Source: Sinomonas sp. ASV486
GTDB taxonomy: Bacteria; Actinomycetota; Actinomycetes; Actinomycetales; Micrococcaceae
Reading direction: 5' to 3'
Assembly: GCF_030908215.1 (NCBI RefSeq)
Contig: NZ_JAVFJK010000014.1
Span: 62,001 to 126,000, forward strand
DNA length: 64,000 bases
The notes beneath the pieces are model-generated. The model was not told the DNA's origin. It did not search any database and worked only from the letters and a program-made list of their open reading frames with translations. Shown one piece after another: positions 1 through 64,000 of the stretch; within the stretch, counting starts at the first letter, position 1; each line of letters opens with the position of its first letter. Both the position numbers and the translations under genes were made by a program.

Positions 1-749
1 ATGAGCTCAGGGAAGAGCGCCTCGGGGAACCCAAGGGCCTCGAACAGCTCCTGTGACCAGTTGCCCGTGCGCGCGTCGAGGAGCCCGGTGGTTGACGCGT
101 TGGTCTCCTCGGTCCGGCGGGCGCCGGTGAGCCAGAACGCGAGCAGGTCCGGGATGAGGAGCGCCTCGTACCCGTCCAGGCGCGGCTCGGCGGCGAGCTG
201 GTAGAGCGTGGTGAACGGCAGGAACTGCAGCCCGTTCACCCCGTAGAGCCTCTCCGGCGCGGCCTTCGCGTGGACCACCGGGATCGCGGCCTCGGTGCGC
301 CCGTCGCGGTACGAGAACACGGGCTCCTTGAGCCGGCCCGCGCCGTCGACGAGGCCGTAGTCAACGGCCCACGTGTCGATCCCGATGCTCTCGATCCGCA
401 GTCCGCGCGCCGCAGCCGCCTCGCGGGCCTTCGTCAGGCCGGTCTGGACCTCGGCGAAGATGCCGGGCAGGTCCCAGCGGAGCACGCGGGCTCCATCGCC
501 GGTCACGCCGTCGTCGATCACGCCGTTCGGGAAGCGGTGGACGACGTCGAGCGCGACCTTCGCGGCGCCGTCGTGCGGTGCGCCGTCGTGCATCCCGCCC
601 GGCCCCCCGCCGTCGTGCATCCCGCCCGGCCCCCCGCCGGCTGGCTGAGGAGCGCCCACCGTGGCGAGGATGACGCGCCCGGAGGAGGCCCCGACATCGA
701 CCGCTGCGAAGCAATGGCGGCCAGGGCCGGGCGCGCCGGGCTCGTTCAC
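1..749 (-). CDS. rhaB: rhamnulokinase, partial (C-terminal part beyond left edge)
   Basis: FGGY-family sugar kinase that phosphorylates L-rhamnulose with ATP to L-rhamnulose 1-phosphate in the cytoplasm. About 249 codons are visible. The N-terminal phosphate-binding segment reads AAVDVGASSGRVIL, and further on are IDTWAVDYGLVD and VFSYRDGRT, which fit rhamnulokinases rather than glycerol or xylulose kinases. The GTG start at 749 overlaps the TGA of the upstream aldolase gene (GTGA), so translation is probably coupled. Residues around 37-60 form an unusual Gly/Pro/Met/His/Asp-rich insertion encoded by a perfect 27-bp tandem duplication, placed in a loop of the first domain. It is the last visible gene of the leftward rhaM-rhaI-rhaEW-rhaB operon and completes the kinase step. 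Confidence 0.9.
   Translation of the reverse strand, partial: MNEPGAPGPGRHCFAAVDVGASSGRVILATVGAPQPAGGGPGGMHDGGGPGGMHDGAPHDGAAKVALDVVHRFPNGVIDDGVTGDGARVLRWDLPGIFAEVQTGLTKAREAAAARGLRIESIGIDTWAVDYGLVDGAGRLKEPVFSYRDGRTEAAIPVVHAKAAPERLYGVNGLQFLPFTTLYQLAAEPRLDGYEALLIPDLLAFWLTGARRTEETNASTTGLLDARTGNWSQELFEALGFPEALFPEL
584..637. repeat. 27-bp perfect tandem duplication inside rhaB
   Basis: Two identical 27-bp copies (584-610 and 611-637) encode nine residues each (GGGPGGMHD) in the N-terminal domain of rhamnulokinase. A partial copy precedes them at about 569-583. The period is a multiple of three, so copy number can change without breaking the frame. Confidence 0.9.
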
Positions 750-2785
750 CGGAGGAAGGCGGCGGCGACGCCGGCGTCGACGGGGATGTGGAGGCCTGTG
801 GTGTGGGAGAGCTCGTTGCTGGTCAGGACGGCAGCGGCGTTCGCGACGTGCTCGGGGAGGACCTCGCGCTTGAGAAGGGTGCGCTGGGCGTAGTACTCGC
901 CGAGCTTCTCCTCCTCGACTCCGTAGACGGCGGCGCGTTTGGCGCCCCAGCCGCCGGCGAAGATCCCGGAGCCGCGGACCACGCCGTCGGGGTTGATGCC
1001 GTTGACGCGGATGCCGTGCTCGCCGAGCTCTGCCGCGAGAAGGCGCACCTGATGGGCCTGGTCGGCCTTGACTGCGGAGTAGGCGATGTTGTTGGGGCCC
1101 GCGAAGACGGAGTTCTTCGAGGAGATGTACACGATGTCCCCGCCCATGCCCTGGGCGACCATGGCGCGCGCGGCGGCCTGCGAGACGAGGAACGAGCCCT
1201 TGGCCATGACGTCGTGCTGGAGGTCCCAGTCCTTCTCGCTCGTCTCGAGCAACGGCTTGGAGATGGACAGGCCTGCGTTGTTCACCACGAGGTCGATGCC
1301 GCCGAACGCCAGGACCGTCGCATCAACGGCCGCTGCGACCTGGGTGGCGTCGGTGACGTCCGCGCGGACGCCCACCGCGACGTCGGCGTTGCCGAGCTCC
1401 GCGGCGGCCGCCCGGGCCTTGTCCACGTCGAGGTCCGCGATGACGACGCACGCGCCCTCCGCGGCCAGGCGGGTCGCGATGGCCTTGCCGATGCCCGACG
1501 CGGCGCCGGTCACGAGGGCGATGCGGGTCGCGTGGGACTTGGGCTGGGGCAGGCGCGCGAGCTTGGCCTCCTCGAGCGCCCAGTACTCGATGCGGAACTT
1601 CTCGCCCTCCTCGATCGGGGCATAGGTGGAGATCGCCTCCGCGCCGCGCATGACGTTGATCGCGTTGAGGAAGAACTCCCCGGCGACCCTGGCAGTCTGC
1701 TTGTCCTTGCCGTAGGAGAACATGCCCACGCCCGGGATCAGGACGATCGCAGGGTCGGCCCCGCGCATGGCCGGCGAGTCGGGCTCGGCGTGGCGCTCGT
1801 AATAGGCCGCGTACTCCTCGCGGTAGGCCGTGTGGAGCTCCTTGAGCCGCGCGATGCTCTCCTCGATCGAGGCATCCGCGGGCAGGTCCAGGACGAGCGG
1901 GGCGACCTTGGTGCGCAGGAAGTGGTCCGGGCAGGACGTGCCCAGGGCTGCCAGGCGCGGGTGCTCGGCGGAGGCCAGGAACTCCAGGACCCGGGGGTCG
2001 TCGTCGAAGTGGCCCACCTGCGGCCGGTCGGTCGAGGCGAGGCCGCGGATCACTGGGGCCAGGGTAGCGGCCTTCGCACGGCCCTCTTCCCTGGGTAGGG
2101 CACCGTAGCCCGGGAGTGCGGGGCCGAAGGGTTCGGGGCGGCCGTTCTCTGCGATGTACTTCTCGGCCTGGGCGATGATCCACAGCGAGTTGGCCTCGGC
2201 CTCTTCGCTCGTCGCCCCCCACGCGGTGATGCCGTGCCCGCCCAGGATCGTGCCGATGGCCTCGGGGTTGGCGGCCTTGATCGCCGCGATGTCGAGGCCG
2301 AGTTGGAAGCCCGGACGCCGCCACGGGACCCACACGACTCTGGCGCCGAAGACCTTCTCGGTGAGCGCCTCGCCGTCGGCCGCGGTGGCAATCGCGATGC
2401 CCGCGTCCGGGTGGAGGTGGTCCACATGCGCGGCGTCGACGAGCGCGTGCATCGCGGTGTCGATCGAGGGAGCCGCCCCGCCCTTGCCGTGGAGGCAGTA
2501 GTCGAACGCGGCGACCATCTCGTCCTCCCGCTCCACCCCCGGGTATACGCCGGCCAACGCGCGGAGTCGATCCAGGCGCAGGACGGCGAGGTTCTTCTCG
2601 GTCAGGGTGCCCAGGTCACCGCCGGAGCCCTTGACCCACAGGAGCTCGACCGGCTCGCCCGTCACGGGGTCCGTCTCGGTGCCCTTGGCCGAGGTGTTGC
2701 CGCCGGCATAGTTGGTGGTGCGCTTGTCCGCGCCGAGGCGGTTCGACCGGGCGATCAGCTCGGTCACAGTCTGGTTCTGTGTCAT
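746..2785 (-). CDS. rhaEW: bifunctional L-rhamnulose-1-phosphate aldolase / L-lactaldehyde dehydrogenase
   Basis: A 679-residue two-domain enzyme. Residues 1-400 are a class II (zinc) aldolase/adducin domain with the metal-binding HLHPD at 123-127 and LGGHGITAWG near 181-190. It should split L-rhamnulose 1-phosphate into dihydroxyacetone phosphate and L-lactaldehyde. Residues 420-679 are a short-chain dehydrogenase with the NAD-binding TGAASGIGK (426-434), NNAG (502-505) and catalytic YSAVK (569-573). It should oxidise lactaldehyde to lactate, as described for RhaEW enzymes of Bacillus and Chloroflexus. The fusion passes the reactive aldehyde between domains of one polypeptide. ATG at 2785 lies 15 nt after the rhaI stop, and the TGA overlaps the rhaB GTG start. 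Function is assigned from family and operon context. Confidence 0.92.
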   Translation of the reverse strand: MTQNQTVTELIARSNRLGADKRTTNYAGGNTSAKGTETDPVTGEPVELLWVKGSGGDLGTLTEKNLAVLRLDRLRALAGVYPGVEREDEMVAAFDYCLHGKGGAAPSIDTAMHALVDAAHVDHLHPDAGIAIATAADGEALTEKVFGARVVWVPWRRPGFQLGLDIAAIKAANPEAIGTILGGHGITAWGATSEEAEANSLWIIAQAEKYIAENGRPEPFGPALPGYGALPREEGRAKAATLAPVIRGLASTDRPQVGHFDDDPRVLEFLASAEHPRLAALGTSCPDHFLRTKVAPLVLDLPADASIEESIARLKELHTAYREEYAAYYERHAEPDSPAMRGADPAIVLIPGVGMFSYGKDKQTARVAGEFFLNAINVMRGAEAISTYAPIEEGEKFRIEYWALEEAKLARLPQPKSHATRIALVTGAASGIGKAIATRLAAEGACVVIADLDVDKARAAAAELGNADVAVGVRADVTDATQVAAAVDATVLAFGGIDLVVNNAGLSISKPLLETSEKDWDLQHDVMAKGSFLVSQAAARAMVAQGMGGDIVYISSKNSVFAGPNNIAYSAVKADQAHQVRLLAAELGEHGIRVNGINPDGVVRGSGIFAGGWGAKRAAVYGVEEEKLGEYYAQRTLLKREVLPEHVANAAAVLTSNELSHTTGLHIPVDAGVAAAFLR

Positions 2786-2800
2786 GTCTTGAGGGTCCTC

Positions 2801-3967
2801 TCAGGCGCCCCAGCCGGCCTGGGTGCCGCCGACTCGGGTGTCATTGATGAGCTTCTGGTAGCCGGAGGCGGCGTAGGCGGCCATCGGGTCCGCCGGGAGG
2901 CCGCGTTCCTCGCGCCACGCGGCCAGGGCCGGTCGGACGTCGGTGTAGAAGGCGTCCATGAAGACGGCGTTCGCGGCCAGGACGTCGCGGCAGGCCTGGG
3001 CCTCCTGGAGCGCTGCCCGGTCCAGGAGCATCGCGCGCGCCGTCATCTCCTGGACGTTGAGCACCGAGCGGATCTGGCCCGGGATCTTCTCCTCGAGGTT
3101 GTGGCACTGGTCGAGCATGAGGGCCACACCCGAGTCCGGCTCGAGGCCGCCGCCGCGGACCACTTCGACCATGATGCGGAACAGCTGGAACGGGTCCGCG
3201 GCGCCCACGATCAGGTCGTCGTCCGCGTAGAAACGCGAGTTGAAGTCGAACGAGCCGAGCTTCCCCAGGCGCAGCAGCTGGGCGACGATGAACTCGATGT
3301 TCGTCCCCGGGGCGTGGTGGCCCGTGTCCAGACATACGAGGGCCTTCTCGCCCAGCGCCAGCGTCTGCGCGTAGGAGGTGCCCCAGTCCGGGACGTCTGT
3401 GTGGTAGAAGGCCGGCTCGAAGAACTTGTACTCGAGCACGAGCCGCTGGTCCGCCCCGAGGCGCGCGTAGACCTCCTGGAGCGAGTCCGCGAGACGGTCC
3501 TGACGGGCCCGGATGTCGTCCTGGCCCGGGTAGTTCGTGCCGTCGGCGAGCCAGACCTTCAGGTCTCGCGAGCCCGTCTCGTCCATGATGGCGATGCACT
3601 CGAGGTGGTGCTCAATCGCACGGCGGCGCACGGCGTCGTCGGACGAGGTCAGGGAGCCGAACTTGTAGATGTCGTCCTGGAACGTGTTCGAGTTGATCGT
3701 CCCGAGCTTCACCCCGAGGCCCTCGGCGTGGGAGCGCAGCGCCGCGTAGTCCTCGACCTTGTCCCACGGGATGTGGAGCGCGACGCTCGAGGCGAGGCCC
3801 GTGAGCTCGTTGACCTTGGCAGCGTCCTGGATCTTCTCCTCGACGGTCCGAGGCGTGCCCGGCGTGCCGAAGACCTTGAAGCGCGTGCCGGAGTTGCCGT
3901 ACGCCCACGAAGGAACCTCGATCGCAAGGCCCTCAAGGAGCGAGAGTGCGGTGAGGGGGATGGTCAT
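2801..3967 (-). CDS. rhaI: L-rhamnose isomerase (RhaI type)
   Basis: A 388-residue TIM-barrel isomerase converting L-rhamnose to L-rhamnulose with a divalent metal. The sequence matches the Pseudomonas stutzeri/actinobacterial RhaI type rather than enterobacterial RhaA. Typical segments are EVPSWAYGNSGTRFKVF near the start, LEYKFFEPAFYHTD, CLDTGHHAPGTNIE (metal-site Asp and His) and FDFNSRFYADDDLI. The ATG at 3967 was chosen because AGGAGA sits 7 nt upstream and ATGA overlaps the stop of rhaM. Further upstream the same frame is only the out-of-frame shadow of rhaM. It is the second gene of the rha catabolic operon. Confidence 0.93.
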   Translation of the reverse strand: MTIPLTALSLLEGLAIEVPSWAYGNSGTRFKVFGTPGTPRTVEEKIQDAAKVNELTGLASSVALHIPWDKVEDYAALRSHAEGLGVKLGTINSNTFQDDIYKFGSLTSSDDAVRRRAIEHHLECIAIMDETGSRDLKVWLADGTNYPGQDDIRARQDRLADSLQEVYARLGADQRLVLEYKFFEPAFYHTDVPDWGTSYAQTLALGEKALVCLDTGHHAPGTNIEFIVAQLLRLGKLGSFDFNSRFYADDDLIVGAADPFQLFRIMVEVVRGGGLEPDSGVALMLDQCHNLEEKIPGQIRSVLNVQEMTARAMLLDRAALQEAQACRDVLAANAVFMDAFYTDVRPALAAWREERGLPADPMAAYAASGYQKLINDTRVGGTQAGWGA

Positions 3968-4383
3968 GGTCGTTCTCCTGCCGTGTGTGGTTCGGTGCCG
4001 GACGATGGCGCGTGGCGGGGTTCCGCGGCGGCACGGGCCGCGGCGAGCTGCGATTCGAGGTTGAAAACCTCCTCGAGGGGGACGAAGGCCGCGTCCGGGG
4101 GCGCGTCGACGCCGTCGAAGAGGCCCGCCATCTCGGCCTGCCAGCGAGCATTGACCTCGTAGGCGCCCATACGGGCGGTCGCGGCGTCGATGCTGTCCGT
4201 CTCGACGTATCCGATGAGCAGCCCATCCGGACGGAGGAAGAGCGAGTAGTTGTGCCAGCCGGCGGTTTCGAGGGCCTCGAGCATCTCGGGCCAGACGGCG
4301 GCGTGGCGCCGCCTGTACTCCTCGATACGCTCGGGCTGGATCCACTGCTGGAAGCAGATCCGCTGCGCTGCGGTGGGGGCCAC
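3964..4383 (-). CDS. rhaM: L-rhamnose mutarotase
   Basis: A 139-residue ferredoxin-like-fold mutarotase (RhaM/RhaU, DUF718 family) interconverting the alpha and beta anomers of L-rhamnose so that the isomerase receives its preferred form. Family residues are visible in RICFQQWIQPERIEEYRRRH, where the His of RRRHAAVWPEM is catalytic in the family, and in WHNYSLFLRPDGLLIGYVET. The GTG start at 4383 is preferred because AAAGGAG lies just upstream. An ATG at 4428 would lie inside the promoter region. The C-terminal 30 residues (Ala/Pro-rich) extend past the usual length of about 105 residues. It is the first gene of the leftward operon, directly behind the promoter and operator at 4397-4453. Confidence 0.9.
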   Translation of the reverse strand: MAPTAAQRICFQQWIQPERIEEYRRRHAAVWPEMLEALETAGWHNYSLFLRPDGLLIGYVETDSIDAATARMGAYEVNARWQAEMAGLFDGVDAPPDAAFVPLEEVFNLESQLAAARAAAEPRHAPSSGTEPHTAGERP

Positions 4384-4396
4384 GTTGCTCCTTTTC

Positions 4397-4408
4397 TGAA
4401 TCGATTCA
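4397..4408. promoter_or_regulatory. LacI-type operator downstream of the rhaM promoter
   Basis: The 12-bp perfect palindrome TGAATCGATTCA, with a central CG as in LacI/GalR-family operators. It lies between the predicted transcription start and the ribosome-binding site of rhaM, a position that would block transcription. It shares the TGAA-N-CG-N-TTCA frame with the sites at 4472, 5755 and 5887. Confidence 0.7.
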
Positions 4409-4423
4409 AGAAGTGTTTCCACC

Positions 4424-4453
4424 AGCATAGAGATCCACTCGGGACTGGGTCAA
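4424..4453 (-). promoter_or_regulatory. promoter of rhaM-rhaI-rhaEW-rhaB
   Basis: Read leftwards, TTGACC (4448-4453) and TATGCT (4424-4429) are separated by 18 bp, a good match to the primary-sigma consensus. Transcription would begin near 4417, just before the operator at 4397-4408 and about 35 nt before the rhaM start. Confidence 0.7.
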
Positions 4454-4471
4454 TAGGCCGGGCGGGCATTT

Positions 4472-4483
4472 TGAAACGCTTCA
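4472..4483. promoter_or_regulatory. LacI-type operator upstream of the rhaM promoter
   Basis: TGAAACGCTTCA, identical to the site at 5755-5766 and the reverse complement of the site at 5887-5898. It lies about 20 bp upstream of the -35 box and 75 bp from the second operator at 4397-4408, a spacing that would permit looping. Confidence 0.7.
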
Positions 4484-4597
4484 CTTACGCCCCTTTGGGT
4501 AGAGGGGCGGGTGGGCGGGGTCAATACCACGTGGGGTATCTTCGCGCGCGAGGATGGGTGTCCGCAGGTGCTGGGCCTGTACGGCCGGCCCGGCTCT

Positions 4598-5671
4598 TCA
4601 GACTCTGGCGAGGCCCTCTTCGGCCTTGGGACTCATGGTGGAGCCCAGCGTGCTCTCGCGTGGGACCAGCCTGGGCTCGAGGGTCAGTACCCGGTGCTCG
4701 TGGCGCTCGGGATTCCTGATCTCATCCAGCAGCAGCCTCATGGCGGCGGCTCCCATCTCGTGGCCGTGCTGGGTGACCGTCGACATCGGGATCGCTGCCT
4801 CTGTCGCGAACTGGTTGTCATCGTAGCCGATCACGGCCACGTCCTCGGGAACGCGCAGGCCGCGGGCCATGAGCTCGTGGATGATCCCGGCCGCGATCCG
4901 GTCGGATGGCGCGAAGATGCCGTCCGGGCGTTCGCCGCGGGCCCGGGCGGCGACGAGGGCCGCGATCCTGCGGCCCTCGTCGCTCTTGAGCCGGTGGCTG
5001 CCGATGACTTCGAGCGTGACATTCCCTGCTTCTGTCACGGCACGCCGTGCCCCGTTCAGGCGGGCTCTGATCGCGTGGAACTCCTCGGGGCCGCCGGCGA
5101 AGAGCAGCCTCCGCCGGCCGAGCCCGATCAGATGCCCGGTCGCGATGTAGCCGCCGAGCTCCTCGTCGGAGATGACCGCGCAGCAGTCCTCGCGGCCGCC
5201 GGCGTAGTTGACCAGGACGATCCTCCGTCCGTGGCGGCGGACTCGATCGATGCCCTCGAGGGTCGCGTTCATCGGCGCGAAGAGGATGCCGGCGACCCGG
5301 GCCTCGTCGAAGATGTCCAGGTACGACTCCTGGCGCTCCAGGTCCACGTCGCTGTTGGCCAGGAGGAGGTTGTGCTTCGACCTGCGTGCCTCGTCCTCGG
5401 CACCGCGGGCGATGTCGACGAACAGCGAGTTGTCGATGTCTGTCAGGACGAGGCCGACGGTGCTGCTTACGCCTGCCGCGAGCGAGCGCGCTGCGCTGTT
5501 GCGCACGAAGCCCAGCTGCTCGATCGCCGTGTGCACCTTCTGCAGCGATTCCGGGGAGACCCGCTCGGGCTTGTTGAGCGCGTGCGAGACGGTGCCGAGC
5601 GAGACTCCGGCGAGACGGGCGACCTCCTTCATGCTCGGCGGTCGGTCCGCGGCCTTGGTCGTCCTCGTCAT
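4598..5671 (-). CDS. LacI-family regulator of the rhamnose regulon
   Basis: A 357-residue LacI/GalR repressor. The N-terminal helix-turn-helix is at residues 14-33 (MKEVARLAGVSLGTVSHALN) followed by the hinge helix region NSAARSLAAG. The rest is a periplasmic-binding-protein-like effector domain with GYDDNQFATEAAIPMSTV near the C-terminus. ATG at 5671 has GAGGGA about 8 nt upstream; ATGs at 5698 and 5710 are less likely. The gene lies between the catabolic operon and the divergent importer operon, and matching operators occur in front of all three, including its own promoter, so it is very likely autoregulated. L-rhamnose or an early intermediate is the likely inducer (inference). Confidence 0.88.
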   Translation of the reverse strand: MTRTTKAADRPPSMKEVARLAGVSLGTVSHALNKPERVSPESLQKVHTAIEQLGFVRNSAARSLAAGVSSTVGLVLTDIDNSLFVDIARGAEDEARRSKHNLLLANSDVDLERQESYLDIFDEARVAGILFAPMNATLEGIDRVRRHGRRIVLVNYAGGREDCCAVISDEELGGYIATGHLIGLGRRRLLFAGGPEEFHAIRARLNGARRAVTEAGNVTLEVIGSHRLKSDEGRRIAALVAARARGERPDGIFAPSDRIAAGIIHELMARGLRVPEDVAVIGYDDNQFATEAAIPMSTVTQHGHEMGAAAMRLLLDEIRNPERHEHRVLTLEPRLVPRESTLGSTMSPKAEEGLARV

Positions 5672-5754
5672 CTTCGTTCCCTCGCTTGGCTGCCTCATCG
5701 GAGTCCACACCGTCCCGGCCCTGCAGCGACAGCCGCCCGACGGCAGCGCGCCAG

Positions 5755-5766
5755 TGAAACGCTTCA
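5755..5766. promoter_or_regulatory. LacI-type operator in the regulator leader
   Basis: TGAAACGCTTCA, the same 12 bp as at 4472-4483. It lies just downstream of the predicted start of the regulator transcript. Confidence 0.7.
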
Positions 5767-5781
5767 GGTGATGTTCGGAAC

Positions 5782-5811
5782 AGGATAGGGCGCCGCTCGA
5801 CAGCAGGTCAA
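5782..5811 (-). promoter_or_regulatory. promoter of the lacI-type rhamnose regulator
   Basis: Read leftwards, TTGACC (5806-5811) and TATCCT (5782-5787) with an 18-bp spacer. The predicted start point near 5775 is followed by the operator at 5755-5766, which suggests autorepression. Confidence 0.6.
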
Positions 5812-5848
5812 TGGGGAGGAGACGCGAAATTTATCGTTTCAAATTCTG

Positions 5849-5877
5849 TTGACGTAGGTCACACCGCCTCCTAACCT
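5849..5877 (+). promoter_or_regulatory. promoter of the rhamnose(ide) ABC importer operon
   Basis: TTGACG (5849-5854) and TAACCT (5872-5877) with a 17-bp spacer. The operator at 5887-5898 overlaps or directly follows the predicted start near 5884. Confidence 0.65.
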
Positions 5878-5886
5878 TGAACCCAG

Positions 5887-5898
5887 TGAAGCGTTTCA
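5887..5898. promoter_or_regulatory. LacI-type operator of the importer operon
   Basis: TGAAGCGTTTCA, the reverse complement of the sites at 4472 and 5755. Placed directly after the -10 box, it should let the adjacent LacI protein block the importer and first rhamnosidase. Confidence 0.72.
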
Positions 5899-5932
5899 AT
5901 CACTGTTTCCCCGACTCAATGGAGAGGTTCCG

Positions 5933-5992
5933 ATGACTCGATCGAACAGCGCCCGCAGACGGGTGCACTGCTGGTTCGGGAGGGCACGATGA
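5933..5992 (+). CDS. 19-residue arginine-rich leader peptide frame
   Basis: A short frame MTRSNSARRRVHCWFGRAR preceded by GGAGAGG at a good distance (5921-5927) and ending in a TGA that overlaps the ATG of the first permease (ATGA at 5989-5992). Five of its last twelve residues are arginine. It lies between the operator and the permease, so it would be translated first on the importer mRNA. It may couple or modulate permease translation. No homologue is recognised; it could be an accidental frame, but the ribosome-binding site and precise overlap argue that it is translated. Confidence 0.5.
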   Translation: MTRSNSARRRVHCWFGRAR

Positions 5993-6951
5993 GCTCGGCA
6001 GAGGGCCAGTCGCTGGCTGTGGCCGAGGCTGCGGCGCCGCTGTCGCCGTTGCGGCACAGGGCAGGCAGATCGCCGGCAGTCCGACGGATCGGCGCGGTGC
6101 CGTGGTGGTTCGTGGTTCCCGCGCTCGTGTTCTACCTGTTCGTGGTCCTGTGGCCCAGCGTGCAGGGCGGGGCGTACGCGTTCACGAACTGGGACGGGCT
6201 CTCGGCGACGAAGGACTTCGTAGGGCTGGCCCAGTTCGAGCGGATCCTCAAGGACCCCTCGGGGGTCGGTGCGGTCGTGCACACGCTTCTGATCGCGGTG
6301 GCCATCACGCTCGTGCAGAACCTCGTCGGCCTGCTCCTGGCCCTGGGCGTGAACACGAAGATCAAGAGCCGCAACATCCTGCGGGTGGCCCTGTTCACCC
6401 CCGCGGTCATCACTCCCGTGGCGACCGGCTACCTGTGGAAGTACCTCATGACCCCGGACGGGGCGATCAACCAGCTCCTGGGCTTCTTCGGCCTCACGGC
6501 GCTCCAGCACGACTGGCTGGGCGATGCCGACATCGCTCTGTGGTCCATCGTGGCGACGGTGGTCTGGCAGTTCGCCGGGTACTCCATGGTCATCTTCCTT
6601 GCGGGCCTCCAGGGGGTCCCCGAGGACGTCCTCGAGGCTTCCAGGATCGACGGCGCGGGACCCTTCCGGCGCTTCTGGTACGTCGTCCGGCCGGAGCTCG
6701 CGCCGGCGATCACGATCAACCTGATGCTCTCGATCATCGGCGGCCTCAAGCTCTTCGACCAGGTCTGGGTGATGACCTCGGGCGGCCCAGGCACCTCGAC
6801 GGACACCATGTCGACCCTGATCTACAAGAACGCCTTCCAGTTCGGCGACTTCAGCTACGGCATCGCCATGGCACTCGTCCTGACATTCTTCGTGGCCATC
6901 CTCTCAACGGCCCAGTACAAGCTCCTCGGCAAGCAGGGAGGCACCAAGTGA
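5989..6951 (+). CDS. sugar ABC transporter permease 1 (CUT1, MalF-like)
   Basis: A 320-residue inner-membrane permease of the carbohydrate uptake (CUT1) family. After a hydrophilic N-terminus of about 35 residues come six predicted membrane segments beginning at VPWWFVVPALVFYLFVVLW. The EAA loop that docks the ATPase is visible as EASRIDGAGPFRRFWYVVRP. The conserved FDQVWVMTSGGPGTSTDT follows near the end. ATG at 5989 has GGGAGGG 4-10 nt upstream and overlaps the stop of the 19-codon leader. The next permease begins at the overlapping GTGA. No ATPase gene is present in the cluster, so a shared MsmK/MsiK-type ATPase encoded elsewhere is presumably used. Confidence 0.92.
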   Translation: MSSAEGQSLAVAEAAAPLSPLRHRAGRSPAVRRIGAVPWWFVVPALVFYLFVVLWPSVQGGAYAFTNWDGLSATKDFVGLAQFERILKDPSGVGAVVHTLLIAVAITLVQNLVGLLLALGVNTKIKSRNILRVALFTPAVITPVATGYLWKYLMTPDGAINQLLGFFGLTALQHDWLGDADIALWSIVATVVWQFAGYSMVIFLAGLQGVPEDVLEASRIDGAGPFRRFWYVVRPELAPAITINLMLSIIGGLKLFDQVWVMTSGGPGTSTDTMSTLIYKNAFQFGDFSYGIAMALVLTFFVAILSTAQYKLLGKQGGTK

Positions 6952-7769
6952 ACCGCTACACGTGGCGGACGTTCATCCTCGAGGCCGTCATGGTCCTCGT
7001 CGGCGTCCTCTTCTTCCTCCCGGTCTACATCCTTGTCAACCTGGCCCTGAAGAGCCCGGACGACCAGTCCTCCCCGCTCGCGCCCGTGACCAGCGCGACG
7101 TTCCAGAACTTCGCCGACGCGTGGAGCCAGGCCAACCTCGGCCAGGCGCTCCTGACCAGCGCCTTCGTCACGGTCTTCAGCGTGGCGGTCATCGTGGCCG
7201 TCTCGGCCGTTGCCGCCTACCCGCTGGCCCGGGTCACGAAGCGCTGGTCGCGGTGGATGTTCTTCGTGTTCATGGTCGGCCTGCTCCTGCCCTTCCAGCT
7301 GGCGCTCATCCCGCTCTACACGACCATCCGCGACCTCGGACTGCTCGGGAACCCCCTCTCGCTCGTCCTGTACTACGCGGGCCTCCAGGTGCCGTTCTCG
7401 GTCTTCCTCTACACGGGCTTCATCCGCGCGGTGCCACTTGACTACGAGGAGGCCGCCTCGATTGACGGCGCCGGGCCGATCCGCAGCTTCTTCTCGGTGA
7501 TCTTCCCGCTCGTGCGTCCGATCACCGGCACGGTGATCATCCTGAACGTCCTGCACGTGTGGAACGACTTCCTCACCCCCCTGCTGTACCTCAGCGGCAG
7601 CAGCCAGCAGACCGTGCCGGTGGCGCTGTTCTCCTTCGTGAGCCAGTACGTCTCCCAGTGGAACCTCGTCTTCGCTGGCCTCGTGATCACGGTCGCCCCG
7701 ATCCTATTGGCCTACTTCGCAATGCAGAAGACCATCATCAAGGGCTTTGCCAGCGGCCTCAAAGGCTAG
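6948..7769 (+). CDS. sugar ABC transporter permease 2 (CUT1, MalG-like)
   Basis: A 273-residue permease, the partner of the preceding gene. The GTG start overlaps the previous stop (GTGA at 6948-6951). The first membrane segment is at FILEAVMVLVGVLFFLPVYILV, and the EAA loop reads EEAASIDGAGPIRSFFSVIFP. The ending FAMQKTIIKGFASGLKG is typical of MalG-like proteins (usual length about 275). It should form a heterodimeric channel with permease 1 for rhamnose or a rhamnoside. Confidence 0.92.
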   Translation: MNRYTWRTFILEAVMVLVGVLFFLPVYILVNLALKSPDDQSSPLAPVTSATFQNFADAWSQANLGQALLTSAFVTVFSVAVIVAVSAVAAYPLARVTKRWSRWMFFVFMVGLLLPFQLALIPLYTTIRDLGLLGNPLSLVLYYAGLQVPFSVFLYTGFIRAVPLDYEEAASIDGAGPIRSFFSVIFPLVRPITGTVIILNVLHVWNDFLTPLLYLSGSSQQTVPVALFSFVSQYVSQWNLVFAGLVITVAPILLAYFAMQKTIIKGFASGLKG

Positions 7770-7785
7770 CCCGCCGCAACACCCG

Positions 7786-7809
7786 GCAGGGCCCCGTCCC
7801 GGGCCCTGC
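7786..7809 (+). promoter_or_regulatory. intercistronic hairpin between permease and binding protein genes
   Basis: Perfect 9-bp stem (GCAGGGCCC with GGGCCCTGC, 7786-7794 and 7801-7809) and a 6-nt loop. In ABC operons such a structure often protects one side of a processed mRNA so that the binding protein is made in excess; that role is inferred here. Confidence 0.5.
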
Positions 7810-7860
7810 GCCAACACCCATGCAGCCCAAAGGGCGGCACTTCAAAGGAGAGCAAGACAC

Positions 7861-9132
7861 ATGCACAAGAAGAGCCTTCTGGCCCTCTCGGTAGCGGTCG
7901 CCGTGGCCGTCGGCCTGAGCGCCTGCAGCGGCGGCAGCTCCAGCAGCGCCTCGGGGGACGGCAAGACCCTCACCATCGCCGCCACCACGAACGAGAAGCC
8001 CGCCCTGGATGCGGTCGTTGCGAAGTTCAAGGAGCAGAACCCCGGCGTGGACGTCAAGTACACGACCTCTGCGCTCGACCAGTATCAGACCACCACCAGG
8101 ACCCAGCTCTCCTCCGGCACCGCCCCCGACGTCGTGTTCGTCTGGCCCGGCGACGGCAACCCGATGGCGACCCGGGTCGTGGCCAAGGCCGGCTACCTCG
8201 AGGACCTCTCCGGCCAGTCCTGGGCCAACAGCTTCCCCGCAGGCATCAAGCCCGTCACCCAGTACAATGGCAAGACCTACAGCGCCTCCGTCACGTTCTC
8301 CGGCATCGGCGCCGTCTACAACATGACCGCCATGAACCAGGCCGGTCTGACCCCGCCGACCACCTGGAGCGGGCTGCTGCAGTTCTGCACCCAGGCCAAG
8401 GACAAGGGCAAGACAGCGTTCGAGCTCGGCGCCCAGACCAACTGGGTCACCCAGCTCGTCCCCTACTCGCTCACCCCCACCCTGGTCTACGGGCCCAACC
8501 CGAACTTCCCCCAGGACATGGCAGACAAGAAGGCCACCTTCGCGGACTCGAAGTGGACCGACGCGATGAACAAGTACCTCGAGATGCAGAAGGCCGGCTG
8601 CTTCCAGGCCAACCCCCTCGGCACCGACTACAACGCAAGCCTCGCCGCCGTCGCCAAGGGGGACGCCCTCAGCGTCGTCCAGGTCAACTCCGCCGTCGCG
8701 GCCATCAGCCAGCAGGCCCCCCAGGGCACCCAGCTGAACATGCTCCCCGTCCCGGCCACGGACAGCGCCTCCGACACCCGCATGGCAGGTGCCGCCGGCT
8801 CCACCTACGGCGTGAACGCCAAGGCCAAGAACAAGGACCTCGCGATCAAGTTCGTCAACTTCCTCGAGAGCCCCGACGGGATGAACCTCTACGCCCAGAC
8901 CAACAAGGCACTGCCGGCAGTGCCGAATGACAGCTTCAAGGTCGACCCGGCCCTGAGCACCCTGCAGCAGCACCAGAAGGACGGCAAGACGGACGCGTTC
9001 ATGGACCAGAACTGGCCCAACGCCCGCGTCCAGCAGACCCTGTTCCAGGTCGTACAGGACCTGCTCGCCGGCAAGACCGACGTCGCCACGGGCCTGAAGC
9101 AGATGGACTCGGCCTACAGCCAGGGCTCCTAG
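7861..9132 (+). CDS. sugar ABC transporter substrate-binding lipoprotein
   Basis: A 423-residue extracellular solute-binding protein (SBP family 1). The signal peptide MHKKSLLALSVAVAVAVG leads to a lipobox LSAC with Cys22 as the lipidation site, followed by a Gly/Ser linker. Mature-domain signatures include DVVFVWPGDGNP, AGAAGSTYGVNAKAKNKD and the C-terminal FQVVQDLLAGKTDVATGLKQ. The start at 7861 has AAAGGAGAG upstream. It captures the sugar outside the membrane and delivers it to the two permeases. Its position in the rhamnose regulon, followed by a cytoplasmic alpha-L-rhamnosidase, suggests the ligand is a rhamnoside or rhamnose. A G/C-only tract follows the gene. Confidence 0.92.
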   Translation: MHKKSLLALSVAVAVAVGLSACSGGSSSSASGDGKTLTIAATTNEKPALDAVVAKFKEQNPGVDVKYTTSALDQYQTTTRTQLSSGTAPDVVFVWPGDGNPMATRVVAKAGYLEDLSGQSWANSFPAGIKPVTQYNGKTYSASVTFSGIGAVYNMTAMNQAGLTPPTTWSGLLQFCTQAKDKGKTAFELGAQTNWVTQLVPYSLTPTLVYGPNPNFPQDMADKKATFADSKWTDAMNKYLEMQKAGCFQANPLGTDYNASLAAVAKGDALSVVQVNSAVAAISQQAPQGTQLNMLPVPATDSASDTRMAGAAGSTYGVNAKAKNKDLAIKFVNFLESPDGMNLYAQTNKALPAVPNDSFKVDPALSTLQQHQKDGKTDAFMDQNWPNARVQQTLFQVVQDLLAGKTDVATGLKQMDSAYSQGS

Positions 9133-9138
9133 CCCCAC

Positions 9139-9190
9139 CCGGGCGAGGCGCCCGGCCAACAATAGGCGGTGGCGGCCCCCCGGGGCCGCC
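9139..9190 (+). terminator. tandem GC hairpins after the binding-protein gene
   Basis: Two stems follow the stop codon: CCGGGCG/CGCCCGG (9139-9145, 9149-9155) and GGCGGCCCC/GGGGCCGCC (9171-9179, 9182-9190). They lack a T-tract, as is common in high-GC actinobacteria, and may act as a partial terminator or mRNA-stability element before the rhamnosidase gene. Confidence 0.45.
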
Positions 9191-9219
9191 CCCGCCCGCC
9201 GTCACCCCACAGAGTGCCA

Positions 9220-9286
9220 GGGGGCCCCCCCCCGGGGGGGGGGCCCCCGCCCCCCCGGGGGGGGGGGCGCCCGGGGGCCCCCCCCC
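9220..9286. repeat. 67-bp tract of only G and C, in long homopolymer runs
   Basis: Between the binding-protein gene and the rhamnosidase gene lies a stretch without a single A or T, made of alternating G-runs and C-runs of up to about a dozen bases. It can fold into very stable hairpins or G-quadruplexes on either strand. It may attenuate transcription into the next gene, or it may contain homopolymer-length sequencing errors. No coding frame is supported here. Confidence 0.75.
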
Positions 9287-9329
9287 ACCGCCCGCATTCA
9301 CCCCTCAGAGAGCACGTGGGAAGAAGGAC

Positions 9330-11951
9330 ATGACAGTCCCGGCAGCAGCCACACCGACAGAGAAGACCCCAGCTCCAACCACCGCCCGGGTGGCCCGGGT
9401 GCAGGCCGAACACCGCCGGGACGCCCTCGGCATCGGCGAATCCCGCCCCCGGCTCACCTGGCACACGGACGCCCCAGCCGGCTGGAGGCAGGAGAAGTAC
9501 GAGATCGAGGTGGTCCGACGCGGTAACCGGTGCCAAGCGCAGGAGGTCACATCCTCCGACTCCGTCCTCGTGGAATGGCCGTTCGAGCCGCTGCAATCCC
9601 GTGAGCGCGCCCAGGTCCGGGTGCGTCTCTGGGGGGCGGACGGCGAGCCGAGCGGGTGGAGCGAGCCGCTGGGCGTGGAGGCTGGGCTCCTGGACGCGGA
9701 CGACTGGACGGCCTCTGCCATCTCACCCGACTGGGACGAGGACCGCGAGGCGGACAACCCACCCGCCCTGCTGCGCCGCTCCTTTACGGCTGGGGCCGCC
9801 GTCTCCTCGGCCAGGCTCTACGTCACCGCCCACGGCGTGTACGAAGTCGAGATCAACGGCACCCGGGTCGGAGATGAAGTCCTCGCCCCCGGATGGACCA
9901 GCTACGACCACCGTCTGCTGTACTCGACCTTCGATGTCACCGACCTCCTCGCCAAGGGCGAGAACGTTATCGGAGCCTGGCTGGCCGACGGCTGGTTCCG
10001 CGGCCGCATCGGCTTCAAGGGCGGCACCCGCAACGTCTACGGCGAGCGGACCTCCCTGCTCGCCCAGCTCGAGGTCACCTACACGGACGGCCGACGTGCC
10101 GTTATCACTACCGACGACAGGTGGAAGGCCTCCCGCGGCCCCGTCACCGCGGCCAGCTTCTACGACGGCGAAACCCACGACGCCCGCCTCGAGCAGCCGG
10201 GCTGGTCGCAGCCGGGCTTCGACGGCACGGGATGGTCCAGCGTGCGCATCGCGCAGGTCGACAAGGCCACTCTCGAAGCCCCGGTGGGCCCCCCGGTCCG
10301 GTGCACCGAGGAGATCGCCACCCAGCGGATCTGGACCTCCCCCTCGGGCAAGACCCTGGTCGACTTCGGCCAGAACCTCGTCGGCCGGCTCCGCCTCTCT
10401 CTCCAAGGCAAAGGCGGCCAGGCGGTCACGCTCCGCCACGCCGAGGTCCTCCAGGACGGCGAGCTCTACACCCGCCCACTCCGGCTGGCCGCCTCCACAG
10501 ACCAGTACACGCTCGCCGACGACTCCCGTCACACCTGGGAGCCCAGGTTCGCCATGCACGGCTTCCGCTACGCCGAGATCACCGGCGACATCGACGCCGT
10601 CGACCTCGAAGCCCTCACTGCCCGCGTGCACCACACCGATATGGAACGCACCGGCTGGTTCGAATGCTCAGACCCCCTCGTAAACCGCCTCCACGAGAAC
10701 GTGCGGTGGAGCATGCGGGGCAACTTCGTCAGCATCCCCACCGACTGCCCCCAGCGCGACGAGCGCCTCGGCTGGACCGGCGACATCCAGGTCTTCGCCC
10801 CCACTGCCTCCTTCCTATACGACTGCTCGGGAATGCTCGCCGGCTGGCTCAAGGACGTCGCCGACGAACAGCTCCCCGACGGCACCGTCCCCTGGTACGT
10901 CCCCTGGGTCCAGGCCGGCTCATGGGACAAGACCATCCCCGGTGCCGTGTGGGGAGACGTGGCCGTGCTAACCCCGTGGACCCTCTTCGAGCGCTTCGAG
11001 GACAGGGGCGTGCTCGCAGACCAGTACGCCAGCGCCAAGGCCTGGGTCGACCTCATGGCCGAACGCGCCGGCGAGTCCCGCCTCTGGGACGAGGGCTTCC
11101 AGCTCGGCGACTGGCTCGACCCCGCCGCGCCCCCGCACGACCCCGCCGATGCCCGCACGGACCGCTACCTCGTCGCCACCGCCTACTTCGCCTGGTCCGC
11201 CCGTCACCTCTCCCGCATCGCCGAGGTCCTCGGCATGGCCGAGGACGAAGCCCGGTACGCGGAACTAGCCGAGGAGGTCAGAGAGGCGTTTGCCCGGCGG
11301 TACGTCCATGAGGACGGCACCATGGCCAGCGACGCGCAGACGGCCTACGCCCTCGCTCTCGTCTTCGACCTCCTCCCTGAGGAATGGCAGAGGTGCCGGG
11401 CGGCCGACCGGCTGGCCGAGCTCGTCGCGGAGGCGGGGAACCGCATCGCCACCGGCTTCGCCGGCACCCCGGTCATCAGTGACGCCCTCACCCTCGGTGG
11501 CCACGTCGAGGCCGCCTACGACCTCCTCCGGGAAAAGGAATGCCCCTCCTGGCTGTACGCGGTTAAGCAGGGCGGAACGACCATCTGGGAGCGCTGGGAC
11601 TCCATGCTCCCCGATGGGACCGTCAATCCCGGGGAGATGACCTCCTTCAACCACTACGCCCTGGGGGCCGTGGCCGACTGGATGCACCGGGTCATCGGCG
11701 GCCTCGCGCCGCTCGAACCGGGCTACCGGAAGATCGGCATCAAACCCCGCCCCGGCGGAGGGATCACCCACGCGACCACGCGCCACCTCACCCCCTACGG
11801 GGTGGCTGAGGTAGCATGGCGAATCGTCGATGGGACCCTGCACGTTTACGCCACCGTCCCAGCCGGCACGACCGCCACGGCAGACCTGCCCGGGCAGCCA
11901 CCGAGGGAACTCGGCCCGGGCACGCACGCCCTGAGCGCCTCTATCGGCTGA
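9330..11951 (+). CDS. rhaS-like: alpha-L-rhamnosidase, GH78
   Basis: An 873-residue glycoside hydrolase family 78 enzyme releasing L-rhamnose from rhamnosides. Domains follow the usual order: an N-terminal fibronectin-like domain (RVQAEHRRDALGIGESRPRL), the carbohydrate-binding Bac_rhamnosid_N domain around residues 145-310 (VTAHGVYEVEINGTRVGDE), a beta-sandwich, then the (alpha/alpha)6 barrel. The catalytic loop reads DCPQRDERLGWTGD near residues 472-485, and a C-terminal beta-domain starts around 790 (LEPGYRKIGIKPRPGGGI). There is no signal peptide, so it should act in the cytoplasm on imported rhamnosides. ATG at 9330 has GAAGGAC upstream. It lies at the end of the importer operon after the G/C tract. 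Confidence 0.93.
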   Translation: MTVPAAATPTEKTPAPTTARVARVQAEHRRDALGIGESRPRLTWHTDAPAGWRQEKYEIEVVRRGNRCQAQEVTSSDSVLVEWPFEPLQSRERAQVRVRLWGADGEPSGWSEPLGVEAGLLDADDWTASAISPDWDEDREADNPPALLRRSFTAGAAVSSARLYVTAHGVYEVEINGTRVGDEVLAPGWTSYDHRLLYSTFDVTDLLAKGENVIGAWLADGWFRGRIGFKGGTRNVYGERTSLLAQLEVTYTDGRRAVITTDDRWKASRGPVTAASFYDGETHDARLEQPGWSQPGFDGTGWSSVRIAQVDKATLEAPVGPPVRCTEEIATQRIWTSPSGKTLVDFGQNLVGRLRLSLQGKGGQAVTLRHAEVLQDGELYTRPLRLAASTDQYTLADDSRHTWEPRFAMHGFRYAEITGDIDAVDLEALTARVHHTDMERTGWFECSDPLVNRLHENVRWSMRGNFVSIPTDCPQRDERLGWTGDIQVFAPTASFLYDCSGMLAGWLKDVADEQLPDGTVPWYVPWVQAGSWDKTIPGAVWGDVAVLTPWTLFERFEDRGVLADQYASAKAWVDLMAERAGESRLWDEGFQLGDWLDPAAPPHDPADARTDRYLVATAYFAWSARHLSRIAEVLGMAEDEARYAELAEEVREAFARRYVHEDGTMASDAQTAYALALVFDLLPEEWQRCRAADRLAELVAEAGNRIATGFAGTPVISDALTLGGHVEAAYDLLREKECPSWLYAVKQGGTTIWERWDSMLPDGTVNPGEMTSFNHYALGAVADWMHRVIGGLAPLEPGYRKIGIKPRPGGGITHATTRHLTPYGVAEVAWRIVDGTLHVYATVPAGTTATADLPGQPPRELGPGTHALSASIG

Positions 11952-12113
11952 AACCACCCCTGTGCCGGAAGGCAGCCATCCGCCCTTGGTCTCGGCCGCC
12001 TCTCCTTGCGTGGGCAGACAAGGAGAAGCGGCGGGCGCGGCAATGCGCTCTCTGCCGAAGGCAGCGCCCCAAGGCTCTGGACGTCCGCCCGCGGCTCGTG
12101 CCAAACTGGATCC

Positions 12114-12127
12114 GGAAAACGCTTTCC
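12114..12127. promoter_or_regulatory. second-type LacI operator before the oxidoreductase-GH78 operon
   Basis: GGAAAACGCTTTCC, a near-perfect 14-bp palindrome with central CG, about 30 bp before the ATG at 12158. Its arms (GGAAA/TTTCC) differ from the TGAA/TTCA arms of the rha sites, which suggests control by a different LacI protein, most simply the one at 17746-18801. The preceding stretch from 11952 holds no gene. Confidence 0.6.
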
Positions 12128-12157
12128 CAAGGCCTGAACCGGTCGCAAAGGAGCCAG

Positions 12158-14266
12158 ATGATCACGCACGTCTCCCACCCCACCGCCTCGGCCTCAGGAA
12201 CCGAAGATACGGGAGGGCAGGAGCACGCCCCGGCCCGCGTCGCCCTCGTGGGCGCCCACGGCTTCGGCCTTGTGCACCTGCGGAACCTCGCGCGCCTGGC
12301 CGGGAGCGGCGCCGTGGTCCTCGACGCCGTGGCCGACCCCCGCGAGCCGGAACCCGGAAGCGTGCCGGACGGCACGCCGTCGTACGCGTCCCTCGAGGAT
12401 CTCCTCGCCGGCCGCCCCGCCCCGGACATCGCGATCGTGGCGACGCCCATCCAGACGCACGGTCCGCTCGCCGCGGCGGCACTCGCCGCCGGCGCCCGGC
12501 TCTACCTCGAGAAGCCGCCCGTGCCCTCGATCGCCGCCTACCGCGAGCTGCTCGCAGACGCCGAGAGCCGCGGCGCCGCAGTCCAGGTGGGGTTCCAGAG
12601 CCTCGGATCCCACGCGCTGCCCGCAATCGAGCAACTCCTTGCCTCGGGAGAGATCGGCGCCCTGCGGGCGGTCGGGGCGATCGGGGTCTGGACCCGCGAC
12701 CTCGCATACTATGCGCGTTCGCGCTGGGCCGGGAAGCGCCTCATGGACGGCGTCGAGGTCGTGGACGGCGTCGTGACCAACCCGCTGGCCCATGCGGTCG
12801 CGACGGCGCTGCGTATCGCCGGGGCGCGGCGGGAGGAGGATGTCGCGAGCGTCGACGTCGACCTCTACCACGCCCACGGTATCGACGCCGACGACACGTC
12901 GGTCGTGCGCCTCGTCACCGCCGGGGGAATCCCTGTCACGTGCGCACTGACGCTCTGCGCGACCGAAACCGCGGAGCCGTGGGTCACGGTCTACGGCACC
13001 GAGGGCGAGGCCCAGCTCTTCTACACGCAGGACAGGCTGATCGTCCGCACCGAGGCCGGCGAGCGCGAGGAGCGCTACGGCCGCACGGACCTGACCGAGA
13101 ACCTCCTCGACCACCTCTCCCACGGGACCGGGCTCCTGAGCTCGCTCGCGAACACGGGTGCGTTCATGCGGGTCCTCGAGGCTGTGCGCACCGCGCCGGA
13201 GGTCCGGGCCATCGCACCCGGGTACGTCGACTGGGTCGGCGAGGGGCAGGCCGCCCGGCCGATCGTGCGAGGCATCGAGGCCACGCTCGAGCGGGCCGTC
13301 AAGGCGCAGGCAACGTTCGCCGAACTCGGCGTCCCCTGGGCCGCCGCCGTAGGGCCGGCAGGGTTGCTCACCCTCCCTGACGGGCAGCCGGTGGCCGAGC
13401 TGTGCGACGGCGCCCACCTCGCTCCGGCACTCTCGCCCCGGCCGTACCTGCACCCGGTCCGCACCCTGGCGGGGACCACGGTCACTGACCACCTGCCCCT
13501 CGACCATGTGTGGCACCTCGGCCTCGGGCTGGCGCTCCAGGACGTGTCCGGGACCAACCTGTGGGGCGGCCGCACGTACACACGCGAGGCGGGGCGGTAC
13601 GTGTGGCGTGCCGACCACGGCCGTGTCGCGACGGAGTCCATGGACGGTCCACGGGGCCGAATCCTGCAGCGGCTGCGCTGGGAAGCGCACGACGGCGCCG
13701 CCCTCCTCGCGGAGGCGCGAACCCTCACCGCCGAGCGGGCCTTGGGACCGGCGGACGACGGCGCATGGCGCCTCACGCTGCACTCGCGCCTCACCGCTGC
13801 GCGGGATGTGATCCTCGGGGGCCCCGGCTCGAACGGCAACGCCGGCGGTGGCTACGGCGGCTTCTTCCTGCGCCTCGCCTCGTGCACGGGGGCCCGTGTG
13901 TTCACCGCCGACGCCGAGGGCGAGACCGCCGTGCATGGGCATGCCGCCCCCTGGATCGCCTGGAGCGCGCGCTTCGACGGCGGGCCCGCCGGTCGGGACG
14001 GCCAGGGCGCCGAGGCCGGCGTCGTCATCGCGGCGGCGCCCGAGGCACCCGACGATCCGTGGTTCGTCCGTCTCGCGGGGTACCCCGGCATTGGCTCGGC
14101 CCTCGCATGGGAGCGGGCTGTGGAGCTCCCCGCCGGCGAGGCGCTCGAGCGGACGTTCCGAGTGTGGTTCGTGGACGGTCCCGTCGACCCTGAGCGCGCA
14201 GCGGCCCTGGTCGCTGCCCCGGACGCGACGGCCCCGGACTCAGCAGCCCCGGAAGCGGGCGCCTGA
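12158..14266 (+). CDS. Gfo/Idh/MocA oxidoreductase fused to a DUF6807 (PmoA-like) domain
   Basis: A 702-residue protein. Residues 26-150 form a Rossmann domain (VALVGAHGFGLVHL) with the family EKPP near residue 118, and the Gfo/Idh/MocA C-terminal domain runs to about residue 385. From about residue 398 a second region begins (AGLLTLPDGQPVAELCDGAH) and includes DHVWHLGLGLALQD, NLWGGRTYTREAG and GFFLRLASCTGARVF, typical of the DUF6807/methane-oxygenase-PmoA family. These two are often separate neighbouring genes; here they are one continuous frame. ATG at 12158 has AAAGGAG upstream. Likely an NAD(P)-dependent sugar or glycoside oxidoreductase acting with the GH78 protein that follows 4 nt later; the substrate is unknown. 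Confidence 0.82.
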   Translation: MITHVSHPTASASGTEDTGGQEHAPARVALVGAHGFGLVHLRNLARLAGSGAVVLDAVADPREPEPGSVPDGTPSYASLEDLLAGRPAPDIAIVATPIQTHGPLAAAALAAGARLYLEKPPVPSIAAYRELLADAESRGAAVQVGFQSLGSHALPAIEQLLASGEIGALRAVGAIGVWTRDLAYYARSRWAGKRLMDGVEVVDGVVTNPLAHAVATALRIAGARREEDVASVDVDLYHAHGIDADDTSVVRLVTAGGIPVTCALTLCATETAEPWVTVYGTEGEAQLFYTQDRLIVRTEAGEREERYGRTDLTENLLDHLSHGTGLLSSLANTGAFMRVLEAVRTAPEVRAIAPGYVDWVGEGQAARPIVRGIEATLERAVKAQATFAELGVPWAAAVGPAGLLTLPDGQPVAELCDGAHLAPALSPRPYLHPVRTLAGTTVTDHLPLDHVWHLGLGLALQDVSGTNLWGGRTYTREAGRYVWRADHGRVATESMDGPRGRILQRLRWEAHDGAALLAEARTLTAERALGPADDGAWRLTLHSRLTAARDVILGGPGSNGNAGGGYGGFFLRLASCTGARVFTADAEGETAVHGHAAPWIAWSARFDGGPAGRDGQGAEAGVVIAAAPEAPDDPWFVRLAGYPGIGSALAWERAVELPAGEALERTFRVWFVDGPVDPERAAALVAAPDATAPDSAAPEAGA

Positions 14267-14270
14267 GGGC

Positions 14271-17200
14271 ATGGCGACCACCGGTACCGAAACGTCCAAC
14301 GACTCCCAGGCGACCGCCCGCGAGGCCCTGGGCCCGCTCGTCCCCGTCCGGCTTCGCGTCGAGGGCGCCGAGCGATGCCTCACCGCGGGTCCGACTCCGC
14401 GGTTGTCGTGGCAGGCCGAGGCCCGCGCGGGCGCCGGGGATCCCTCGAGCGCCGGGACCCGCACTGGGGCCGAGGTGCCGGACGGACGGCTCACGCCCGT
14501 CGCCGCCGAGGCGAGGATCCTCGCCGTGGACGGGCGTGTCCTCTGGGCCCCGGGTCCTCTCGCGCTGCCGGCTCACGCCACGACGCGCGTGGTCGTTCCG
14601 GCCGCGTCCGCCCTCCCCCCGGACACGGAATGCTCCTGGACCGTGCGGCTCCGCTCGGCCGACGGCGCGTGGGGACCGTGGAGCGCAGAGCATGCCTTCG
14701 GCACGGGGCTCGGGGACGCTGACTGGACCGCCCAGTGGATCACGCGCGCGCCTGGAGGCCGCGCACCGATCCGAATTGTGCACGGGCTCGGAGGCAGGCC
14801 CGAGCTGCGTTGGCACGGGATCCCGTTCGTGCCCGCGCCGGCCGAGGCCGAGTTCGACTTCACCCTCGAGGCCGAGCTGCGACCCGTGCTCGGCGCGTGT
14901 GGGATCGTATTCCACAGCGGCGGCCCGGGCACCGGTCTCCTCCTCGAGCTCGGACCGGGGGACCGCATCACGCTCCGGCCGCTCGCGGCGTGGGGGCAAC
15001 CGTGCGGACCCGAGGACTGGGCCAGCGCGCCACTGGCCGAGGCCGCGCTCCCCGCGCCCTCCCCCGCCTCGACCGACCGGCACCCGGACGGTCGCGTGCG
15101 GCCGGGCGAGACCCCCTGGCGACACCTCCGGGCGGAGGCCCGCGGCGGGAGGCTCGCGGTCGCCGTCGACGGCACGCCGGTTCTCGATACCGCGCTGCCC
15201 GCGCCCGCGGGGACGCTGCTCGGGCTGCACGCCACGCCCCGGGCCGAGGGCGCCCTGCGCGGTCTGACCTTGAGCAACGGCACAGAACCCTTCCGGTACA
15301 GCACCGCGGCCGACGGCCTCGCAGGCTGGCCCGCTGACACGCCCTTCCGCCAGCCCGACGAGTGGTCGCTCCTGCGCACCGAGGTACGGCTCGCAGGCCC
15401 CGTGCGCCGCGCCGTCCTCTACGCCGCGGCCCGGCATCAGGCCTGGGCATCCGTGGGCGGGCGTGAGGTCCTGGCCCTCTCCTCGTTCGGGTATCCGGGC
15501 GAGGACTACTACGATGCCGCGGACGTCACCGGCGCCGTCCGCGCGGCCGCCGCCGACAGCGGCCGCATGGCCCTCGCCGCCCTCGCGCACTGGTACGGCC
15601 CGGGTCAGGGACGCGCGTCGGGCCATCCCGGCCTCATCGCGCAGCTGCACCTCGAGTACGCCGACGGGCGCCGCGAGGTGTTCGACACCGGTCCGGGCTG
15701 GCGTGCAGCCGAGGCGCCCTACGCGCAGGCCGGCTATCGCAACGACGAGGGCGACCCGATCGAGCACGCCCTCGCTCCCCTCCCGGCGGGCTGGGACTCG
15801 CCCGGGTTCGCGGAGGGGTCGGGGTGGGGGCCCGGCGTCGTCCTCGGGACCCACCCACGGGAGGAGTTCCCGTCACTGCACCCCCGCCGCGCGCACACGG
15901 CCGAGGAGCAGGTCGACCCGGTGCGCTGGCTCACCGCCGCGGACGGGACACGCGTCGCGGACTTCGGCGCGGTCCGGGCGCTGCGGCCACACGCGGCGTT
16001 CGACGGCGCGTCGGGGCCAGGCGGGACCGTGCGGCTCCGCGCGGGGTACAGCCTGAGGGCCGACGGGCGCGTGGATGAGGCAAAGACCCCGAGCCAGAAC
16101 ACGGACATGGGCTTCCTCGCCGGGCCAGGGTTCGCGGACACTAACACGGACACGGACACGGGCGCGGCCGACGGCGCGGCTCCGGGCGCTCCGTTCGAAG
16201 CCCGCGTCCACCTCGGCTTCCGCTACCTCGAGATCGAGGCCCGCGGAGCGCAGGAGGGCGTGCCCGCGGGGGTGAGCGCCGCCGTCGTGCGTGCCACGCA
16301 CCCTGACGCACCGGCCGCCGTCGAGACATCGGATCCCCGCCTCAACCGCGTGCTGGCACTGCTGCAGGATTCGGCACTGCACGGAGTGCAGGAGCGTTTC
16401 ATGGATACGCCGACCCGGGAGAAGGGACAGTTCCTCGCGGACGCCGTGAACATCTCACTCGCGACCATGGCCGCGTTCGGCGAGCGCGAGTTCACGCGAC
16501 AGGCACTGCGGGAGTTCGTGTGGTCCGGCACACGGTACTGGAACGCACCCGAGGAGCGCGGCCGCCTCAACGCTGTCTACCCGAACGGGGACGGCAAGCG
16601 GGACATCCCCGACTTCTCGCTCATGCTGCCCGAGTGGGCCGAGGCCTACTGGCTGAACTCGGGCGACGACACGTTCGCCGCCGAGCTGTTGCCCGCGCTC
16701 GAGGCGACGTGCGGCTACGTGCGCCGCGCCATCCCTGACGCCGGCCCGTGCACGGGACTCGTCACGGACCTGCCGGGCGGCGGGGGGCCGTACCTGCACG
16801 GGATCGTGGACTGGCCCGCTCCGAACCGGCACGGCTACGACATGGCGGCTGCCGCCCGGACCGCAGTGAACGCGCAGGCGTACGCCGCGCTCACGTCGAC
16901 GTCACGGCTCGCTGGCGCGCTCGGGCGCGAGGCACTCGCGGCCTCCCTGCGCGACTCCGCCGCCGCCCTGGCCGCGGCGATGGAGGCCAAGCTGCGGGTC
17001 GACGGGGTTCTCGTAGACGGCCTGCACGCGGACGGGGTGCCGAGCCGGCATGCATCCCAGCACGCGTCGGCGATGCCGCTCGCCGTCCGCGCGACGGACC
17101 CCCAGCACCGCAGTGCGGATGCGCGGCGTGCCGCGTCCCTCGGCCTGCGGATGGGGCCTATGACGTGGCACCGGCTGCTCGCCGCGCTCGTCGGCGAGGG

Positions 17201-17642
17201 GCTCGTGGAGGAGGCGCTCGGCGTCGTGCTCGACGACCCGTCACGCGGACCCCTCGCCTGGCTCGACGCCGGCGCGACGTTCGCGTGGGAATCGTGGGAG
17301 ATCGTCGAGGGGACCGACTACAGCCAGTCCCACGCGTGGGCGGCCGCCGCGTGGCCCGTGCTCGTGGACGGGATCCTCGGGCTGCGGCGCGTGGCGCCCG
17401 GCCGGTTCGAGGTCAGACCGCCCGCGTGCCGCCTCGAGTGGGCTCGTGCGGAGCTCCCCGTCGAGCAGGGCAGGCTGGGGATCTCGTGGCGCCGTTCCGA
17501 CGCCGGGGTGGAGCTCGAGTGCGAACTGCCTCCGGGGACCGAGGCGCTGGTCACCGTTCCGGACACGACGCACGACGCCGCGCCCCGCCTCCTCGGGCCG
17601 GGTCGCCACACGCTGGGGCCGGCTCGCGGGGCCGCCCAGTGA
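14271..17642 (+). CDS. large GH78 alpha-L-rhamnosidase-like protein with an inserted lectin-like domain
   Basis: A 1123-residue family 78 glycoside hydrolase-like protein, well above the usual 850-950. The N-terminal sandwich (PRLSWQAEA) is followed at about residues 163-340 by an inserted beta-rich domain (FDFTLEAELRPVLGACGIVFHSG, here shortened in reading) resembling concanavalin-like glycan-binding modules. Then come the rhamnosidase N domain (YYDAADVTGAVR), the helical barrel with MDTPTREKGQFLADA near residues 709-723, and WESWEIVEGTDYSQSHAWA near the end. The catalytic loop differs from the CPQRDER form of the first enzyme but keeps an acidic pair. No signal peptide. It starts 4 nt after the previous stop and is likely cotranscribed. 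Substrate probably differs from the first rhamnosidase. Confidence 0.85.
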   Translation: MATTGTETSNDSQATAREALGPLVPVRLRVEGAERCLTAGPTPRLSWQAEARAGAGDPSSAGTRTGAEVPDGRLTPVAAEARILAVDGRVLWAPGPLALPAHATTRVVVPAASALPPDTECSWTVRLRSADGAWGPWSAEHAFGTGLGDADWTAQWITRAPGGRAPIRIVHGLGGRPELRWHGIPFVPAPAEAEFDFTLEAELRPVLGACGIVFHSGGPGTGLLLELGPGDRITLRPLAAWGQPCGPEDWASAPLAEAALPAPSPASTDRHPDGRVRPGETPWRHLRAEARGGRLAVAVDGTPVLDTALPAPAGTLLGLHATPRAEGALRGLTLSNGTEPFRYSTAADGLAGWPADTPFRQPDEWSLLRTEVRLAGPVRRAVLYAAARHQAWASVGGREVLALSSFGYPGEDYYDAADVTGAVRAAAADSGRMALAALAHWYGPGQGRASGHPGLIAQLHLEYADGRREVFDTGPGWRAAEAPYAQAGYRNDEGDPIEHALAPLPAGWDSPGFAEGSGWGPGVVLGTHPREEFPSLHPRRAHTAEEQVDPVRWLTAADGTRVADFGAVRALRPHAAFDGASGPGGTVRLRAGYSLRADGRVDEAKTPSQNTDMGFLAGPGFADTNTDTDTGAADGAAPGAPFEARVHLGFRYLEIEARGAQEGVPAGVSAAVVRATHPDAPAAVETSDPRLNRVLALLQDSALHGVQERFMDTPTREKGQFLADAVNISLATMAAFGEREFTRQALREFVWSGTRYWNAPEERGRLNAVYPNGDGKRDIPDFSLMLPEWAEAYWLNSGDDTFAAELLPALEATCGYVRRAIPDAGPCTGLVTDLPGGGGPYLHGIVDWPAPNRHGYDMAAAARTAVNAQAYAALTSTSRLAGALGREALAASLRDSAAALAAAMEAKLRVDGVLVDGLHADGVPSRHASQHASAMPLAVRATDPQHRSADARRAASLGLRMGPMTWHRLLAALVGEGLVEEALGVVLDDPSRGPLAWLDAGATFAWESWEIVEGTDYSQSHAWAAAAWPVLVDGILGLRRVAPGRFEVRPPACRLEWARAELPVEQGRLGISWRRSDAGVELECELPPGTEALVTVPDTTHDAAPRLLGPGRHTLGPARGAAQ

Positions 17643-17745
17643 CCGTTACGTCCGCGGCTCGGGGGCGTGCCGCCGTCGTGCGCGAGGAACCGAGGCTCGC
17701 CCGGAAGCCCCGGAGCGCCTGCGGGGAAGGCGGTAGTCTCCCAGC

Positions 17746-18801
17746 ATGAGCCGTTCCCGAACCGCGTCCGCCCCCGCGTCCGGCACCGCGAGCATCCGGG
17801 ACGTCGCGGAGCTCGCGGGCGTGTCCGTGGGCACGGTGTCCAACGTGCTCAACCGGCCTGACATCGTCCGCCCCGCGACCGTCGAGCGCGTGCACACGGC
17901 TATCAAGGAGCTCGGGTTCGTGCGCAACGACGCCGCGCGGCAGCTGCGCGCGGGCCGCTCGACGACGATCGGGCTCGTGGTGCTCGACGTCCGGAACCCG
18001 TTCTTCACCGACGTGGCCCGCGGCGCCGAGGACGAGGCCGCGCACGACGGGCTCTCCGTGGTCATGGCGAACAGCGACGAATCGGCGGAGCGCGAGGCCT
18101 CGCATCTGGACTACTTCGAGACGCAGCGCGTGCTCGGAATGCTCATCTCGCCGATCGGTGACCTCGGAGACCGGCTCGAGCGCCTCCGGGCCGCGGGCAC
18201 CCCGGTGGTGCTCGTGGACCGGACGGCGGGCAACCGCAGCCTGAGCTCGGTGGCCGTCGACGACGTCGAGGGCGGCCGCCTCGCCGCCCAGCACGTGCTC
18301 GGGCTCGGTCGGCGACGCCTCGCGTTCGTGGGCGGCCCGCACGATCTCGACCAGATGCGCGACCGCCTCGCCGGGGCCCGGGCCGCAGCCGACGGCGTCA
18401 AGGGAGCGAGCGTCGAGGGGATCGCGACGGCGGGACTCGGCTTCGAGGATGGTCGACGCGCCGCCAAGGCCCTCCTCGGGCGGCCAGCTTCCGAACGCCC
18501 GGATGCCCTCCTGGCGGGCAACGACCTCGTGGCGATCGGCGCGCTCCAGGTGCTGATGGGGGAGGGCGGACTCCGCGTCCCCGAGGATGTCGCGATCGTG
18601 GGCTACGACGACATCGACTTCGCGAGCGCCGCAGTGGTGCCCCTCTCGTCCGTGCGCCAGCCCCGTGAGCTGATCGGCGAGACCGCGGTGCAGATCCTGC
18701 GAGAGGAGGCCGAGGATCCGTCCCTTGAACCCCGGCAGGTGGTGTTCAAGCCCGAGCTCGTGGTGCGGGACTCGACCGTGGGGCGCGGCGCGCAGGGATG
18801 A
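17746..18801 (+). CDS. LacI-family transcriptional regulator
   Basis: A 351-residue LacI/GalR regulator. The helix-turn-helix is at residues 16-36 (IRDVAELAGVSVGTVSNVLN), followed by a hinge helix (NDAARQLRAGRS) and an effector domain with VVLVDRTAG, FVGGPHDLDQMRDR and VGYDDIDFASAAVVPLSSV. It lies 103 bp after the large GH78 gene on the same strand and probably controls the oxidoreductase-GH78 operon through the site at 12114-12127. Its recognition helix differs from the rhamnose regulator at 4598-5671, in line with the different operator. The effector is unknown. Confidence 0.88.
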   Translation: MSRSRTASAPASGTASIRDVAELAGVSVGTVSNVLNRPDIVRPATVERVHTAIKELGFVRNDAARQLRAGRSTTIGLVVLDVRNPFFTDVARGAEDEAAHDGLSVVMANSDESAEREASHLDYFETQRVLGMLISPIGDLGDRLERLRAAGTPVVLVDRTAGNRSLSSVAVDDVEGGRLAAQHVLGLGRRRLAFVGGPHDLDQMRDRLAGARAAADGVKGASVEGIATAGLGFEDGRRAAKALLGRPASERPDALLAGNDLVAIGALQVLMGEGGLRVPEDVAIVGYDDIDFASAAVVPLSSVRQPRELIGETAVQILREEAEDPSLEPRQVVFKPELVVRDSTVGRGAQG

Positions 18802-18928
18802 CCCCGGTGAGGACATAGGCCGTTGGTCCGTATCCTGCTCACGGGCCGGGGTTGTAGGTTCGCCGGTGGAGGCGCCATGCCCTCCTGAGCTGTGGCTGCA
18901 GCACACCCCGTGTCGAGGAGGTTCCACC

Positions 18929-19984
18929 ATGAAAGCACTCGTCTACCACGGCCCCGGCCAGAAGGCCTGGGAGGACGTCCCAGACCCGGTCATCCAGGAC
19001 GCCACGGACGCGATCGTCAAGATCGAGACCACAACGATCTGCGGCACCGACCTGCACATCCTCAAGGGCGACGTCCCCGCCGTGACCGATGGCCGCATCC
19101 TCGGGCACGAGGGCGTGGGAGTAGTCACCGAGGTGGGCCCGGACTGCACGAAGGTCAAAGTGGGCGACCGCGTGATCGTCTCGTGCATCACCAAGTGCAT
19201 GGACTGCGACTTCTGCCGCGCCGGGCTCACGTCACACTGCCAGACCGTGGGCGGCATCGGCTGGATCTTCGGCCACCTCATCGACGGGACCCAGGCCGAG
19301 TACGTGCGCGTTCCGTTCGCGGACAACGGGCTCATCCCGCTCCCCGAGGGCGTCACGGCCGAGCAGGGTGCCATGCTCAGCGACATCCTGCCCACGGGCT
19401 ACGAGATGGGCGTCCTGTATGGCGCGGTCAAGGAGGGCGACGTCGTCGCCGTCGTGGGATCGGGACCGGTGGGCCTCGCGGCGATCATGACGGCGGGGCC
19501 CGCCGGCGCGTCGAAGGTCATCGCCGTGGATGGCAACGAGTACCGACTCGAGGAAGCGCGGAAGTTCGGCGCAACGGATACCGTGCTGGTGGCCGACGGC
19601 GTGGACGTCGCCGCCGAGCTGAAGAAGCTCAGCCGCGATGGGCTCGGCGTCGACGTCGCGATCGAGGCCGTGGGCATACCCGCGACGTTCACCACGGCGC
19701 TCGACTCGATCCGTCCCGGCGGCCGCGTGGCCAACGTGGGCGTGCACGGCAAGCCCGTCGAGTTCCCGATCGACCGCGACTGGATCAACAACATCACGAT
19801 CACCACGGGCCTCGTGAATGCGACGACGGCGCCGGAGCTCCTCGACAAGATCAGCTCCGGCGCGATCGACCCCGCCAAGTTCGTGACCCACCGGTTCACG
19901 TTCGGGCAGATCACCGAGGCCTATGACACCTTCGCCAACGCCGCGACGGAGAAGGCGCTCAAGGTCATCATCACCGCGGAGTAG
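18929..19984 (+). CDS. zinc-dependent alcohol dehydrogenase
   Basis: A 351-residue medium-chain dehydrogenase/reductase. The catalytic-zinc Cys is in TTTICGTDLHILKGD, followed by GHEGVGVV. Structural-zinc cysteines are in CITKCMDCDFCRAGLTSHC. The NAD-binding motif is VVGSGPVGLAA around residue 173. ATG at 18929 has GAGGAGG upstream, and the gene stands alone 127 bp after the LacI gene. Its 3' end is only 2 bp from the convergent thiolase gene. The substrate cannot be read from sequence. A role in alcohol/aldehyde handling linked to lactaldehyde from rhamnose is possible but not shown. Confidence 0.88.
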   Translation: MKALVYHGPGQKAWEDVPDPVIQDATDAIVKIETTTICGTDLHILKGDVPAVTDGRILGHEGVGVVTEVGPDCTKVKVGDRVIVSCITKCMDCDFCRAGLTSHCQTVGGIGWIFGHLIDGTQAEYVRVPFADNGLIPLPEGVTAEQGAMLSDILPTGYEMGVLYGAVKEGDVVAVVGSGPVGLAAIMTAGPAGASKVIAVDGNEYRLEEARKFGATDTVLVADGVDVAAELKKLSRDGLGVDVAIEAVGIPATFTTALDSIRPGGRVANVGVHGKPVEFPIDRDWINNITITTGLVNATTAPELLDKISSGAIDPAKFVTHRFTFGQITEAYDTFANAATEKALKVIITAE

Positions 19985-19986
19985 GG

Positions 19987-21177
19987 TCAGACGGCCTCGA
20001 GCACGCTCACGTAGTTCGCGATCGCGAGGCCGCCCATGTTGTGCACGGCCGCCCGGCGCGCGCCGGGGAGCTGCATCTCCCCGGCGCTCCCGGTGAGATG
20101 CATGGCCGCGACCACGTGCTGCGACACGCCCGTGGCTCCCACAGGATGGCCCTTGGCCTTGAGCCCGCCGGACAGGTTGACCGGCAGCCGACCGCCCCGG
20201 TACACGGACCCGTCCTCGATCGCCACGCTCCCCTTGCCCCGCTCCGCGAGCCCCATCACCTCGTACATGAGGAGCTCGGCGATCGTGAAGCAGTCGTGGA
20301 CCTCGGCGAGGTCGAGGTCCACGAGGTCCGCGCCGGCCATGGACAGGGCCCGGGCCCACGCGGCCCGGCTGCCGGCGAACTCGAGCGGGTCGCGCTTCGC
20401 TGCGGGCAGGAAGTCGTTCGCGTGCCCGAACCCCGCGAGGCGCACGGGATCCGCGGCGGCGCCCGACGGCGCGTGGTCGGCCGAGAGCACGAGGGCGGCG
20501 GCGCCGTCGGACACCGGGGAGCAGTCGGTGCGCCGCAGCGGCGCGTCCACGATGGGGTTCTTCTCCGAGACGGTGCGGCAGAACTCCTCGCCGAAGTCGC
20601 GGTGCATGTGCGCGTACGGGTTGGCCATGCCGTTGCGGTGGTTCTTCGCGGCGATCGATCCGAGCACGTCCGAGACCTGGCCGTAGCGGTCCTCATACGC
20701 CCGGGCCACCTCCGCGAAGAGCCCGGTGAAGCCCGTGGTCGAGGGCCTCCCGGCCGACTCGTACCCCGCGCCCAGGAGTGCCGCGCCCACGGTGTCGGGC
20801 CCGGCTGCGGTCATCTTCTCGGCCCCTATCACGAGCACATTCCGAGCCGTCCCGGCCAGGAGCGCCCTGACGCCCTGCTGGAACGCTCCCGAGCCGGAAG
20901 CGCACGCATTCTCGACGCGGGTCGCGGGCACATTGGCGAGGTCGTCGGAGACCTGCAGCGCGAGCGAGGACGCGAACGCGAGCGGCACCATGCCCGCGTT
21001 GTAGTTGCCGAGGTAGATCTCGTCGATCTGACCCGGCTCGAGGCCCGAGTTCTCGATGGCCTCGCGAGCGGCGGTCACGACGAGCGACTCGAGCGTCTCC
21101 CCCTCGAGCTTCCCGAACCGGGTGTGGCCCCATCCCGTGAGCAGGACGTCGGTCCCGAACTGGTCCTTGAGCGACAT
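19987..21177 (-). CDS. thiolase (SCP2/acetyl-CoA acetyltransferase type)
   Basis: A 396-residue thiolase-fold enzyme. The nucleophilic Cys is in RVENACASGSGAFQQG, the second catalytic region is EVHDCFTIAELLMYE, and the GHP motif is in GGLKAKGHPVGATGVSQ. The form is that of SCP2/SCP-x-type thiolases rather than FadA or PhaA. ATG at 21177 shares one base with the stop of the CoA-transferase B gene (TGATG). Together with the CoA-transferase it should activate a beta-keto acid and cleave its CoA ester, as in 3-oxoadipate or acetoacetate breakdown. Which substrate is used is not evident. Confidence 0.88.
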   Translation of the reverse strand: MSLKDQFGTDVLLTGWGHTRFGKLEGETLESLVVTAAREAIENSGLEPGQIDEIYLGNYNAGMVPLAFASSLALQVSDDLANVPATRVENACASGSGAFQQGVRALLAGTARNVLVIGAEKMTAAGPDTVGAALLGAGYESAGRPSTTGFTGLFAEVARAYEDRYGQVSDVLGSIAAKNHRNGMANPYAHMHRDFGEEFCRTVSEKNPIVDAPLRRTDCSPVSDGAAALVLSADHAPSGAAADPVRLAGFGHANDFLPAAKRDPLEFAGSRAAWARALSMAGADLVDLDLAEVHDCFTIAELLMYEVMGLAERGKGSVAIEDGSVYRGGRLPVNLSGGLKAKGHPVGATGVSQHVVAAMHLTGSAGEMQLPGARRAAVHNMGGLAIANYVSVLEAV

Positions 21178-21875
21178 CAGCGCGCCACCTCCGCGAGGGC
21201 GTCGGCCCGCGCGGCCTGGGGGGCTACGTCGAATTCCGCGCCCGTCTTGTCCCGCAACTCGTCGAGCCCCACGCCGGGGGCGAGCTTTACGAGCGTGAGC
21301 CGCCGCGCGCCGTCGTGCGCATCGCCTTGCCTGAGCACGTCGAACACCGCCAGGTCGGTGATGATCCGGTCCACGACCCCGACTCCGGTGAGCGGCAGGG
21401 TGCACTCTGCGACGATCTTGGGCGTGCCGTCCTTGGCGACGTGCTCGGTGAGCACGACGACGCGCGGCGTCCCCGCCACGAGGTCCATGGCCCCGCCCAT
21501 CCCCTTGACCATCTTGCCGGGAATCTGCCAGTTGGCGAGGTCACCGCTGCCGGAAACCTGCATGGCCCCGAGGATCGCCACCTTGACGTGGCCGCCGCGG
21601 ATCATGCCGAAGCTCGTGGCGGAGTCGAAGATCGAGCCGCCGGGCACGACCGTCACGGTCTGCTTGCCGGCGTTGATGAGGTCGGCGTCTTCGTCGCCCT
21701 CGTAGGGGAACGGGCCCATGCCGAGCAGCCCGTTCTCGCTCTGCAGGTGCACGGTCACGCCGTCGGGAAGGTTGTTGGCAACGAGGGTCGGGATGCCGAT
21801 CCCGAGGTTCACGTAGTCGCCGTCGCTCAGCTCGGTGGCGGCGATCGCCGCCATCTCATCGCGGGTCCAAGCCAT
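21177..21875 (-). CDS. scoB-like: 3-oxoacid CoA-transferase subunit B
   Basis: A 232-residue beta subunit of a family I CoA-transferase. The catalytic glutamate lies in the SENG motif ([12 protein letters not shown]), followed by the glycine-rich [20 protein letters not shown]. It moves CoA from succinyl-CoA or acetyl-CoA to a 3-oxoacid as a complex with subunit A. AAAGGAGACCC precedes the ATG at 21875. It lies 64 bp after the subunit A gene, with a short tandem repeat in the gap. Confidence 0.92.
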
Positions 21876-21891
21876 GGAAAGGGTCTCCTTT

Positions 21892-21943
21892 GGAAGTCAG
21901 GTTCTGGGAGTCAGGTTCTGAGAGTCAGGTTCTTGGGGGTCAG
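21892..21943. repeat. 14-bp tandem repeat between the two CoA-transferase genes
   Basis: Three near-identical copies of a 14-15-bp unit with the core AGTCAGGTTCT (21892-21906, 21907-21920, 21921-21934) and a partial fourth that contains the stop codon of the subunit A gene. It lies in the 64-bp gap just before the subunit B ribosome-binding site. Confidence 0.85.
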
Positions 21944-22713
21944 CCGGCGACGGCGGAGGGCTGGGTCTGCAGCTGCTGGTCCTGCCGGTGCTGGTCCTGC
22001 CGATGCTCGGCCTGAGGGCGCGGGCGCGTCGTGGTCTGCTCGATGTGCTTCACGCGGTCTGTGGCCTGCACGAGCCGCTGGACATAGACGCCGGGTGTGA
22101 CGATGTGGTTGGGATCGAGCTCGCCCGCTGGCACGACGTGCTCGGCCTCGGCGACCGTGATCCGCCCGGCGGTCGCAACGATCGGGTTGAAGTTCCGGGC
22201 GGTGTAGCGGTAGACGAGGTTGCCCGCGGTGTCCGCCGTGTGGGCATGGACGAGTGCGACGTCGGCCACGATCCCGCGCTCCCGGACGTAGAGCTCGCCG
22301 TCGAACGTCTCGTGCGGCTTCCCCTCGGCGACGAGCGTGCCCACGCCTGTCTTGGTGTAGAACGCGGGGATCCCGGCACCTCCGGCCCGGAGCCGCTCGG
22401 CGAGCGTACCCTGGGGCGTGAACTCGACCTCGAGTCTCCCGGCGAGGTACTGCTCCGCGAACAGCCTGTTCTCGCCCACGTAGCTCGCAATGACCTTCGC
22501 TACCTGGCCGGCCTCGATGAGGACGCCGAGGCCCTTGCCGTCGATACCCATGTTGTTGGAGGCGACGGTGAGGCCCGTGACCCCGGAGTCCCGCACGGCG
22601 TCGATGAGGTCGGCCGGGATTCCGCTCAGGCCGAACCCGCCCACCGCCAGCGTCATCCCGTCCGTGAGCGTGCCGGCCAGCGCCTCGGCGGCATCTGTGT
22701 ACATCGTGAGCAT
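21940..22713 (-). CDS. scoA-like: 3-oxoacid CoA-transferase subunit A
   Basis: A 257-residue alpha subunit of a family I CoA-transferase. Typical segments are GMTLAVGGFGLSGIPADLI at the N-terminus, SNNMGIDGKGLGVL, SYVGENRLFAEQYLAG and PAFYTKTGVGTLVAEGK. The last 25 or so residues (RPRPQAEHRQDQHRQDQQLQ and on) are a Gln/Arg/His-rich tail encoded by imperfect short repeats and are not part of the usual fold. It heads the leftward scoA-scoB-thiolase operon, divergent from the IclR gene. Confidence 0.92.
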   Translation of the reverse strand: MLTMYTDAAEALAGTLTDGMTLAVGGFGLSGIPADLIDAVRDSGVTGLTVASNNMGIDGKGLGVLIEAGQVAKVIASYVGENRLFAEQYLAGRLEVEFTPQGTLAERLRAGGAGIPAFYTKTGVGTLVAEGKPHETFDGELYVRERGIVADVALVHAHTADTAGNLVYRYTARNFNPIVATAGRITVAEAEHVVPAGELDPNHIVTPGVYVQRLVQATDRVKHIEQTTTRPRPQAEHRQDQHRQDQQLQTQPSAVAG

Positions 22714-22750
22714 GGGCTCCTCCTCGAGCTCGGTGGCGTCCCTGATTCAG

Positions 22751-22763
22751 CCACGTTGTGGAC
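22751..22763. promoter_or_regulatory. candidate IclR operator, scoA side
   Basis: CCACGTTGTGGAC, a quasi-palindrome (CCAC-N4-GTGG type) about 40 bp upstream of the scoA start. Its reverse complement matches the site at 22855-22867 at 11 of 13 positions. Confidence 0.55.
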
Positions 22764-22854
22764 TGTTCTGGTGAGGAGCCTAGGGCCGCTGTTCCTTGGG
22801 TCACAAGGGAGAAGGACTCCGACTGTTCACGTGATGGTCGGTGCGACCTAGAAT

Positions 22855-22867
22855 GTCCACATTGTGG
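22855..22867. promoter_or_regulatory. candidate IclR operator, regulator side
   Basis: GTCCACATTGTGG, the inverted partner of the site at 22751-22763, about 23 bp upstream of the iclR start. The pair brackets the divergent promoter region. Confidence 0.55.
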
Positions 22868-22889
22868 CGTGTTTGTTGTGAGGAGGCCG

Positions 22890-23654
22890 ATGGCAGACGT
22901 CCAGGGTACGCAGGTCGTGGGGCGGGTTGCACTCCTGCTGCGGATCGTCGCGAAGGCGGGCGGGACGGGGCTATCCCTCCCGGGGATCGTGCGCGCCTCG
23001 GCCCTGACCCGACCCACGGTCCACCGGCTCCTCAAAGCCCTCGCAGCCGAGGGCCTCCTCGACCTCGACGAGCCGACCGGCCGATGGCACCTCGGCCCCG
23101 AGCTGTACGTCTTGGGCACGGTTGCGGGAGGCCGGTTCGCCGTCGAGCACGTGGCGCGGCCGGCCCTTCGTCGCCTCGCCGAGGCGACGGGCGAGTCGGC
23201 GTTCCTCTCGATCCGGCGCGGCAACGAGACCGTGTGCCTCGCGCGCGAAGAGGGGAGCTTCCCTGTACGCTCGTTCGTGCTCTACGAGGGCAAACGGTTC
23301 CCGCTGGGCGTGGCCTCGGCGGGCATCGCAATCCTCGCCTTCCTGCCGGAGGAGGAGTCTGAGGCCATCATCGCCGACGACGGCGAGCGCTCCGCCGAGT
23401 ACGGCCCCGCCCACGCGTCCGGGCCGCTCCGCGACAAGGTCGCCGAGACGCGCGAACTCGGGTACTCAGTCAACCCGGGCCTCATCGTAGAGGGCTCCTA
23501 CGGGCTCGGCGCGGCGGTCTTCGACCCCGCGGGCCGGCCAGCATGGGCTCTCTCGCTCACGGGCATCGAGCCGCGATTCCGGCCCGGGCGCCGCGAGGAG
23601 CTAGGCGAGCTGCTGATGGCCGAGGCACACAGGCTCTCGACGGCGATCGCCTGA
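22890..23654 (+). CDS. IclR-family transcriptional regulator
   Basis: A 254-residue IclR regulator. The winged HTH is in residues 10-70 (VARVALLLRIVA form; LSLPGIVRASALTRPTVHRL is the helix-turn-helix) and the effector domain follows (ATGESAFLSIRRGNETVCLA and the C-terminal GYSVNPGLIVEGSYGLGAAV). ATG at 22890 has GAGGAGG upstream. It is divergent from the CoA-transferase/thiolase operon with two matching palindromes in the 176-bp gap, so it most likely controls that operon and itself, as PcaR/KipR-type proteins do for keto-acid degradation. Confidence 0.9.
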   Translation: MADVQGTQVVGRVALLLRIVAKAGGTGLSLPGIVRASALTRPTVHRLLKALAAEGLLDLDEPTGRWHLGPELYVLGTVAGGRFAVEHVARPALRRLAEATGESAFLSIRRGNETVCLAREEGSFPVRSFVLYEGKRFPLGVASAGIAILAFLPEEESEAIIADDGERSAEYGPAHASGPLRDKVAETRELGYSVNPGLIVEGSYGLGAAVFDPAGRPAWALSLTGIEPRFRPGRREELGELLMAEAHRLSTAIA

Positions 23655-23658
23655 CGAA

Positions 23659-23889
23659 TCAGCCGCCCCAGACGTCCCCTGCTGCAAGACGCGCCAGATG
23701 GGCTCTGGCCTCCTGCTCGCTGACGCCGATCCGGACCAGGCTCTCGATGCTGGCCCGCTCATCGACATACGGAGCCGAGGTTCTGGGAGTCGCGGGTGTG
23801 TGTTCTGCGGGGTGAGGGGCGAGCGGACGGCGTCCACCGACCCGTCCAAGTGCGGTCGAGGTGGTGCGGTCGGTGGTGCTGGTGTGCAT
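23659..23889 (-). CDS. small hypothetical protein
   Basis: A 76-residue frame, convergent with and 4 bp from the IclR gene. The first 35 residues are Thr/Pro/Arg-rich and look disordered. The second half (VDERASIESLVRIGVSEQEA then RAHLARLAAGDVWGG) has the regular helical pattern and codon bias of a real protein. AAGG lies before the ATG at 23889. I do not recognise a family or function. The 244 bp between this gene and 24134 hold no further gene that I can support. Confidence 0.5.
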   Translation of the reverse strand: MHTSTTDRTTSTALGRVGGRRPLAPHPAEHTPATPRTSAPYVDERASIESLVRIGVSEQEARAHLARLAAGDVWGG

Positions 23890-24133
23890 GAGCGGTCAAC
23901 CTTGTCTCGAAGGTGCCCATCGCCGTGACGCCATCGTCGCGGCCTGTGGGCTGCTGCGGATACCAAGAAAGCTGTGGAGCCGGAAAGGTCTGCCACACTG
24001 TGGTGCCGAGGTGCTGGCCTCATTCGTCACAAGAGGCGCGTCCTCCCTAGGATGCAGCGAAAACCACAGACAACAACAGAGGACAAAGTCCCTGCCCTGC
24101 CGCAGTTCCGGGGCGCAGGGCTAGGGTAGGACC

Positions 24134-25129
24134 ATGCCGGACACGGTGACCGGGTGGCTTTTGGACTCCGACCCAGCGCTCCGCTGGCAGGTCGAGCGCG
24201 ATCTGGCCCACGCGCCGTCGGACGCGTGGGAGGCCTCACGAGCCCGGGTCGCGACCGAGGGGTTCGGCGCGGGGCTCCTCGCGTGTCAGGATCCCGACGG
24301 GCAGTGGGCCGGGGGCGCATACTTCCCCGCGGACTTCGACTTCCACGGTCCCGACGCCGCCGAGGGCGCCGGCCAACCTTGGACGGCCACCACATGGAGC
24401 CTGAGCACGCTTCGGGAATGGGGCTTCGAGGCGTCCGCCCTCGAGGGAACAGTCAGGAAGCTCGCCGCCAACAGCCACTGGGAGTACGACCCCACGCTCC
24501 CCTACTGGGGCGGCGAGGTCGATGCGTGCATCAACGCCGCCACGCTCGCCAATGGCGCCTGGCTCGGCGCCGATGTCACCAGGCTCGCCCAGTGGTTCGT
24601 CGACCACCAGACGGCTGAGGGCGGCTGGAACTGCGAATGGGTCAACGGCTCCGTCCGCTCATCGTTCCACTCCACGATCAACGCGCTGCGCGGGATCCTC
24701 TCCTACGAGAAGGCCGCCGACCGGCCCGAAGGGCCCGAGGAACCCGGCGATCAACTCCGGACCGCCCGCAAGGCAGGCGAGGAGTACCTTCTCGACCGCC
24801 GCCTGATGCATCGAAGGACCACCGGCGAGTTCGTCCCGCAGGGCGCCACGGTCTTTGCGTACCCGTTCCGGTGGCAGCACACTGTGCTCCGCGCCGTGGA
24901 CTACTTCCGCGAGGCCTCGATCCACGACGGCGCCAGCCCGGACCCGCGCCTCGGTGAGGCGATCGAGGTGATCCGCTCGAAGCGGCGGGACGACGGGACC
25001 TGGCTCCAGGAGCACCGCTACCCGGGCCGCGTGTGGTTCGACGTCGACGTACTGCCCGGCGAGCCGTCGAAGTGGCTCACGTTCTACGCGACGCGCGCCC
25101 TCAGTTGGTGGGACGAGGCGCGCACCTGA
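24134..25129 (+). CDS. squalene/terpenoid cyclase-fold protein of unknown function
   Basis: A 331-residue protein with the alpha/alpha-barrel repeats of prenyltransferase/terpenoid-cyclase-like proteins: several Gln-Trp style motifs such as LLACQDPDGQWAGGAYF, TAEGGWNCEWVNGS and RRDDGTWLQEHRYPGRVWFD. There is no DXDD motif of squalene-hopene cyclases in view and no signal peptide, so it is unlikely to be a full cyclase (usual length over 600). Proteins of this size are widespread in actinobacteria as uncharacterised members. It stands alone, convergent with the ArsR-type gene at 15 bp. Function unknown. Confidence 0.7.
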   Translation: MPDTVTGWLLDSDPALRWQVERDLAHAPSDAWEASRARVATEGFGAGLLACQDPDGQWAGGAYFPADFDFHGPDAAEGAGQPWTATTWSLSTLREWGFEASALEGTVRKLAANSHWEYDPTLPYWGGEVDACINAATLANGAWLGADVTRLAQWFVDHQTAEGGWNCEWVNGSVRSSFHSTINALRGILSYEKAADRPEGPEEPGDQLRTARKAGEEYLLDRRLMHRRTTGEFVPQGATVFAYPFRWQHTVLRAVDYFREASIHDGASPDPRLGEAIEVIRSKRRDDGTWLQEHRYPGRVWFDVDVLPGEPSKWLTFYATRALSWWDEART

Positions 25130-25144
25130 AGGCGCCGGCCCGGG

Positions 25145-25705
25145 CTACTTCCGGCGGCCGAACTTCGGCAGGTTGGCCATGAGCTCCGTCGCTCGGGCGG
25201 CGGCCCGCTCGACCGTGCGCTCCACGGACCGCTGGATCTGCGCGGGACGGCTCGCTTCGGTGCCGCCTTCGTGGGTGTGGGGCTCGTGGGTGTGGGGCTC
25301 GTGGGTGTGGGACTCGTGCGTGTGGGACTCGCCCGGGTGGGGCACGACGGCGGCCGGCACCAGGGCGGCCTCCTCCCCGGATACGGTGGTCTCCTCAGGC
25401 TCGGCCACAGCGCCCGGCGGGACAGCCGCGGCGGCCGGGGACCCCGGCGTCGTGCGCAGCGCGGCGATCCAGCCGCCAACCTCGCCGAGTGGCTCGACGC
25501 GGAGGGCGTAGAAGCGCTTCTGGCCCTGGGCGCGCGTGGTGACGAGACCCGCGTCGCGCAGGACCTTGAGGTGCTTGGACACCGTGGGCTGGCTCGCGGA
25601 GAGGGCCTCCACGAGTTCGCCGACCGCCTTGTCCCCCGTCCGCAGGGTGTCGAGGATGTCCCGGCGCGTGCGGTCAGCGATGACGGCGAAGATGTCTGTC
25701 ACCAT
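25145..25705 (-). CDS. ArsR-family regulator with a histidine-rich tail
   Basis: A 186-residue protein. Residues 1-75 are a winged helix-turn-helix of the ArsR type (FAVIADRTRRDILDTL, SASQPTVSKHLKVLRDAGLV). An Ala/Pro linker follows, then at 126-146 four copies of a pentapeptide of the form E-S/P-H-T-H, encoded by a 15-bp tandem repeat. The C-terminal 40 residues are helical and basic (RSVERTVERAAARATELMAN). The HTH alone is about 90 residues in typical relatives. The His-rich block could bind zinc, nickel or copper, but the classic ArsR metal cysteines are absent. It overlaps no neighbour and faces the cyclase-fold gene. Confidence 0.82.
   Translation of the reverse strand: MVTDIFAVIADRTRRDILDTLRTGDKAVGELVEALSASQPTVSKHLKVLRDAGLVTTRAQGQKRFYALRVEPLGEVGGWIAALRTTPGSPAAAAVPPGAVAEPEETTVSGEEAALVPAAVVPHPGESHTHESHTHEPHTHEPHTHEGGTEASRPAQIQRSVERTVERAAARATELMANLPKFGRRK
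25271..25330. repeat. 15-bp tandem repeat encoding HTH pentapeptides
   Basis: Four contiguous 15-bp copies (25271-25285, 25286-25300, 25301-25315, 25316-25330), the first two identical and the others with one or two changes. Each encodes E-S/P-H-T-H on the minus strand inside the ArsR-type gene. Confidence 0.92.
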
Positions 25706-25723
25706 GCCCCCAGCCTACCCACC

Positions 25724-26989
25724 TCAGTCGAACCACGGGTCGAGCCCATGGAGGGGGAAGACCTCCCTGCGCGTGGCCATGACGGCCCGGTCCACGGGAT
25801 CGTTCGGGTTGAAGCCGATCTCCCACGACCGCCACCACAGGTCTGCGCCCTCGCCCATGAGGGCGGGCGCATCCTTGCCGTACTCGTCGCGCACGTAGTC
25901 GCGCCAGGACTGGGGAGTGGGGGTCTGCAGGTTCACGGGATGCCCGGCGGCGATGCCCACGAGATGCGCCCAGGCCCGTGGCACGACCTGCACCACCTCG
26001 TACCCCCCGCCGCCGGTGGCAATCCAGCGCCCCTCGCAGAAGCGCCGGGCCAGCGCCGACACGCTCAGCGCCACCTCGCGCTGCGCGTCAACGGTGACCT
26101 GGAGGTTGGTGAGGGGATCCAGGTGGTGGGCGTCGCAGCCGTGCTGGCTCACGATCACCTCGGGCCGGAACGCCTCGACCAGCTGCGGGACCACGGCGTG
26201 GAAGGCCCGCAGCCAGCCCGCGTCCCGTGTGCCGGCGGGGAGGGCCACGTTGACGGCCGTGCCCTCCGCGTCGGCCCCGCCCGTCTCGGTGGGGAAGCCC
26301 GTCCCGGGGAAGAGGGTGAGGCCGCTCTCGTGGAGGGAGATGGTCATGACGCGGGGCTCGTCCCAGAAGATCCGCTCGGTGCCGTCGCCGTGGTGCGCGT
26401 CCGTGTCGATGTACACGACGCGGCCGACGCCGCGGTCCAGCAACCGCTGGATGGCTGCGGCAGCGTCGTTGTAGATGCAGAAGCCGGAGCCGCGGTCAGC
26501 GGCCGCGTGGTGCATGCCGCCGGCAAAGTTCACCGCGTGGACGGCAGACCCGTCGAGGATCGCCTCCGCGGCCACGAGGGAACCGCCCACGAGGCGTGCG
26601 CTGGCTTCGTGCATCCCGGCGAACGCCGGATCGTCCTCTGTGCCCAGGCCCAGGGTCGGTTCGGGCTGGTCGGGGTTCTCGCTCACCCGGTGGACCGCGG
26701 CGATGTACTCGCGCGTGTGCACCGTGGCGAGCTCGTCGTCGGTGGCCACGTGGGGCTCGACAAGCGTCACGGTCGGCAGCGAGAAGAGGCCGAGCGCCTC
26801 GCACAGCCGGGCCGTGAGGTCGAGCCGCGCGGGGCTCATGGGGTGCTGGTCACCGAAGTTGTAGCTCAGGACCGACTCGCTCCAGGCCACGGCCGTGGGG
26901 TACTCGATGCGCCGGATTGCGCTTGGGGAGCCGCCAGCAATGCTGTGCACAGGGCCGGTGGCCCGCTGCTGCGCTGCGCCCTCGGACAT
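25724..26989 (-). CDS. acuC: acetoin utilization protein AcuC (histone deacetylase family)
   Basis: A 421-residue zinc-dependent deacylase of the class I histone-deacetylase fold. Visible motifs are GGMHHA (active-site His pair), VYIDTDAHHGDGTERIFW (zinc-binding Asp/His), SLHESGLTLFPGTG and GGGGYEVV near the C-terminus with the catalytic Tyr. In Bacillus AcuC deacetylates acetyl-CoA synthetase and so controls acetate/acetoin use; an acs gene is present in this window at 61430, although 35 kb away. An N-terminal extension of about 28 residues precedes the core. It is divergent from trkH. Confidence 0.9.
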   Translation of the reverse strand: MSEGAAQQRATGPVHSIAGGSPSAIRRIEYPTAVAWSESVLSYNFGDQHPMSPARLDLTARLCEALGLFSLPTVTLVEPHVATDDELATVHTREYIAAVHRVSENPDQPEPTLGLGTEDDPAFAGMHEASARLVGGSLVAAEAILDGSAVHAVNFAGGMHHAAADRGSGFCIYNDAAAAIQRLLDRGVGRVVYIDTDAHHGDGTERIFWDEPRVMTISLHESGLTLFPGTGFPTETGGADAEGTAVNVALPAGTRDAGWLRAFHAVVPQLVEAFRPEVIVSQHGCDAHHLDPLTNLQVTVDAQREVALSVSALARRFCEGRWIATGGGGYEVVQVVPRAWAHLVGIAAGHPVNLQTPTPQSWRDYVRDEYGKDAPALMGEGADLWWRSWEIGFNPNDPVDRAVMATRREVFPLHGLDPWFD

Positions 26990-27112
26990 GGGGCTAGGCT
27001 ACCGGACCTCCACTGCGGTGCAGGCCACAAGGCGCCGCAGGTGGTTTACTGTGACACGAAGCCGCCGCCCGGGTCCTCTGGGCGACCAGTACACCCACAG
27101 GACACGCTTTCC

Positions 27113-28522
27113 ATGGCCCAGACCAAGCCGACGTGGCAGCCCGCGCCCCAGCGCGAGGGCCTCGGTCCGCTCACCGGACTCCGCGACGTCGTCGACCGGT
27201 TCGCCGCCTCGTCCCCGGCACGGCTCGCGGTGCTGACCTTCTCGGTCGCCATCATCCTGTTCACCCTGCTCCTCGCGCTCCCGATCTCGTCCACTGACGG
27301 CAGGGTCACGCCGCTCCACGAGGCCCTGTTCACCGCCGCATCCGCGGTCTGTGTGACGGGCCTGACGGTCGTCTCGACGGCGGCGCACTGGACGTTCTTC
27401 GGGCAGCTCGTCATCCTGCTCGGCATCTTCGTGGGCGGCCTCGGGACGCTCACCATCGCGTCGCTGCTCACGCTCATGGTGAGCAGACGGCTCGGCCTGC
27501 GCAGCAGGCTCATCGCCCAGGAGGGACTCAACACGAGCCGTCTGGGCGAGGTCGGGGAGCTCCTGCGCGTCGTCATCATGACGTCGGTCCTGATCGAGGG
27601 CTCGCTCGCCGTCGTCCTCACGGCGCGATTCGTGACGCTCGGCGAGGACTGGTGGCAGTCCCTGTGGCACGGGATCTTCTACTCGATCTCATCCTTCAAC
27701 AACGCGGGCTTCACTCCCCACTCGGACGGGATCGTCCCCTACCAGCAGGATCTCTGGATCCTCGTGCCGATCGCGCTCGGGGCCTTCGTGGGCTCGCTCG
27801 GATTCCCCGTGATCCTCGGCCTGCGGCAGGGCGGATTCCGGTGGAAGAGGTGGAGCCTGCACGTCAAGCTCACGATCCAGGTCTCCGCAATCCTCGTGGC
27901 CCTCGGCAGCGCGCTGTGGGGCTGGATGGAGTGGGACAACCCGCGCACGATCGGCGCGATGAACGTGGGCAACAAGGTCATCCACTCCGTGTTCGCGTCC
28001 ATCATGACCCGCTCCTGCGGGTTCAACCTCGTTGACCAGAACAGCCTGGAGGGCACCACACGGATCCTCACGGACGCACTCATGTTCGTGGGAGGCGGAT
28101 CGGCCTCGACCGCGGGCGGCATCAAGGTCACTACCCTCGCGGTGCTGTTCCTCGCGATCCTCGCCGAGGGGCGCGGCGACCCAGACGTCAAGGCGTACGG
28201 GCGCACGATCCCCCACAGTGCACTGCGGGTGGCGATCTCGGTGATCGTCGCCGGGGCGACGCTCGTGCTCGTGGGCTGCTTCCTCATGGCGGCGATCACG
28301 GGGCAGTCGCTCGACCGGGTCCTGTTCGAGGTCCTCTCGGCCTTCGCGACCGTGGGACTGAGCACGGGCCTCAGCGCCGAGTCCCCGCCAGCCGGCATGT
28401 ACGTCCTGACGGTGCTCATGTTCGCCGGCCGCGTCGGGACGATCACGCTCGCGTCCGGGCTGTCCGTCCGCCAGCGCATCCAGCTGTACCACTACCCGGA
28501 AGAGAGGCCGATCATTGGCTAA
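27113..28522 (+). CDS. trkH/ktrB: TrkH-family potassium uptake membrane subunit
   Basis: A 469-residue potassium channel-like translocator with four M1-P-M2 units. Selectivity-filter regions can be seen as AASAVCVTGLTVV, SISSFNNAGFTPHSDG, SIMTRSCGFNLVD and SAFATVGLSTGLS, each with the central glycine. The first membrane segment is at ARLAVLTFSVAIILFTLLLA after a hydrophilic N-terminus. ATG at 27113 is the first good start in this frame; the longer upstream open frame is the antisense of acuC. It overlaps the trkA gene by 8 nt, giving the usual Trk/Ktr pair in which cytosolic TrkA gates the channel in response to nucleotides. Confidence 0.93.
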   Translation: MAQTKPTWQPAPQREGLGPLTGLRDVVDRFAASSPARLAVLTFSVAIILFTLLLALPISSTDGRVTPLHEALFTAASAVCVTGLTVVSTAAHWTFFGQLVILLGIFVGGLGTLTIASLLTLMVSRRLGLRSRLIAQEGLNTSRLGEVGELLRVVIMTSVLIEGSLAVVLTARFVTLGEDWWQSLWHGIFYSISSFNNAGFTPHSDGIVPYQQDLWILVPIALGAFVGSLGFPVILGLRQGGFRWKRWSLHVKLTIQVSAILVALGSALWGWMEWDNPRTIGAMNVGNKVIHSVFASIMTRSCGFNLVDQNSLEGTTRILTDALMFVGGGSASTAGGIKVTTLAVLFLAILAEGRGDPDVKAYGRTIPHSALRVAISVIVAGATLVLVGCFLMAAITGQSLDRVLFEVLSAFATVGLSTGLSAESPPAGMYVLTVLMFAGRVGTITLASGLSVRQRIQLYHYPEERPIIG

Positions 28523-29213
28523 TCCCACCACCAGCACGGCGGCCGCCAGCCGGCGCCCCAACCCCTCGGCGCCCGTCCTCGTGATCGGGCTCGGCCGCTT
28601 CGGCGCCGCCACGGCCGAGCAGCTCGTGAAGCAGGGCCGCGAGGTCCTCGCGATCGAGCGGGACGTCAACCTCGTCCAGAAATGGTCCGGGACCCTCACT
28701 CATGTGGTGCAGGCGGATGCGACGAACATCGACGCGCTGCGCCAGCTCGGCGCCCAGGAGTTCCAGTCCGCCGTGGTCGGCGTGGGGACCTCGATCGAAT
28801 CGTCGGTGCTCATCACCGCGAACCTCGTGGACCTCGGGATCGAGCAGATGTGGGTCAAGGCGATCACCCCCTCGCACGGCAAGATCCTCGCCCGCATCGG
28901 CGCGAACCACGTGATCTACCCCGAGGCGGACGCCGGCGTCCGCGCCGCGCACCTCGTGAGCGGGCGCATGCTGGACTTCATCGAGTTCGACGACGACTTC
29001 GCGATCGTCAAGATGTACCCGCCCAAGGAGACCCAGGGCTTCACTCTGGCCGAGTCCGGTGTGCGGTCGAAGTACGGCGTGACCATCGTGGGCGTCAAGA
29101 GCCCGGGCGAGGACTTCACGTATGCCCAGCCCAACACGAAGGTCACGGGCAGGGACATGCTCATCGTCTCGGGACACGTCGACCTGCTCGAGCGGTTCGC
29201 AGCGCGGCCGTAG
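28515..29213 (+). CDS. trkA/ktrA: TrkA-family potassium uptake regulatory protein
   Basis: A 232-residue RCK protein. Residues 22-140 form the Rossmann domain (VLVIGLGRFGAATAEQLVKQ) with the acidic end of the second strand in AIERD and the QADATN motif. A TrkA_C domain covers about 150-230. It binds ATP/ADP or NAD(H) and c-di-AMP in relatives and gates the TrkH channel. The start is TTG at 28515, overlapping the trkH stop by 8 nt, so its translation is coupled. The 122 bp after its stop hold GC-rich imperfect repeats but no gene. Confidence 0.9.
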   Translation: MANPTTSTAAASRRPNPSAPVLVIGLGRFGAATAEQLVKQGREVLAIERDVNLVQKWSGTLTHVVQADATNIDALRQLGAQEFQSAVVGVGTSIESSVLITANLVDLGIEQMWVKAITPSHGKILARIGANHVIYPEADAGVRAAHLVSGRMLDFIEFDDDFAIVKMYPPKETQGFTLAESGVRSKYGVTIVGVKSPGEDFTYAQPNTKVTGRDMLIVSGHVDLLERFAARP

Positions 29214-29335
29214 GACGCGCTGCACGGCGAGGCGCAGCCAAAATTCGCGCGACGCGGCGCAGCCAGAAGACGCGTGTCGCGGCGCGGCCACGCGTCACGC
29301 CCGGGGCGCGCACGACGGCGCGTGGCGGCGAGCGC

Positions 29336-30172
29336 TCAGAGGCGGCGCAGCGCGGCGTCGAGCATCTCCTCGGTGAGCCTTCCGGTGGAGGTGTTGTGCG
29401 GGCTGACGTGGTAGCAGCCCCGCAGCCGAACAACCTCTGCGCCGCCCGGGAGGCGCAGGAGCACCTCTGCGCCGTGCCCGAAGGCTGGTTTGGGCCGCGG
29501 CGCACCCCAGCCGAGTCGTCGGGCGGCCGCGAGGACTGCGTTCCAGCCGACCGCGCCGAGGGCGAGGATGGCTGAGAGCCCTTGGGGCGAGGCGGCGCTC
29601 AGGGCCAGATCGCGGTCGAGCCAGTGCCCGCACGTGGCGAGTTCGTCCGGCGTCGGCCGATTCGCGGGCGGCGCGCAGCGCACGGAGGCGACCATGCGGA
29701 TCCCGGTGAGGGCCATGCCGTCTCCCGCGGCGACCGACGTGGCCTGATTGGCGTAGCCGGTGCGGTGCAGGGCGGCGTAGAGCCAGTCGCCGGAGCGGTC
29801 GCCGGTGAACATGCGCCCCGTCCGGTTCGTGCCGTTGGCCGCGGGCGCGAGGCCCACGATGAGCTTCGACGCCCTCGGGTCTCCGAATGACGGCCCGGGC
29901 CGGCCCCAGTAGGGCTGGTCCGCGAATGCTGCCCTCCGGCCGCCGATTGCGACCGATTCCCGCCATTCGACGAGGCGTGGGCACGCGCGGCACACCGAAC
30001 TCATCGCGTCCACGTCCTGGACCGAGCCCGCCGAGGAGGCGAGCCGCGCGACGTCGTGCGCGGTGCGCGCGACCGGAGTCTGGGCCGTTGCGGGGTCGTC
30101 GGGCCACCCGGTCCCGGGCGGAACAGGCGAGGCGAACGGCTGGCCCGTGACGGGGTGCGGATCTGCGCGCAT
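29336..30172 (-). CDS. udgB: uracil-DNA glycosylase, family 5 (UdgB type)
   Basis: A 278-residue DNA repair glycosylase that removes uracil and other deaminated bases. The family 5 active-site motif GLAPAANGTNRTGRMFTGD is present at about residues 107-125, and the second motif is GCYHVSPHNTSTGRLT near the C-terminus. Cysteines expected for the iron-sulfur cluster are visible in CRACPRLVEW and later in VRCAPP and CGHWLDRD. ATG at 30172 is preferred over 30259, which would add a Pro/Gly-rich stretch overlapping the divergent gene's promoter. It is divergent from the NADP-binding protein gene. Confidence 0.88.
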   Translation of the reverse strand: MRADPHPVTGQPFASPVPPGTGWPDDPATAQTPVARTAHDVARLASSAGSVQDVDAMSSVCRACPRLVEWRESVAIGGRRAAFADQPYWGRPGPSFGDPRASKLIVGLAPAANGTNRTGRMFTGDRSGDWLYAALHRTGYANQATSVAAGDGMALTGIRMVASVRCAPPANRPTPDELATCGHWLDRDLALSAASPQGLSAILALGAVGWNAVLAAARRLGWGAPRPKPAFGHGAEVLLRLPGGAEVVRLRGCYHVSPHNTSTGRLTEEMLDAALRRL

Positions 30173-30252
30173 GGGACTACGGTATGTCGCACCCCACGGC
30201 GGGTGGCCCCCCGGCGGGAATACGCCACCCCGGGCGATGGGTTGGCGCAGAC

Positions 30253-30897
30253 ATGACAACGATCGGAATCATCGGAGCAGGACACATCGGCAGCCAGATT
30301 GCGCGCAAGGCGGTGGGGCTCGGCTACGACGTCGTGATCAGCAACTCCCGAGGACCGGAGACGCTCGCTGATCTCGTCGCGGAGCTCGGTCCGCGTGCGA
30401 AGGCTGCGGTTGCAGCGGAGGCCGCCGAGGCGGGCGACTTCGCGGTCGTCACCGTGCCGTTCAAGAACCTCGAGCAGGTGCCGGTCCAGCCGCTCGCCGG
30501 CAAGGTCGTCATCGACACGAACAACTACTACTGGGAGCGCGACGGCCACATTGCCGTCCTCGACGAGGGGCAGGCCACGGTCTCGGGGCTCCTCCAGGAG
30601 CACCTTCCGACGTCCAAGGTCGCCAAGGGCTTCAACCACATCCGCTACACAGACATCACGACCGATGGCACGCCCGCTGGCACCCCCGACCGCCGTGCCC
30701 TCGCTACCGCGAGCGATTCGCCCGAGGCCGCGGAGCTCGTGACGAGGCTCTACGACGAGTTCGGCTTCGACACCGTCAACGTCGGGCCGCTTGCGGGCAG
30801 CTGGCGCGTGGAACGGGACCGCCCCGCGTACGCCGCTGGACGTCAGACCGCAGCCGAGCTCGAGGCCAACCTCGCCAAGGCACCGCGCACCATCTGA
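30253..30897 (+). CDS. NADP/F420-dependent oxidoreductase-like protein
   Basis: A 214-residue protein with an N-terminal dinucleotide-binding fold (MTTIGIIGAGHIGSQIARKA) of the NADP-oxidoreductase, F420-dependent (NpdG/F420_oxidored) family. SNSRGPETL follows the second strand, where such enzymes bind the NADP 2'-phosphate, and later come VIDTNNYYWERDG and VAKGFNHI. It may reduce F420 or another cofactor with NADPH; relatives are often annotated only as NAD(P)-binding proteins. ATG at 30253 lies 80 bp from the divergent uracil-DNA glycosylase start. A strong hairpin follows the stop. Confidence 0.82.
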   Translation: MTTIGIIGAGHIGSQIARKAVGLGYDVVISNSRGPETLADLVAELGPRAKAAVAAEAAEAGDFAVVTVPFKNLEQVPVQPLAGKVVIDTNNYYWERDGHIAVLDEGQATVSGLLQEHLPTSKVAKGFNHIRYTDITTDGTPAGTPDRRALATASDSPEAAELVTRLYDEFGFDTVNVGPLAGSWRVERDRPAYAAGRQTAAELEANLAKAPRTI

Positions 30898-30934
30898 GGC
30901 GCCCTGCTCTGGGGCGCCTGCAGCGGAGGTTAGG

Positions 30935-30968
30935 GGCGCACGACGGCGAGGGCTCGCCGTCGTGCGCC
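30935..30968. terminator. bidirectional terminator hairpin between convergent genes
   Basis: A perfect 16-bp inverted repeat (30935-30950 and 30953-30968) with a 2-nt loop, between the stop codons at 30897 and 30979. Each arm contains the 11-mer GCACGACGGCG that recurs elsewhere in the window. No T-tract follows. Confidence 0.75.
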
Positions 30969-30978
30969 TCTCGCCCTC

Positions 30979-31800
30979 TCACGACGCGGACTGCACCGCT
31001 GCGCGGTCGAGGAATTCGAGGAGGGCGCTGGCCAGGAGGTCGGGGGCGGTCATGTTTGCCGCGTGGCCTTGGCCCGCCAAGACTGCGATGCGAGCGTCCG
31101 CGAACCTCGCGGCAACGGACTCATACCATGAGCGGCGCTGCGGTTCGGTGGCTTCGCCGACCACGATCAGTACCGGCGCGGCAACTCTATCGGTCTCCAA
31201 CGGGTCGGCAGCGTGCTCGTTGACCGCGCGCAGTTCACGCGGGATCGTGTACGCCGAACGGAGCATCGCGTGCCAGATGGACTGCGACTTGAGGGCTTCA
31301 ATCTGCGCAGGTTCCATCCGGGCTGCCGCGGGCAGGAAGAGGTCGAGTGCCTCTTCCGGCAGGCCCGAGGTGACTAGCCGGTCGAGCTCGTCGATGAACG
31401 CACGGGGGATGATCTCCACTCCAGAGGGAGCGGTGCTGCCCTCATAGAGTGTGAGACTGCCAAGGTTCGGGATTCGGGGCGCAGCATGGACGGCGACGAG
31501 TCCTCCAAACGAATGGCCGTACACATGTACTGGGCCCGGGAGCGCGGCGGCGACCGCGACGGCGTCCTCCACCTCGCGCTTGGTGTCGTACGCCTCGGCG
31601 TCCCCGCTCGCGGGGCGTCCGCGCCGGTCGAGGGCTGCGACCGTCATGTGAGGCGCAAGCAGCGGAATCATCCGGTCCCACGCTGTGTGGTCGCACGCCG
31701 CCCCGTGGATCGCGAGGAGGGTCGGTCCGGATCCTGTGATCCACACCGCGATCGGGGTCCCGTCCGCCGAGGGCACCGTCTTGCACTGGGTCTCGGTCAT
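30979..31800 (-). CDS. alpha/beta hydrolase
   Basis: A 273-residue alpha/beta-hydrolase. The oxyanion-hole segment is LLAIHGAACDHTAWD, the nucleophile elbow is YGHSFGGL (Ser near residue 104), and the catalytic His lies in LAGQGHAANM near residue 250. The substrate cannot be told from sequence; related proteins are annotated as esterases, haloperoxidase-like or MenH-like enzymes. ATG at 31800 overlaps the stop of the upstream hydrolase gene (ATGA), so the two are translated as a pair. Confidence 0.82.
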   Translation of the reverse strand: MTETQCKTVPSADGTPIAVWITGSGPTLLAIHGAACDHTAWDRMIPLLAPHMTVAALDRRGRPASGDAEAYDTKREVEDAVAVAAALPGPVHVYGHSFGGLVAVHAAPRIPNLGSLTLYEGSTAPSGVEIIPRAFIDELDRLVTSGLPEEALDLFLPAAARMEPAQIEALKSQSIWHAMLRSAYTIPRELRAVNEHAADPLETDRVAAPVLIVVGEATEPQRRSWYESVAARFADARIAVLAGQGHAANMTAPDLLASALLEFLDRAAVQSAS

Positions 31801-32621
31801 GGTTCTTCTCCTGTCAGTGTTGGTTCGGTCATCCCGGAGGCGCGCGGACAGCCTGCCCAGAGTCTGGCGAGTGAGGCCGCGACGTGGTCCGGCTCGGTGC
31901 GGTGCGGCGGGTCGAAGTGGTGCCGACCGGGGAACACTTCCAGGCGGAACCGGGGGAACACCCCGGAGAGCCGGTCCGCGATCTCACCGTAGTCGTCCGG
32001 GTTGGACAGGGCGCCGAGGGCGAAGTAGACGGGCTTGTCGAAGCGCGTGAGTACATCCCGATCGAGGTCGTAGGTCGCGAAGGTCGTCAGGAACGCGCGG
32101 ATGCCTGCCGGTCGCAGCGCCATCCACGGAGGCTGCTCCCCGCCCGGAACGGGCAGGCCGGCGGTCACGCCAGGGCGGACGCCGAGCCGGACGAACCGGG
32201 CCATGAACTCGTCGGGCTCAAGGCCCTCGAGCTCCTGGTACTGCTCCCACAGGGCCCGGTGCGCCGGACTCCAGCCCCAGTTCCCGGCCCACGCGGGCTC
32301 GAGGAGCGCCAGCGATTCGAGCCGCTCGGGGTGCTTTGCCGCGAACGCGAGGACAGAGGCTCCACCGCCCGAATACCCCACGAGGTGGAACGTCTCCCAC
32401 CCGAGCGCGTCCGCCATGCGCGCGACGCCGGCCGCTTCCGTGTCGAGGGAATAGTCAGGTGGCGGCGTGGGGCTGGCATACACCTCGAGATCCTTGGATA
32501 CCGCGTGGACGGATTCGCCCAGTCTGTCGTGCAGAGACGAGATGAGCGCCCCGTAGGCGGGCGTGGCAGGCAGGACGCTGCCCGGGAGGAGAATCGCGCG
32601 GTGGGCGGGGGACGTGTTCAT
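31797..32621 (-). CDS. alpha/beta hydrolase
   Basis: A 274-residue alpha/beta-hydrolase, the first gene of a two-gene operon. Motifs are HRAILLPGSVLPATPAYGAL, the nucleophile elbow VGYSGGGASVLAF, and the catalytic His in PGRHHFDPPHRT near the C-terminus. It is only distantly similar to the second hydrolase, so the pair is not a recent duplication. ATG at 32621 was chosen; an ATG at 32657 would add 12 residues but has no better ribosome-binding site. The divergent gene at 32781 is a LuxR-type regulator that may control this pair (inference from arrangement). Confidence 0.8.
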   Translation of the reverse strand: MNTSPAHRAILLPGSVLPATPAYGALISSLHDRLGESVHAVSKDLEVYASPTPPPDYSLDTEAAGVARMADALGWETFHLVGYSGGGASVLAFAAKHPERLESLALLEPAWAGNWGWSPAHRALWEQYQELEGLEPDEFMARFVRLGVRPGVTAGLPVPGGEQPPWMALRPAGIRAFLTTFATYDLDRDVLTRFDKPVYFALGALSNPDDYGEIADRLSGVFPRFRLEVFPGRHHFDPPHRTEPDHVAASLARLWAGCPRASGMTEPTLTGEEP

Positions 32622-32780
32622 GACCCAAGAATCCCGCACCGGGGAGTGGAGCAACATCGCGTGATCGCGCTATCTCGTCCATGCGGCAGGCACCCCCGCG
32701 TGGCCGGAGGCCGGCCGGACACGGGCCGGACACGAGGCTTGCCTCTGGTCGAGCCGCAATCTGGGGTCCATGATCAACCC

Positions 32781-34286
32781 ATGACGCGCCCGCTTCGGCT
32801 CGCGGAGTTCATCGCGGCCATCTCCCTCGCTACAGACCTCGGCATGGGCCAACCGCTCGAGCAGTGCCTGCGGACGTGCCTCACGGCCCTCGAGCTCGCG
32901 GAGGCGGCGGGCGTGGAGCGGGACACGCTGCCTGAGGTCTACTACACCGCGCTCCTGCGCTTCCTTGGCTGCACGGCGGATGCCCACGAGACCGCGGACC
33001 TCGCCGGGGGAGACGACATTGCGCTCCGCGCGGCCATCGCGCCAGTCCTCGGCGCCCCGCCCCGGGAGTTCCTCGGAGCTGTGCTGCCCTCCCTCGCGGC
33101 CGGCCGAGGGGCGCCCGCGCGCGTCGCAGCCGCGGCGGGATTCCTCGCGCACGGAGCGGCCCGGCTGCGCGAGGGCGTGCGGGCACACTGCGAGGCCGCG
33201 GAGATGCTCGCGGTCCGGCTCGGGCTCCCGGACGGCACGCGGGCCGCGCTCGGGGCGGCGTTCGAGATGTGGGACGGGCACGGCTTCCCGAACGGGCTCT
33301 CGGGTGAGGCCATCCCGCCCGCGGCTCGAATCGTCATTCTCGCCCGCCACGTCGAGGTGATCGCCCGGCTGCAGGGGCCCGACGCCGTCCGCACCGCTCT
33401 GCGGGGCCGCGCGGGCCACTCACTCGACCCTGCGCTCGCCGCCCTGGCAGTGCGGAACCTCGACGGGCTCCTGGATGCCGCGCGGGCCGAGATGCCGTGG
33501 GACGAGGCGCTGCGCCGCGAACCCAGCCCGCGCGCGGAAGTCCCCGCAGAGCGGCTCGAGGAGGTCCTCGCAGTGTTCGGGGACTTCTCCGATCTGAAGG
33601 AACCGGCGCGCGCCGGGTTCTCGCGGGACGTGGCCGCCCTCGCGGCGTTCGCCGTCCCCGACAGCGCCGAGACCGTGCGCCAGACGGCGCTTGTCCAGGA
33701 CATCGGGCGCGTCGCGGTGCCCTCAGGGGGACGCACGTCCCCCGCCAACGATGAGCGGCTGCGCCTCCACCCGTACTACAGCGAGCGCATCCTGGCCCGC
33801 ACACCCGCAACAGCCCCGCTAGCCCGGCTCGCGGGAATGCACCACGAGCGGCTCGACGGCTCAGGCTACTACCGGGGCGCGAGCGCCTCGGAGCTTCCCT
33901 GGGCCGCGCGGGTCCTCGCCGCAGCCGATGCATTCCGGGAGCTGCTCGTGCCCGCGGCGGGGCACACGCGCACCGTAGCGCAGGCCGCGGACGCCCTTGC
34001 GCGGGAGGCCCCTGGCAAGCTCGACCCCGATGCGGTGGACGCGGTCCTCGCGGCTGCAGGCCTGCATGGGCGGCGTGCTCGCACTGCCGCACCTGCAGGG
34101 CTCACGGATCGCGAAGTCGAGGTGCTGCGGCACCTCTGCCACGGTGCCACCAAGAAGGAGATCGCCTCAGCCCTGATCATCTCTCCGAGCACCGCCGACC
34201 ACCACGTGCGGCACATCTACGCCAAAGTCGGTGTCTCTTCCCGCGCTGCAGCGACGCTCTTCGCGGTCGAGCACGACCTCCTCTGA
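32781..34286 (+). CDS. HD-GYP-like double-domain protein with C-terminal LuxR DNA-binding domain
   Basis: A 501-residue regulator. The first HD-GYP-like unit (about residues 1-230) includes FEMWDGHGFPNGLSGE near 163-178. The second (about 265-425) includes ALVQDIGRVAVPSGG and MHHERLDGSGYYRGAS near 353-368, equivalent to the HHExxDGxGYP signature. The C-terminal 62 residues are a LuxR HTH (LTDREVEVLRHLCHGATKKE, then SPSTADHHVRHIYAKVGVSS). Such fusions occur in actinobacteria and are usually annotated as LuxR/HD-domain proteins. Several canonical HD metal ligands look absent, so phosphodiesterase activity is doubtful; a ligand-sensing role is possible. Divergent from the two hydrolase genes by 159 bp. 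Confidence 0.82.
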   Translation: MTRPLRLAEFIAAISLATDLGMGQPLEQCLRTCLTALELAEAAGVERDTLPEVYYTALLRFLGCTADAHETADLAGGDDIALRAAIAPVLGAPPREFLGAVLPSLAAGRGAPARVAAAAGFLAHGAARLREGVRAHCEAAEMLAVRLGLPDGTRAALGAAFEMWDGHGFPNGLSGEAIPPAARIVILARHVEVIARLQGPDAVRTALRGRAGHSLDPALAALAVRNLDGLLDAARAEMPWDEALRREPSPRAEVPAERLEEVLAVFGDFSDLKEPARAGFSRDVAALAAFAVPDSAETVRQTALVQDIGRVAVPSGGRTSPANDERLRLHPYYSERILARTPATAPLARLAGMHHERLDGSGYYRGASASELPWAARVLAAADAFRELLVPAAGHTRTVAQAADALAREAPGKLDPDAVDAVLAAAGLHGRRARTAAPAGLTDREVEVLRHLCHGATKKEIASALIISPSTADHHVRHIYAKVGVSSRAAATLFAVEHDLL

Positions 34287-34413
34287 CGCAAGCCTCCTCT
34301 CGGCCGCGGCCCCAACGCACCCCGAGCGGGCGGCGGGATACGCGCTGCGGCGACCGCTCGCCGTCGCGCGCCCGTCGCGTCAGGCGCGAGGCGCCCAACT
34401 GTGAGCCGCGCGA

Positions 34414-35262
34414 TCAGGCCTGCTCTCGGGCGGCGTCGAGCTCACGGGTGATCTCCTCGGACCGGGCGAGCGCCGCACGCGCGCCGTCGGCGATGATTCC
34501 CGGGAGCCCCCGCTCGTCGAAAACGCGAATGGCCTGCTCGGTGGTCCCCCTGGGGCTCGTGACAGCCCTGCGGAGCGCGGCCGGGTCGGCGCCCGGCTCG
34601 TCGAGCATGTACCCGGCGCCAACCACGGTCTCGCGGGCCAGACGCAGGGCGAGCCCGGCATCGAGCCCGAGTGCCTCGCCGGCCTTGGCCATCGCCTCGG
34701 CCAGGTAGAACGCGTAAGCGGGCCCGGAGCCGCTGATGGCACTCGCTGCGGCGATCTGGGCCTCGGGAACCTCGACCACGAGGCCGAGCCCTGAGAAGAG
34801 CTTCACGACCTTCTCGACGTGCTCCCGCGTGGCGTGCGTCCCCGCGGACAGGGCCACCACGCCCTTGCCGAGCCGCGCGGGCGTGTTCGGCATGGTGCGG
34901 ATCACCGGCTGGCCGTCGGGGAGGTCACGTTCGAGCTGCTCCACCGACACGGCAGCCGCGACGCTCACCACAACGGCGCCGGGCGCGAGGACGGGCGCGA
35001 TCTCGCGTGCTACGGCCGCTACCCCCACGGGCTTCACGCCGATGATCACGACCGATGCGCCACGGGCCGCCTGGGCGTTGGAATCGCTCTCCTCTTCCGA
35101 CGCGATCACGGTCACCCCATAGCGCTCGGCGAGCTCGGAGGCGCTCTCCCTGCGGCGGACGGTCGCGATGATGTCCGTCTTGGGGTACCCCGCTGCGAGC
35201 AGGCCGCCCATGATGGCCCCGTTCATGGAGCCCGTACCGAGGAATGCGATCAGGTTGCTCAT
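34414..35262 (-). CDS. proC: pyrroline-5-carboxylate reductase
   Basis: A 282-residue enzyme for the last step of proline synthesis, reducing 1-pyrroline-5-carboxylate with NAD(P)H in the cytoplasm. The Rossmann motif is IAFLGTGSMNGAIMGGLL, followed by GVKPVGVAAVA, IRTMPNTPARLGKG and the ProC signature ISGSGPAYAFYLAEAM through SPRGTTEQAIRVFDE. The start at 35262 (MSNLIAFLG) fits the family; an ATG at 35316 would add 18 unrelated residues. The 127 bp between its stop and the LuxR gene contain only GC-rich sequence without a clear signal. Confidence 0.94.
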   Translation of the reverse strand: MSNLIAFLGTGSMNGAIMGGLLAAGYPKTDIIATVRRRESASELAERYGVTVIASEEESDSNAQAARGASVVIIGVKPVGVAAVAREIAPVLAPGAVVVSVAAAVSVEQLERDLPDGQPVIRTMPNTPARLGKGVVALSAGTHATREHVEKVVKLFSGLGLVVEVPEAQIAAASAISGSGPAYAFYLAEAMAKAGEALGLDAGLALRLARETVVGAGYMLDEPGADPAALRRAVTSPRGTTEQAIRVFDERGLPGIIADGARAALARSEEITRELDAAREQA

Positions 35263-35342
35263 GACCCCATCCTGCCAGTCGATGCCGACAGTTCGGCATT
35301 CCCAGCCTTTTCCCATGCTGGACCCGGGGTTCTCCCAAAGTC

Positions 35343-35361
35343 AGTCCCTACAGTAGGGACT
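35343..35361. promoter_or_regulatory. 19-bp palindrome upstream of proC
   Basis: AGTCCCTAC-A-GTAGGGACT, a perfect inverted repeat with one central base, about 80 bp upstream of the proC start. The short loop suits a protein-binding operator better than an RNA hairpin. Confidence 0.5.
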
Positions 35362-35384
35362 ACCTCACAGGGTGCGAGTGATGG

Positions 35385-35415
35385 GGCGGTCAGTCTCCCC
35401 CCAAGACTGACCGCC
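35385..35415. terminator. stem-loop, 12-bp stem
   Basis: GGCGGTCAGTCT (35385-35396) pairs with AGACTGACCGCC (35404-35415) around a 7-nt loop. It stands next to the stem-loop at 35417-35470 and may terminate the isomerase transcript, or belong to a structured RNA. Confidence 0.55.
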
Positions 35416-35416
35416 A

Positions 35417-35470
35417 GGCACTGGCAGTTCGGATGCATGGTCCCCTAACCTTCCCCGAACTGCCAGTGCC
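35417..35470. terminator. stem-loop, perfect 16-bp stem
   Basis: GGCACTGGCAGTTCGG (35417-35432) pairs perfectly with its inverse (35455-35470) around a 22-nt loop. It starts one base after the previous stem-loop, so the two form a compact double hairpin downstream of the sugar isomerase gene. Confidence 0.6.
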
Positions 35471-35638
35471 GAACTCATTTAACGTCAGGTTTCCAGGGCG
35501 CAGCGGGGTGGCACCAGCCGCAGAATCCACTCGGGGCACGCGGATCCGCTCGGGGCACGGAGGCGCATGAGCGCGACGCCCCGGGTCCGCGCGAGGGGCT
35601 CCCGCCTGTACCCGCCCGCCTCTACCCAGATGGCGAAC

Positions 35639-36523
35639 CTAGATGCCGCCTCCGGCATCGAGCCGCGCACGCTGGCCCAGATGGGTCCGCGCGAACGCGA
35701 GCGTCTCGGCCAGCATCCGCTCCCGCTCTCCGGCAACCTTGGCCTTGCGGGTGCTGATCTCCGCGACGATGACGCCGTCGAACTCGCTCTGCGCCAGATG
35801 CGCGAGGCAATCGGCGACGCGCTGGGTCCCCTGCCCGGGGAGCAGGTGCTCGTCCCGGAAGGTGCGGCCGGAGCCGTCGGTGAGGTGAACGTGCCTGAGA
35901 GTGCTCCCGAGCGCCTTGATGGCCGCGAGGCTGTCCTCGCGGGCGGTGGCTGCGTGGGAGAAGTCCCACGTCACGTCCGTGTAACCCTGTCCCACGGGAT
36001 CCCAGTGCGGGAGGTAGGCGAGCGTCTCGCGCCCGCGGACGCGCCACGGGTACATGTTCTCGACGGCGATCCGGACGCCGAACGCGTTGGAGAGATCCCG
36101 CACCCCATGGGCGAACGTCTCCGCATAGTTGCCCTGCCAACGGAACGGCGGATGCACCACCACCGTGTCACAGCCCACCTCGACCGCCATCTTGCAGGAC
36201 TGGCTGATCTTGTTCCATGCAGAGCCCCACACCTGCTGGGTCAGCAGGAGCGTCGGGGCGTGGATGGAGACGATCGGCTGGTCGTAGCGCAGGGCCAGGT
36301 GGATGAGCTCGTCGGCCTTCTGGCTCGTCGAGTTGTTCGTCACCATGACCTCCACCCCGTCGTAGCCGAGGTCGGCGGCGACGGCGAATGCGTCGTGGAC
36401 GCTCAGGGGGTAGACGGATGCGCTCGAGAGCGCGACGGGGATCCGGTCATTGGGGTCGGTGGAGCCCGAAGGCACAGAGGTTTCGATGGCTGTCTCCATT
36501 TCGGAGCTGTCGACGCTGGTCAT
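35639..36523 (-). CDS. sugar phosphate isomerase/epimerase family protein (TIM barrel)
   Basis: A 294-residue xylose-isomerase-like TIM barrel (AP endonuclease 2 superfamily). Recognisable strands are PVALSSASVYPLSVHDAFAV, DGVEVMVTN, VVVHPPFRWQG, RIAVENMYPW (metal-ligand Glu), TWDFSHAATA and LRHVHLTDGSG (ligand His). The substrate is unknown; the N-terminal 30 residues before IPVALS are acidic and disordered. ATG at 36523 lies 22 bp after the Ppx/GppA stop, so it is probably cotranscribed with topA, SseB-like and ppx genes, an arrangement usual in Arthrobacter relatives. The strong stem-loops at 35385-35470 follow its stop. Confidence 0.85.
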   Translation of the reverse strand: MTSVDSSEMETAIETSVPSGSTDPNDRIPVALSSASVYPLSVHDAFAVAADLGYDGVEVMVTNNSTSQKADELIHLALRYDQPIVSIHAPTLLLTQQVWGSAWNKISQSCKMAVEVGCDTVVVHPPFRWQGNYAETFAHGVRDLSNAFGVRIAVENMYPWRVRGRETLAYLPHWDPVGQGYTDVTWDFSHAATAREDSLAAIKALGSTLRHVHLTDGSGRTFRDEHLLPGQGTQRVADCLAHLAQSEFDGVIVAEISTRKAKVAGERERMLAETLAFARTHLGQRARLDAGGGI

Positions 36524-36545
36524 ATCCGGTTCATCCGCATCCGGT

Positions 36546-37565
36546 TCATACCCTTGCCCTCGCGGGATGTGTGCGCTCGGCGCGGAGCCGCTCGCTCTGG
36601 ATCGGCCCGATGTGGGCCGGCGGCTCGAGGGGCCCCTCGAAGACGAGCTGGTCGAGCCGCCGGAGGATGAGCCCCTCGCGCAGGGCCCACGGGCAGATCT
36701 CGAGCTCGTCGACGTCGAACAGCTCCATCGCGGCCTCGGCGGCGAGCGCGCCCGCGAGCAGCTGCCGTGCGCGTGCCTCCGAGACACCCGGAAGATGCAC
36801 GCGGTCCGAGGCCGCCATCGCCGACATCCGCTGGGCCCACAGGCCCAGATCGGTCCTCAAGAGGACGCGCCGCACGTAAGGTCCCGCGGCCGACGGCGCG
36901 GCGCCGGCGATGCGGGCGAGCGAACGGAATGTCTTGGACGTCCCCGTGACGAGGTTGGGCCTGCCGAGCTTCTCAAAGCCCTTGACCGCGGGCCGGAGGG
37001 TATCGCGGATGTACTTCCGCAGGTCCTTGATGCTCTTGGCGGTCGGCGGGTCCTGCGGGAGCCAGTCGCGGGTGAGGCGCTGGGCACCGAGTGGCACCGA
37101 CGTCGCTAGGGCGGGGAGGGAGTCGTGCCCCATGGCCATCTCGAAGGATCCGCCGCCGATGTCGAGATCGAGGATGGTGCCCGCACCCCAGCCGTACCAG
37201 CGGCGCACTGCGAAGAACGTCATCGTGGCCTCTTCTGGGCCCGTGAGCTCCTGGAGGGTCACGTTGGCCTCGCGCTGCACGCGGTCGAGGACCGCCTCTC
37301 CGTTCGCTGCCTCGCGGATCGCGGACGTGCAGAACGCGAGGAGGTCCTCGGCGTTGTGGCGTCCCGCGAACGCCCAGGCCTCCTTGACGAAGTCGATGAG
37401 CTCGGTCTGGCCGCGCTCGCTGATGCTGCCGTCCCGCTCGAGGAACTTCACGAGCGAAAGCGGGCGCTTGTGCGAAGCGTAGGCCACGGGCTGCGCGCCG
37501 GGATGGGCGTCCACCAGCAGCAGGTGCACGGTGTTCGAACCGATGTCGAGGACGCCTAGACGCAT
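36546..37565 (-). CDS. ppx: Ppx/GppA phosphatase family protein
   Basis: A 339-residue sugar-kinase/Hsp70-fold phosphatase of the exopolyphosphatase/guanosine pentaphosphate phosphatase family. Motifs: MRLGVLDIGSNTVHLLLVDA at the start (phosphate 1), FCTSAIREAANG, and the second phosphate-binding loop LDIGGGSFEMAMG. It is about 310-340 residues, the short single-catalytic-domain form found in actinobacteria (Ppx1/Ppx2 of mycobacteria), which lack the HD extension. It may hydrolyse polyphosphate or pppGpp. ATG at 37565 is 7 nt after the stop of the SseB-like gene. Confidence 0.9.
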   Translation of the reverse strand: MRLGVLDIGSNTVHLLLVDAHPGAQPVAYASHKRPLSLVKFLERDGSISERGQTELIDFVKEAWAFAGRHNAEDLLAFCTSAIREAANGEAVLDRVQREANVTLQELTGPEEATMTFFAVRRWYGWGAGTILDLDIGGGSFEMAMGHDSLPALATSVPLGAQRLTRDWLPQDPPTAKSIKDLRKYIRDTLRPAVKGFEKLGRPNLVTGTSKTFRSLARIAGAAPSAAGPYVRRVLLRTDLGLWAQRMSAMAASDRVHLPGVSEARARQLLAGALAAEAAMELFDVDELEICPWALREGLILRRLDQLVFEGPLEPPAHIGPIQSERLRAERTHPARARV

Positions 37566-37572
37566 GAGCCTA

Positions 37573-38166
37573 TTATTCCCCGGCCTGCCCGGACTGCAGG
37601 TCCGGGTGCTCGGCGGGCACTGTCTCCTCCGGCGCCAGCTCGCCGGAATCCGCCGGGCGGAAGTCCCGCAGCACGGCGGCAATGTGCTCGGTGCTCAGCT
37701 CGAATCCGTAGGCGCTCCCAGGGTTGAGGACGAGGCCGAGCTCCGTCCCGAGATTCTGCAGGAGCATGGCTCCCTGCGTCTCGACGATGGTCGGAGCGTG
37801 CTCGAGGAAGTCCGGCCGGATCCGCTGCCGGTGGGTGAAGGCCGCGACCACGGGCTTCCCCTCGCCGTTGTTCAGCACGAGGGGCTCCACGTAGTGGGTC
37901 TCCCCCGGCACCGGCTCGGGCACCAGGAGGCACACAAGGCTGTTGAGGAACACGAGGATCGACTGCTGGCCGTCGTCCTCCGTCCCCGACTCGCTGGCCG
38001 CCGCGAGGGATTCCTCGAGCTCGGTCAGGGGTGCCGGGTCGAGGTGCAGGGGCACCGCCCCGTTGGCCGCCCGGACACCCTCGCCGGAGGCTGCCGCGTG
38101 GTCGCCGCTGCTGCTCGCTGACACGTGGTCGGAGCTCATGCCGCGCCCGCTGTCGGCGGCCGTCAC
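37573..38166 (-). CDS. SseB-family protein
   Basis: A 197-residue protein. After a Ser/Ala-rich N-terminal 40 residues comes an SseB N-terminal-type domain: ILVFLNSLVCLLVPEP, VVAAFTHRQRIRPDF, TQGAMLLQNLG and the characteristic LVLNPGSAYGFELS. The biochemical role of this family is unknown. GTG at 38166 overlaps the TGA of topA (GTGA), so its translation depends on topA; an ATG at 38139 is an alternative. The acidic C-terminal tail is low in complexity. Confidence 0.78.
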   Translation of the reverse strand: MTAADSGRGMSSDHVSASSSGDHAAASGEGVRAANGAVPLHLDPAPLTELEESLAAASESGTEDDGQQSILVFLNSLVCLLVPEPVPGETHYVEPLVLNNGEGKPVVAAFTHRQRIRPDFLEHAPTIVETQGAMLLQNLGTELGLVLNPGSAYGFELSTEHIAAVLRDFRPADSGELAPEETVPAEHPDLQSGQAGE

Positions 38167-40946
38167 TTCGCGCCCGCCGTCGTGCGGCCGCCGGTACGCC
38201 GGACAGGCTTCTTCACGGGCCCCTTGGCCCGCTTCTCGGCCAGGAGCTCGATGGCCCGCTCGCGCGTGAGTTCCTCGATCGCGGTGGCCCGCGGCACGGT
38301 GATGTTGGTGACGCCGTCCGTGATGTATGGGCCGAAGCGGCCCTCCTTGACCACGATCGGCTTGTTCGACGTCGGGTCCTCGCCGAATTCTGCGAGAGGC
38401 GCCGCTGCGGTGCGCCCGCCACGGGTCTTGGGCTGCGAGTAGATCTCGAGGGCCTGTTCGAGGGTGATCGTGAAGATCTCCTCCTCACTCCCGATGGACC
38501 GGGAGTCCGTGCCCTTCTTCAAGTACGGGCCGAAGCGACCGTTCTGGGCCGTGATCGCATTGCCCTCCGCGTCCTCGCCGAGCCTGCGGGGAAGCGTGAG
38601 CAGCTGGAGCGCCTGCTCGAGCGTGACCGTGTCCAGACTCATCGACTTGAAGAGCGATCCTGTGCGGGGCTTGACCTTGACGGGCTTCTTCGGCGGCTTG
38701 GGCTTGCCGTTCTTGTAGTACTCGACCGGCTGCGCCGCGATCTGCTCGGGCGTCAGCTCGGGAATGACCTCCGTGACGTAGGCGCCGTACCGGCCGTTCT
38801 TGGCCACGATCGTGTGGCCCGTGTGCGGGTCCTGCCCCAGGACCTGTTCCTCGGGCCCCGAGCTCTCCATGAGCTCGAGCGCCTTCTCGGCGGTCAGCTC
38901 GTCAGGTGCGAGGTCCTCGGGCACGTTGGCGCGCTCGGGGGCGGTGCCCTCCGGCGCGTCTGCGGGAAGGGGCTTCTCGAGGTAGGGGCCGTACTTGCCC
39001 ACGCGCAGCACGATCCCCGGCGCGATCTCCACGGAATTCACCTCACGGGCGTCGATCTCGCCGAGGCCGTTGACGATCGTTGTGAGACCGGGGGTCGTCC
39101 CGTCGCCGAAGTAGAAGTGGCTCAGCCAGTCGGAGCCCGCAGCCTGTCCCGCAGCGATCCGGTCGAGGTCCTCCTCCATCGCGGCGGTGAAGTCGTAGTC
39201 GACGTAGTTGCCGAAGTACTCCTCGAGGAGGCGCACCACGGAGAACGCGATCCAGCTCGGCACGAGCGCCGTGCCCCGTGCCCGGACGTAGCCGCGGTCC
39301 ATGATCGTGGAGATGGTCGCCGCGTACGTCGACGGGCGGCCGATCCCCCGCTCTTCGAGCGTCTTGACGAGCGAGGCTTCGGTGTAGCGCGGAGGCGGTG
39401 ACGTCTGGTGCCCGTTCGAGGAGATCTCGAGGGCCTCGAGCGGCTGGCCCTTGGCCATCAGGGGCAGGCGCCCGCCGTCGCCGGCCGCGGACCCGCCCTT
39501 CGTGCCGCCTGTACCGTTCTCAGTGTCTTCACGAACCTCGTCGCGGCCCTCCTCGTATGCAGCGAGGAAGCCGCGGAAGGTGATGACCGTGCCGGAGGCG
39601 GCAAACTCCGCGTCCCTGCCGGCGGCGTCGCCCGAGACAGCGGTGGCCCCGAGTCGGACGGTCGCCGTCGAACCCTTCGCGTCCTCCATCTGGGACGCGA
39701 CGGTCCGCTTCCAGATGAGCTCGTAGAGCCGGAACGCGTCGCCCGAGAGTTCCTTCGCCACCTGTGCCGGGGTGCGGAACGAGTCGCCGGCGGGGCGGAT
39801 GGCCTCGTGGGCTTCCTGCGCGTTCTTGGACTTGGACGCGTACACACGGGGGCGGGACGGGATGTACTCGGACCCGTAGAGCTCCGAGGCCTGCCGCCGC
39901 GCGGCTGTGACGGCCTGGTCTGAGAGCGCGGTGGAGTCGGTACGCATGTAGGTGATGTAGCCGTTCTCGTACAGGCGCTGGGCAACCTGCATGGTCACGC
40001 GCGCCGAGAACCGCAGCTTGCGGGCGGCCTCCTGCTGCAGCGTCGACGTGGTGAACGGGGCCGCGGGGCGGCGCGTGTACGGCTTCTCCTCGACCGAGCG
40101 GACGGCAAACGCCGCGCCCTCGAGTCCGTTCGCAAGCGCCGTGGCCGTGGCCTCGGTCAGCAGCTCAGCGTTCTTCGCCGTGAGCTGGCCACGGTCGTTG
40201 AAGTCGCGGCCGGTAGCCACCTTCTTCCCGTCCACCGACGCGAGGCGGGCCTGGAAGCTCTGGCGAGCGTCATCGTGTGCGCCGTCCTCGGCGGCCGGGG
40301 CGACCGTCGCAACGAGATCCCAGTAGTCCGCGGCGCGGAACGCCATGCGCTCCCGCTCGCGCTCGACCACGAGGCGCGTCGCGACGGACTGCACACGGCC
40401 GGCCGAGAGGCCGCCAGCCACCTTGCGCCACAGCACTGGGGAGATCTCATAGCCGTAGAGGCGGTCGAGGACTCGGCGGGTTTCCTGCGCATCCACGAGC
40501 GACTCGTCGACGTCACGCAGCTCGGCCATCGCGCGCTGGATGGCCTCCTTGGTGATCTCGGGGAACGTCAGGCGGTGCACGGGCACCTTGGGCTTGAGCA
40601 CCTCGAGCAGGTGCCACGCGATGGCCTCGCCTTCGCGGTCACCGTCAGTGGCGAGGTAGAGCTCGTCGGCGTCCTTGAGCTTCGCCTTGAGCTCGGCGAC
40701 CTTCTTCTTCTTGTCCGGGGAGACGACGTAGTAAGGCTCGAAGCCGTTGTCGATGTCGACGGCGAACTTGCCCACCGAGGTCTTCTTGAGCTCCGCAGGC
40801 AGGTCGGAGGGCTGAGGGAGGTCGCGGATGTGGCCCATCGACGCGTCGACCTCGAAGCCCTCGCCCAGGTACTGGGCGATCGTCTTGCTCTTGGCCGGCG
40901 ACTCCACAATCACGAGCTTCTTGCCGGTTTTAGCCTTCGTGGCCAC
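38163..40946 (-). CDS. topA: DNA topoisomerase I
   Basis: A 927-residue type IA topoisomerase that relaxes negative supercoils. The TOPRIM domain begins at LVIVESPAKSKTIAQYLG and contains ATDGDREGEAIAWHL. The active-site tyrosine is Tyr333 in NGYITYMRTDST. After about residue 600 come four actinobacterial C-terminal repeats of the form GRYGAYVTEV, GRFGPYLKKG, GRFGPYITDG and a basic tail (KPVRRTGGRTTAG), replacing the zinc fingers of enterobacterial TopA. Length agrees with the mycobacterial enzyme (about 934). The GTG at 40946 has AGGAG 5 nt upstream. Confidence 0.96.
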   Translation of the reverse strand: MATKAKTGKKLVIVESPAKSKTIAQYLGEGFEVDASMGHIRDLPQPSDLPAELKKTSVGKFAVDIDNGFEPYYVVSPDKKKKVAELKAKLKDADELYLATDGDREGEAIAWHLLEVLKPKVPVHRLTFPEITKEAIQRAMAELRDVDESLVDAQETRRVLDRLYGYEISPVLWRKVAGGLSAGRVQSVATRLVVERERERMAFRAADYWDLVATVAPAAEDGAHDDARQSFQARLASVDGKKVATGRDFNDRGQLTAKNAELLTEATATALANGLEGAAFAVRSVEEKPYTRRPAAPFTTSTLQQEAARKLRFSARVTMQVAQRLYENGYITYMRTDSTALSDQAVTAARRQASELYGSEYIPSRPRVYASKSKNAQEAHEAIRPAGDSFRTPAQVAKELSGDAFRLYELIWKRTVASQMEDAKGSTATVRLGATAVSGDAAGRDAEFAASGTVITFRGFLAAYEEGRDEVREDTENGTGGTKGGSAAGDGGRLPLMAKGQPLEALEISSNGHQTSPPPRYTEASLVKTLEERGIGRPSTYAATISTIMDRGYVRARGTALVPSWIAFSVVRLLEEYFGNYVDYDFTAAMEEDLDRIAAGQAAGSDWLSHFYFGDGTTPGLTTIVNGLGEIDAREVNSVEIAPGIVLRVGKYGPYLEKPLPADAPEGTAPERANVPEDLAPDELTAEKALELMESSGPEEQVLGQDPHTGHTIVAKNGRYGAYVTEVIPELTPEQIAAQPVEYYKNGKPKPPKKPVKVKPRTGSLFKSMSLDTVTLEQALQLLTLPRRLGEDAEGNAITAQNGRFGPYLKKGTDSRSIGSEEEIFTITLEQALEIYSQPKTRGGRTAAAPLAEFGEDPTSNKPIVVKEGRFGPYITDGVTNITVPRATAIEELTRERAIELLAEKRAKGPVKKPVRRTGGRTTAGAK

Positions 40947-41020
40947 GGTACTCCTCGCCAAACTGCACATTCACCTCAGCCAACCCCGCCCCGGGCAGGC
41001 CTCGACGCTGGATCACAGGG

Positions 41021-41039
41021 GCGCGGCGGGGCGCCGCGC
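41021..41039. terminator. GC hairpin between the HTH gene and topA
   Basis: GCGCGGCG (41021-41028) pairs with CGCCGCGC (41032-41039) around a 3-nt loop in the 216-bp gap between two leftward genes. It probably ends the HTH-regulator transcript; the topA promoter should follow within 40947-41020. Confidence 0.5.
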
Positions 41040-41123
41040 AAGTCCCTAGTTCACCATACGACGCCCCGAGGCGTGCAAGTGCCGCCCGGTCTGTGTGGAT
41101 ACCGGCGGCGCCAGCCCGGCGTC

Positions 41124-41168
41124 GGGCCGGTCAAGCGCAGGGCCGGTCAAGCATCGGGCCAGTCAGGC
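41124..41168. repeat. three 13-bp direct repeats at a 16-bp period
   Basis: GGGCCGGTCAAGC at 41124-41136 and 41140-41152, and GGGCCAGTCAGGC at 41156-41168. The third copy overlaps the stop codon and last codons of the HTH-regulator gene. Confidence 0.8.
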
Positions 41169-41819
41169 GTCGACAGCCTTGACGCGCTGCGGCCTGCGCA
41201 CCGAGGGCTTCGGCTTCGCGGCGTCGCGGACTTCGGGGAGCATCGACCACAGCAGGTACATACGCTCGGTTTCCCCCGAGTCACCGCCGGGGAGGTCCTC
41301 GTGCTCGAACTCGTCGAGGAGTTCGAGCATGCGCTGCTTGAACCTCGCACGCTGTTCGAGGGTGAGGTTGATGACGTTGCCCGAGACCATCATGACGGGC
41401 GAATCGTCCGGCTCGCCCTGCCGGCGCGCGGCCTCGCGATGCTTCGCGTGGCTCGCGATGCGGGACCGGAGCGACTCGATCTCCATGTCGATGATCGCGA
41501 GGCCCGGCGTCTGGCCCGTGCTCGCCGTGTCGATGTTGAGGTCGGTGCCCGCGGCCATCCACCGCCGCTCGCGACCGTCGCCGTCGCTCGGGGCGTCCAC
41601 GACGATGCCCCACTTCTTGAGCGCCCGGAGGTGATAGCTCATTGCGCTCGGAGTGAGGCCCGTGAACGCCGCGAGCTCCGTGGCGGTACGGCTCTGCTGG
41701 CTCGAGTACAGCTCGTTGATGGCCTCGAGGCGGGCGGCATGGGCCAGCGCCCTCATAGCCTTGGGGTCAGTGATCCGGACCGGGTTGTCGGTGCGGGAGC
41801 TGCGCTTCTTCTCAGTCAT
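41163..41819 (-). CDS. winged helix-turn-helix (ArsR-like) transcriptional regulator
   Basis: A 218-residue regulator. The N-terminal DNA-binding domain covers about residues 15-100: RALAHAARLEAINELYSSQQ, then TATELAAFTGLTPSAMSYHL as the helix-turn-helix and RRWMAAG as the wing. The C-terminal part (FKQRMLELLDEFEHEDLPGG) is helical and of the YdfH/DUF-like type found beside many actinobacterial HTH domains. No metal-binding cysteines are visible. It lies 58 bp after the methyltransferase gene's stop and has its own weak ribosome-binding site. The target is unknown. Confidence 0.8.
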   Translation of the reverse strand: MTEKKRSSRTDNPVRITDPKAMRALAHAARLEAINELYSSQQSRTATELAAFTGLTPSAMSYHLRALKKWGIVVDAPSDGDGRERRWMAAGTDLNIDTASTGQTPGLAIIDMEIESLRSRIASHAKHREAARRQGEPDDSPVMMVSGNVINLTLEQRARFKQRMLELLDEFEHEDLPGGDSGETERMYLLWSMLPEVRDAAKPKPSVRRPQRVKAVDA

Positions 41820-41877
41820 GGTGCTTTTTCTTCGTGGTGATATTGCTGTGTAATAAACGCCACATTCAGGCACGATG

Positions 41878-43530
41878 TCAAGCTGATTTTTCACGATTCC
41901 GTGTCGCGTCGTCATGAGGGCCCAAGAAGCCGTCCGCCACAAGGTTCGCGGCATCCGCGAGGAGGCCCTCGCGGAACCCATCGTCGTCCCGCTCGAGCAG
42001 TGCCGCGAGAGCCGAGGCGATCTGCCCAGCCGTGAGCTCGCCGTCGCACGCAGAGACGAATCCCGCGAGCTCGGTGCTCATGAGGTTCGTTCGGCGGAAG
42101 CCCGCGCCCTGGCGCAGAAGGATGACGCCAGGGTGCTCGGCCCCCGGGCGCTGGTGCCGCTCCTCGGTCACGTCCTCGGCCACGACGAGCCGCTCCGCGC
42201 CGAGGTCGGGGTGCGCCGCAAGCCAGTCCGCGCGTTCAACGGCTGCGAGCCAATGCGGTCCGATCGGCTGCTCGAGAGGATGGGTCAGCTGCTCGAAGCG
42301 GTCCAGCCGCGCCTGCCCCGCGGCAGGGCGGCGGAGCCAGATGGCACCGAAGCCGATCGCGGCGGTGTCCCGGGCTGCGAAGTCTACCAGGTACGCGGCG
42401 TAGGCGTCGTGGTAGGCGCGGGGATCCCGCTGCTGCGACGCGTCGGCCAGCCACGTCTCCGCGTACTGGCCCGGGCCGACCTCTTCTCGCTCCAGTACCC
42501 AGGCGTCGATGCCCTCGGGGACCCATGAGCGCACGCGCTCGTGCCAGGCGTGGCCCCGGCGGACCTCCCAGTTGCCGAGCATCTGGGCCGTCCCGCCCTC
42601 CGCGAGCACGCCACCGATGCCCGCCGCGAGGCGCGCGACGAGCTCGTCCCCGGGCAGCCCCCCGTCGCGGTAGGTGAACTGGCCGTCGGGGCTCTCCCCC
42701 TCGGTCCGGGGTGTAATGACGAACGGTGGGTTGGAGACCACGAGGTCGAACGTCTCCCCCGCCACGGGATCGAGGAGGGAGCCCTTGCGCAGCTCGAAGC
42801 GGTCCTCGGGGTGGGCCGGATCGATCCCGAGGGTGGCAGCGTTCAGCAGCAGGTTGAAGCGGGTGAACGCGAGCGCACGGTCCGAGATGTCGGTCGCGAC
42901 CACGTGCCGAGCGTGCCCGAGGAGGTGGAAGATCTGGATCCCGCAGCCGGTGCCGAGGTCGAGCGCCCGCTCCACCGGCCTGCGCGCGGTGGTCTGGACG
43001 AGCGTCGCCGAGGCGTGGCCGATGCCGAGCACATGATCGGTCCGCAGCACACCCGCGCGCTGATGGGCCGCGAGGTCCGACGCGACCCAGATCCCGATCT
43101 CGCCGTCCCCAGCGTCCCACGCGTAGGGCCGCAGGTCCACGGAGGCGGCGAGGCCCGCGCCGTCGTGCGTCTCCTCAGCGAGCCCCAGCGCGACGAGCCC
43201 GCCCGAGCGGATCCCGGGCAGGACGGCGTCGAGCGCAGCGGCCTGGAGCGGCTGAGCCAGGAGGAAGAAGCGCACGACGGCGCCGAGCGGCTCCCGCACG
43301 GGATCCTCGCCTGCCGTTCGGGTCGTCACAAGGGCTGGCACGGGCTGGTCTCGGGAGAGGGCCGCATGCGCCTCGGGTCCGAGGAGCCGGGCGACGGCGT
43401 CGACCGTGTACCCGACGGCTGCGAGGTCCTGGGCCAGGGCGCGCAGGAGGTCCGGCCATTCGGAGACGGGCGTATCCGGGCCGGGCGTATCCGAGGCGGA
43501 CGCCTCTGCCGGCGTGGTTGAGCTGGTCAC
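41878..43530 (-). CDS. large class I SAM-dependent methyltransferase (DUF7059-type)
   Basis: A 550-residue protein. An N-terminal all-alpha domain (about 20-160; DUF7059-like) precedes a Rossmann methyltransferase core with the SAM-binding ALDLGTGCGIQIFHLLGHA near residues 190-208 and the substrate-amide motif VSNPPFVITP near 263-272, as in N5-glutamine (HemK/PrmC) and 16S rRNA G1207 (RsmC) methyltransferases. A C-terminal region of about 150 residues resembles a small winged domain. NPPF implies methylation of an amide or exocyclic amino nitrogen; the target is not known. The GTG at 43530 is the likely start. Confidence 0.85.
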   Translation of the reverse strand: MTSSTTPAEASASDTPGPDTPVSEWPDLLRALAQDLAAVGYTVDAVARLLGPEAHAALSRDQPVPALVTTRTAGEDPVREPLGAVVRFFLLAQPLQAAALDAVLPGIRSGGLVALGLAEETHDGAGLAASVDLRPYAWDAGDGEIGIWVASDLAAHQRAGVLRTDHVLGIGHASATLVQTTARRPVERALDLGTGCGIQIFHLLGHARHVVATDISDRALAFTRFNLLLNAATLGIDPAHPEDRFELRKGSLLDPVAGETFDLVVSNPPFVITPRTEGESPDGQFTYRDGGLPGDELVARLAAGIGGVLAEGGTAQMLGNWEVRRGHAWHERVRSWVPEGIDAWVLEREEVGPGQYAETWLADASQQRDPRAYHDAYAAYLVDFAARDTAAIGFGAIWLRRPAAGQARLDRFEQLTHPLEQPIGPHWLAAVERADWLAAHPDLGAERLVVAEDVTEERHQRPGAEHPGVILLRQGAGFRRTNLMSTELAGFVSACDGELTAGQIASALAALLERDDDGFREGLLADAANLVADGFLGPHDDATRNREKSA

Positions 43531-43602
43531 CTGAGAAGTCTAGGCGGGTGTCATCGCCAGGGCCTGGCTGGTCAGGAGTGCCTGGCAGGTCAGAATGGAG
43601 GC

Positions 43603-44232
43603 ATGGGTCCGCACGCGCCCGAGGGACGCAATGCTGCAGGGCGCCGAGGAGCACCGCCCGTCGCGGCGGCCCTCGGGATGTCCGTCGCGCTGTGCATCGC
43701 CGGCTGTGCCTACCAGTACGACGACGGCCTCGCCCCTCTGGGACGGCGAGACGCGTCCGCGCAGGCATCGGCCTCTGCCTCTGCCGCCGCGGACGCCTCT
43801 GCCTCGGCTTCAGCCGCTGCCCGGGACCTCGCGGGGCGCACGCGTTCCCAGCGTGGAGCGGCGACGGAGGCTCCGTTCGGGCAGCTCCTCGGCGGAACGG
43901 CCCTGCAGGCGTGGGCGGACACGGTGCTCCCAGACGACTCCGGCCTCTCGGCGGGCTCCGACGCGAGCGCAGTGTGGCCGGACAAAGCCCCGTACACCAT
44001 GGGGATCGACACGGATCCGGGCCCGGCGACGCTGCGTTTCGCGTGCCGCGGCATCGGCCTCGCGTCCGTGCGGGTCACCGCCGACGAGGCCCCGCTCCTG
44101 GACATCACGTTTGCCTGCAACCGCGCATGGTCCCGCGCCGTCGTCGTTCCCAGTTCCGGGCACCTTGAGGTGCAGTTCAGCGCGGCGGGGGATGCGGCGT
44201 CGGACGTCGCCTACCGGCTCACCCGCCCCTGA
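43603..44232 (+). CDS. putative lipoprotein with an Ala/Ser repeat linker
   Basis: A 209-residue protein with a basic N-terminus, a hydrophobic segment VAAALGMSVALCIAG and a lipobox ending in Cys35 (IAGC). Residues 50-75 are an alternating Ala/Ser/Asp linker, and the C-terminal 110 residues (APYTMGIDTDPGPATLRFAC onward) form a compact beta-rich domain with two cysteines that could pair. It is probably anchored outside the membrane. No family is recognised. It stands alone between the divergent methyltransferase and the convergent TrhO gene. Confidence 0.68.
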   Translation: MGPHAPEGRNAAGRRGAPPVAAALGMSVALCIAGCAYQYDDGLAPLGRRDASAQASASASAAADASASASAAARDLAGRTRSQRGAATEAPFGQLLGGTALQAWADTVLPDDSGLSAGSDASAVWPDKAPYTMGIDTDPGPATLRFACRGIGLASVRVTADEAPLLDITFACNRAWSRAVVVPSSGHLEVQFSAAGDAASDVAYRLTRP

Positions 44233-44257
44233 TCAGCTCTGATCAGCCCTGCGAGCA

Positions 44258-45160
44258 TCAGACCGCACAGCCCTCCGGACACCGCAGCGTCTCGGGGGAT
44301 GCCGCGCATTCGGCGCAGTAGAGGGTGAGCTGTCGGCAGGCCGAGTTCGAGCAGTTGTGGAAGTCGCTCGTGGGCGCGTCGCAACGGGTGCAGCGTCCGA
44401 TCGTGGCCGCCTCCTCGCTGAACTCGAGGCGCATGCGCCGGTCGAACACGTACAGCGAGCCCTCCCACAGCCCCGCATCCTTGAAGGCCTCTCCATAGCG
44501 GACGATCCCGCCGTCCAGCTGGTACACCTCCTGGAAGCCACGCCGGCGCATGTGCGCGCTGAGCACCTCGCAGCGGATGCCGCCCGTGCAGTAGGTGACC
44601 ACGGGTCTGTCCTTGAGGTCGTCATACTTGCCCGAGTCGAGCTCGGCCAGGAAATCGTGGGTCGTGGAGGTGTCGGGGACGACGGCGTCCTTGAAACGGC
44701 CGATCTCGGCCTCGAAGGCGTTGCGGCCGTCGAAGAACACGACCTCTCGCCGCGGGTCGTCGCTGGCCTTGCCCGCACCGACGAGCTCATGGACCTGTTC
44801 GGGTGACAGGTGGGCTCCGCCCCCGACCACCCCGCCGGCGTCGACCTCGAGCTCTTCCGGAGCACCGAAGGAGACCAGCTCCGGGCGCACCTTGACCGAG
44901 AGCCTCGGGAAGTCCTCGGCACTCCCCTCCGACCACTTGACGTCGAGCTCATGGAACCCGGGATGCTCCTTCGTGACGCGAAGGTAGCGCTTGACGGCGT
45001 CCAGCTCGCCCCCGACAGTGGCGTTGATCCCGTCCTTGGAGACGATGATGCGGCCCCGGAGGCCAAGCGACTCGCACAGGGTGCGCTGCCACAGCCTGAC
45101 CGACTCCGGGTCGGGCAATGGGGTGAAGCAGTAGAAGAGGACGATACGGTGCAGGGCCAC
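44258..45160 (-). CDS. trhO: tRNA uridine 5-hydroxylase TrhO (rhodanese family)
   Basis: A 300-residue YceA/TrhO protein that makes 5-hydroxyuridine at the wobble position of tRNAs using oxygen. Domains: an N-terminal acylphosphatase-like region ([28 protein letters not shown]), the rhodanese domain ([15 protein letters not shown]) with the catalytic cysteine in [16 protein letters not shown], and a C-terminal cysteine-rich zinc-binding tail ([19 protein letters not shown]). The GTG at 45160 gives the usual N-terminus. It is divergent from the GNAT gene with a palindrome in the gap. Confidence 0.92.
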
Positions 45161-45196
45161 CCATCAAGGGTACTGGGGCGGGCGGGTGACGGCCGG

Positions 45197-45212
45197 GTGA
45201 CAGTTGTGTCAC
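45197..45212. promoter_or_regulatory. palindrome in the trhO/GNAT divergent promoter region
   Basis: GTGACA-GTTG-TGTCAC, a 6-bp inverted repeat with a 4-bp spacer centred between the starts at 45160 and 45249. Its form suits a homodimeric regulator (CRP/FNR-like TGTGA half-sites read GTGACA/TGTCAC only partly). Confidence 0.4.
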
Positions 45213-45248
45213 ACCTCTTATCAGGGACTGGCGGGACCGGTTATCGTC

Positions 45249-45941
45249 ATGGCTATGGGAGAGGCATCGCTGGGCGAACTTCTGGGCATCTGGGTCGAAG
45301 GCTGGGCCTCCACGCGACGTTATCCGGTGCGGGACGTGGGCGCATTCAAGGCGGTGGAGCTGACCGACAAGACCGGCGACTGGGAGGCCTTTGCCGTCCA
45401 TCCGACGGCGCGCGAGTTTGCCGACCTCGCCTCGTTCGTGACCGAGTCCCAGCCGAGGATCGTCACCATCCTGACGGATGACGTCGCAGCATACCGTGCC
45501 CTTGCGCAGGAGCATGGCCTCATCGAGCTCGGCGCCGACCAGGAGCTCATGATCATGGACTTCGAGGGCAAGGACGTCGAGGCCCCCTGGCTGAACGACG
45601 ACGAGCTCAAGCTGACCACGGAGTACGAAGACCACAGCGCCACGGTCACGGTCAGGACCACCGACGGCGTCCTCGCCGCCCAGGGCCATGTGGCGGTAAC
45701 CCAGGGCTATGCGGTCTTCGATCGGATCATCACCGAGCCGGCCTTCCGACGCCGCGGCCTCGGAAGCTTCGTGATGCGCGCACTGACGGCCGCGATGAGC
45801 GAGCACCGTCTGGACCAGGGCCTGCTCATCGCGTCAGTCGATGGCCAGCACCTCTACCACCACCTGGGCTGGTCCGACGTCTCGGCCGTTGTGATCTTCG
45901 CGAATCCCGGCGCATCGAAGGGCGCCTCCCTCTCCGACTGA
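45249..45941 (+). CDS. GNAT-family N-acetyltransferase
   Basis: A 230-residue acetyltransferase-fold protein. The C-terminal GNAT core has the acetyl-CoA-binding motif FRRRGLGSFVMRALTAA (R-x-x-G-x-G type) after DRIITEPA, followed by LIASVDGQHLYHHLGW. The N-terminal 110 residues form a second, degenerate alpha/beta half. The acceptor is unknown. ATG at 45249 or 45255 are both possible; the first was taken. It stands alone, divergent from trhO. Confidence 0.82.
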   Translation: MAMGEASLGELLGIWVEGWASTRRYPVRDVGAFKAVELTDKTGDWEAFAVHPTAREFADLASFVTESQPRIVTILTDDVAAYRALAQEHGLIELGADQELMIMDFEGKDVEAPWLNDDELKLTTEYEDHSATVTVRTTDGVLAAQGHVAVTQGYAVFDRIITEPAFRRRGLGSFVMRALTAAMSEHRLDQGLLIASVDGQHLYHHLGWSDVSAVVIFANPGASKGASLSD

Positions 45942-46039
45942 GCACACCCCGTCCACACCCGGCGGGGACCACGTTCGCTTGCAGGTGATCCACCAGCACC
46001 CGGCAGCTGCGGGCACGCGGCGGCTGGCAGAATGCTGAG

Positions 46040-48406
46040 GTGGCCGCGCATCATTCCCTCGTCTCCCTTCTGGGCCGGTCTACGGCCCCCGAGGAGCTGC
46101 GGCACCTGCGCACCATCCCCGCACGGGCCGCCCGCAACGCACCCTGGCCACGCTGGGTCCATCCCGATCTGATCGAGGCGTACGCCCGTCGGGGAATCCA
46201 CGAACCGTATACGCATCAGGCAGCGGCCGCCGATCTGGCGCACAGTGGGCGCAACGTCGTCCTCGCCACGGGGACCGCCTCGGGCAAGTCGCTCGCCTAC
46301 CAAATGCCTGCCCTCGACGCCGTCCACCGCTCTGAGCTGCGGGTCGCCGCGGAACCGGGACGGATCCACGACGACGGCGCGGTGGTCCTGTACCTGTCGC
46401 CCACCAAGGCTCTCGCGGCCGATCAGCTGACCGCGATCCGCGCGCTCGGTCTCCCCACGCTGCGCGCGGAAACGTATGACGGCGACACGGAACAGTCTGC
46501 GCGCCGCTGGATCCGAGACCACGCCAACGTCATCCTCGCCAATCCCGACATGCTGCATTTCGGTATCCTGCCGAACCACGCGTGGTGGTCCTCGTTCTTC
46601 CGGCGGCTCCGGTTCGTGGTCATCGACGAAGCCCACTCGTACCGCGGGGTCTTCGGGTCGCACGTCGCCAACCTCCTGCGCCGCCTCCGGCGGGTGTGCG
46701 CCCACTACGGGTCTACCCCGGTGTTCATCGCGGCGTCGGCGACATCCGGGGATCCCGAAGGATCGGTGGGGCGTCTCATTGGCGACGGCGTCACGGCGGT
46801 CACGGAAGACGGCTCGCCTCATGGCGCCACTGAGGTGGCGTTCTGGGAGCCGGCGCTGACGGAGGCGCGCGGAGAGAACGGCGCCCCGCGGAGGCGCACG
46901 GCGATCGCCGAGACGGCGGGTCTCCTCGCCAACCTCGTCTCGGCGCGCGTGCGGACCATCGCCTTCATCAAGTCCCGCCGGGGCGCGGAGACGATCTCCT
47001 CGATCACGCAGCGGCTCCTCGACGAGGTCGACCCGAGCCTGCCCCTGCGGGTCGCCGCCTACCGCTCGGGGTACCTGCCGGAGGAACGACGCGAACTCGA
47101 GCGCCGTCTGCGCTCGGGCGAACTGCTGGGCGTCGCGAGCACCTCCGCGCTCGAACTGGGCATCGACATCTCCGGACTCGATGCCGTCCTCATCGCAGGA
47201 TGGCCCGGAACACGGGCGTCCCTGTTCCAGGAGATCGGCAGGGCCGGCCGCTCCGGCCAAGATGCTCTGGCTGCGTTCGTCGCGAGCGACGACCCTCTCG
47301 ACACCTACCTCGTGAACCATCCCGAAGCGATCTTCGACACCTCGGTCGAGGCAACCGTCCTCGACCCCTCGAATCCCTACGTGCTTGGCCCGCACCTGTG
47401 TGCCGCCGCGGCCGAGAAGCCCCTGACGGCCTCGGACCTCGAGCTGTTCGGTCCGTCGACCGCGGGCCTCCTCGACCAGCTCGAGGCTCAGGGCTACCTG
47501 AGGAAGCGGCCGTCCGGCTGGTTCTGGACCCATCCCCAGAGCGCTGCCGGCATGGTGAACCTGCGGGCTGATGGCGGGGGGCCGGTGAACATCATCGAGT
47601 CGGAAACCGGCCAGCTGCTGGGCTCGATGGACTCCCCCCAGACGCATTATCAGGCCCATCAGGGCGCGATCTACGTCCACCAGGGCGCGAGCTACCTGGT
47701 CGAGGACCTCAACGAGGCCGAGCACTGCGTCGTGGTGCGCCGAGTGAACCCCGACTACTACACGAGCGCGCGGGACATCACGACCGTCGAGGTGCTCACC
47801 GAGATCCGCTCGCAGCAGTGGGGGCCGGTGGGCGTCCACTTCGGCGAAGTGCGGGTGACCACTCAGGTCGTGTCCTTCCAGCGCAAGGCGCTCATCTCCA
47901 ACGAGGTCCTGGGCGAGGAGCCTCTCGACTTGGGCGCCCGTGACCTGTTCACGAAGGCCGTGTGGCTCACGATCCCCGAGCCCACCCTCGCCGCGGGGGG
48001 TCTCCTCACCGCGCAGTTCCCCGGAGCCCTGCACGCGGCCGAACACGCATCAATCGGGCTCCTTCCGCTCGTGGCGTCGAGCGACCGTTGGGATATCGGC
48101 GGCGTGTCGACAGCGCTGCACGCAGACACCGCGCAGCCCACGATCTTCGTGTACGACGGGCATCCAGGCGGCGCCGGCTTCGCGGAGCGGGGGTACGACC
48201 GGATCCAGGTCTGGCTCCGAGCGACGCAGGAGGCCATTGAGGCCTGCGAATGCGAGGCCGGGTGCCCCTCCTGCGTACAGAGCCCCAAGTGCGGCAACAA
48301 GAACAACCCGCTCGACAAGGCCGGCGCTGTTGCACTCCTCTCAACGGTCCTCCGGCAGGCCCGGCTTGCCACTGAAACAGACTCGGCGCACACCCCCAGG
48401 GACTGA
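46040..48406 (+). CDS. DEAD/DEAH-box helicase with C-terminal DUF1998 zinc-binding domain (MrfA/YprA-like)
   Basis: A 788-residue superfamily 2 helicase of the YprA/MrfA (Hrq1-related) group, which in Bacillus acts in repair of mitomycin-type damage and unwinds DNA 3' to 5'. Motifs: Walker A LATGTASGKSLAYQ, Walker B VIDEAHSYRG, GVASTSALELGIDISGLD (motif V) and QEIGRAGRSGQD (motif VI). The C-terminal DUF1998 region has the clustered cysteines CECEAGCPSCVQSPKCGN. GTG at 46040. In mycobacteria the orthologue (Rv3649) also lies beside the TadE-like/pilus genes, as here. Confidence 0.92.
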   Translation: MAAHHSLVSLLGRSTAPEELRHLRTIPARAARNAPWPRWVHPDLIEAYARRGIHEPYTHQAAAADLAHSGRNVVLATGTASGKSLAYQMPALDAVHRSELRVAAEPGRIHDDGAVVLYLSPTKALAADQLTAIRALGLPTLRAETYDGDTEQSARRWIRDHANVILANPDMLHFGILPNHAWWSSFFRRLRFVVIDEAHSYRGVFGSHVANLLRRLRRVCAHYGSTPVFIAASATSGDPEGSVGRLIGDGVTAVTEDGSPHGATEVAFWEPALTEARGENGAPRRRTAIAETAGLLANLVSARVRTIAFIKSRRGAETISSITQRLLDEVDPSLPLRVAAYRSGYLPEERRELERRLRSGELLGVASTSALELGIDISGLDAVLIAGWPGTRASLFQEIGRAGRSGQDALAAFVASDDPLDTYLVNHPEAIFDTSVEATVLDPSNPYVLGPHLCAAAAEKPLTASDLELFGPSTAGLLDQLEAQGYLRKRPSGWFWTHPQSAAGMVNLRADGGGPVNIIESETGQLLGSMDSPQTHYQAHQGAIYVHQGASYLVEDLNEAEHCVVVRRVNPDYYTSARDITTVEVLTEIRSQQWGPVGVHFGEVRVTTQVVSFQRKALISNEVLGEEPLDLGARDLFTKAVWLTIPEPTLAAGGLLTAQFPGALHAAEHASIGLLPLVASSDRWDIGGVSTALHADTAQPTIFVYDGHPGGAGFAERGYDRIQVWLRATQEAIEACECEAGCPSCVQSPKCGNKNNPLDKAGAVALLSTVLRQARLATETDSAHTPRD

Positions 48407-48481
48407 AGGCCCGGGGACTGACCCCCGGGCCTCACCCTCGGGGACTGAACCCCACTGCGTGAATCTCGGGGACTGAACCCC
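48398..48481. repeat. array of short GGGGACTGAACCCC hairpin repeats between convergent genes
   Basis: Three copies of a 14-bp element able to form a GGGG/CCCC mini-hairpin (48413-48426 with one change, 48440-48453, 48468-48481) at a period of 27-28 bp, plus a degenerate copy at 48398-48409 that supplies the TGA stop of the helicase. They fill the gap between the helicase and the convergent TadE-like gene and may act as a bidirectional terminator. Confidence 0.75.
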
Positions 48482-48493
48482 GGGGTAGGGGCA

Positions 48494-48931
48494 TCACCCT
48501 CCTGCGTCCTCGGCTGGCGGCCCTGCCCTGGCTCTGCCCGGGGCAGGGCCCCACGGCGCGCCGGTGTCGATCTCGACGACGACCCGCACCGTGCTGCCGG
48601 GGCCCTCGATGGTGCACGAGACGAGCGCGGCGCCGTTGAGTTCGGCTACCGTCCGTGCCAGATCGCAGGTTGCGCCGCTGCGGAGGCCGCGTTCGGCGTC
48701 CGCGGCGGCTAGGGCCGCGAGGTCGGCGGCCGACGCCGCACGGGCCGAGGCAGCGAGGGCTTGGCCCATCAGCGCGACGGCAGCGCAGGCCAGGATGAGC
48801 AGCAGGCCCAGTCCGAGAGCGAGAAGCGTCCCGGAACCGCACTCGCCCCGGCGGGCCGGGCCGCCTGGTTGGGAATCGGAAGACTGGCGATCCCGCCCTT
48901 GGTGACCGTCCTCGGCTCTTCGGGAGGTCAT
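48494..48931 (-). CDS. TadE-like protein of the helicase/secretion neighbourhood (Rv3654c type)
   Basis: A 145-residue small membrane protein. After a hydrophilic N-terminus comes the pilin-like hydrophobic segment SGTLLALGLGLLLILACAAV, preceded by Gly-Glu-Cys-Gly as a possible processing region, then an Ala-rich helix (ADLAALAAADAERG) and a C-terminal beta-rich part. This matches the Rv3654c family, found downstream of TadE in actinobacterial pilus loci. ATG at 48931 overlaps the TadE stop (ATGA). It is the last gene of the operon, facing the helicase gene. Confidence 0.82.
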   Translation of the reverse strand: MTSRRAEDGHQGRDRQSSDSQPGGPARRGECGSGTLLALGLGLLLILACAAVALMGQALAASARAASAADLAALAAADAERGLRSGATCDLARTVAELNGAALVSCTIEGPGSTVRVVVEIDTGAPWGPAPGRARAGPPAEDAGG

Positions 48932-49311
48932 GGGACGCCCTCGCTGCTCAGGCTGGCCGCGGCATGGGCCTGGAGTCCTGCAGCTGCAGCAATAGGCCCC
49001 GGAACGGGGGCGCTCACGCGCACTGTGACCACTCCTGCAGACGCTTCGACCGTGTGCCGCGCATCGGGTCCCGCGACCCGCGCCACTTCCTCCGCAACGG
49101 CCGCCGGACCCTCCCCTCGGGCAATGGTCCGCGCCGCGGCGCGCGCCGCCTCCTCGGTCCGGATCTGGCACACGGCCGCGGTTCCGGCGCTGAGGAGGAA
49201 GCCCAGCAGCACGATCACGGCGGGCAGCGCCACGGCGAACTCCGCAGTGACGGAGCCCCGCAGGGACGCCGAGCTCGGCCGCTCCTCGGCGCCCCCACGG
49301 CGCGGCCTCAC
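48928..49311 (-). CDS. tadE-like: TadE-family pilus-associated pseudopilin
   Basis: A 127-residue TadE family protein. A basic N-terminus is followed by GSVTAEFAVALPAVIVLLGF, where Glu five residues after the cleavage Gly/Ser and the hydrophobic stretch are as in TadE minor pilins cut by prepilin peptidase. The rest is an Ala/Val-rich domain. The GTG at 49311 overlaps the DUF4244 gene's stop (GTGA) and the TGA overlaps the next ATG. It should be a minor component of a Flp/Tad-type pilus or secretion system. Confidence 0.85.
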   Translation of the reverse strand: MRPRRGGAEERPSSASLRGSVTAEFAVALPAVIVLLGFLLSAGTAAVCQIRTEEAARAAARTIARGEGPAAVAEEVARVAGPDARHTVEASAGVVTVRVSAPVPGPIAAAAGLQAHAAASLSSEGVP

Positions 49312-49877
49312 GGAAGCGCGAGCGCTGCGCGGATGATTCCGAGGAGGAAGCCTCGTACCTCATCGCTGCGCATGATCACCACGAGGAGCCCCGCGAACGC
49401 GACCGCACCGAGGGTCGCGATCGCATACTCGGCGGTCGCCATCCCGTGCTGGCCTGCCGCCCGGCCCTCGAACCAGAGCCTCAGGAGCTGCAGTCGAACG
49501 GCCGCACGACGGTGCACCGTGCGAAGGGACAGGAGCGGACCGCGCCGCGGGGCCGTCTGCACCGGCAGCCAGCGAGTGTCAGTGCGCGCCACAGCTTCGC
49601 TGTCGGGGTCGCCGTCGCGGTCGCCATCGGTGGTGGGCCGCCCAATGTTCGGCCCGTCGACAGCCGATCCGCGCGCCGTCGAAGCGCGTGTGCCGGGCCT
49701 GCCATCGTCGCCTTCACGCCGGGCGTCGGGAAAGAGTTCAATGACCTGGCACGGCCCTCCGGTCGAAGGGACTGCATGCGGACCCGGCCCCGGCGTGGGT
49801 GCGAGTTCGAGGTACGCGGGATCGGGGCTGGGAGCAGTTCGACCCGTGCGGGCCGCTGGCTGAACCATGGCGGACAT
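49308..49877 (-). CDS. DUF4244 protein, Flp pilin-like, with long N-terminal extension
   Basis: A 189-residue protein. The C-terminal 45 residues (GMATAEYAIATLGAVAFAGL onward) match DUF4244, the small pilin-like proteins of actinobacterial Tad loci, with the Gly-x-x-x-x-Glu processing pattern of Flp pilins. The N-terminal 125 residues are Pro/Arg/Asp-rich and have no counterpart in the usual 60-90-residue family members. The extension is supported by a very good AAAGGAGAA before the ATG at 49877. It is the probable major pilin. If cleaved before the ATAEY segment, a large leader would be removed. Confidence 0.78.
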   Translation of the reverse strand: MSAMVQPAARTGRTAPSPDPAYLELAPTPGPGPHAVPSTGGPCQVIELFPDARREGDDGRPGTRASTARGSAVDGPNIGRPTTDGDRDGDPDSEAVARTDTRWLPVQTAPRRGPLLSLRTVHRRAAVRLQLLRLWFEGRAAGQHGMATAEYAIATLGAVAFAGLLVVIMRSDEVRGFLLGIIRAALALP

Positions 49878-50017
49878 GTGATTCTCCTTTCGAGTGGGGA
49901 CGGACCACTTCCACAGCGAGAAGTGCCCGGGCCCGTGGAGTCCCGTGCCGGATGGCCGGAACCGGTGGCGCCTGTGCGCCGCCTGCCGTGAGGGCAGGAG
50001 TCATCGGGGGCGGGAGA

Positions 50018-50650
50018 TCATCCGCCCGGAATCATGGCCAGGAGGACTGGAACCACCCCAAGGCACAGGAACGCTGGGAGGGAGCAGACGCCGAGGGGTA
50101 TGACGAGCCTCACGCCGAGAGCCGCAGCACGCCTCTCGAGGTCGCGATGCCTGCTGCGGCGCAGCTGCCGCGCGCGGGCATAGAGCAGTTCGGCCGACGG
50201 CGCACCGGTTGCCGCCGCGAAATCCAGGGCCTCGCGGAGCTGCCATACGTCGGAGGACGGCGGCGCGTCAGGCCATGCATGAGCCCAGTCGGTGCCGAGC
50301 TGGAGCGCCGCGGCCGCTCGCGTGAGGGCATCCGCCGGCCCGTCGGCCACGCGGGCCGCGACCTCGAGCGCCCGTGGGAGGCCGAGACCGGCCTGGAGCA
50401 TGACTCCGAGAAGCTCGAGCAGGAGGGGAACGTCGTCCGCGGTGGGGCTTCTTCTGTTCACGAGGCTTGGTGCGCGGTCGGGACGATCTGTGCGATCCGG
50501 GGAGCCTCCTTGCTGCCTCGGCACGTCGCCGGAACGGTACCGAGGGCCACCGTCCTCGAGCACCCGGCGGACCCTCTGGGCACCGTCTGACCATCCCAGG
50601 GCCAACCCGGCCACGATCGTCACGAGCGCGCCCACGATGATTCCGCTCAT
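50018..50650 (-). CDS. tadC-like: type II secretion system F family protein (TadC-like)
   Basis: A 210-residue inner-membrane platform protein. An N-terminal membrane segment (SGIIVGALVTIVAGLALGW) leads to a soluble T2SSF domain (LLELLGVMLQAGLGLPRALE, WQLREALDFAAATGAPSAEL) and a C-terminal hydrophobic pair (VRLVIPLGVCSLPAFLCLGV). ATG at 50650 overlaps the stop of the tadB-like gene. It is shorter than TadC of proteobacteria (about 300) but usual for the actinobacterial Rv3657c/Rv3658c type. The 140-bp gap to the DUF4244 gene holds only its ribosome-binding site. Confidence 0.85.
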   Translation of the reverse strand: MSGIIVGALVTIVAGLALGWSDGAQRVRRVLEDGGPRYRSGDVPRQQGGSPDRTDRPDRAPSLVNRRSPTADDVPLLLELLGVMLQAGLGLPRALEVAARVADGPADALTRAAAALQLGTDWAHAWPDAPPSSDVWQLREALDFAAATGAPSAELLYARARQLRRSRHRDLERRAAALGVRLVIPLGVCSLPAFLCLGVVPVLLAMIPGG

Positions 50651-51582
50651 CGTGACTCCGAGGCGGAGCGCAGGAGCCGAGCCGACCACCAGCGACCCGC
50701 GAGGGTGAGTGCGAAGCCGAGCCCTAGGCAGAGCGATCCCAGCGGCGTGGAGAGCAGCATCCCGACGGGATCGGCTCCCATGAGGATTCCAAGACCGAGA
50801 CCCGCGAGAGGAAGCACGCCGAGGACCTGTGAGGTAGCCCGTGGGCCGGCAAGGGCAACAGCCCGTGCCGCGGCCGCGTCGGCGTCTGCCTCGAGCTGGG
50901 CTGCGAGCCTGTCGAGGACCCCCGCCAGAGGACTTCCGGAAGCCTCAGCGGTCTCGATGCATGCCGCGACGCTCAGCCAGACCCCGGTCTCGGCCGATGA
51001 CGGGCCCTCCCTTTTCCCTCCCGGGCTTGCGGCCCGCGCGCAGGCCTCGCGCAGCGCGGCCGCGACGGGGCGTCCGAGCGCCGCAGCATGAGCGGCGGCC
51101 GCCAGGACGTGTGAGGACGCGTCGGCTCCCACCCCTTGCGCCGCAGACTGTTCCGCAGCGTCCTCCGGGCGTTCCGCAGTCCCCGATCCAATGACCACAT
51201 CGCCGCGGGAATGGGTGCCTGAACGTGGACTCGCTCCCCGAGGCGAACTGGGCCGAAGGGGCGCCGAGTTCCGAGGACGCGTCTGGGAGGCCTGCCGCCA
51301 CATCTGCTCCGGCGTGCGGCCTGCGCGGAGGAGTGCGGCCAGCTGCCCCACGAGAAGGGCCGCACGTTGAAGCTCCAGCGCTGGCTCCGCGGGCTTGACC
51401 CTGCGCCTGTGGCCAGTCAACCGGCCATGGAATCCGCGGCTGGCGCCTCCGGCTCCAGCCCCGGTCCGCCCTCGTCCGACGATCCCTGGGACGCGCACCA
51501 ACAGTCCGCCGCGCTGGACCGCGAGGCACCATCCCACGAACAGTGCTCCGGATACCGCCACCGCCCCAAGCAGCGTGCTCAT
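50647..51582 (-). CDS. tadB-like: type II secretion system F family protein (TadB-like)
   Basis: A 311-residue platform protein. One N-terminal membrane segment (TLLGAVAVSGALFVGWCLAV), a low-complexity basic/Gly linker, a T2SSF region (LLVGQLAALLRAGRTPEQMW, later ACIETAEASGSPLAGVLDRL) and two C-terminal membrane segments (LGVLPLAGLGLGILMGADPV and the following). Between residues 100 and 160 lies an unusual Ser/Pro/Arg/Ala-rich insertion. ATG at 51582 overlaps the tadA stop and its TGA overlaps the tadC ATG, so the three proteins are translated in order. Confidence 0.85.
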   Translation of the reverse strand: MSTLLGAVAVSGALFVGWCLAVQRGGLLVRVPGIVGRGRTGAGAGGASRGFHGRLTGHRRRVKPAEPALELQRAALLVGQLAALLRAGRTPEQMWRQASQTRPRNSAPLRPSSPRGASPRSGTHSRGDVVIGSGTAERPEDAAEQSAAQGVGADASSHVLAAAAHAAALGRPVAAALREACARAASPGGKREGPSSAETGVWLSVAACIETAEASGSPLAGVLDRLAAQLEADADAAAARAVALAGPRATSQVLGVLPLAGLGLGILMGADPVGMLLSTPLGSLCLGLGFALTLAGRWWSARLLRSASESR

Positions 51583-52778
51583 GCGACTGCCCCCAGGTTC
51601 CGCGCGAAGCCGAGAAGCGAGGCGAGCCGGTCCCAGCCGGGGCCACGCTCCGAGCTCCCCGCCGGCGAGTCGCCCCGGAGCAGGGCGTCCTCGACCGCAA
51701 GGCCCCGAGGGCCATAGGACACGACGGCGATGCTCGCCACTCGCCGTCCCGCGCCCGACCGTTCAAGGTGCACCACGGCGTCCAGCGCGCTCGCTGCCTG
51801 GAGCGCGGTCGCCTCGGCGCTGAGGCCAGCGAGGGCCCCGAGGGCGGCGAGGCGCGCGACAACCGAGCCGGCGGTATTGGCATGGACAGTGCCCGCACCG
51901 CTGTGGCCTGTGTTGAGGGCCGAGAGGAGCTCCCTGACTTCGGGGCCTCGGCACTCACCGACGACCAGCCAGTCGGGACGCATTCTCAGCGCCTCCCGCA
52001 CGAGCTGGGCAAGGTCCACTCCCCCCGCCCCCTCGACATTGCCGTGCCGGGCCTCGAGGCACACCGTGTGCGCATGGTCGGGCGCCAGCTCGGCCGCATC
52101 CTCGACCAGCACGATCCGCTCCTTGGCCGGGATCAGGCCCAGCAGGGTGCTCAGGAGCGTCGTCTTGCCTGAGCCCGTCGCTCCGCTCACGAGGAAGCTC
52201 CTACGGTGTGCAACGAGCGCCTCGAGGACTTGTCTCTGGTCGGGCAGGACGGCCCCCACACGTTCGAGTTCGTCCAACGTCATCGACGTCTCCCTGGCGA
52301 TCCGCACGGAGAGGAGGGTTCCGCCGGTCGAGACCGGAGGAAGGACCGCATGGACGCGGTACCCACCGGGGATGCGCACGTCCACACACGGATACGAGTC
52401 GTCGAGCCGGCGGCCGCCCGCTGACACGAGACGGACCGCGAGCGTCCTGACCGCTTCCTCCGAGGGGAATGTCACTGAGCTGCGTTCAAGCCCCTCGCCG
52501 CGGTCGAACCAGACGTCGTCGGGGCCGTTGACGAAGAGGTCCGTCACCGCGGGATCGTTCGCGAGATTCTGCAGAGGTCCGAGTCCTCGGAGCTCGGCGG
52601 TGATGAACTCGACGGCCGCGAGCGCTCCGGAGGTCCCGAGGAGCCTTCCGCTGTCCTGGACTGCGGTCGCAATCCGCGCCGGAGTCACGGGGCCGGGCTG
52701 GGCCAGCACCGATCGCCGGACCGAGTCGAGGAGCGCAGGGTCGAGGACGTCAGGGTCGAGGCGGTGAATGCCCCTCAT
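51579..52778 (-). CDS. tadA-like: TadA-family pilus assembly/secretion ATPase
   Basis: A 399-residue VirB11-like hexameric ATPase (CpaF/TadA group). Residues 1-190 form the N-terminal domain (LGPLQNLANDPAVTDLFVNG). The Walker A is GATGSGKT at 199-206, followed by the Asp box (RIVLVEDAAELAP), Walker B (LRMRPDWLVVGECRGPE) and the His box (GHSGAGTVHANTAG). It powers export or polymerisation of the pilin. It corresponds to Rv3659c. ATG at 52778 overlaps the stop of the upstream ssd gene. Confidence 0.93.
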   Translation of the reverse strand: MRGIHRLDPDVLDPALLDSVRRSVLAQPGPVTPARIATAVQDSGRLLGTSGALAAVEFITAELRGLGPLQNLANDPAVTDLFVNGPDDVWFDRGEGLERSSVTFPSEEAVRTLAVRLVSAGGRRLDDSYPCVDVRIPGGYRVHAVLPPVSTGGTLLSVRIARETSMTLDELERVGAVLPDQRQVLEALVAHRRSFLVSGATGSGKTTLLSTLLGLIPAKERIVLVEDAAELAPDHAHTVCLEARHGNVEGAGGVDLAQLVREALRMRPDWLVVGECRGPEVRELLSALNTGHSGAGTVHANTAGSVVARLAALGALAGLSAEATALQAASALDAVVHLERSGAGRRVASIAVVSYGPRGLAVEDALLRGDSPAGSSERGPGWDRLASLLGFARNLGAVA

Positions 52779-53944
52779 CGGGCCGCCCTCCGCCCGCGTT
52801 GGACGAGCCGTGCACCCAAGGCGAGCGCCGCGTCGTCGTCCACTTGACCCGCCGGCCTGCCGTCAGGCAGCCCGTCCAGAACCGCGCGTGCGAGGCTCCT
52901 GACGGGTCTGAGACGTGCCAGCTCCATGAGGCGTCCGGCGTCCGCCGCCGGTGCGGCGCGGCGGAGATGGGGAATCTGCCCGACCAGCGGGCAGCCTACG
53001 AGTTCGGCCAGCTGCTCGGCGTCGACCCCTTCCGCCGTCCGGCCCCTCACCACGGCGCCGACCGCAACCGGCGGCAGCTCGTGGAGCAGCTGGGCGGCAG
53101 ACAACGCCCCGCTGAGCGTCCCCGGAACGACGACGAGGAGCCGATCGCTCGTCCACGCGAAGTCCTCGAGCCCCTCACGGCCGCGCCCGATGTCGACCAC
53201 TACGAGGTCGAACGCCGTGCGTGCCGCCTCGAGCACTTCGGCGATCGCCGACGGCGGGACCTGTACCGCTCGCCCCGGTGCCGCGGGCCACGACAGGAGC
53301 CCCACATCGCCGACCCGGGGCAGCGAGTCCGCGAGCTGACGGGGATTGATCGCGCCGCTCGCTGAGGCCAGATCGGGCCAGCGCAGCCCTTCTCCGGGAT
53401 CCGCGGCGACAGCGGCCTCAAGCCCACCAGCCAGGCGATCGCCGTCGACGAGTAGCGTTTCCGTCCCTGCGAGCGCCACTGCTCCCGAGACGAGCGACGC
53501 CGTCGTGCTCGCGCCTGCGCCCCCGCATCCTCCGAGGACCCCGAGCACGCTCCCCGCGGGACCCTCGCCGCTGCGTCGGCTGAGGAACTCGACCAGCCAG
53601 TCGGCGGCTTCCGGCAGCTCGGCGACGTGGTCAATCCCCAGACTGGCGGCACGCTGCCACAGCTCCCGCCGCTGGGCTGGCCTGCCCACTAGGACGCTCG
53701 AACTGCGGCGCTGTGGGGGCAGCTCGGCGACGTCGGGGCCGAGCAGCACGAGGTCCGCGCGATACCAGAGGCCGGGCGCGTCGTCGGCGGAGCGCACTCC
53801 CTCGAACTCGACGCCCGCTACCGCAGCCACCCGCGCGCACTCCTCGCGGAGCGCATCGTCAGCACTCACGCAGCAGACCACCGACCCTGCCTCGGGAAGC
53901 CATCCCCGCTCTTCCGCCGCGCTGCTCAGCCCGTTTCTTGTCAT
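52775..53944 (-). CDS. ssd-like: septum-site-determining protein Ssd / CpaE-like ATPase
   Basis: A 389-residue P-loop protein of the MinD/ParA (SIMIBI) class. Residues 20-120 are a receiver-like region (VVCCVSADDALREECARVAA), and the ATPase begins at GSVLGVLGGCGGAGASTTAS, where the deviant Walker A keeps GGAGAST without the usual second lysine. Later segments are LLVDGDRLAGGLEAA and FDLVVVDIGRGREGLED. It is the first gene of the Tad operon, as Rv3660c is in mycobacteria, where Ssd influences septum formation; in Tad systems CpaE places the machine in the cell. Divergent from the polymerase gene. Confidence 0.88.
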   Translation of the reverse strand: MTRNGLSSAAEERGWLPEAGSVVCCVSADDALREECARVAAVAGVEFEGVRSADDAPGLWYRADLVLLGPDVAELPPQRRSSSVLVGRPAQRRELWQRAASLGIDHVAELPEAADWLVEFLSRRSGEGPAGSVLGVLGGCGGAGASTTASLVSGAVALAGTETLLVDGDRLAGGLEAAVAADPGEGLRWPDLASASGAINPRQLADSLPRVGDVGLLSWPAAPGRAVQVPPSAIAEVLEAARTAFDLVVVDIGRGREGLEDFAWTSDRLLVVVPGTLSGALSAAQLLHELPPVAVGAVVRGRTAEGVDAEQLAELVGCPLVGQIPHLRRAAPAADAGRLMELARLRPVRSLARAVLDGLPDGRPAGQVDDDAALALGARLVQRGRRAAR

Positions 53945-54066
53945 GCCTCACAGCCTTCAGAGGCGGCCGCAGCCCCGGAACCACCCGCCTGCCGTATGTG
54001 GACAACACGCCGAGGCGGCATCTGTGGAGGACAACTGCAGTCCGCAGGCAGGCGAGAATAGAGGTC

Positions 54067-55734
54067 GTGTATGAGCTCGTCGCCCCGGCCCCCGACGGCG
54101 GCGTGTTCCTCCAGCGTCTGGGCCGCGCCGGCTATCCGACATCGGACGCCGAGGCCCTCGATCCCACGGATCTCGCCGTCGCCATCCGGGGCATCGAGTG
54201 CCGAGATCGGCCACGGTGGGTGTGGCAGCGCACCACCGACTGGTACCCGGCGCTCCTCGCGGCTGGGGTTGAGGTTGACCGTTGCCACGACCTTTCGCTG
54301 AGCGCTGCGATCCTCGCCCATTCGGCCTACACCCAGGACAGCGGATACACGCCGGGCATTCCGGCGGCGGGTGCAGTCGACGCCGATCACGTCCTCGCCC
54401 GCGTCCCTCCACCGCCCCACCAGGGCACCCTCTTCGAGCACGACGCCCCGGCCGGCCCCGGCCCAGACGTCCTCGCGTCCGAGCTGCGGGACCAGCTCGG
54501 CGCCGTCGCCCGTTCACCCCAGGCGAAGCGCCTCACGCTCCTCCTCGCGGCCGAGTCGGCAGGCTCCCTCATCGCCGCCGAGATCCAGCACGCCGGAGTG
54601 CCCTGGGATGCCGCCGCCCACGATGCCCTCCTGACGGACCGACTTGGCCCACGCCCCACTGGATTCGCCCGCCCTTCGCTCCTCGAGGCCAAGGCGGGCG
54701 AGCTGAGGACCCTCCTGGGGGCCCCGATGCTCAACCCGGATTCCCCGCAAGAGCTCATGCGCGCGCTCCACCGTGCAGGGATCGAGGCCCGGACCACGAG
54801 GGCGTGGGAGCTGCGCCAGTACACGCATCCAGCGATCGTGCCGTTGCTCGAGTACAAGAAGATGGCTCGACTCCTCTCGGCCAACGGCTGGGCGTGGCTC
54901 GACGCCTGGGTCGCGGACGGCCGGTTCCGGCCCGAATACGTGGTGGGCGGCGTTGTCACCGGGCGGTGGGCGTCGCGGGGCGGCGGCGCGATGCAGATCC
55001 CTGCCGATGTCCGCTCCGCCGCGCGGGCCCTGCCAGGGCACCGCCTCGTCGTGGCCGATGCCTCGCAGCTCGAGCCGCGGGTCCTCGCCGCGCTCGCAGG
55101 CGATGATGCCATGGCGGCCGCCTCCCGGGATCAGGACCTCTACGCCGGCATCGCGGCCGCGGGCTTCGGCGGCGACCGCGCGCAGGCCAAGGTCGCACTG
55201 CTCGGCGCGATCTACGGCGCGACGACCGGCGAGTCGGGTCGGCTCATGCCTCAGCTCACGCGGCTGTACCCAAGGGCCGTGGCGCTCGTGGAACAGGCCG
55301 CGCGCGACGGCGAACGCGGCCGCACCGTCACGACCCACCTCGGGCGCAGCACACCCCCACCTTCAGAGCGCTGGAGCGCCTCCCAGCGGACTACGACGGC
55401 CGAGGAGCAGCGTCGGGCCGACGCGATCGCCCGCGACCGGGGCCGGTTCACGCGCAACTTCGTGGTGCAGGGAACAGCCGCGGAGTGGGCCGAGTGCTGG
55501 ATGGCGGATCTCCGCGGACGGCTACGCAGGCTGAGGGCCGAGGGTCTGACGGCCGAGCTCGTGTACTTCCTCCACGACGAAGTGGTGGTCCATGCTGAGG
55601 AGGCCGCTGCCGAGGCCTGTGCCACCGCGGTGCGGGACGCCGCTCGCGCCGCTGGAAAGCTCCTGTTCCCGGGCGCCCCCGTCGAGTTCCCCCTCAGCGT
55701 GGCCGTGGTCGAGTCCTACGACCAGGCCAAGTAG
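54067..55734 (+). CDS. PolA-type DNA polymerase with degenerate 3'-5' exonuclease domain
   Basis: A 555-residue family A polymerase, usually annotated as bifunctional 3'-5' exonuclease/DNA polymerase in actinobacteria and distinct from the full-length PolA. The palm and fingers motifs are present: motif A VVADASQLEPRVLAALAG, motif B region RAQAKVALLGAIYGATTGES and motif C FLHDEVVVHAEE. The N-terminal 200 residues should be the exonuclease, but the D-x-E motif is not visible, and only the second motif region (VDRCHDLSLSAAILAHSAYT) can be aligned by eye. GTG at 54067 has AGAGG upstream. Divergent from the Tad operon. Its role may be repair synthesis. Confidence 0.85.
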   Translation: MYELVAPAPDGGVFLQRLGRAGYPTSDAEALDPTDLAVAIRGIECRDRPRWVWQRTTDWYPALLAAGVEVDRCHDLSLSAAILAHSAYTQDSGYTPGIPAAGAVDADHVLARVPPPPHQGTLFEHDAPAGPGPDVLASELRDQLGAVARSPQAKRLTLLLAAESAGSLIAAEIQHAGVPWDAAAHDALLTDRLGPRPTGFARPSLLEAKAGELRTLLGAPMLNPDSPQELMRALHRAGIEARTTRAWELRQYTHPAIVPLLEYKKMARLLSANGWAWLDAWVADGRFRPEYVVGGVVTGRWASRGGGAMQIPADVRSAARALPGHRLVVADASQLEPRVLAALAGDDAMAAASRDQDLYAGIAAAGFGGDRAQAKVALLGAIYGATTGESGRLMPQLTRLYPRAVALVEQAARDGERGRTVTTHLGRSTPPPSERWSASQRTTTAEEQRRADAIARDRGRFTRNFVVQGTAAEWAECWMADLRGRLRRLRAEGLTAELVYFLHDEVVVHAEEAAAEACATAVRDAARAAGKLLFPGAPVEFPLSVAVVESYDQAK

Positions 55735-55782
55735 CCCCCGTCTTCTTCCCGACACAAGCCCGCCCACTCAGTCCTTCCACCA

Positions 55783-55806
55783 CCGGGGTCCTTCCCCCGG
55801 GGTTTT
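55783..55806 (+). terminator. weak terminator after the polymerase gene
   Basis: CCGGGG (55783-55788) can pair with CCCCGG (55795-55800), followed by GGTTTT. The stem is short, so this is a tentative call for the 156-bp gap before the WXG-like gene. Confidence 0.35.
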
Positions 55807-55890
55807 CCACATAGCGCACGACGGCGTCGCGCCGCCTTCCGCTCGGAACCTACCTTGGTGGGGTAAACGGACTTCGGGGGAAGGCAGGAC

Positions 55891-57813
55891 ATGACAGCCA
55901 TCGTGGTGGACGCTCATCGGCTCGTGGAATGTGCGTCACACGTTGCGCAGGTGCAGGGCGAGGTGCTGTCGGCCGCCGAGTCGATCGCTGGCGGGCTCGC
56001 GCATTGCGGCGGGATGGCCGGCAACGATCAGGCCGGAGCGGACTGGTCTGACGCGTATGACCCCGCCGCGGCGTCGTTCCTCGGGATCTCGGCCGCCCTG
56101 GCAGGCCACATGGGCTCCCACGTCCGTGCCCTGAACGAGTCCGGGGCGGCCTACGAGGCAACGGAGGCATGGTTCGGCGGCGGTACGCCAGATCCACTGG
56201 TCCCGGCACTCGCGCACAGCGAGACCGCGGCGCAGACATTGCCCGAGGCACGGGGCGGAACCGCCTTCGCTTCGCCCGACCCAGTGGCGCAGGCCGTCGT
56301 GGAGGCCATCGGCACGGTGTGGCCGAACGGCGACGCCGATCAGCTGCGCACCGCGTCTTCGCAGTGGGCGGCAATGGCCACCACACTCGATTCGGCGAGG
56401 AGGACGTCCCTCGCGTGTGCCGCGGGCTGCCTCGAGGGGATGTCGTCGCCAGCGGTCAGCGTCGCACGCGAGCGCGAACGGGAGCTCGATGCGGCCCTCT
56501 CCGGTCTCAGCGGCGGCGCGACCGAACTCTCGGCGGCGTGCGGCGACCTTGCAGCCCATATTGACGCGGCCCATCAGGACGTCCGCAACGAGATCCGCGA
56601 CCTCGCGATCGAGCTCGGGGCAACGGTGGCGATCAGCGCACTGACGGCCGTCATCACGGCCGGGGCGAGCGCCGTGGCCGGTAGCGCAGCATCGGCTGGC
56701 CGAGTGGCCCTGGCAGTTGCGCGGGTGACCGCGATGTTCGAGCGGCTCGCGTCGCTCGCCCGGATCATCGCAAGCAACATCGGCCGGCTCAAAGAGGCCC
56801 TCACGTCTCTGGCTGCCCGCATCGCCCGCTGGACCGCCGGCAGGCTCCCGCCGCCCATCCGTCGGCTGCCTCTCAACAGAGTGCCGGGGGCGCTGGAGCG
56901 GCTCACCGACAACTGGGTCGTCAGACTCGCCACCGAGGGGCCCTCCGCCGCCTTGGCCAAAGTCCTCGAGAAGCCCGCGACCGCGCTGGGCAACCGCCTC
57001 GGCGAGTCAACCGCTCGGCGCGCCCTCGTCCTCGGCTGGCGCCGCGACCTACCGGGCGTTCGCGAAGCCCTCGCCCGGACCGCAGTACATGGGGAGGCAG
57101 GTGGTGGCGCCCCGCCGCGCGCGCAGTCGGACACTCGCATGCCGGGGATCGCTCCAGGTCAGCCCGCAGACCGGAACCCGCTCGCATCCATGGCGGGCCG
57201 CGGTGCCCAGTCCACGGTCGGCGCCGGGCGGGAGGCTGTTCCCCAGGCGGTCGAGGAAGCGCGGACTACCGGCGTCGCAGGGCGCCTCGGGCAGGCGCTC
57301 ACGAAACAACACGATGCGGTCGTGGCCTCAGTGTCGAACAGCGTCAAGGACAGCATCGACAACGAGTCGCTCGCACCTGAGCTGGGCTCTGAGCCCAACC
57401 TCGACGCTGCCAGCCGCCAATCCCACGTGGACGGTGCAGGATCCCGATCAGGCTTCGCCGCCGCATCCAGCGCCGAAGGACCGCCTCGAGAGGACTCGGT
57501 GGCCGGGGAACACGGCTCCGCGGAGTCGCCCGCCCGATGGGCTCTGGACCTAGGGCTCCCTAGCGGTGAGGGCGTACGTGTCGACGTGCCGAAGGCACTC
57601 CACCTCGTGCCCGGGGTAGATGCCGACATCGCAGGGAAGAAGATCACGGGTCCGTTCGGCACAGAGTTCGCGGTCTCCCTCCCCGGACCTGGCGGAAAGC
57701 TCGTCGACTCTGGACTGAACATCCTCAATGCCGCAGATCTCGGGGAGAACTGGTGGCACCAGCGTGCCGAAACAGCGGAGGCCTTCAGGTCCGCGGCGCA
57801 TTCGCTGCGGTAG
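55891..57813 (+). CDS. large WXG100/LXG-like protein of unknown function
   Basis: A 640-residue protein with no recognised enzyme domain. The N-terminal 100 residues are helical with a W-x-x-A pattern (WSDAYDPAAASFLG, ALNESGAAYEATEAWFGGG) like ESX/WXG100 or PPE-type proteins, and a second similar helical unit runs to about residue 220. Residues 241-313 are a long hydrophobic/amphipathic block (TVAISALTAVITAGASAVAG). Residues 385-560 are Ser/Ala/Gly/Glu-rich and disordered. The last 90 residues end in GLNILNAADLGENWWHQRAE. GGAAGG precedes ATG 55891. No immunity-like or ESX gene is adjacent. It may be a type VII-secreted effector or surface protein (inference). Confidence 0.6.
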   Translation: MTAIVVDAHRLVECASHVAQVQGEVLSAAESIAGGLAHCGGMAGNDQAGADWSDAYDPAAASFLGISAALAGHMGSHVRALNESGAAYEATEAWFGGGTPDPLVPALAHSETAAQTLPEARGGTAFASPDPVAQAVVEAIGTVWPNGDADQLRTASSQWAAMATTLDSARRTSLACAAGCLEGMSSPAVSVARERERELDAALSGLSGGATELSAACGDLAAHIDAAHQDVRNEIRDLAIELGATVAISALTAVITAGASAVAGSAASAGRVALAVARVTAMFERLASLARIIASNIGRLKEALTSLAARIARWTAGRLPPPIRRLPLNRVPGALERLTDNWVVRLATEGPSAALAKVLEKPATALGNRLGESTARRALVLGWRRDLPGVREALARTAVHGEAGGGAPPRAQSDTRMPGIAPGQPADRNPLASMAGRGAQSTVGAGREAVPQAVEEARTTGVAGRLGQALTKQHDAVVASVSNSVKDSIDNESLAPELGSEPNLDAASRQSHVDGAGSRSGFAAASSAEGPPREDSVAGEHGSAESPARWALDLGLPSGEGVRVDVPKALHLVPGVDADIAGKKITGPFGTEFAVSLPGPGGKLVDSGLNILNAADLGENWWHQRAETAEAFRSAAHSLR

Positions 57814-57893
57814 ACGCAGTCGCAGCATTAGATGGGGCCGCCCACAGACGCGCCGCCGCCCACAGACGGCCACCGCGGCCGGGCGCCGCCCCC

Positions 57894-58568
57894 TCAGAGT
57901 TCGATCCGGTACTCCCGGTCCCGATTCCATGGGACTGTCCATCCGAGCGCGTTGAACAACGAATCGAGGACCATGGCAGTGAATCCCCAGACGAGCACGT
58001 CGCTGACGAGGAAGCCCGGGCTCGCGAACCGGGCGCCACGGTGGAACACGACCGTGACCCGGTTGTCGGGGTCGAGGAGGTCGCGGACGGGTGTGCGGAA
58101 GACCTGTGCGGACTCACCGTAGTCGACCACGTCCACAGGGGTCGGAGACGCCCACCAGCCGATGACTGGAGAGACCAGGAAGGAGCTCACCGCCATGCCA
58201 AGCGGCGGAAGCTCCCCGAGGACGTCGACCCCTGAAGGATCGAGGCCGGTCTCCTCCTGAGCCTCCCGGAGGGCGCAGTCAACGAGCGTTGCGTCCTCGG
58301 GGTCCTTCCTGCCCCCGGGAAAAGCCACCTGACCCGGATGGGACCCCAGGGTTGCGGCGCGTTCGAGCAGGAGTACGTCGAGCTCCGCCGGCGCGAGTGG
58401 ACGGCGGGACACCGCCGGAATATCGTCGAGCTTTCCGAACAGCACGAGCACGGCGGCCTCGCGGAACCCGAGTGGCAGTACAGCCGGGTGCCACCGTCTG
58501 TCGAAGGGGTCGGTCTCCCCCGCCCTGATTGCCCGCACGAGTTCTTCGAGCTCGGACCGTGCGCTCAC
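57894..58568 (-). CDS. Nudix hydrolase, CoA pyrophosphatase type
   Basis: A 224-residue Nudix protein of the NudL/CoA-diphosphatase group. The Nudix box begins at [20 protein letters not shown] and ends EETGL, and the upstream [20 protein letters not shown] is the CoA-type signature. It would hydrolyse CoA or a similar diphosphate to 3',5'-ADP and phosphopantetheine. The GTG at 58568 overlaps the nth stop (GTGA), so the two are coupled. Convergent with the WXG-like gene; the 80-bp gap contains only GC-rich direct repeats. Confidence 0.9.
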
Positions 58569-59452
58569 GACTCGGCGCCCGCAGCGAGGGGCTCACTGCC
58601 CACAGCCAAGGTCCCGTCGGCCTGCGACGTAGACGCGTCGCGCACCCCGGACCCCGTCGCGGGGCCGCTGGCGAAAGTCTCCGTCCGCTGGCGGATCTCC
58701 GCGGCGAGCGCAGTGTTCGCTACCAGTTCCGCGTGCAGCGCTTCCTTGCCCGGCGCAAGCTCGAAGCGCAGGAGCCTGCGGGCCTTCTCCGGATCGGTCT
58801 CGCCTTCGCCGTATGACGGACACAGGGCTGCGACGGCGCACGCCCCGCAGGCAGGCTTGCGTGCAAGGCAGACACGGCGGCCGTGGAACACGACGCGGTG
58901 CGAGAGCATCGTCCAGTCGCGGGGTTCGAAGAGCTCCATGACGTCCCGTTCGACCACGACGGGATCGTCCGAGGCGGTCCACCCAAACCGCTTCGCGAGG
59001 CGTCCGAAGTGCGTATCCACCGTGATGCCTGGAACCCCGAAGACATTGCCCAGCACCACGTTGGCTGTCTTCCGCCCGACTCCCGGGAGCGTGACGAGCT
59101 CGGCGAGCGTGCCGGGGACCACGCCGTCGAACTCGTCGACGACCTTTCCGGCCAGCGTGTGGAGACTCCTGGCCTTGGCCCGGAAGAACCCAGTGGGGCG
59201 GATGATCTCCTCGATGTCGGCGAGCTCGGCCTCCGAGAGCGCCCGTGCGTCGGGGTAGCGGGCAAAGAGCACCGGGGTCACCTGGTTCACGCGGACGTCG
59301 GTGGTCTGAGCGCTCAGGACAGTGGCGACAAGGAGCTCGAACGGGCTCCGGAAGTCCAGCTCGGCGTGGGCATAGGGATACGCCTCGGCGAGGACCCTGT
59401 TGATCTTGCGGGCACGCCGTTTGAGGGCGAGGGACGACTCATCGGGACTCAT
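58565..59452 (-). CDS. nth: endonuclease III (base excision repair)
   Basis: A 295-residue DNA glycosylase/AP lyase for oxidised pyrimidines. Motifs: [17 protein letters not shown], the helix-hairpin-helix [14 protein letters not shown] with catalytic Lys, [14 protein letters not shown] with catalytic Asp, and the [4Fe-4S] ligands [17 protein letters not shown]. The C-terminal 65 residues beyond the cluster are an extra Ala/Ser-rich tail. The ATG at 59452 directly follows GAGGAGG; a GTG at 59491 overlapping the upstream stop (GTGA) would add 13 residues and is a real alternative. Translated with the Nudix gene. Confidence 0.93.
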
Positions 59453-59487
59453 CCTCCTCAGCCGAGGCCCGCTGGCCCCCGTCCCAC

Positions 59488-61110
59488 TCACCCGCGTTCG
59501 ATTCCCGACAGCTCGCGCAGGATGCCGATCCGGCCGTCCGGGCTCTGGACCACGAACTCGTGCCCGCGGTCCTGAAGGGCCAGAATCCACTGACCGGGGT
59601 GAAGGCTGAACACGGGGCGTCCGGTCGACGGGTCCACGGCGGAGCGCGCCTGGCTGACCGCGAACCAGAAGGCCTCAGACTGCCCCGGCTCCTCGTACGG
59701 CCTCGTCGCGCCGATGTCCCCGTGGTCTGTGGGAGCCTGGGGCTGAGCGTCCCTGCCCGAAGACGCAGGGAAGACGGCCGTGGCGGGGCCTGCGGTGTTC
59801 TCAGCCTCGGACGCGGCCTCGGACTCGCCCCTGGGCCCGGTCGCGTTGTCGGCAAAAGACTCGGGCGCACCGTAGACCTCGCCGTCGGCGTCCCCGATCG
59901 TGCTCATGGCTGCGGTGCTGCCCTCGACCCCAGCACGACCTTGATTGTCGTCTGCGGGCCGCATGGGGTGGGGCGACGCGAAGGCGTCCGACAACGTCGT
60001 GCCGCCGTCCTCCCGGGCGGCAAGGTGCGCTTCGGTTGCCTCAAGGGCCGCTGCGTCTCCGGCGCTCACCGCCCCGAGGGTGCCGCGCGACCCCGTCCCT
60101 GCTGCGTCCGCCGCGGCGCCAGAACCTTGCCGCGCGTGCTGTTCGTCCTCAGCCCCGAATGGTTCGTCAGCGGCCGGCGCAAGGAGGTCGGCTGCACCGA
60201 TCTCTGTCGGCTGGCCCGCATCGAGGAGCCCCGCGGACCCGACCGCCTCGGAGGACTTGGCGGTGCCCGACGTCGACGTCCCTGACGGCTCTTCGGGCCT
60301 GCCCCAAGCGGCGTCGTCGGCGTGGCCGGCCCACGCGCCCGCGCTGAGAGCCCCCGCTCCCACCGCGCCGGCACCAACCACAGGTGCAACCGCCGTCCTG
60401 CCTCCGAAACCGGCCTCCTCCGAGCCCTCGGACCCCGGACGGGATGCGCTGGCCTTGCCTCCGGCGAGGCGCGCCTTCATATCCGCGAAGCCAGCCATGG
60501 CCCCGGCCAATGGCCCGGCCTTCTCACCGGCCTTTGCACCGCCATTCCCACCGCCAGCTGCGCCGGCATTCTCACCGCCATTCCCGATCGAGGCCTCGAC
60601 GGGCTTCGGCCGCCGAACCGGCGCAACGGCGTCACGCGCAACGATATGGGCGGGAACCTCCGCTCGGCCGTCGAAGTCGCCCGCGAACTGCGGGATGACG
60701 CGGGCCAGCGTTGTCGCTGCCAGCATCGCAAGGCCGCCCAGCAGACCCACGAGGCCGCCGGGCGAGAGCGTCGTGACCGCGAAGACGAAGTAGAAGGAAG
60801 CGCAGAGGACAGCGGCAACCGAGGCGAACTGGTCCACGGACAGAGACCCGACGCGGAGGCTCCTTGTGGGTTCCAGCCTTCGCCACGCGAAGAGGGCCGC
60901 CGCAGCAGCCGGGACGAGGAATCCAACCCCGATGAAGAAGAGGCTCGTGGAGTTCCACATGGTGCCGTACCCCAAGGCCCATAAGGGCAGGAGTGAGCCC
61001 ACGAACGTGACGAGCACACCCCCGAAAAGGGTCAGATCGCGGAACGTGAACGGGCCCAGGATGGCCTCGTTGCGGCGCCCCTCGGACGGGCTCTTGCTGG
61101 GTTCAGACAT
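59488..61110 (-). CDS. membrane protein with long disordered segment, function unknown
   Basis: A 540-residue protein. Four membrane segments lie at about residues 27-47, 54-76, 94-114 and 117-138. They are followed by some 330 residues of Ala/Gly/Glu/Ser-rich low-complexity sequence and a conserved-looking C-terminal 60 residues ([38 protein letters not shown]). The C-terminal piece looks like a small folded cytoplasmic domain. I do not recognise a family. It heads the leftward run with nth and the Nudix gene (GTGA overlap possible at its stop). Divergent from acs. Confidence 0.7.
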
Positions 61111-61429
61111 GAGTCACTCCTTCGGTCTTGGGGTTCAGCCTAGCCACATGAACCTGAGCGCACCTAGACAGACGGTGCCGCAGGGAGGCTCTCGAGGACG
61201 ACGGCGCGCACCCGCCGCTCGCCGTCGGACGCCTACCGTCCGCCGCACGGTAGGGGCCGCCCAGCGCCGCAGTGTGACGCACGCAACGTCGCCGCGACCC
61301 CGTTGGGGCTACTGTGGATGAAGGCAGCCGATGTGCGCGCCCTCACATCCGACGGAGGCCGGGAGCGTCCCTCGCCGGGGGCCGTACGTGTCGGTTGGAC
61401 CATGCGAGGAACGAGCCGAAAGGACATCC
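61111..61429. other. 319-bp divergent intergenic region before acs
   Basis: No gene is supported here. It should hold the promoters of the membrane-protein operon and of acs. Two inverted repeats can be seen: CGACGGCG/CGCCGTCG (61199-61206, 61220-61227) and CCTACCGT/ACGGTAGG (61232-61239, 61247-61254). The second, with a 7-nt loop, could be a regulatory palindrome. Confidence 0.6.
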
Positions 61430-63409
61430 ATGTCCAACGAAACCGTCAGCGGAGACGCTTTCGAGAACCTGCTCCGTGAGGAGCGCAAGTTCGCCCCGTC
61501 CGAGGCGTTCGCCGCGGCCGCGAACGTCCACGCGGACATCTACGCCGAAGCGGATGCCGACCGTCTGGCCTTCTGGGCCAAGCAGGCCCGCACGCATCTG
61601 ACGTGGTCCAAGGACTTCACCGAAACGCTGGACTGGTCGGACGCGCCCTTCGCCAAGTGGTTCGTGGGCGGCGAGGTCAACGCCGCGTACAACGCCCTGG
61701 ACCGGCACGTCGAGAACGGCCTCGGAAACCGCGTCGCGATCCACTTCGAGGGCGAACCGGGCGATACGGAGACGATCACGTACGCGGATCTGACCGAGCG
61801 GGTCAAGCGCGCGGCCAACGCCTTCGAGGCGCTCGGCGTGGCCAAGGGCGACCGCGTGGCCGTCTACCTGCCGATGATCCCCGAGGCCGTCGTGACGATG
61901 CTTGCGTGCGCCCGCATCGGCGCGGTCCACTCCGTGGTGTTCGGCGGCTTCTCCGCGGAGGCGCTGCGCTCCCGCATCGACGACGCCGAGGCCAAGCTGG
62001 TCGTCACGGCGGACGGCACGTTCCGCCGAGGCAAGCCGAGTGCGCTCAAGCCGGCCGTGGACGAGGCCCTCGCCGAGGACGGGCACACGGTCCGGCACGT
62101 GGTCGTCGTCGAGCGCAACAAGCAGGAGGTCGCGTGGACCGACGGCCGGGACCTCCGCTGGTCCGAGGTGATGGAGGCAGCCTCGCCTGAGCACACCGCG
62201 GTGGGCCACGATTCCGAGCACCCGCTCTTCATCCTCTACACCTCCGGAACCACGGGGAAGCCCAAGGGCATCCTGCACACGACCGGCGGCTACTTGGCCC
62301 AGACCGCATTCACGCACTCGGCGGTGTTCGACCTCAAGCCCGAGACGGACGTCTACTGGTGCACCGCGGACATCGGCTGGGTCACGGGCCACTCGTACGT
62401 CACGTACGCGCCGCTCGTCAACGGCGCGACCCAGGTCATGTACGAGGGCACGCCGGACTCGCCGCACCAGGGCCGTTGGTGGGAGATCGTCGAGAAGTAC
62501 AAGGTCTCCATCCTCTACACCGCGCCGACGGCCATCCGCACCATGATGAAGTGGGGCTCCGACATCCCCGCCAAGTACAACCTCTCCTCGATCCGCGTGC
62601 TCGGTTCGGTGGGCGAGCCGATCAACCCAGAGGCGTGGATGTGGTACCGCGACGTGATCGGCGGCGGTCGGGCCCCCATCGTCGACACGTGGTGGCAGAC
62701 CGAGACGGGCGCGATCATGGTCGCCCCGCTCCCGGGCGTCACGGCGACGAAGCCGGGCTCAGCGCAGGTCCCCCTGCCCGGCATCGCCGTCGATGTCGTG
62801 GACGAGGCCGGGCAGTCTGTCCCGGACGGCCACGGAGGCTTCCTCGTGATCCGCGAGCCGTGGCCGGCCATGCTCCGCACCATCTGGGGCGACCCCGAGC
62901 GGTTCAAGGACACCTACTGGTCCCGTTTCGATGGCATGTACTTCGCGGGCGACGGCGCCAAGAAGGACGACGACGGCGACATCTGGCTCCTCGGCCGCGT
63001 TGACGACGTCATGAACGTCTCCGGCCACCGCCTGTCCACGACCGAGATCGAATCCGCGCTCGTGTCCCACCCGTGGGTCGCCGAGGCTGCGGTCGTCGGT
63101 GCGGCGGACGAGACGACCGGCCAGGCCGTCGTCGCGTTCGTGATCCTGCGCGGCGAGGCGGATCTCCCGACGGGCGAGAATGCGGCCAGCGAGATCGTGC
63201 TGACCCTCCGCAACCACGTCGGCCACGAGATCGGCCCAATCGCCAAGCCGAGGCACATCCTCGTGGTTCCCGAACTGCCCAAGACCCGCTCGGGCAAGAT
63301 CATGCGCCGCCTCCTCAAGGACGTCGCCGAGGGCCGCGACCCGGGCGACGCCACGACCCTCGCCGATCCGAGCGTCATGCACAAGATCGCCCAGGACCTG
63401 CGCAAGTAG
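61430..63409 (+). CDS. acs: acetyl-CoA synthetase
   Basis: A 659-residue AMP-forming acetate-CoA ligase. It makes acetyl-CoA from acetate, ATP and CoA via acetyl-AMP. Motifs: the ACS N-terminal domain (FWAKQARTHLTWSKDFTETL), the AMP-binding loop ILYTSGTTGKPKGILHT, DTWWQTETGAIMVAPLPG, GRVDDVMNVSGHRLSTTEIE and the C-terminal catalytic lysine in PKTRSGKIMRRLLKDV, which is the site of acetylation in relatives. ATG at 61430 has AAAGGA upstream. An AcuC deacetylase candidate in this window (25724-26989) could reverse that acetylation. A strong terminator follows. Confidence 0.96.
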   Translation: MSNETVSGDAFENLLREERKFAPSEAFAAAANVHADIYAEADADRLAFWAKQARTHLTWSKDFTETLDWSDAPFAKWFVGGEVNAAYNALDRHVENGLGNRVAIHFEGEPGDTETITYADLTERVKRAANAFEALGVAKGDRVAVYLPMIPEAVVTMLACARIGAVHSVVFGGFSAEALRSRIDDAEAKLVVTADGTFRRGKPSALKPAVDEALAEDGHTVRHVVVVERNKQEVAWTDGRDLRWSEVMEAASPEHTAVGHDSEHPLFILYTSGTTGKPKGILHTTGGYLAQTAFTHSAVFDLKPETDVYWCTADIGWVTGHSYVTYAPLVNGATQVMYEGTPDSPHQGRWWEIVEKYKVSILYTAPTAIRTMMKWGSDIPAKYNLSSIRVLGSVGEPINPEAWMWYRDVIGGGRAPIVDTWWQTETGAIMVAPLPGVTATKPGSAQVPLPGIAVDVVDEAGQSVPDGHGGFLVIREPWPAMLRTIWGDPERFKDTYWSRFDGMYFAGDGAKKDDDGDIWLLGRVDDVMNVSGHRLSTTEIESALVSHPWVAEAAVVGAADETTGQAVVAFVILRGEADLPTGENAASEIVLTLRNHVGHEIGPIAKPRHILVVPELPKTRSGKIMRRLLKDVAEGRDPGDATTLADPSVMHKIAQDLRK

Positions 63410-63426
63410 GGAACACAGCCACGCCC

Positions 63427-63466
63427 GACGGCGGCGCCTCACCCCAAGCGGTGAGGCGCCGCCGTC
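63427..63466. terminator. bidirectional terminator between acs and the LacI gene
   Basis: A perfect 17-bp inverted repeat (63427-63443 and 63450-63466) with a 6-nt loop. It overlaps the last codons and stop of the convergent LacI gene, so that gene's 3' end encodes half of the hairpin. Confidence 0.8.
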
Positions 63467-64000
63467 GTCCGTGGCGTCAGTGGATCGGACGCCTGGCACC
63501 CGCACGAGGCGCGGCGCACGAGGGTCGGCGGGAAGATGCGGTTGCTCGCGGGGCCATCGCCCACGAGAGCCTCGACCGCGGCACGGGCCATCTCTTCGAT
63601 CGGCTGGGCGAGGGTCGTGAGGCCGGGCCAGCTGAACTCCGCCTCGGGCGAGCCATCGAACGAGACGATGGCGATGTCCTCAGGGATGCGCACGCCGGAC
63701 TCGTGGAAGGCCCGCAGGAGCCCCACAGCGAGGATGTCCGAGCTCGCGAAGAGCGCCGTCGGCCGATCGGTGGACACGGCGAGCTCGAGTCCCACCCGAT
63801 AACCGTCCTCGCGCCGGAACGGCGCCCGGACGATCGGACCGGGCACGAGCCCGGCAGCCCTGATCCCCTCAAGCCAACCGACCTCGCGCGCATCCTGCCC
63901 ACCTCCGGTGCTGGTCCCCATCACGAGGCCGATGTCCCGGTGCCCGTGGCCCGCAAGGTGCTCGACGGCAACGCGCGCGCCCCCGCGGAGGTCTACGCCC
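63439..64000 (-). CDS. LacI-family transcriptional regulator, partial (N-terminus beyond right edge)
   Basis: The C-terminal 186 residues of a LacI/GalR-type regulator. The visible part is the effector-binding domain: GHRDIGLVMG, EGIRAAGLVPGPIV, TALFASSDILAVGLLRAF, EDIAIVSFDGSPEAEFSWPG and the end LVRRASCGCQ. The DNA-binding domain lies outside the window, so its target and sugar cannot be inferred. Convergent with acs and sharing the terminator. Confidence 0.88.
   Translation of the reverse strand, partial: GVDLRGGARVAVEHLAGHGHRDIGLVMGTSTGGGQDAREVGWLEGIRAAGLVPGPIVRAPFRREDGYRVGLELAVSTDRPTALFASSDILAVGLLRAFHESGVRIPEDIAIVSFDGSPEAEFSWPGLTTLAQPIEEMARAAVEALVGDGPASNRIFPPTLVRRASCGCQASDPLTPRTTAAPHRLG

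Follow-up and report, generated by a model that had tools for sequence, protein, structure and literature searches.

Two questions are raised by an operon in the window (the whole 64,000-nucleotide stretch of Sinomonas sp. ASV486 DNA that was analysed): which regulator acts on it, and which substrate its two enzymes process. The first-pass annotation assigned the operon an operator and a LacI gene of its own and proposed that an oxidised or modified rhamnoside is processed inside the cell and then feeds the rha pathway; as detailed below, the separate operator stands, the intracellular location is probable and the link to rha plausible, whereas the dedicated LacI and the modified rhamnoside are not supported. 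The relevant features are as follows.

Running off the window start: putative rhaB, so called from its location and length
746-4383, minus strand: rha operon within the window (Pfam, synteny)
746-2785, minus strand: RhaEW-type aldolase/dehydrogenase (Pfam)
2801-3967, minus strand: rhaI (Pfam)
3964-4383, minus strand: rhaM (Pfam)
4396-4409: CTGAATCGATTCAA, RhaR-type operator ahead of rhaM
4471-4484: TTGAAACGCTTCAC, LacI1-type site upstream of rhaM, in a segment unaligned in genome G058
4598-11951: separate GH78/ABC cassette
4598-5671, minus strand: LacI1, in the cassette
5754-5767: GTGAAACGCTTCAG, LacI1-type site with counterparts in G001 and G010
5886-5899: GTGAAGCGTTTCAA, second LacI1-type site, with counterparts in G001 and G010
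6097-6951 and 6948-7769: ABC permeases of the cassette
7861-9132: solute-binding protein of the cassette
9330-11951: canonical GH78 of the cassette
12114-12127, plus strand: GGAAAACGCTTTCC, palindromic operator ahead of the fusion and GH78-like genes, putatively LacI3-type
12158-14266, plus strand: fusion of a Gfo/Idh/MocA NAD-binding oxidoreductase (residues ~27-395) and DUF6807 (~408-685) (Pfam)
14271-17642, plus strand: GH78-family alpha-L-rhamnosidase-like protein with a RhaB-type loop and an inserted CBM66-like domain (~160-345) (Pfam, fold matches)
17746-18801, plus strand: LacI-family protein, predicted to be RhaR, the regulator of the rha operon, and not module-specific

The operator of the fusion-GH78 operon, GGAAAACGCTTTCC, which starts 44 bp before the fusion ATG at 12158, indeed differs from CTGAATCGATTCAA at the rha promoter: the half-sites GGAAAR and TTGAAT are unlike at 4 of 6 positions. 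The exact GGAAANCGNTTTCC occurs once in the 4.28 Mb genome and is found in 8 of the 15 Sinomonas genomes; the fusion gene is present in precisely these 8, each with a site ahead of it; given this conservation within the genus, we consider GGAAAACGCTTTCC to be above chance. Within the window alone, 5 matches with up to 3 mismatches were detected against 2.1 expected, which is not significant (6 of 100 shuffles gave as many). Across the genome, there are 8 GGAAA-type sites with at most one mismatch, compared with 4 for the reversed pattern; half of the 8 fall within 39.5 kb (probability about 2e-4 given one anchor site), at the fusion gene, a uronate operon, the LacI3/AXE1-esterase promoter and ABC2. 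The palindrome at the rha promoter, TGAATCGATTCA, is present in 9 of the 15 genomes of the genus, and G013 has TTGAAACGATTCAG.

Three LacI proteins come into question, with unlike recognition helices (VSVGTVSN in RhaR, VSLGTVSH in LacI1 and VSRATVSR in LacI3). Judging from the genome comparison, the module with a private LacI is the cassette at 4598-11951 and not the fusion-GH78 operon. The cassette is missing from the same-species genome G058, which has no LacI1 ortholog and whose alignment to the window is interrupted from about 4372 to 11969-12005, and it occupies other places in G001 and G010. LacI1 was rejected as a general regulator of rha because its close orthologs are present in 3 of the 15 genomes compared with 9 of 15 for the rha operator.

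The LacI gene at 17746-18801 does exist where the first-pass annotation saw the operon's own regulator, but comparison with relatives makes it the RhaR of the rha operon. Its orthologs are 81-88% identical in six fusion-bearing relatives and 99% identical in G058. In G006 and G013, where the fusion is absent, the orthologs (84-85%) are divergently oriented relative to rhaM, with a TTGAA-type site, and no GGAAA-type site, in between; on these grounds, we read the protein as the RhaR of the genus, predicted to control rha through TTGAATCGATTCAA. Both the position beside the rha operon and the palindrome at the rha promoter are conserved. In the phylogenetic tree, the protein falls among the RhaR sequences of G006 and G013, with the RhaR rows not forming one clean clade; across the order, 86 of 248 genomes encode proteins resembling RhaR. 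RhaR is the sole LacI directly adjoining the fusion in the genus and is also found beside several Arthrobacter loci.

The candidate regulator of the GGAAA operator is LacI3 (C6:51150-52238), encoded some 10 kb ahead of where the window begins and predicted to bind this site. Orthologs of LacI3 (72-99% identical) are present in all 8 fusion-bearing genomes and in G006 and G003. GGAAA-type sites are associated with LacI3 itself, an esterase, an ABC transporter, Arthrobacter loci with rhamnogalacturonan-type genes and what looks like an oxidative uronate operon (genes for Gfo, an epimerase-family and a DHDPS-family protein and an aldehyde dehydrogenase, plus one unscanned gene). With up to 2 mismatches, such a site was detected in the LacI3 promoter in 7 of the 10 LacI3 genomes, the promoters in G002, G003 and G011 having none; the operator is thus common to several operons of one pathway and to the promoter of the putative regulator. 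G006, lacking the fusion, combines RhaR and a TTGAA site at rhaM with a LacI3 whose GGAAA-type sites lie at the esterase gene and the uronate operon; G013 has RhaR and no LacI3. In three loci, LacI3-type regulators, 54-58% identical to LacI3 versus 34-38% to RhaR, are fused to DUF6807.

Alternatively, RhaR could bind both operator types and co-regulate the rha and oligosaccharide genes. In favour of this explanation, no other LacI adjoins the fusion within the genus, and such co-regulation of rhamnose and rhamnose-oligosaccharide genes by a LacI-type RhaR has been proposed for Actinomycetales (Rodionova et al. 2013, PMC3870299). In 8 of the 37 loci scanned for operators, a RhaR-like site differing at 2 positions (CTGAATCGATACAA or TTGAATCGATACAT) precedes GH42 (7) or Gfo (1); at these loci, the pathway may therefore also be under RhaR. 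As a general explanation, dual binding nevertheless appears unlikely given the dissimilar half-sites, the case of G013, where RhaR is present without LacI3 and the intergenic stretches of a 20 kb region contain no GGAAA-type site at up to 2 mismatches, and the association of GGAAA-type sites with LacI3-type proteins in other families.

The fusion protein (702 aa) belongs to the Gfo/Idh/MocA superfamily, with its Rossmann domain scoring 55.7 bits against a Pfam cut-off of 24, and E118-K119-P120, N208 and H212 are conserved in all 30 Gfo sequences aligned. The best fold match of its structure model (mean pLDDT 89.9) is the glucuronide-3-dehydrogenase 8tdi; the protein falls outside the NCBIfam BT_2158 equivalog, which it hits with 29 bits (E 4e-7) where 750 would be required. 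For DUF6807, a profile search for a solved relative gave three matches (best E 0.62) that we take as chance, and the literature search yielded a passing mention only; a joint search for Gfo, rhamnosidase, rhamnogalacturonan and PmoA returned no paper on this combination among the matches listed.

The second protein (1123 aa) is a GH78 member by its Bac_rhamnosid6H catalytic domain (78.2 bits against a Pfam cut-off of 24.5), and GH78 chains rank at the top of its fold search. Bac_rhamnosid_N stays below its threshold (22.3 bits against 25), and the assignment rests on the catalytic domain because the N-terminal one is accessory; the score against the Streptomyces rhamnosidase equivalog NF041573 is 71.3 bits (cut-off 1720), and that subgroup is not claimed. 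The annotated peculiarities of this protein, a catalytic loop (DTPTREKGQFLAD) unlike that of the other GH78 in the window (DCPQRDERLGWTGD) and an additional domain (about 190 aa), were both borne out, but the loop is of the Bacillus RhaB type and the catalytic acids are intact. Specifically, D712, E717, D724 and E1007 are identical in 34 of 34 sequences, so that a protein without catalytic residues was rejected, and align with D567, E572, D579 and E841 of 2okx (counted along the printed chain), which we take to be the catalytic-pocket acids of GH78. The extra domain had no sequence matches at E up to 10, and its fold matches are CBM66, which led us to reject a DUF1080-type 3-keto-hydrolase. 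We infer an alpha-L-rhamnosidase-like function, the specificity of which is not legible from the sequence. No signal peptide was apparent on reading either protein, and both enzymes probably act inside the cell, as had been suggested.

The substrate is suggested by genomic context. Of the 37 GH78-like genes called at 44 loci, 28 lie immediately after a Gfo gene; DUF6807 is present in 11 of these 28 and missing in the other 17. The fusion occurs without a GH78-like gene in G010 and G011, and, together with the 17 Gfo partners devoid of DUF6807, this implies that the parts are not obligately linked. Where the Gfo gene lies just upstream of the GH78 gene, the gene ends often overlap. GH42 is encoded in 28 of the 44 loci, and GGAAA-type sites (up to 2 mismatches) lie ahead of the Gfo operon in 26 and of GH42 in 25 of the 37 scanned loci. 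PL11 (L061, L051) and GH106 (L056, L052) genes have Gfo or DUF6807 genes in their vicinity. The window genes scanned yielded no lyase for rhamnogalacturonan-I (RG-I), and GH88/GH105 (PF07470) and GH28 (PF00295) had no match in the Sinomonas sp. ASV486 genome. GH78 also includes flavonoid rhamnosidases, and the enzyme could act on flavonoid or other small rhamnosides, with the proximity of pectin genes being incidental; homologs in Nocardioides (L134, L135), Actinopolymorpha (L133) and Actinoplanes (L139) have no Gfo neighbour, which is compatible with this explanation, but the GH42, esterase and ABC neighbours and the operator type common to 26 of 37 loci render it improbable.

A dedicated repressor encoded at 17746-18801, acting through GGAAAACGCTTTCC on genes for an oxidised or modified rhamnoside, is very improbable and was rejected: the gene is codirectional with the operon, 103 bp from the GH78-like gene with no terminator-like hairpin found in between, and has orthologs in all 8 fusion-bearing genomes, but the G006 and G013 orthologs occur without the fusion or an exact GGAAA site and next to rhaM, that of G011 lies about 8 kb off, past GH42, a different LacI goes with the GGAAA-type sites, and the context points to rhamnogalacturonan-type and uronate genes.

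The genes, operators, conservation, synteny and intact catalytic residues, all established by computation, are best accommodated by a two-gene intracellular unit for RG-I oligosaccharides that would form a branch of the LacI3 regulon and supply rhamnose to rha, under the separate control of RhaR; we put the probability of this reading at roughly 55%. The RG-I substrate and the protein-operator pairings are predictions. LacI3 would repress the unit at GGAAAACGCTTTCC as part of a regulon that also holds the acetyl-esterase gene, the ABC importer and the apparent oxidative galacturonate operon. The GH78-like enzyme would remove non-reducing-end rhamnose, which plausibly enters the rha pathway, as the first-pass annotation proposed. 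More speculatively, Gfo, of the glycoside-3-dehydrogenase class, might oxidise the galacturonosyl C3, making the bond labile, with the assistance of DUF6807 where present, and the released galacturonate would pass to the neighbouring uronate operon. A broader, tentative and rather doubtful extension is that soil bacteria of the Arthrobacter group degrade RG-I oligosaccharides intracellularly without GH105 or GH28, by means of GH78, C3 oxidation by Gfo, and DUF6807 as a cleaving or keto-sugar-handling partner; the DUF6807-LacI fusions of other genera might then be sensors of, or tethered enzymes for, the keto-sugar. If the C3-oxidation reading is true, an orphan family gains a role and redox-assisted glycan breakdown reaches pectin. 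Leads on this family come from its fusion partners, a glycoside-dehydrogenase-like enzyme here and LacI3-type regulators at other loci, and the oxidoreductase fusion and the GH78 subgroup gain a defined setting that can be tested, pectin RG-I. Furthermore, three closely packed LacI-operator systems are told apart where annotation by adjacency would err.

With respect to known systems, the protein at 17746 fits the Actinomycetales LacI-type RhaR (PMC3870299), with a LacI located beside rhaM, rhaI and rhaEW, but in Sinomonas the oligosaccharide genes have another operator and, apparently, a second regulator. Glycoside 3-dehydrogenases, such as 8tdi and the BT_2158 family, provide the top fold matches of the fusion and a weak NCBIfam hit and share its EKP motif, but the identity is 18-19%, DUF6807 is fused in the Sinomonas protein, and DUF1080 had zero matches among the Pfam-scanned neighbours. 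For the GH78-like enzyme, the best fold match is the Streptomyces enzyme 3w5m/3w5n, which is likewise modular and has a loop one residue longer (alignment by eye), whereas RhaB of Bacillus sp. GL1 (GH78, 2okx) shares the loop length and all four acids, with the Sinomonas protein adding N-terminal Ig-like and CBM66-like domains. Finally, the Arthrobacter locus L108 encodes DUF1961, a GDSL esterase, DUF624, ABC permeases and GH42, as does the yes rhamnogalacturonan locus of Bacillus subtilis, which is under AraC-type regulation; Sinomonas differs in the lack of a GH105 match in its genome, the pairing of Gfo with the GH78-like enzyme and the predicted regulation by LacI proteins.

The segment under study is laid out as follows.

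Up to 4383, minus strand: rha operon, with putative rhaB (so labeled by position and size only, and cut by the window start), a RhaEW-type aldolase/dehydrogenase, rhaI and rhaM
After the rha operon, to 11951: cassette of LacI1 (4598-5671), an ABC transporter and a canonical GH78
12114-12127: operator GGAAANCGNTTTCC (GGAAA-type), positioned as in the first-pass annotation
12158-14266: fusion gene (Gfo/Idh/MocA oxidoreductase plus DUF6807)
14271-17642: GH78-like gene (RhaB-type alpha-L-rhamnosidase-like protein)
17746-18801: LacI2

At 19987-23654, an IclR regulator is divergent from a thiolase and two CoA-transferase subunits, which we take to be a beta-ketoadipate-type layout for aromatic degradation.

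The initial proposal of two rhamnoside modules side by side is borne out: the operators of the fusion operon and of the rha operon are real and distinct, because each recurs in more than half of the genus genomes. Exact matches to GGAAANCGNTTTCC are present in 8 of the 15 genus genomes, the same set that carries the fusion, and the site lies upstream of the fusion gene in each of them, with one additional exact copy elsewhere in both G005 and G009. The rha promoter palindrome TGAATCGATTCA (TTGAA-type) is found in 9 of the 15, namely, the 8 fusion genomes and G006, and G013 carries the promoter variant TTGAAACGATTCAG.

The private regulator, by contrast, was credited to the wrong module, because LacI1 travels with the cassette and LacI2 is, very probably, RhaR. 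Orthologs of LacI2 (81-88% in the six fusion-bearing relatives examined first, 99% in the same-species genome G058) extend to the fusion-less G006 and G013 (84-85%), where the gene is divergent from rhaM and the remaining rha operon. In a tree of 30 rows, LacI2 groups among the genus proteins of the G006/G013 type, with long branches on some deeper RhaR rows and LacI1 emerging within the RhaR group, so that RhaR is not a clean clade. The position of LacI2 matches that expected for the LacI-type RhaR of Actinomycetales, as far as the consulted part of the source describes it (Rodionova et al. 2013, PMC3870299). In the window, rhaR is located 3' of the GGAAA-controlled genes after a 103 bp gap (17643-17745), in which no terminator-like hairpin was found, and in G011 it follows GH42 (L045:65-3249); hence the regulator of the GGAAA sites might also lift RhaR levels through read-through.

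LacI1 orthologs (75-77%) are limited to G001 and G010, that is, 3 of the 15 genomes including the window's own, and there LacI1, its ABC genes and the canonical GH78 are located at other places. Since G058 lacks a LacI1 ortholog and its alignment stops at 4372 and restarts at 11969-12005, the cassette, which carries its own TGAARCGYTTCA sites, was either inserted in the window genome or lost in G058. The strain-specific segment (LacI1, ABC, canonical GH78) spans 7.6 kb (4373-12000). At the rha locus, G058 instead contains a 5 kb four-gene insert between rhaM and rhaI, perhaps an ABC importer judging by gene sizes.

The GGAAA sites are probably controlled by LacI3 (C6:51150-52238), about 10 kb before the window start. 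Allowing one mismatch, there are 8 such sites genome-wide, 4 of them on contig C6 (34658-74127):

Between the ABC2 binding-protein and permease genes
Between the AXE1-family esterase gene and LacI3
Upstream of an operon of Gfo, epimerase-family, DHDPS-family, unscanned and aldehyde dehydrogenase genes, presumably an oxidative uronate layout
Upstream of the fusion

A reversed-pattern control yields 4 sites genome-wide, so about half of the 8 may be chance, and the weight falls on the clustering (approximately 2e-4 given one anchor). LacI3 is present in 10 of the 15 genomes, among them every one of the 8 that have the exact site, and its promoter contains a GGAAA-type site (up to 2 mismatches) in 7 of the 10 (G000, G058, G001, G005, G006, G009 and G010); none was detected at this threshold in G002, G003 and G011. 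The best case separating the two systems is G006, which combines RhaR and a TTGAA site at rhaM with LacI3 and GGAAA-type sites at the esterase and uronate operon, and lacks the fusion. In G030, a LacI3-type gene adjoins the fusion, and both genes are preceded by AGAAA-type sites (2 mismatches). The recognition helices of the three LacIs all differ. In three genomes, each of a different family within the order (G042, G055 and G047), DUF6807 forms the C-terminus of a LacI3-type regulator (L055:10338-12305, L057:7379-9346, L059:9179-11101), an unusual regulator-plus-orphan-domain architecture; these proteins show 54-58% identity to LacI3 versus 34-38% to RhaR.

The GH78-like protein scores above the Pfam cut-offs for the GH78 catalytic, C-terminal and N-terminal Ig-like domains, with Bac_rhamnosid_N slightly below. 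The alignment of its profile with the 2okx loop is gap-free, and D712, E717, D724 and E1007 are the same in 34 of 34 rows. The structural model (mean pLDDT 82, with local drops below 60, for instance at 711-720 and 1001-1020, where catalytic residues lie) retrieves GH78 structures first, along with CBM66 chains over about 185 columns (TM 0.70 by target). The search gives no matched range, and we tentatively assign the CBM66 match to the inserted domain, which is absent or almost so in 4 of the 34 rows (L139, L141, L062 and L132, the latter a split gene call) and shortened in L124. For the fusion model (mean pLDDT 89.9), the best match is the glucuronide-3-dehydrogenase 8tdi (18-19% identity), behind which reportedly stands work on 3-keto-glycosides, with various sugar dehydrogenases ranking next, including several 3-dehydrogenases. 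A profile search for a solved relative of DUF6807 returned none; certain H, D, E, R and Y positions of this domain are conserved in 22 or all 23 of the rows aligned.

A genome-collection scan recovered 44 loci, 29 from Arthrobacter, Pseudarthrobacter or Paenarthrobacter. The GH78-like gene lies immediately 3' of Gfo, often with overlapping ends, for 28 of 37 called genes (including two Sinomonas loci and one L132 gene split in two, and leaving out the eight loci L127, L128, L142 and L145-L149, with no gene above threshold), and 11 of these 28 Gfo genes carry DUF6807. The Pseudarthrobacter locus L112 holds both a Gfo gene without DUF6807, beside the GH78-like gene, and a separate fusion (genes at L112:14546-16588 and L112:6685-7890), which suggests two paralogous roles. 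GH42 is present in 28 of the 44 loci. Across the 37 loci L108-L144, GGAAA-type sites (up to 2 mismatches) precede the Gfo operon in 26 and GH42 in 25, counts inflated by near-identical loci. RhaR-like sites (2 mismatches) precede GH42 in 7 and Gfo in 1, so both regulators may act there, which counts against a clean separation.

We estimate a probability of roughly 0.6 that the substrate is rhamnogalacturonan-I (RG-I). The fusion and GH78-like proteins would then constitute the intracellular RG-I oligosaccharide branch of the LacI3 regulon, and the unit, placed between rhaM and rhaR, would supply the rha operon with rhamnose and the uronate operon with galacturonate. Searches of the window's genome with PF07470 and PF00295 gave no match; in 14 control genomes, they matched in 3 and 4, respectively. 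A redox-assisted galacturonosyl step appears unlikely; its appeal comes from the absence of these two common families of galacturonosyl-removing enzymes, the ones that the search covered. Locus L051 encodes, at 12739-18039, a protein of 1766 aa in which a PL11-like region shares 44% identity with the PL11 of L061; its gene stands one gene away from a Gfo-DUF6807 fusion, and GGATTGCGCTTTCC lies 45 bp upstream.

The consulted part of a Paenarthrobacter pectin genome paper (PMC12844168) reports GH78 genes, with no mention there of the Gfo/GH78-like context. Literature searches on DUF6807, and on RG-I with Gfo, rhamnosidase, LacI, Arthrobacter or GH78, yielded no description of this pair, judging by titles and the beginnings of abstracts. 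Locus L108 additionally encodes DUF1961, a GDSL esterase and DUF624 (Pfam on 7 of 17 called genes), a combination known from the B. subtilis rhamnogalacturonan locus.
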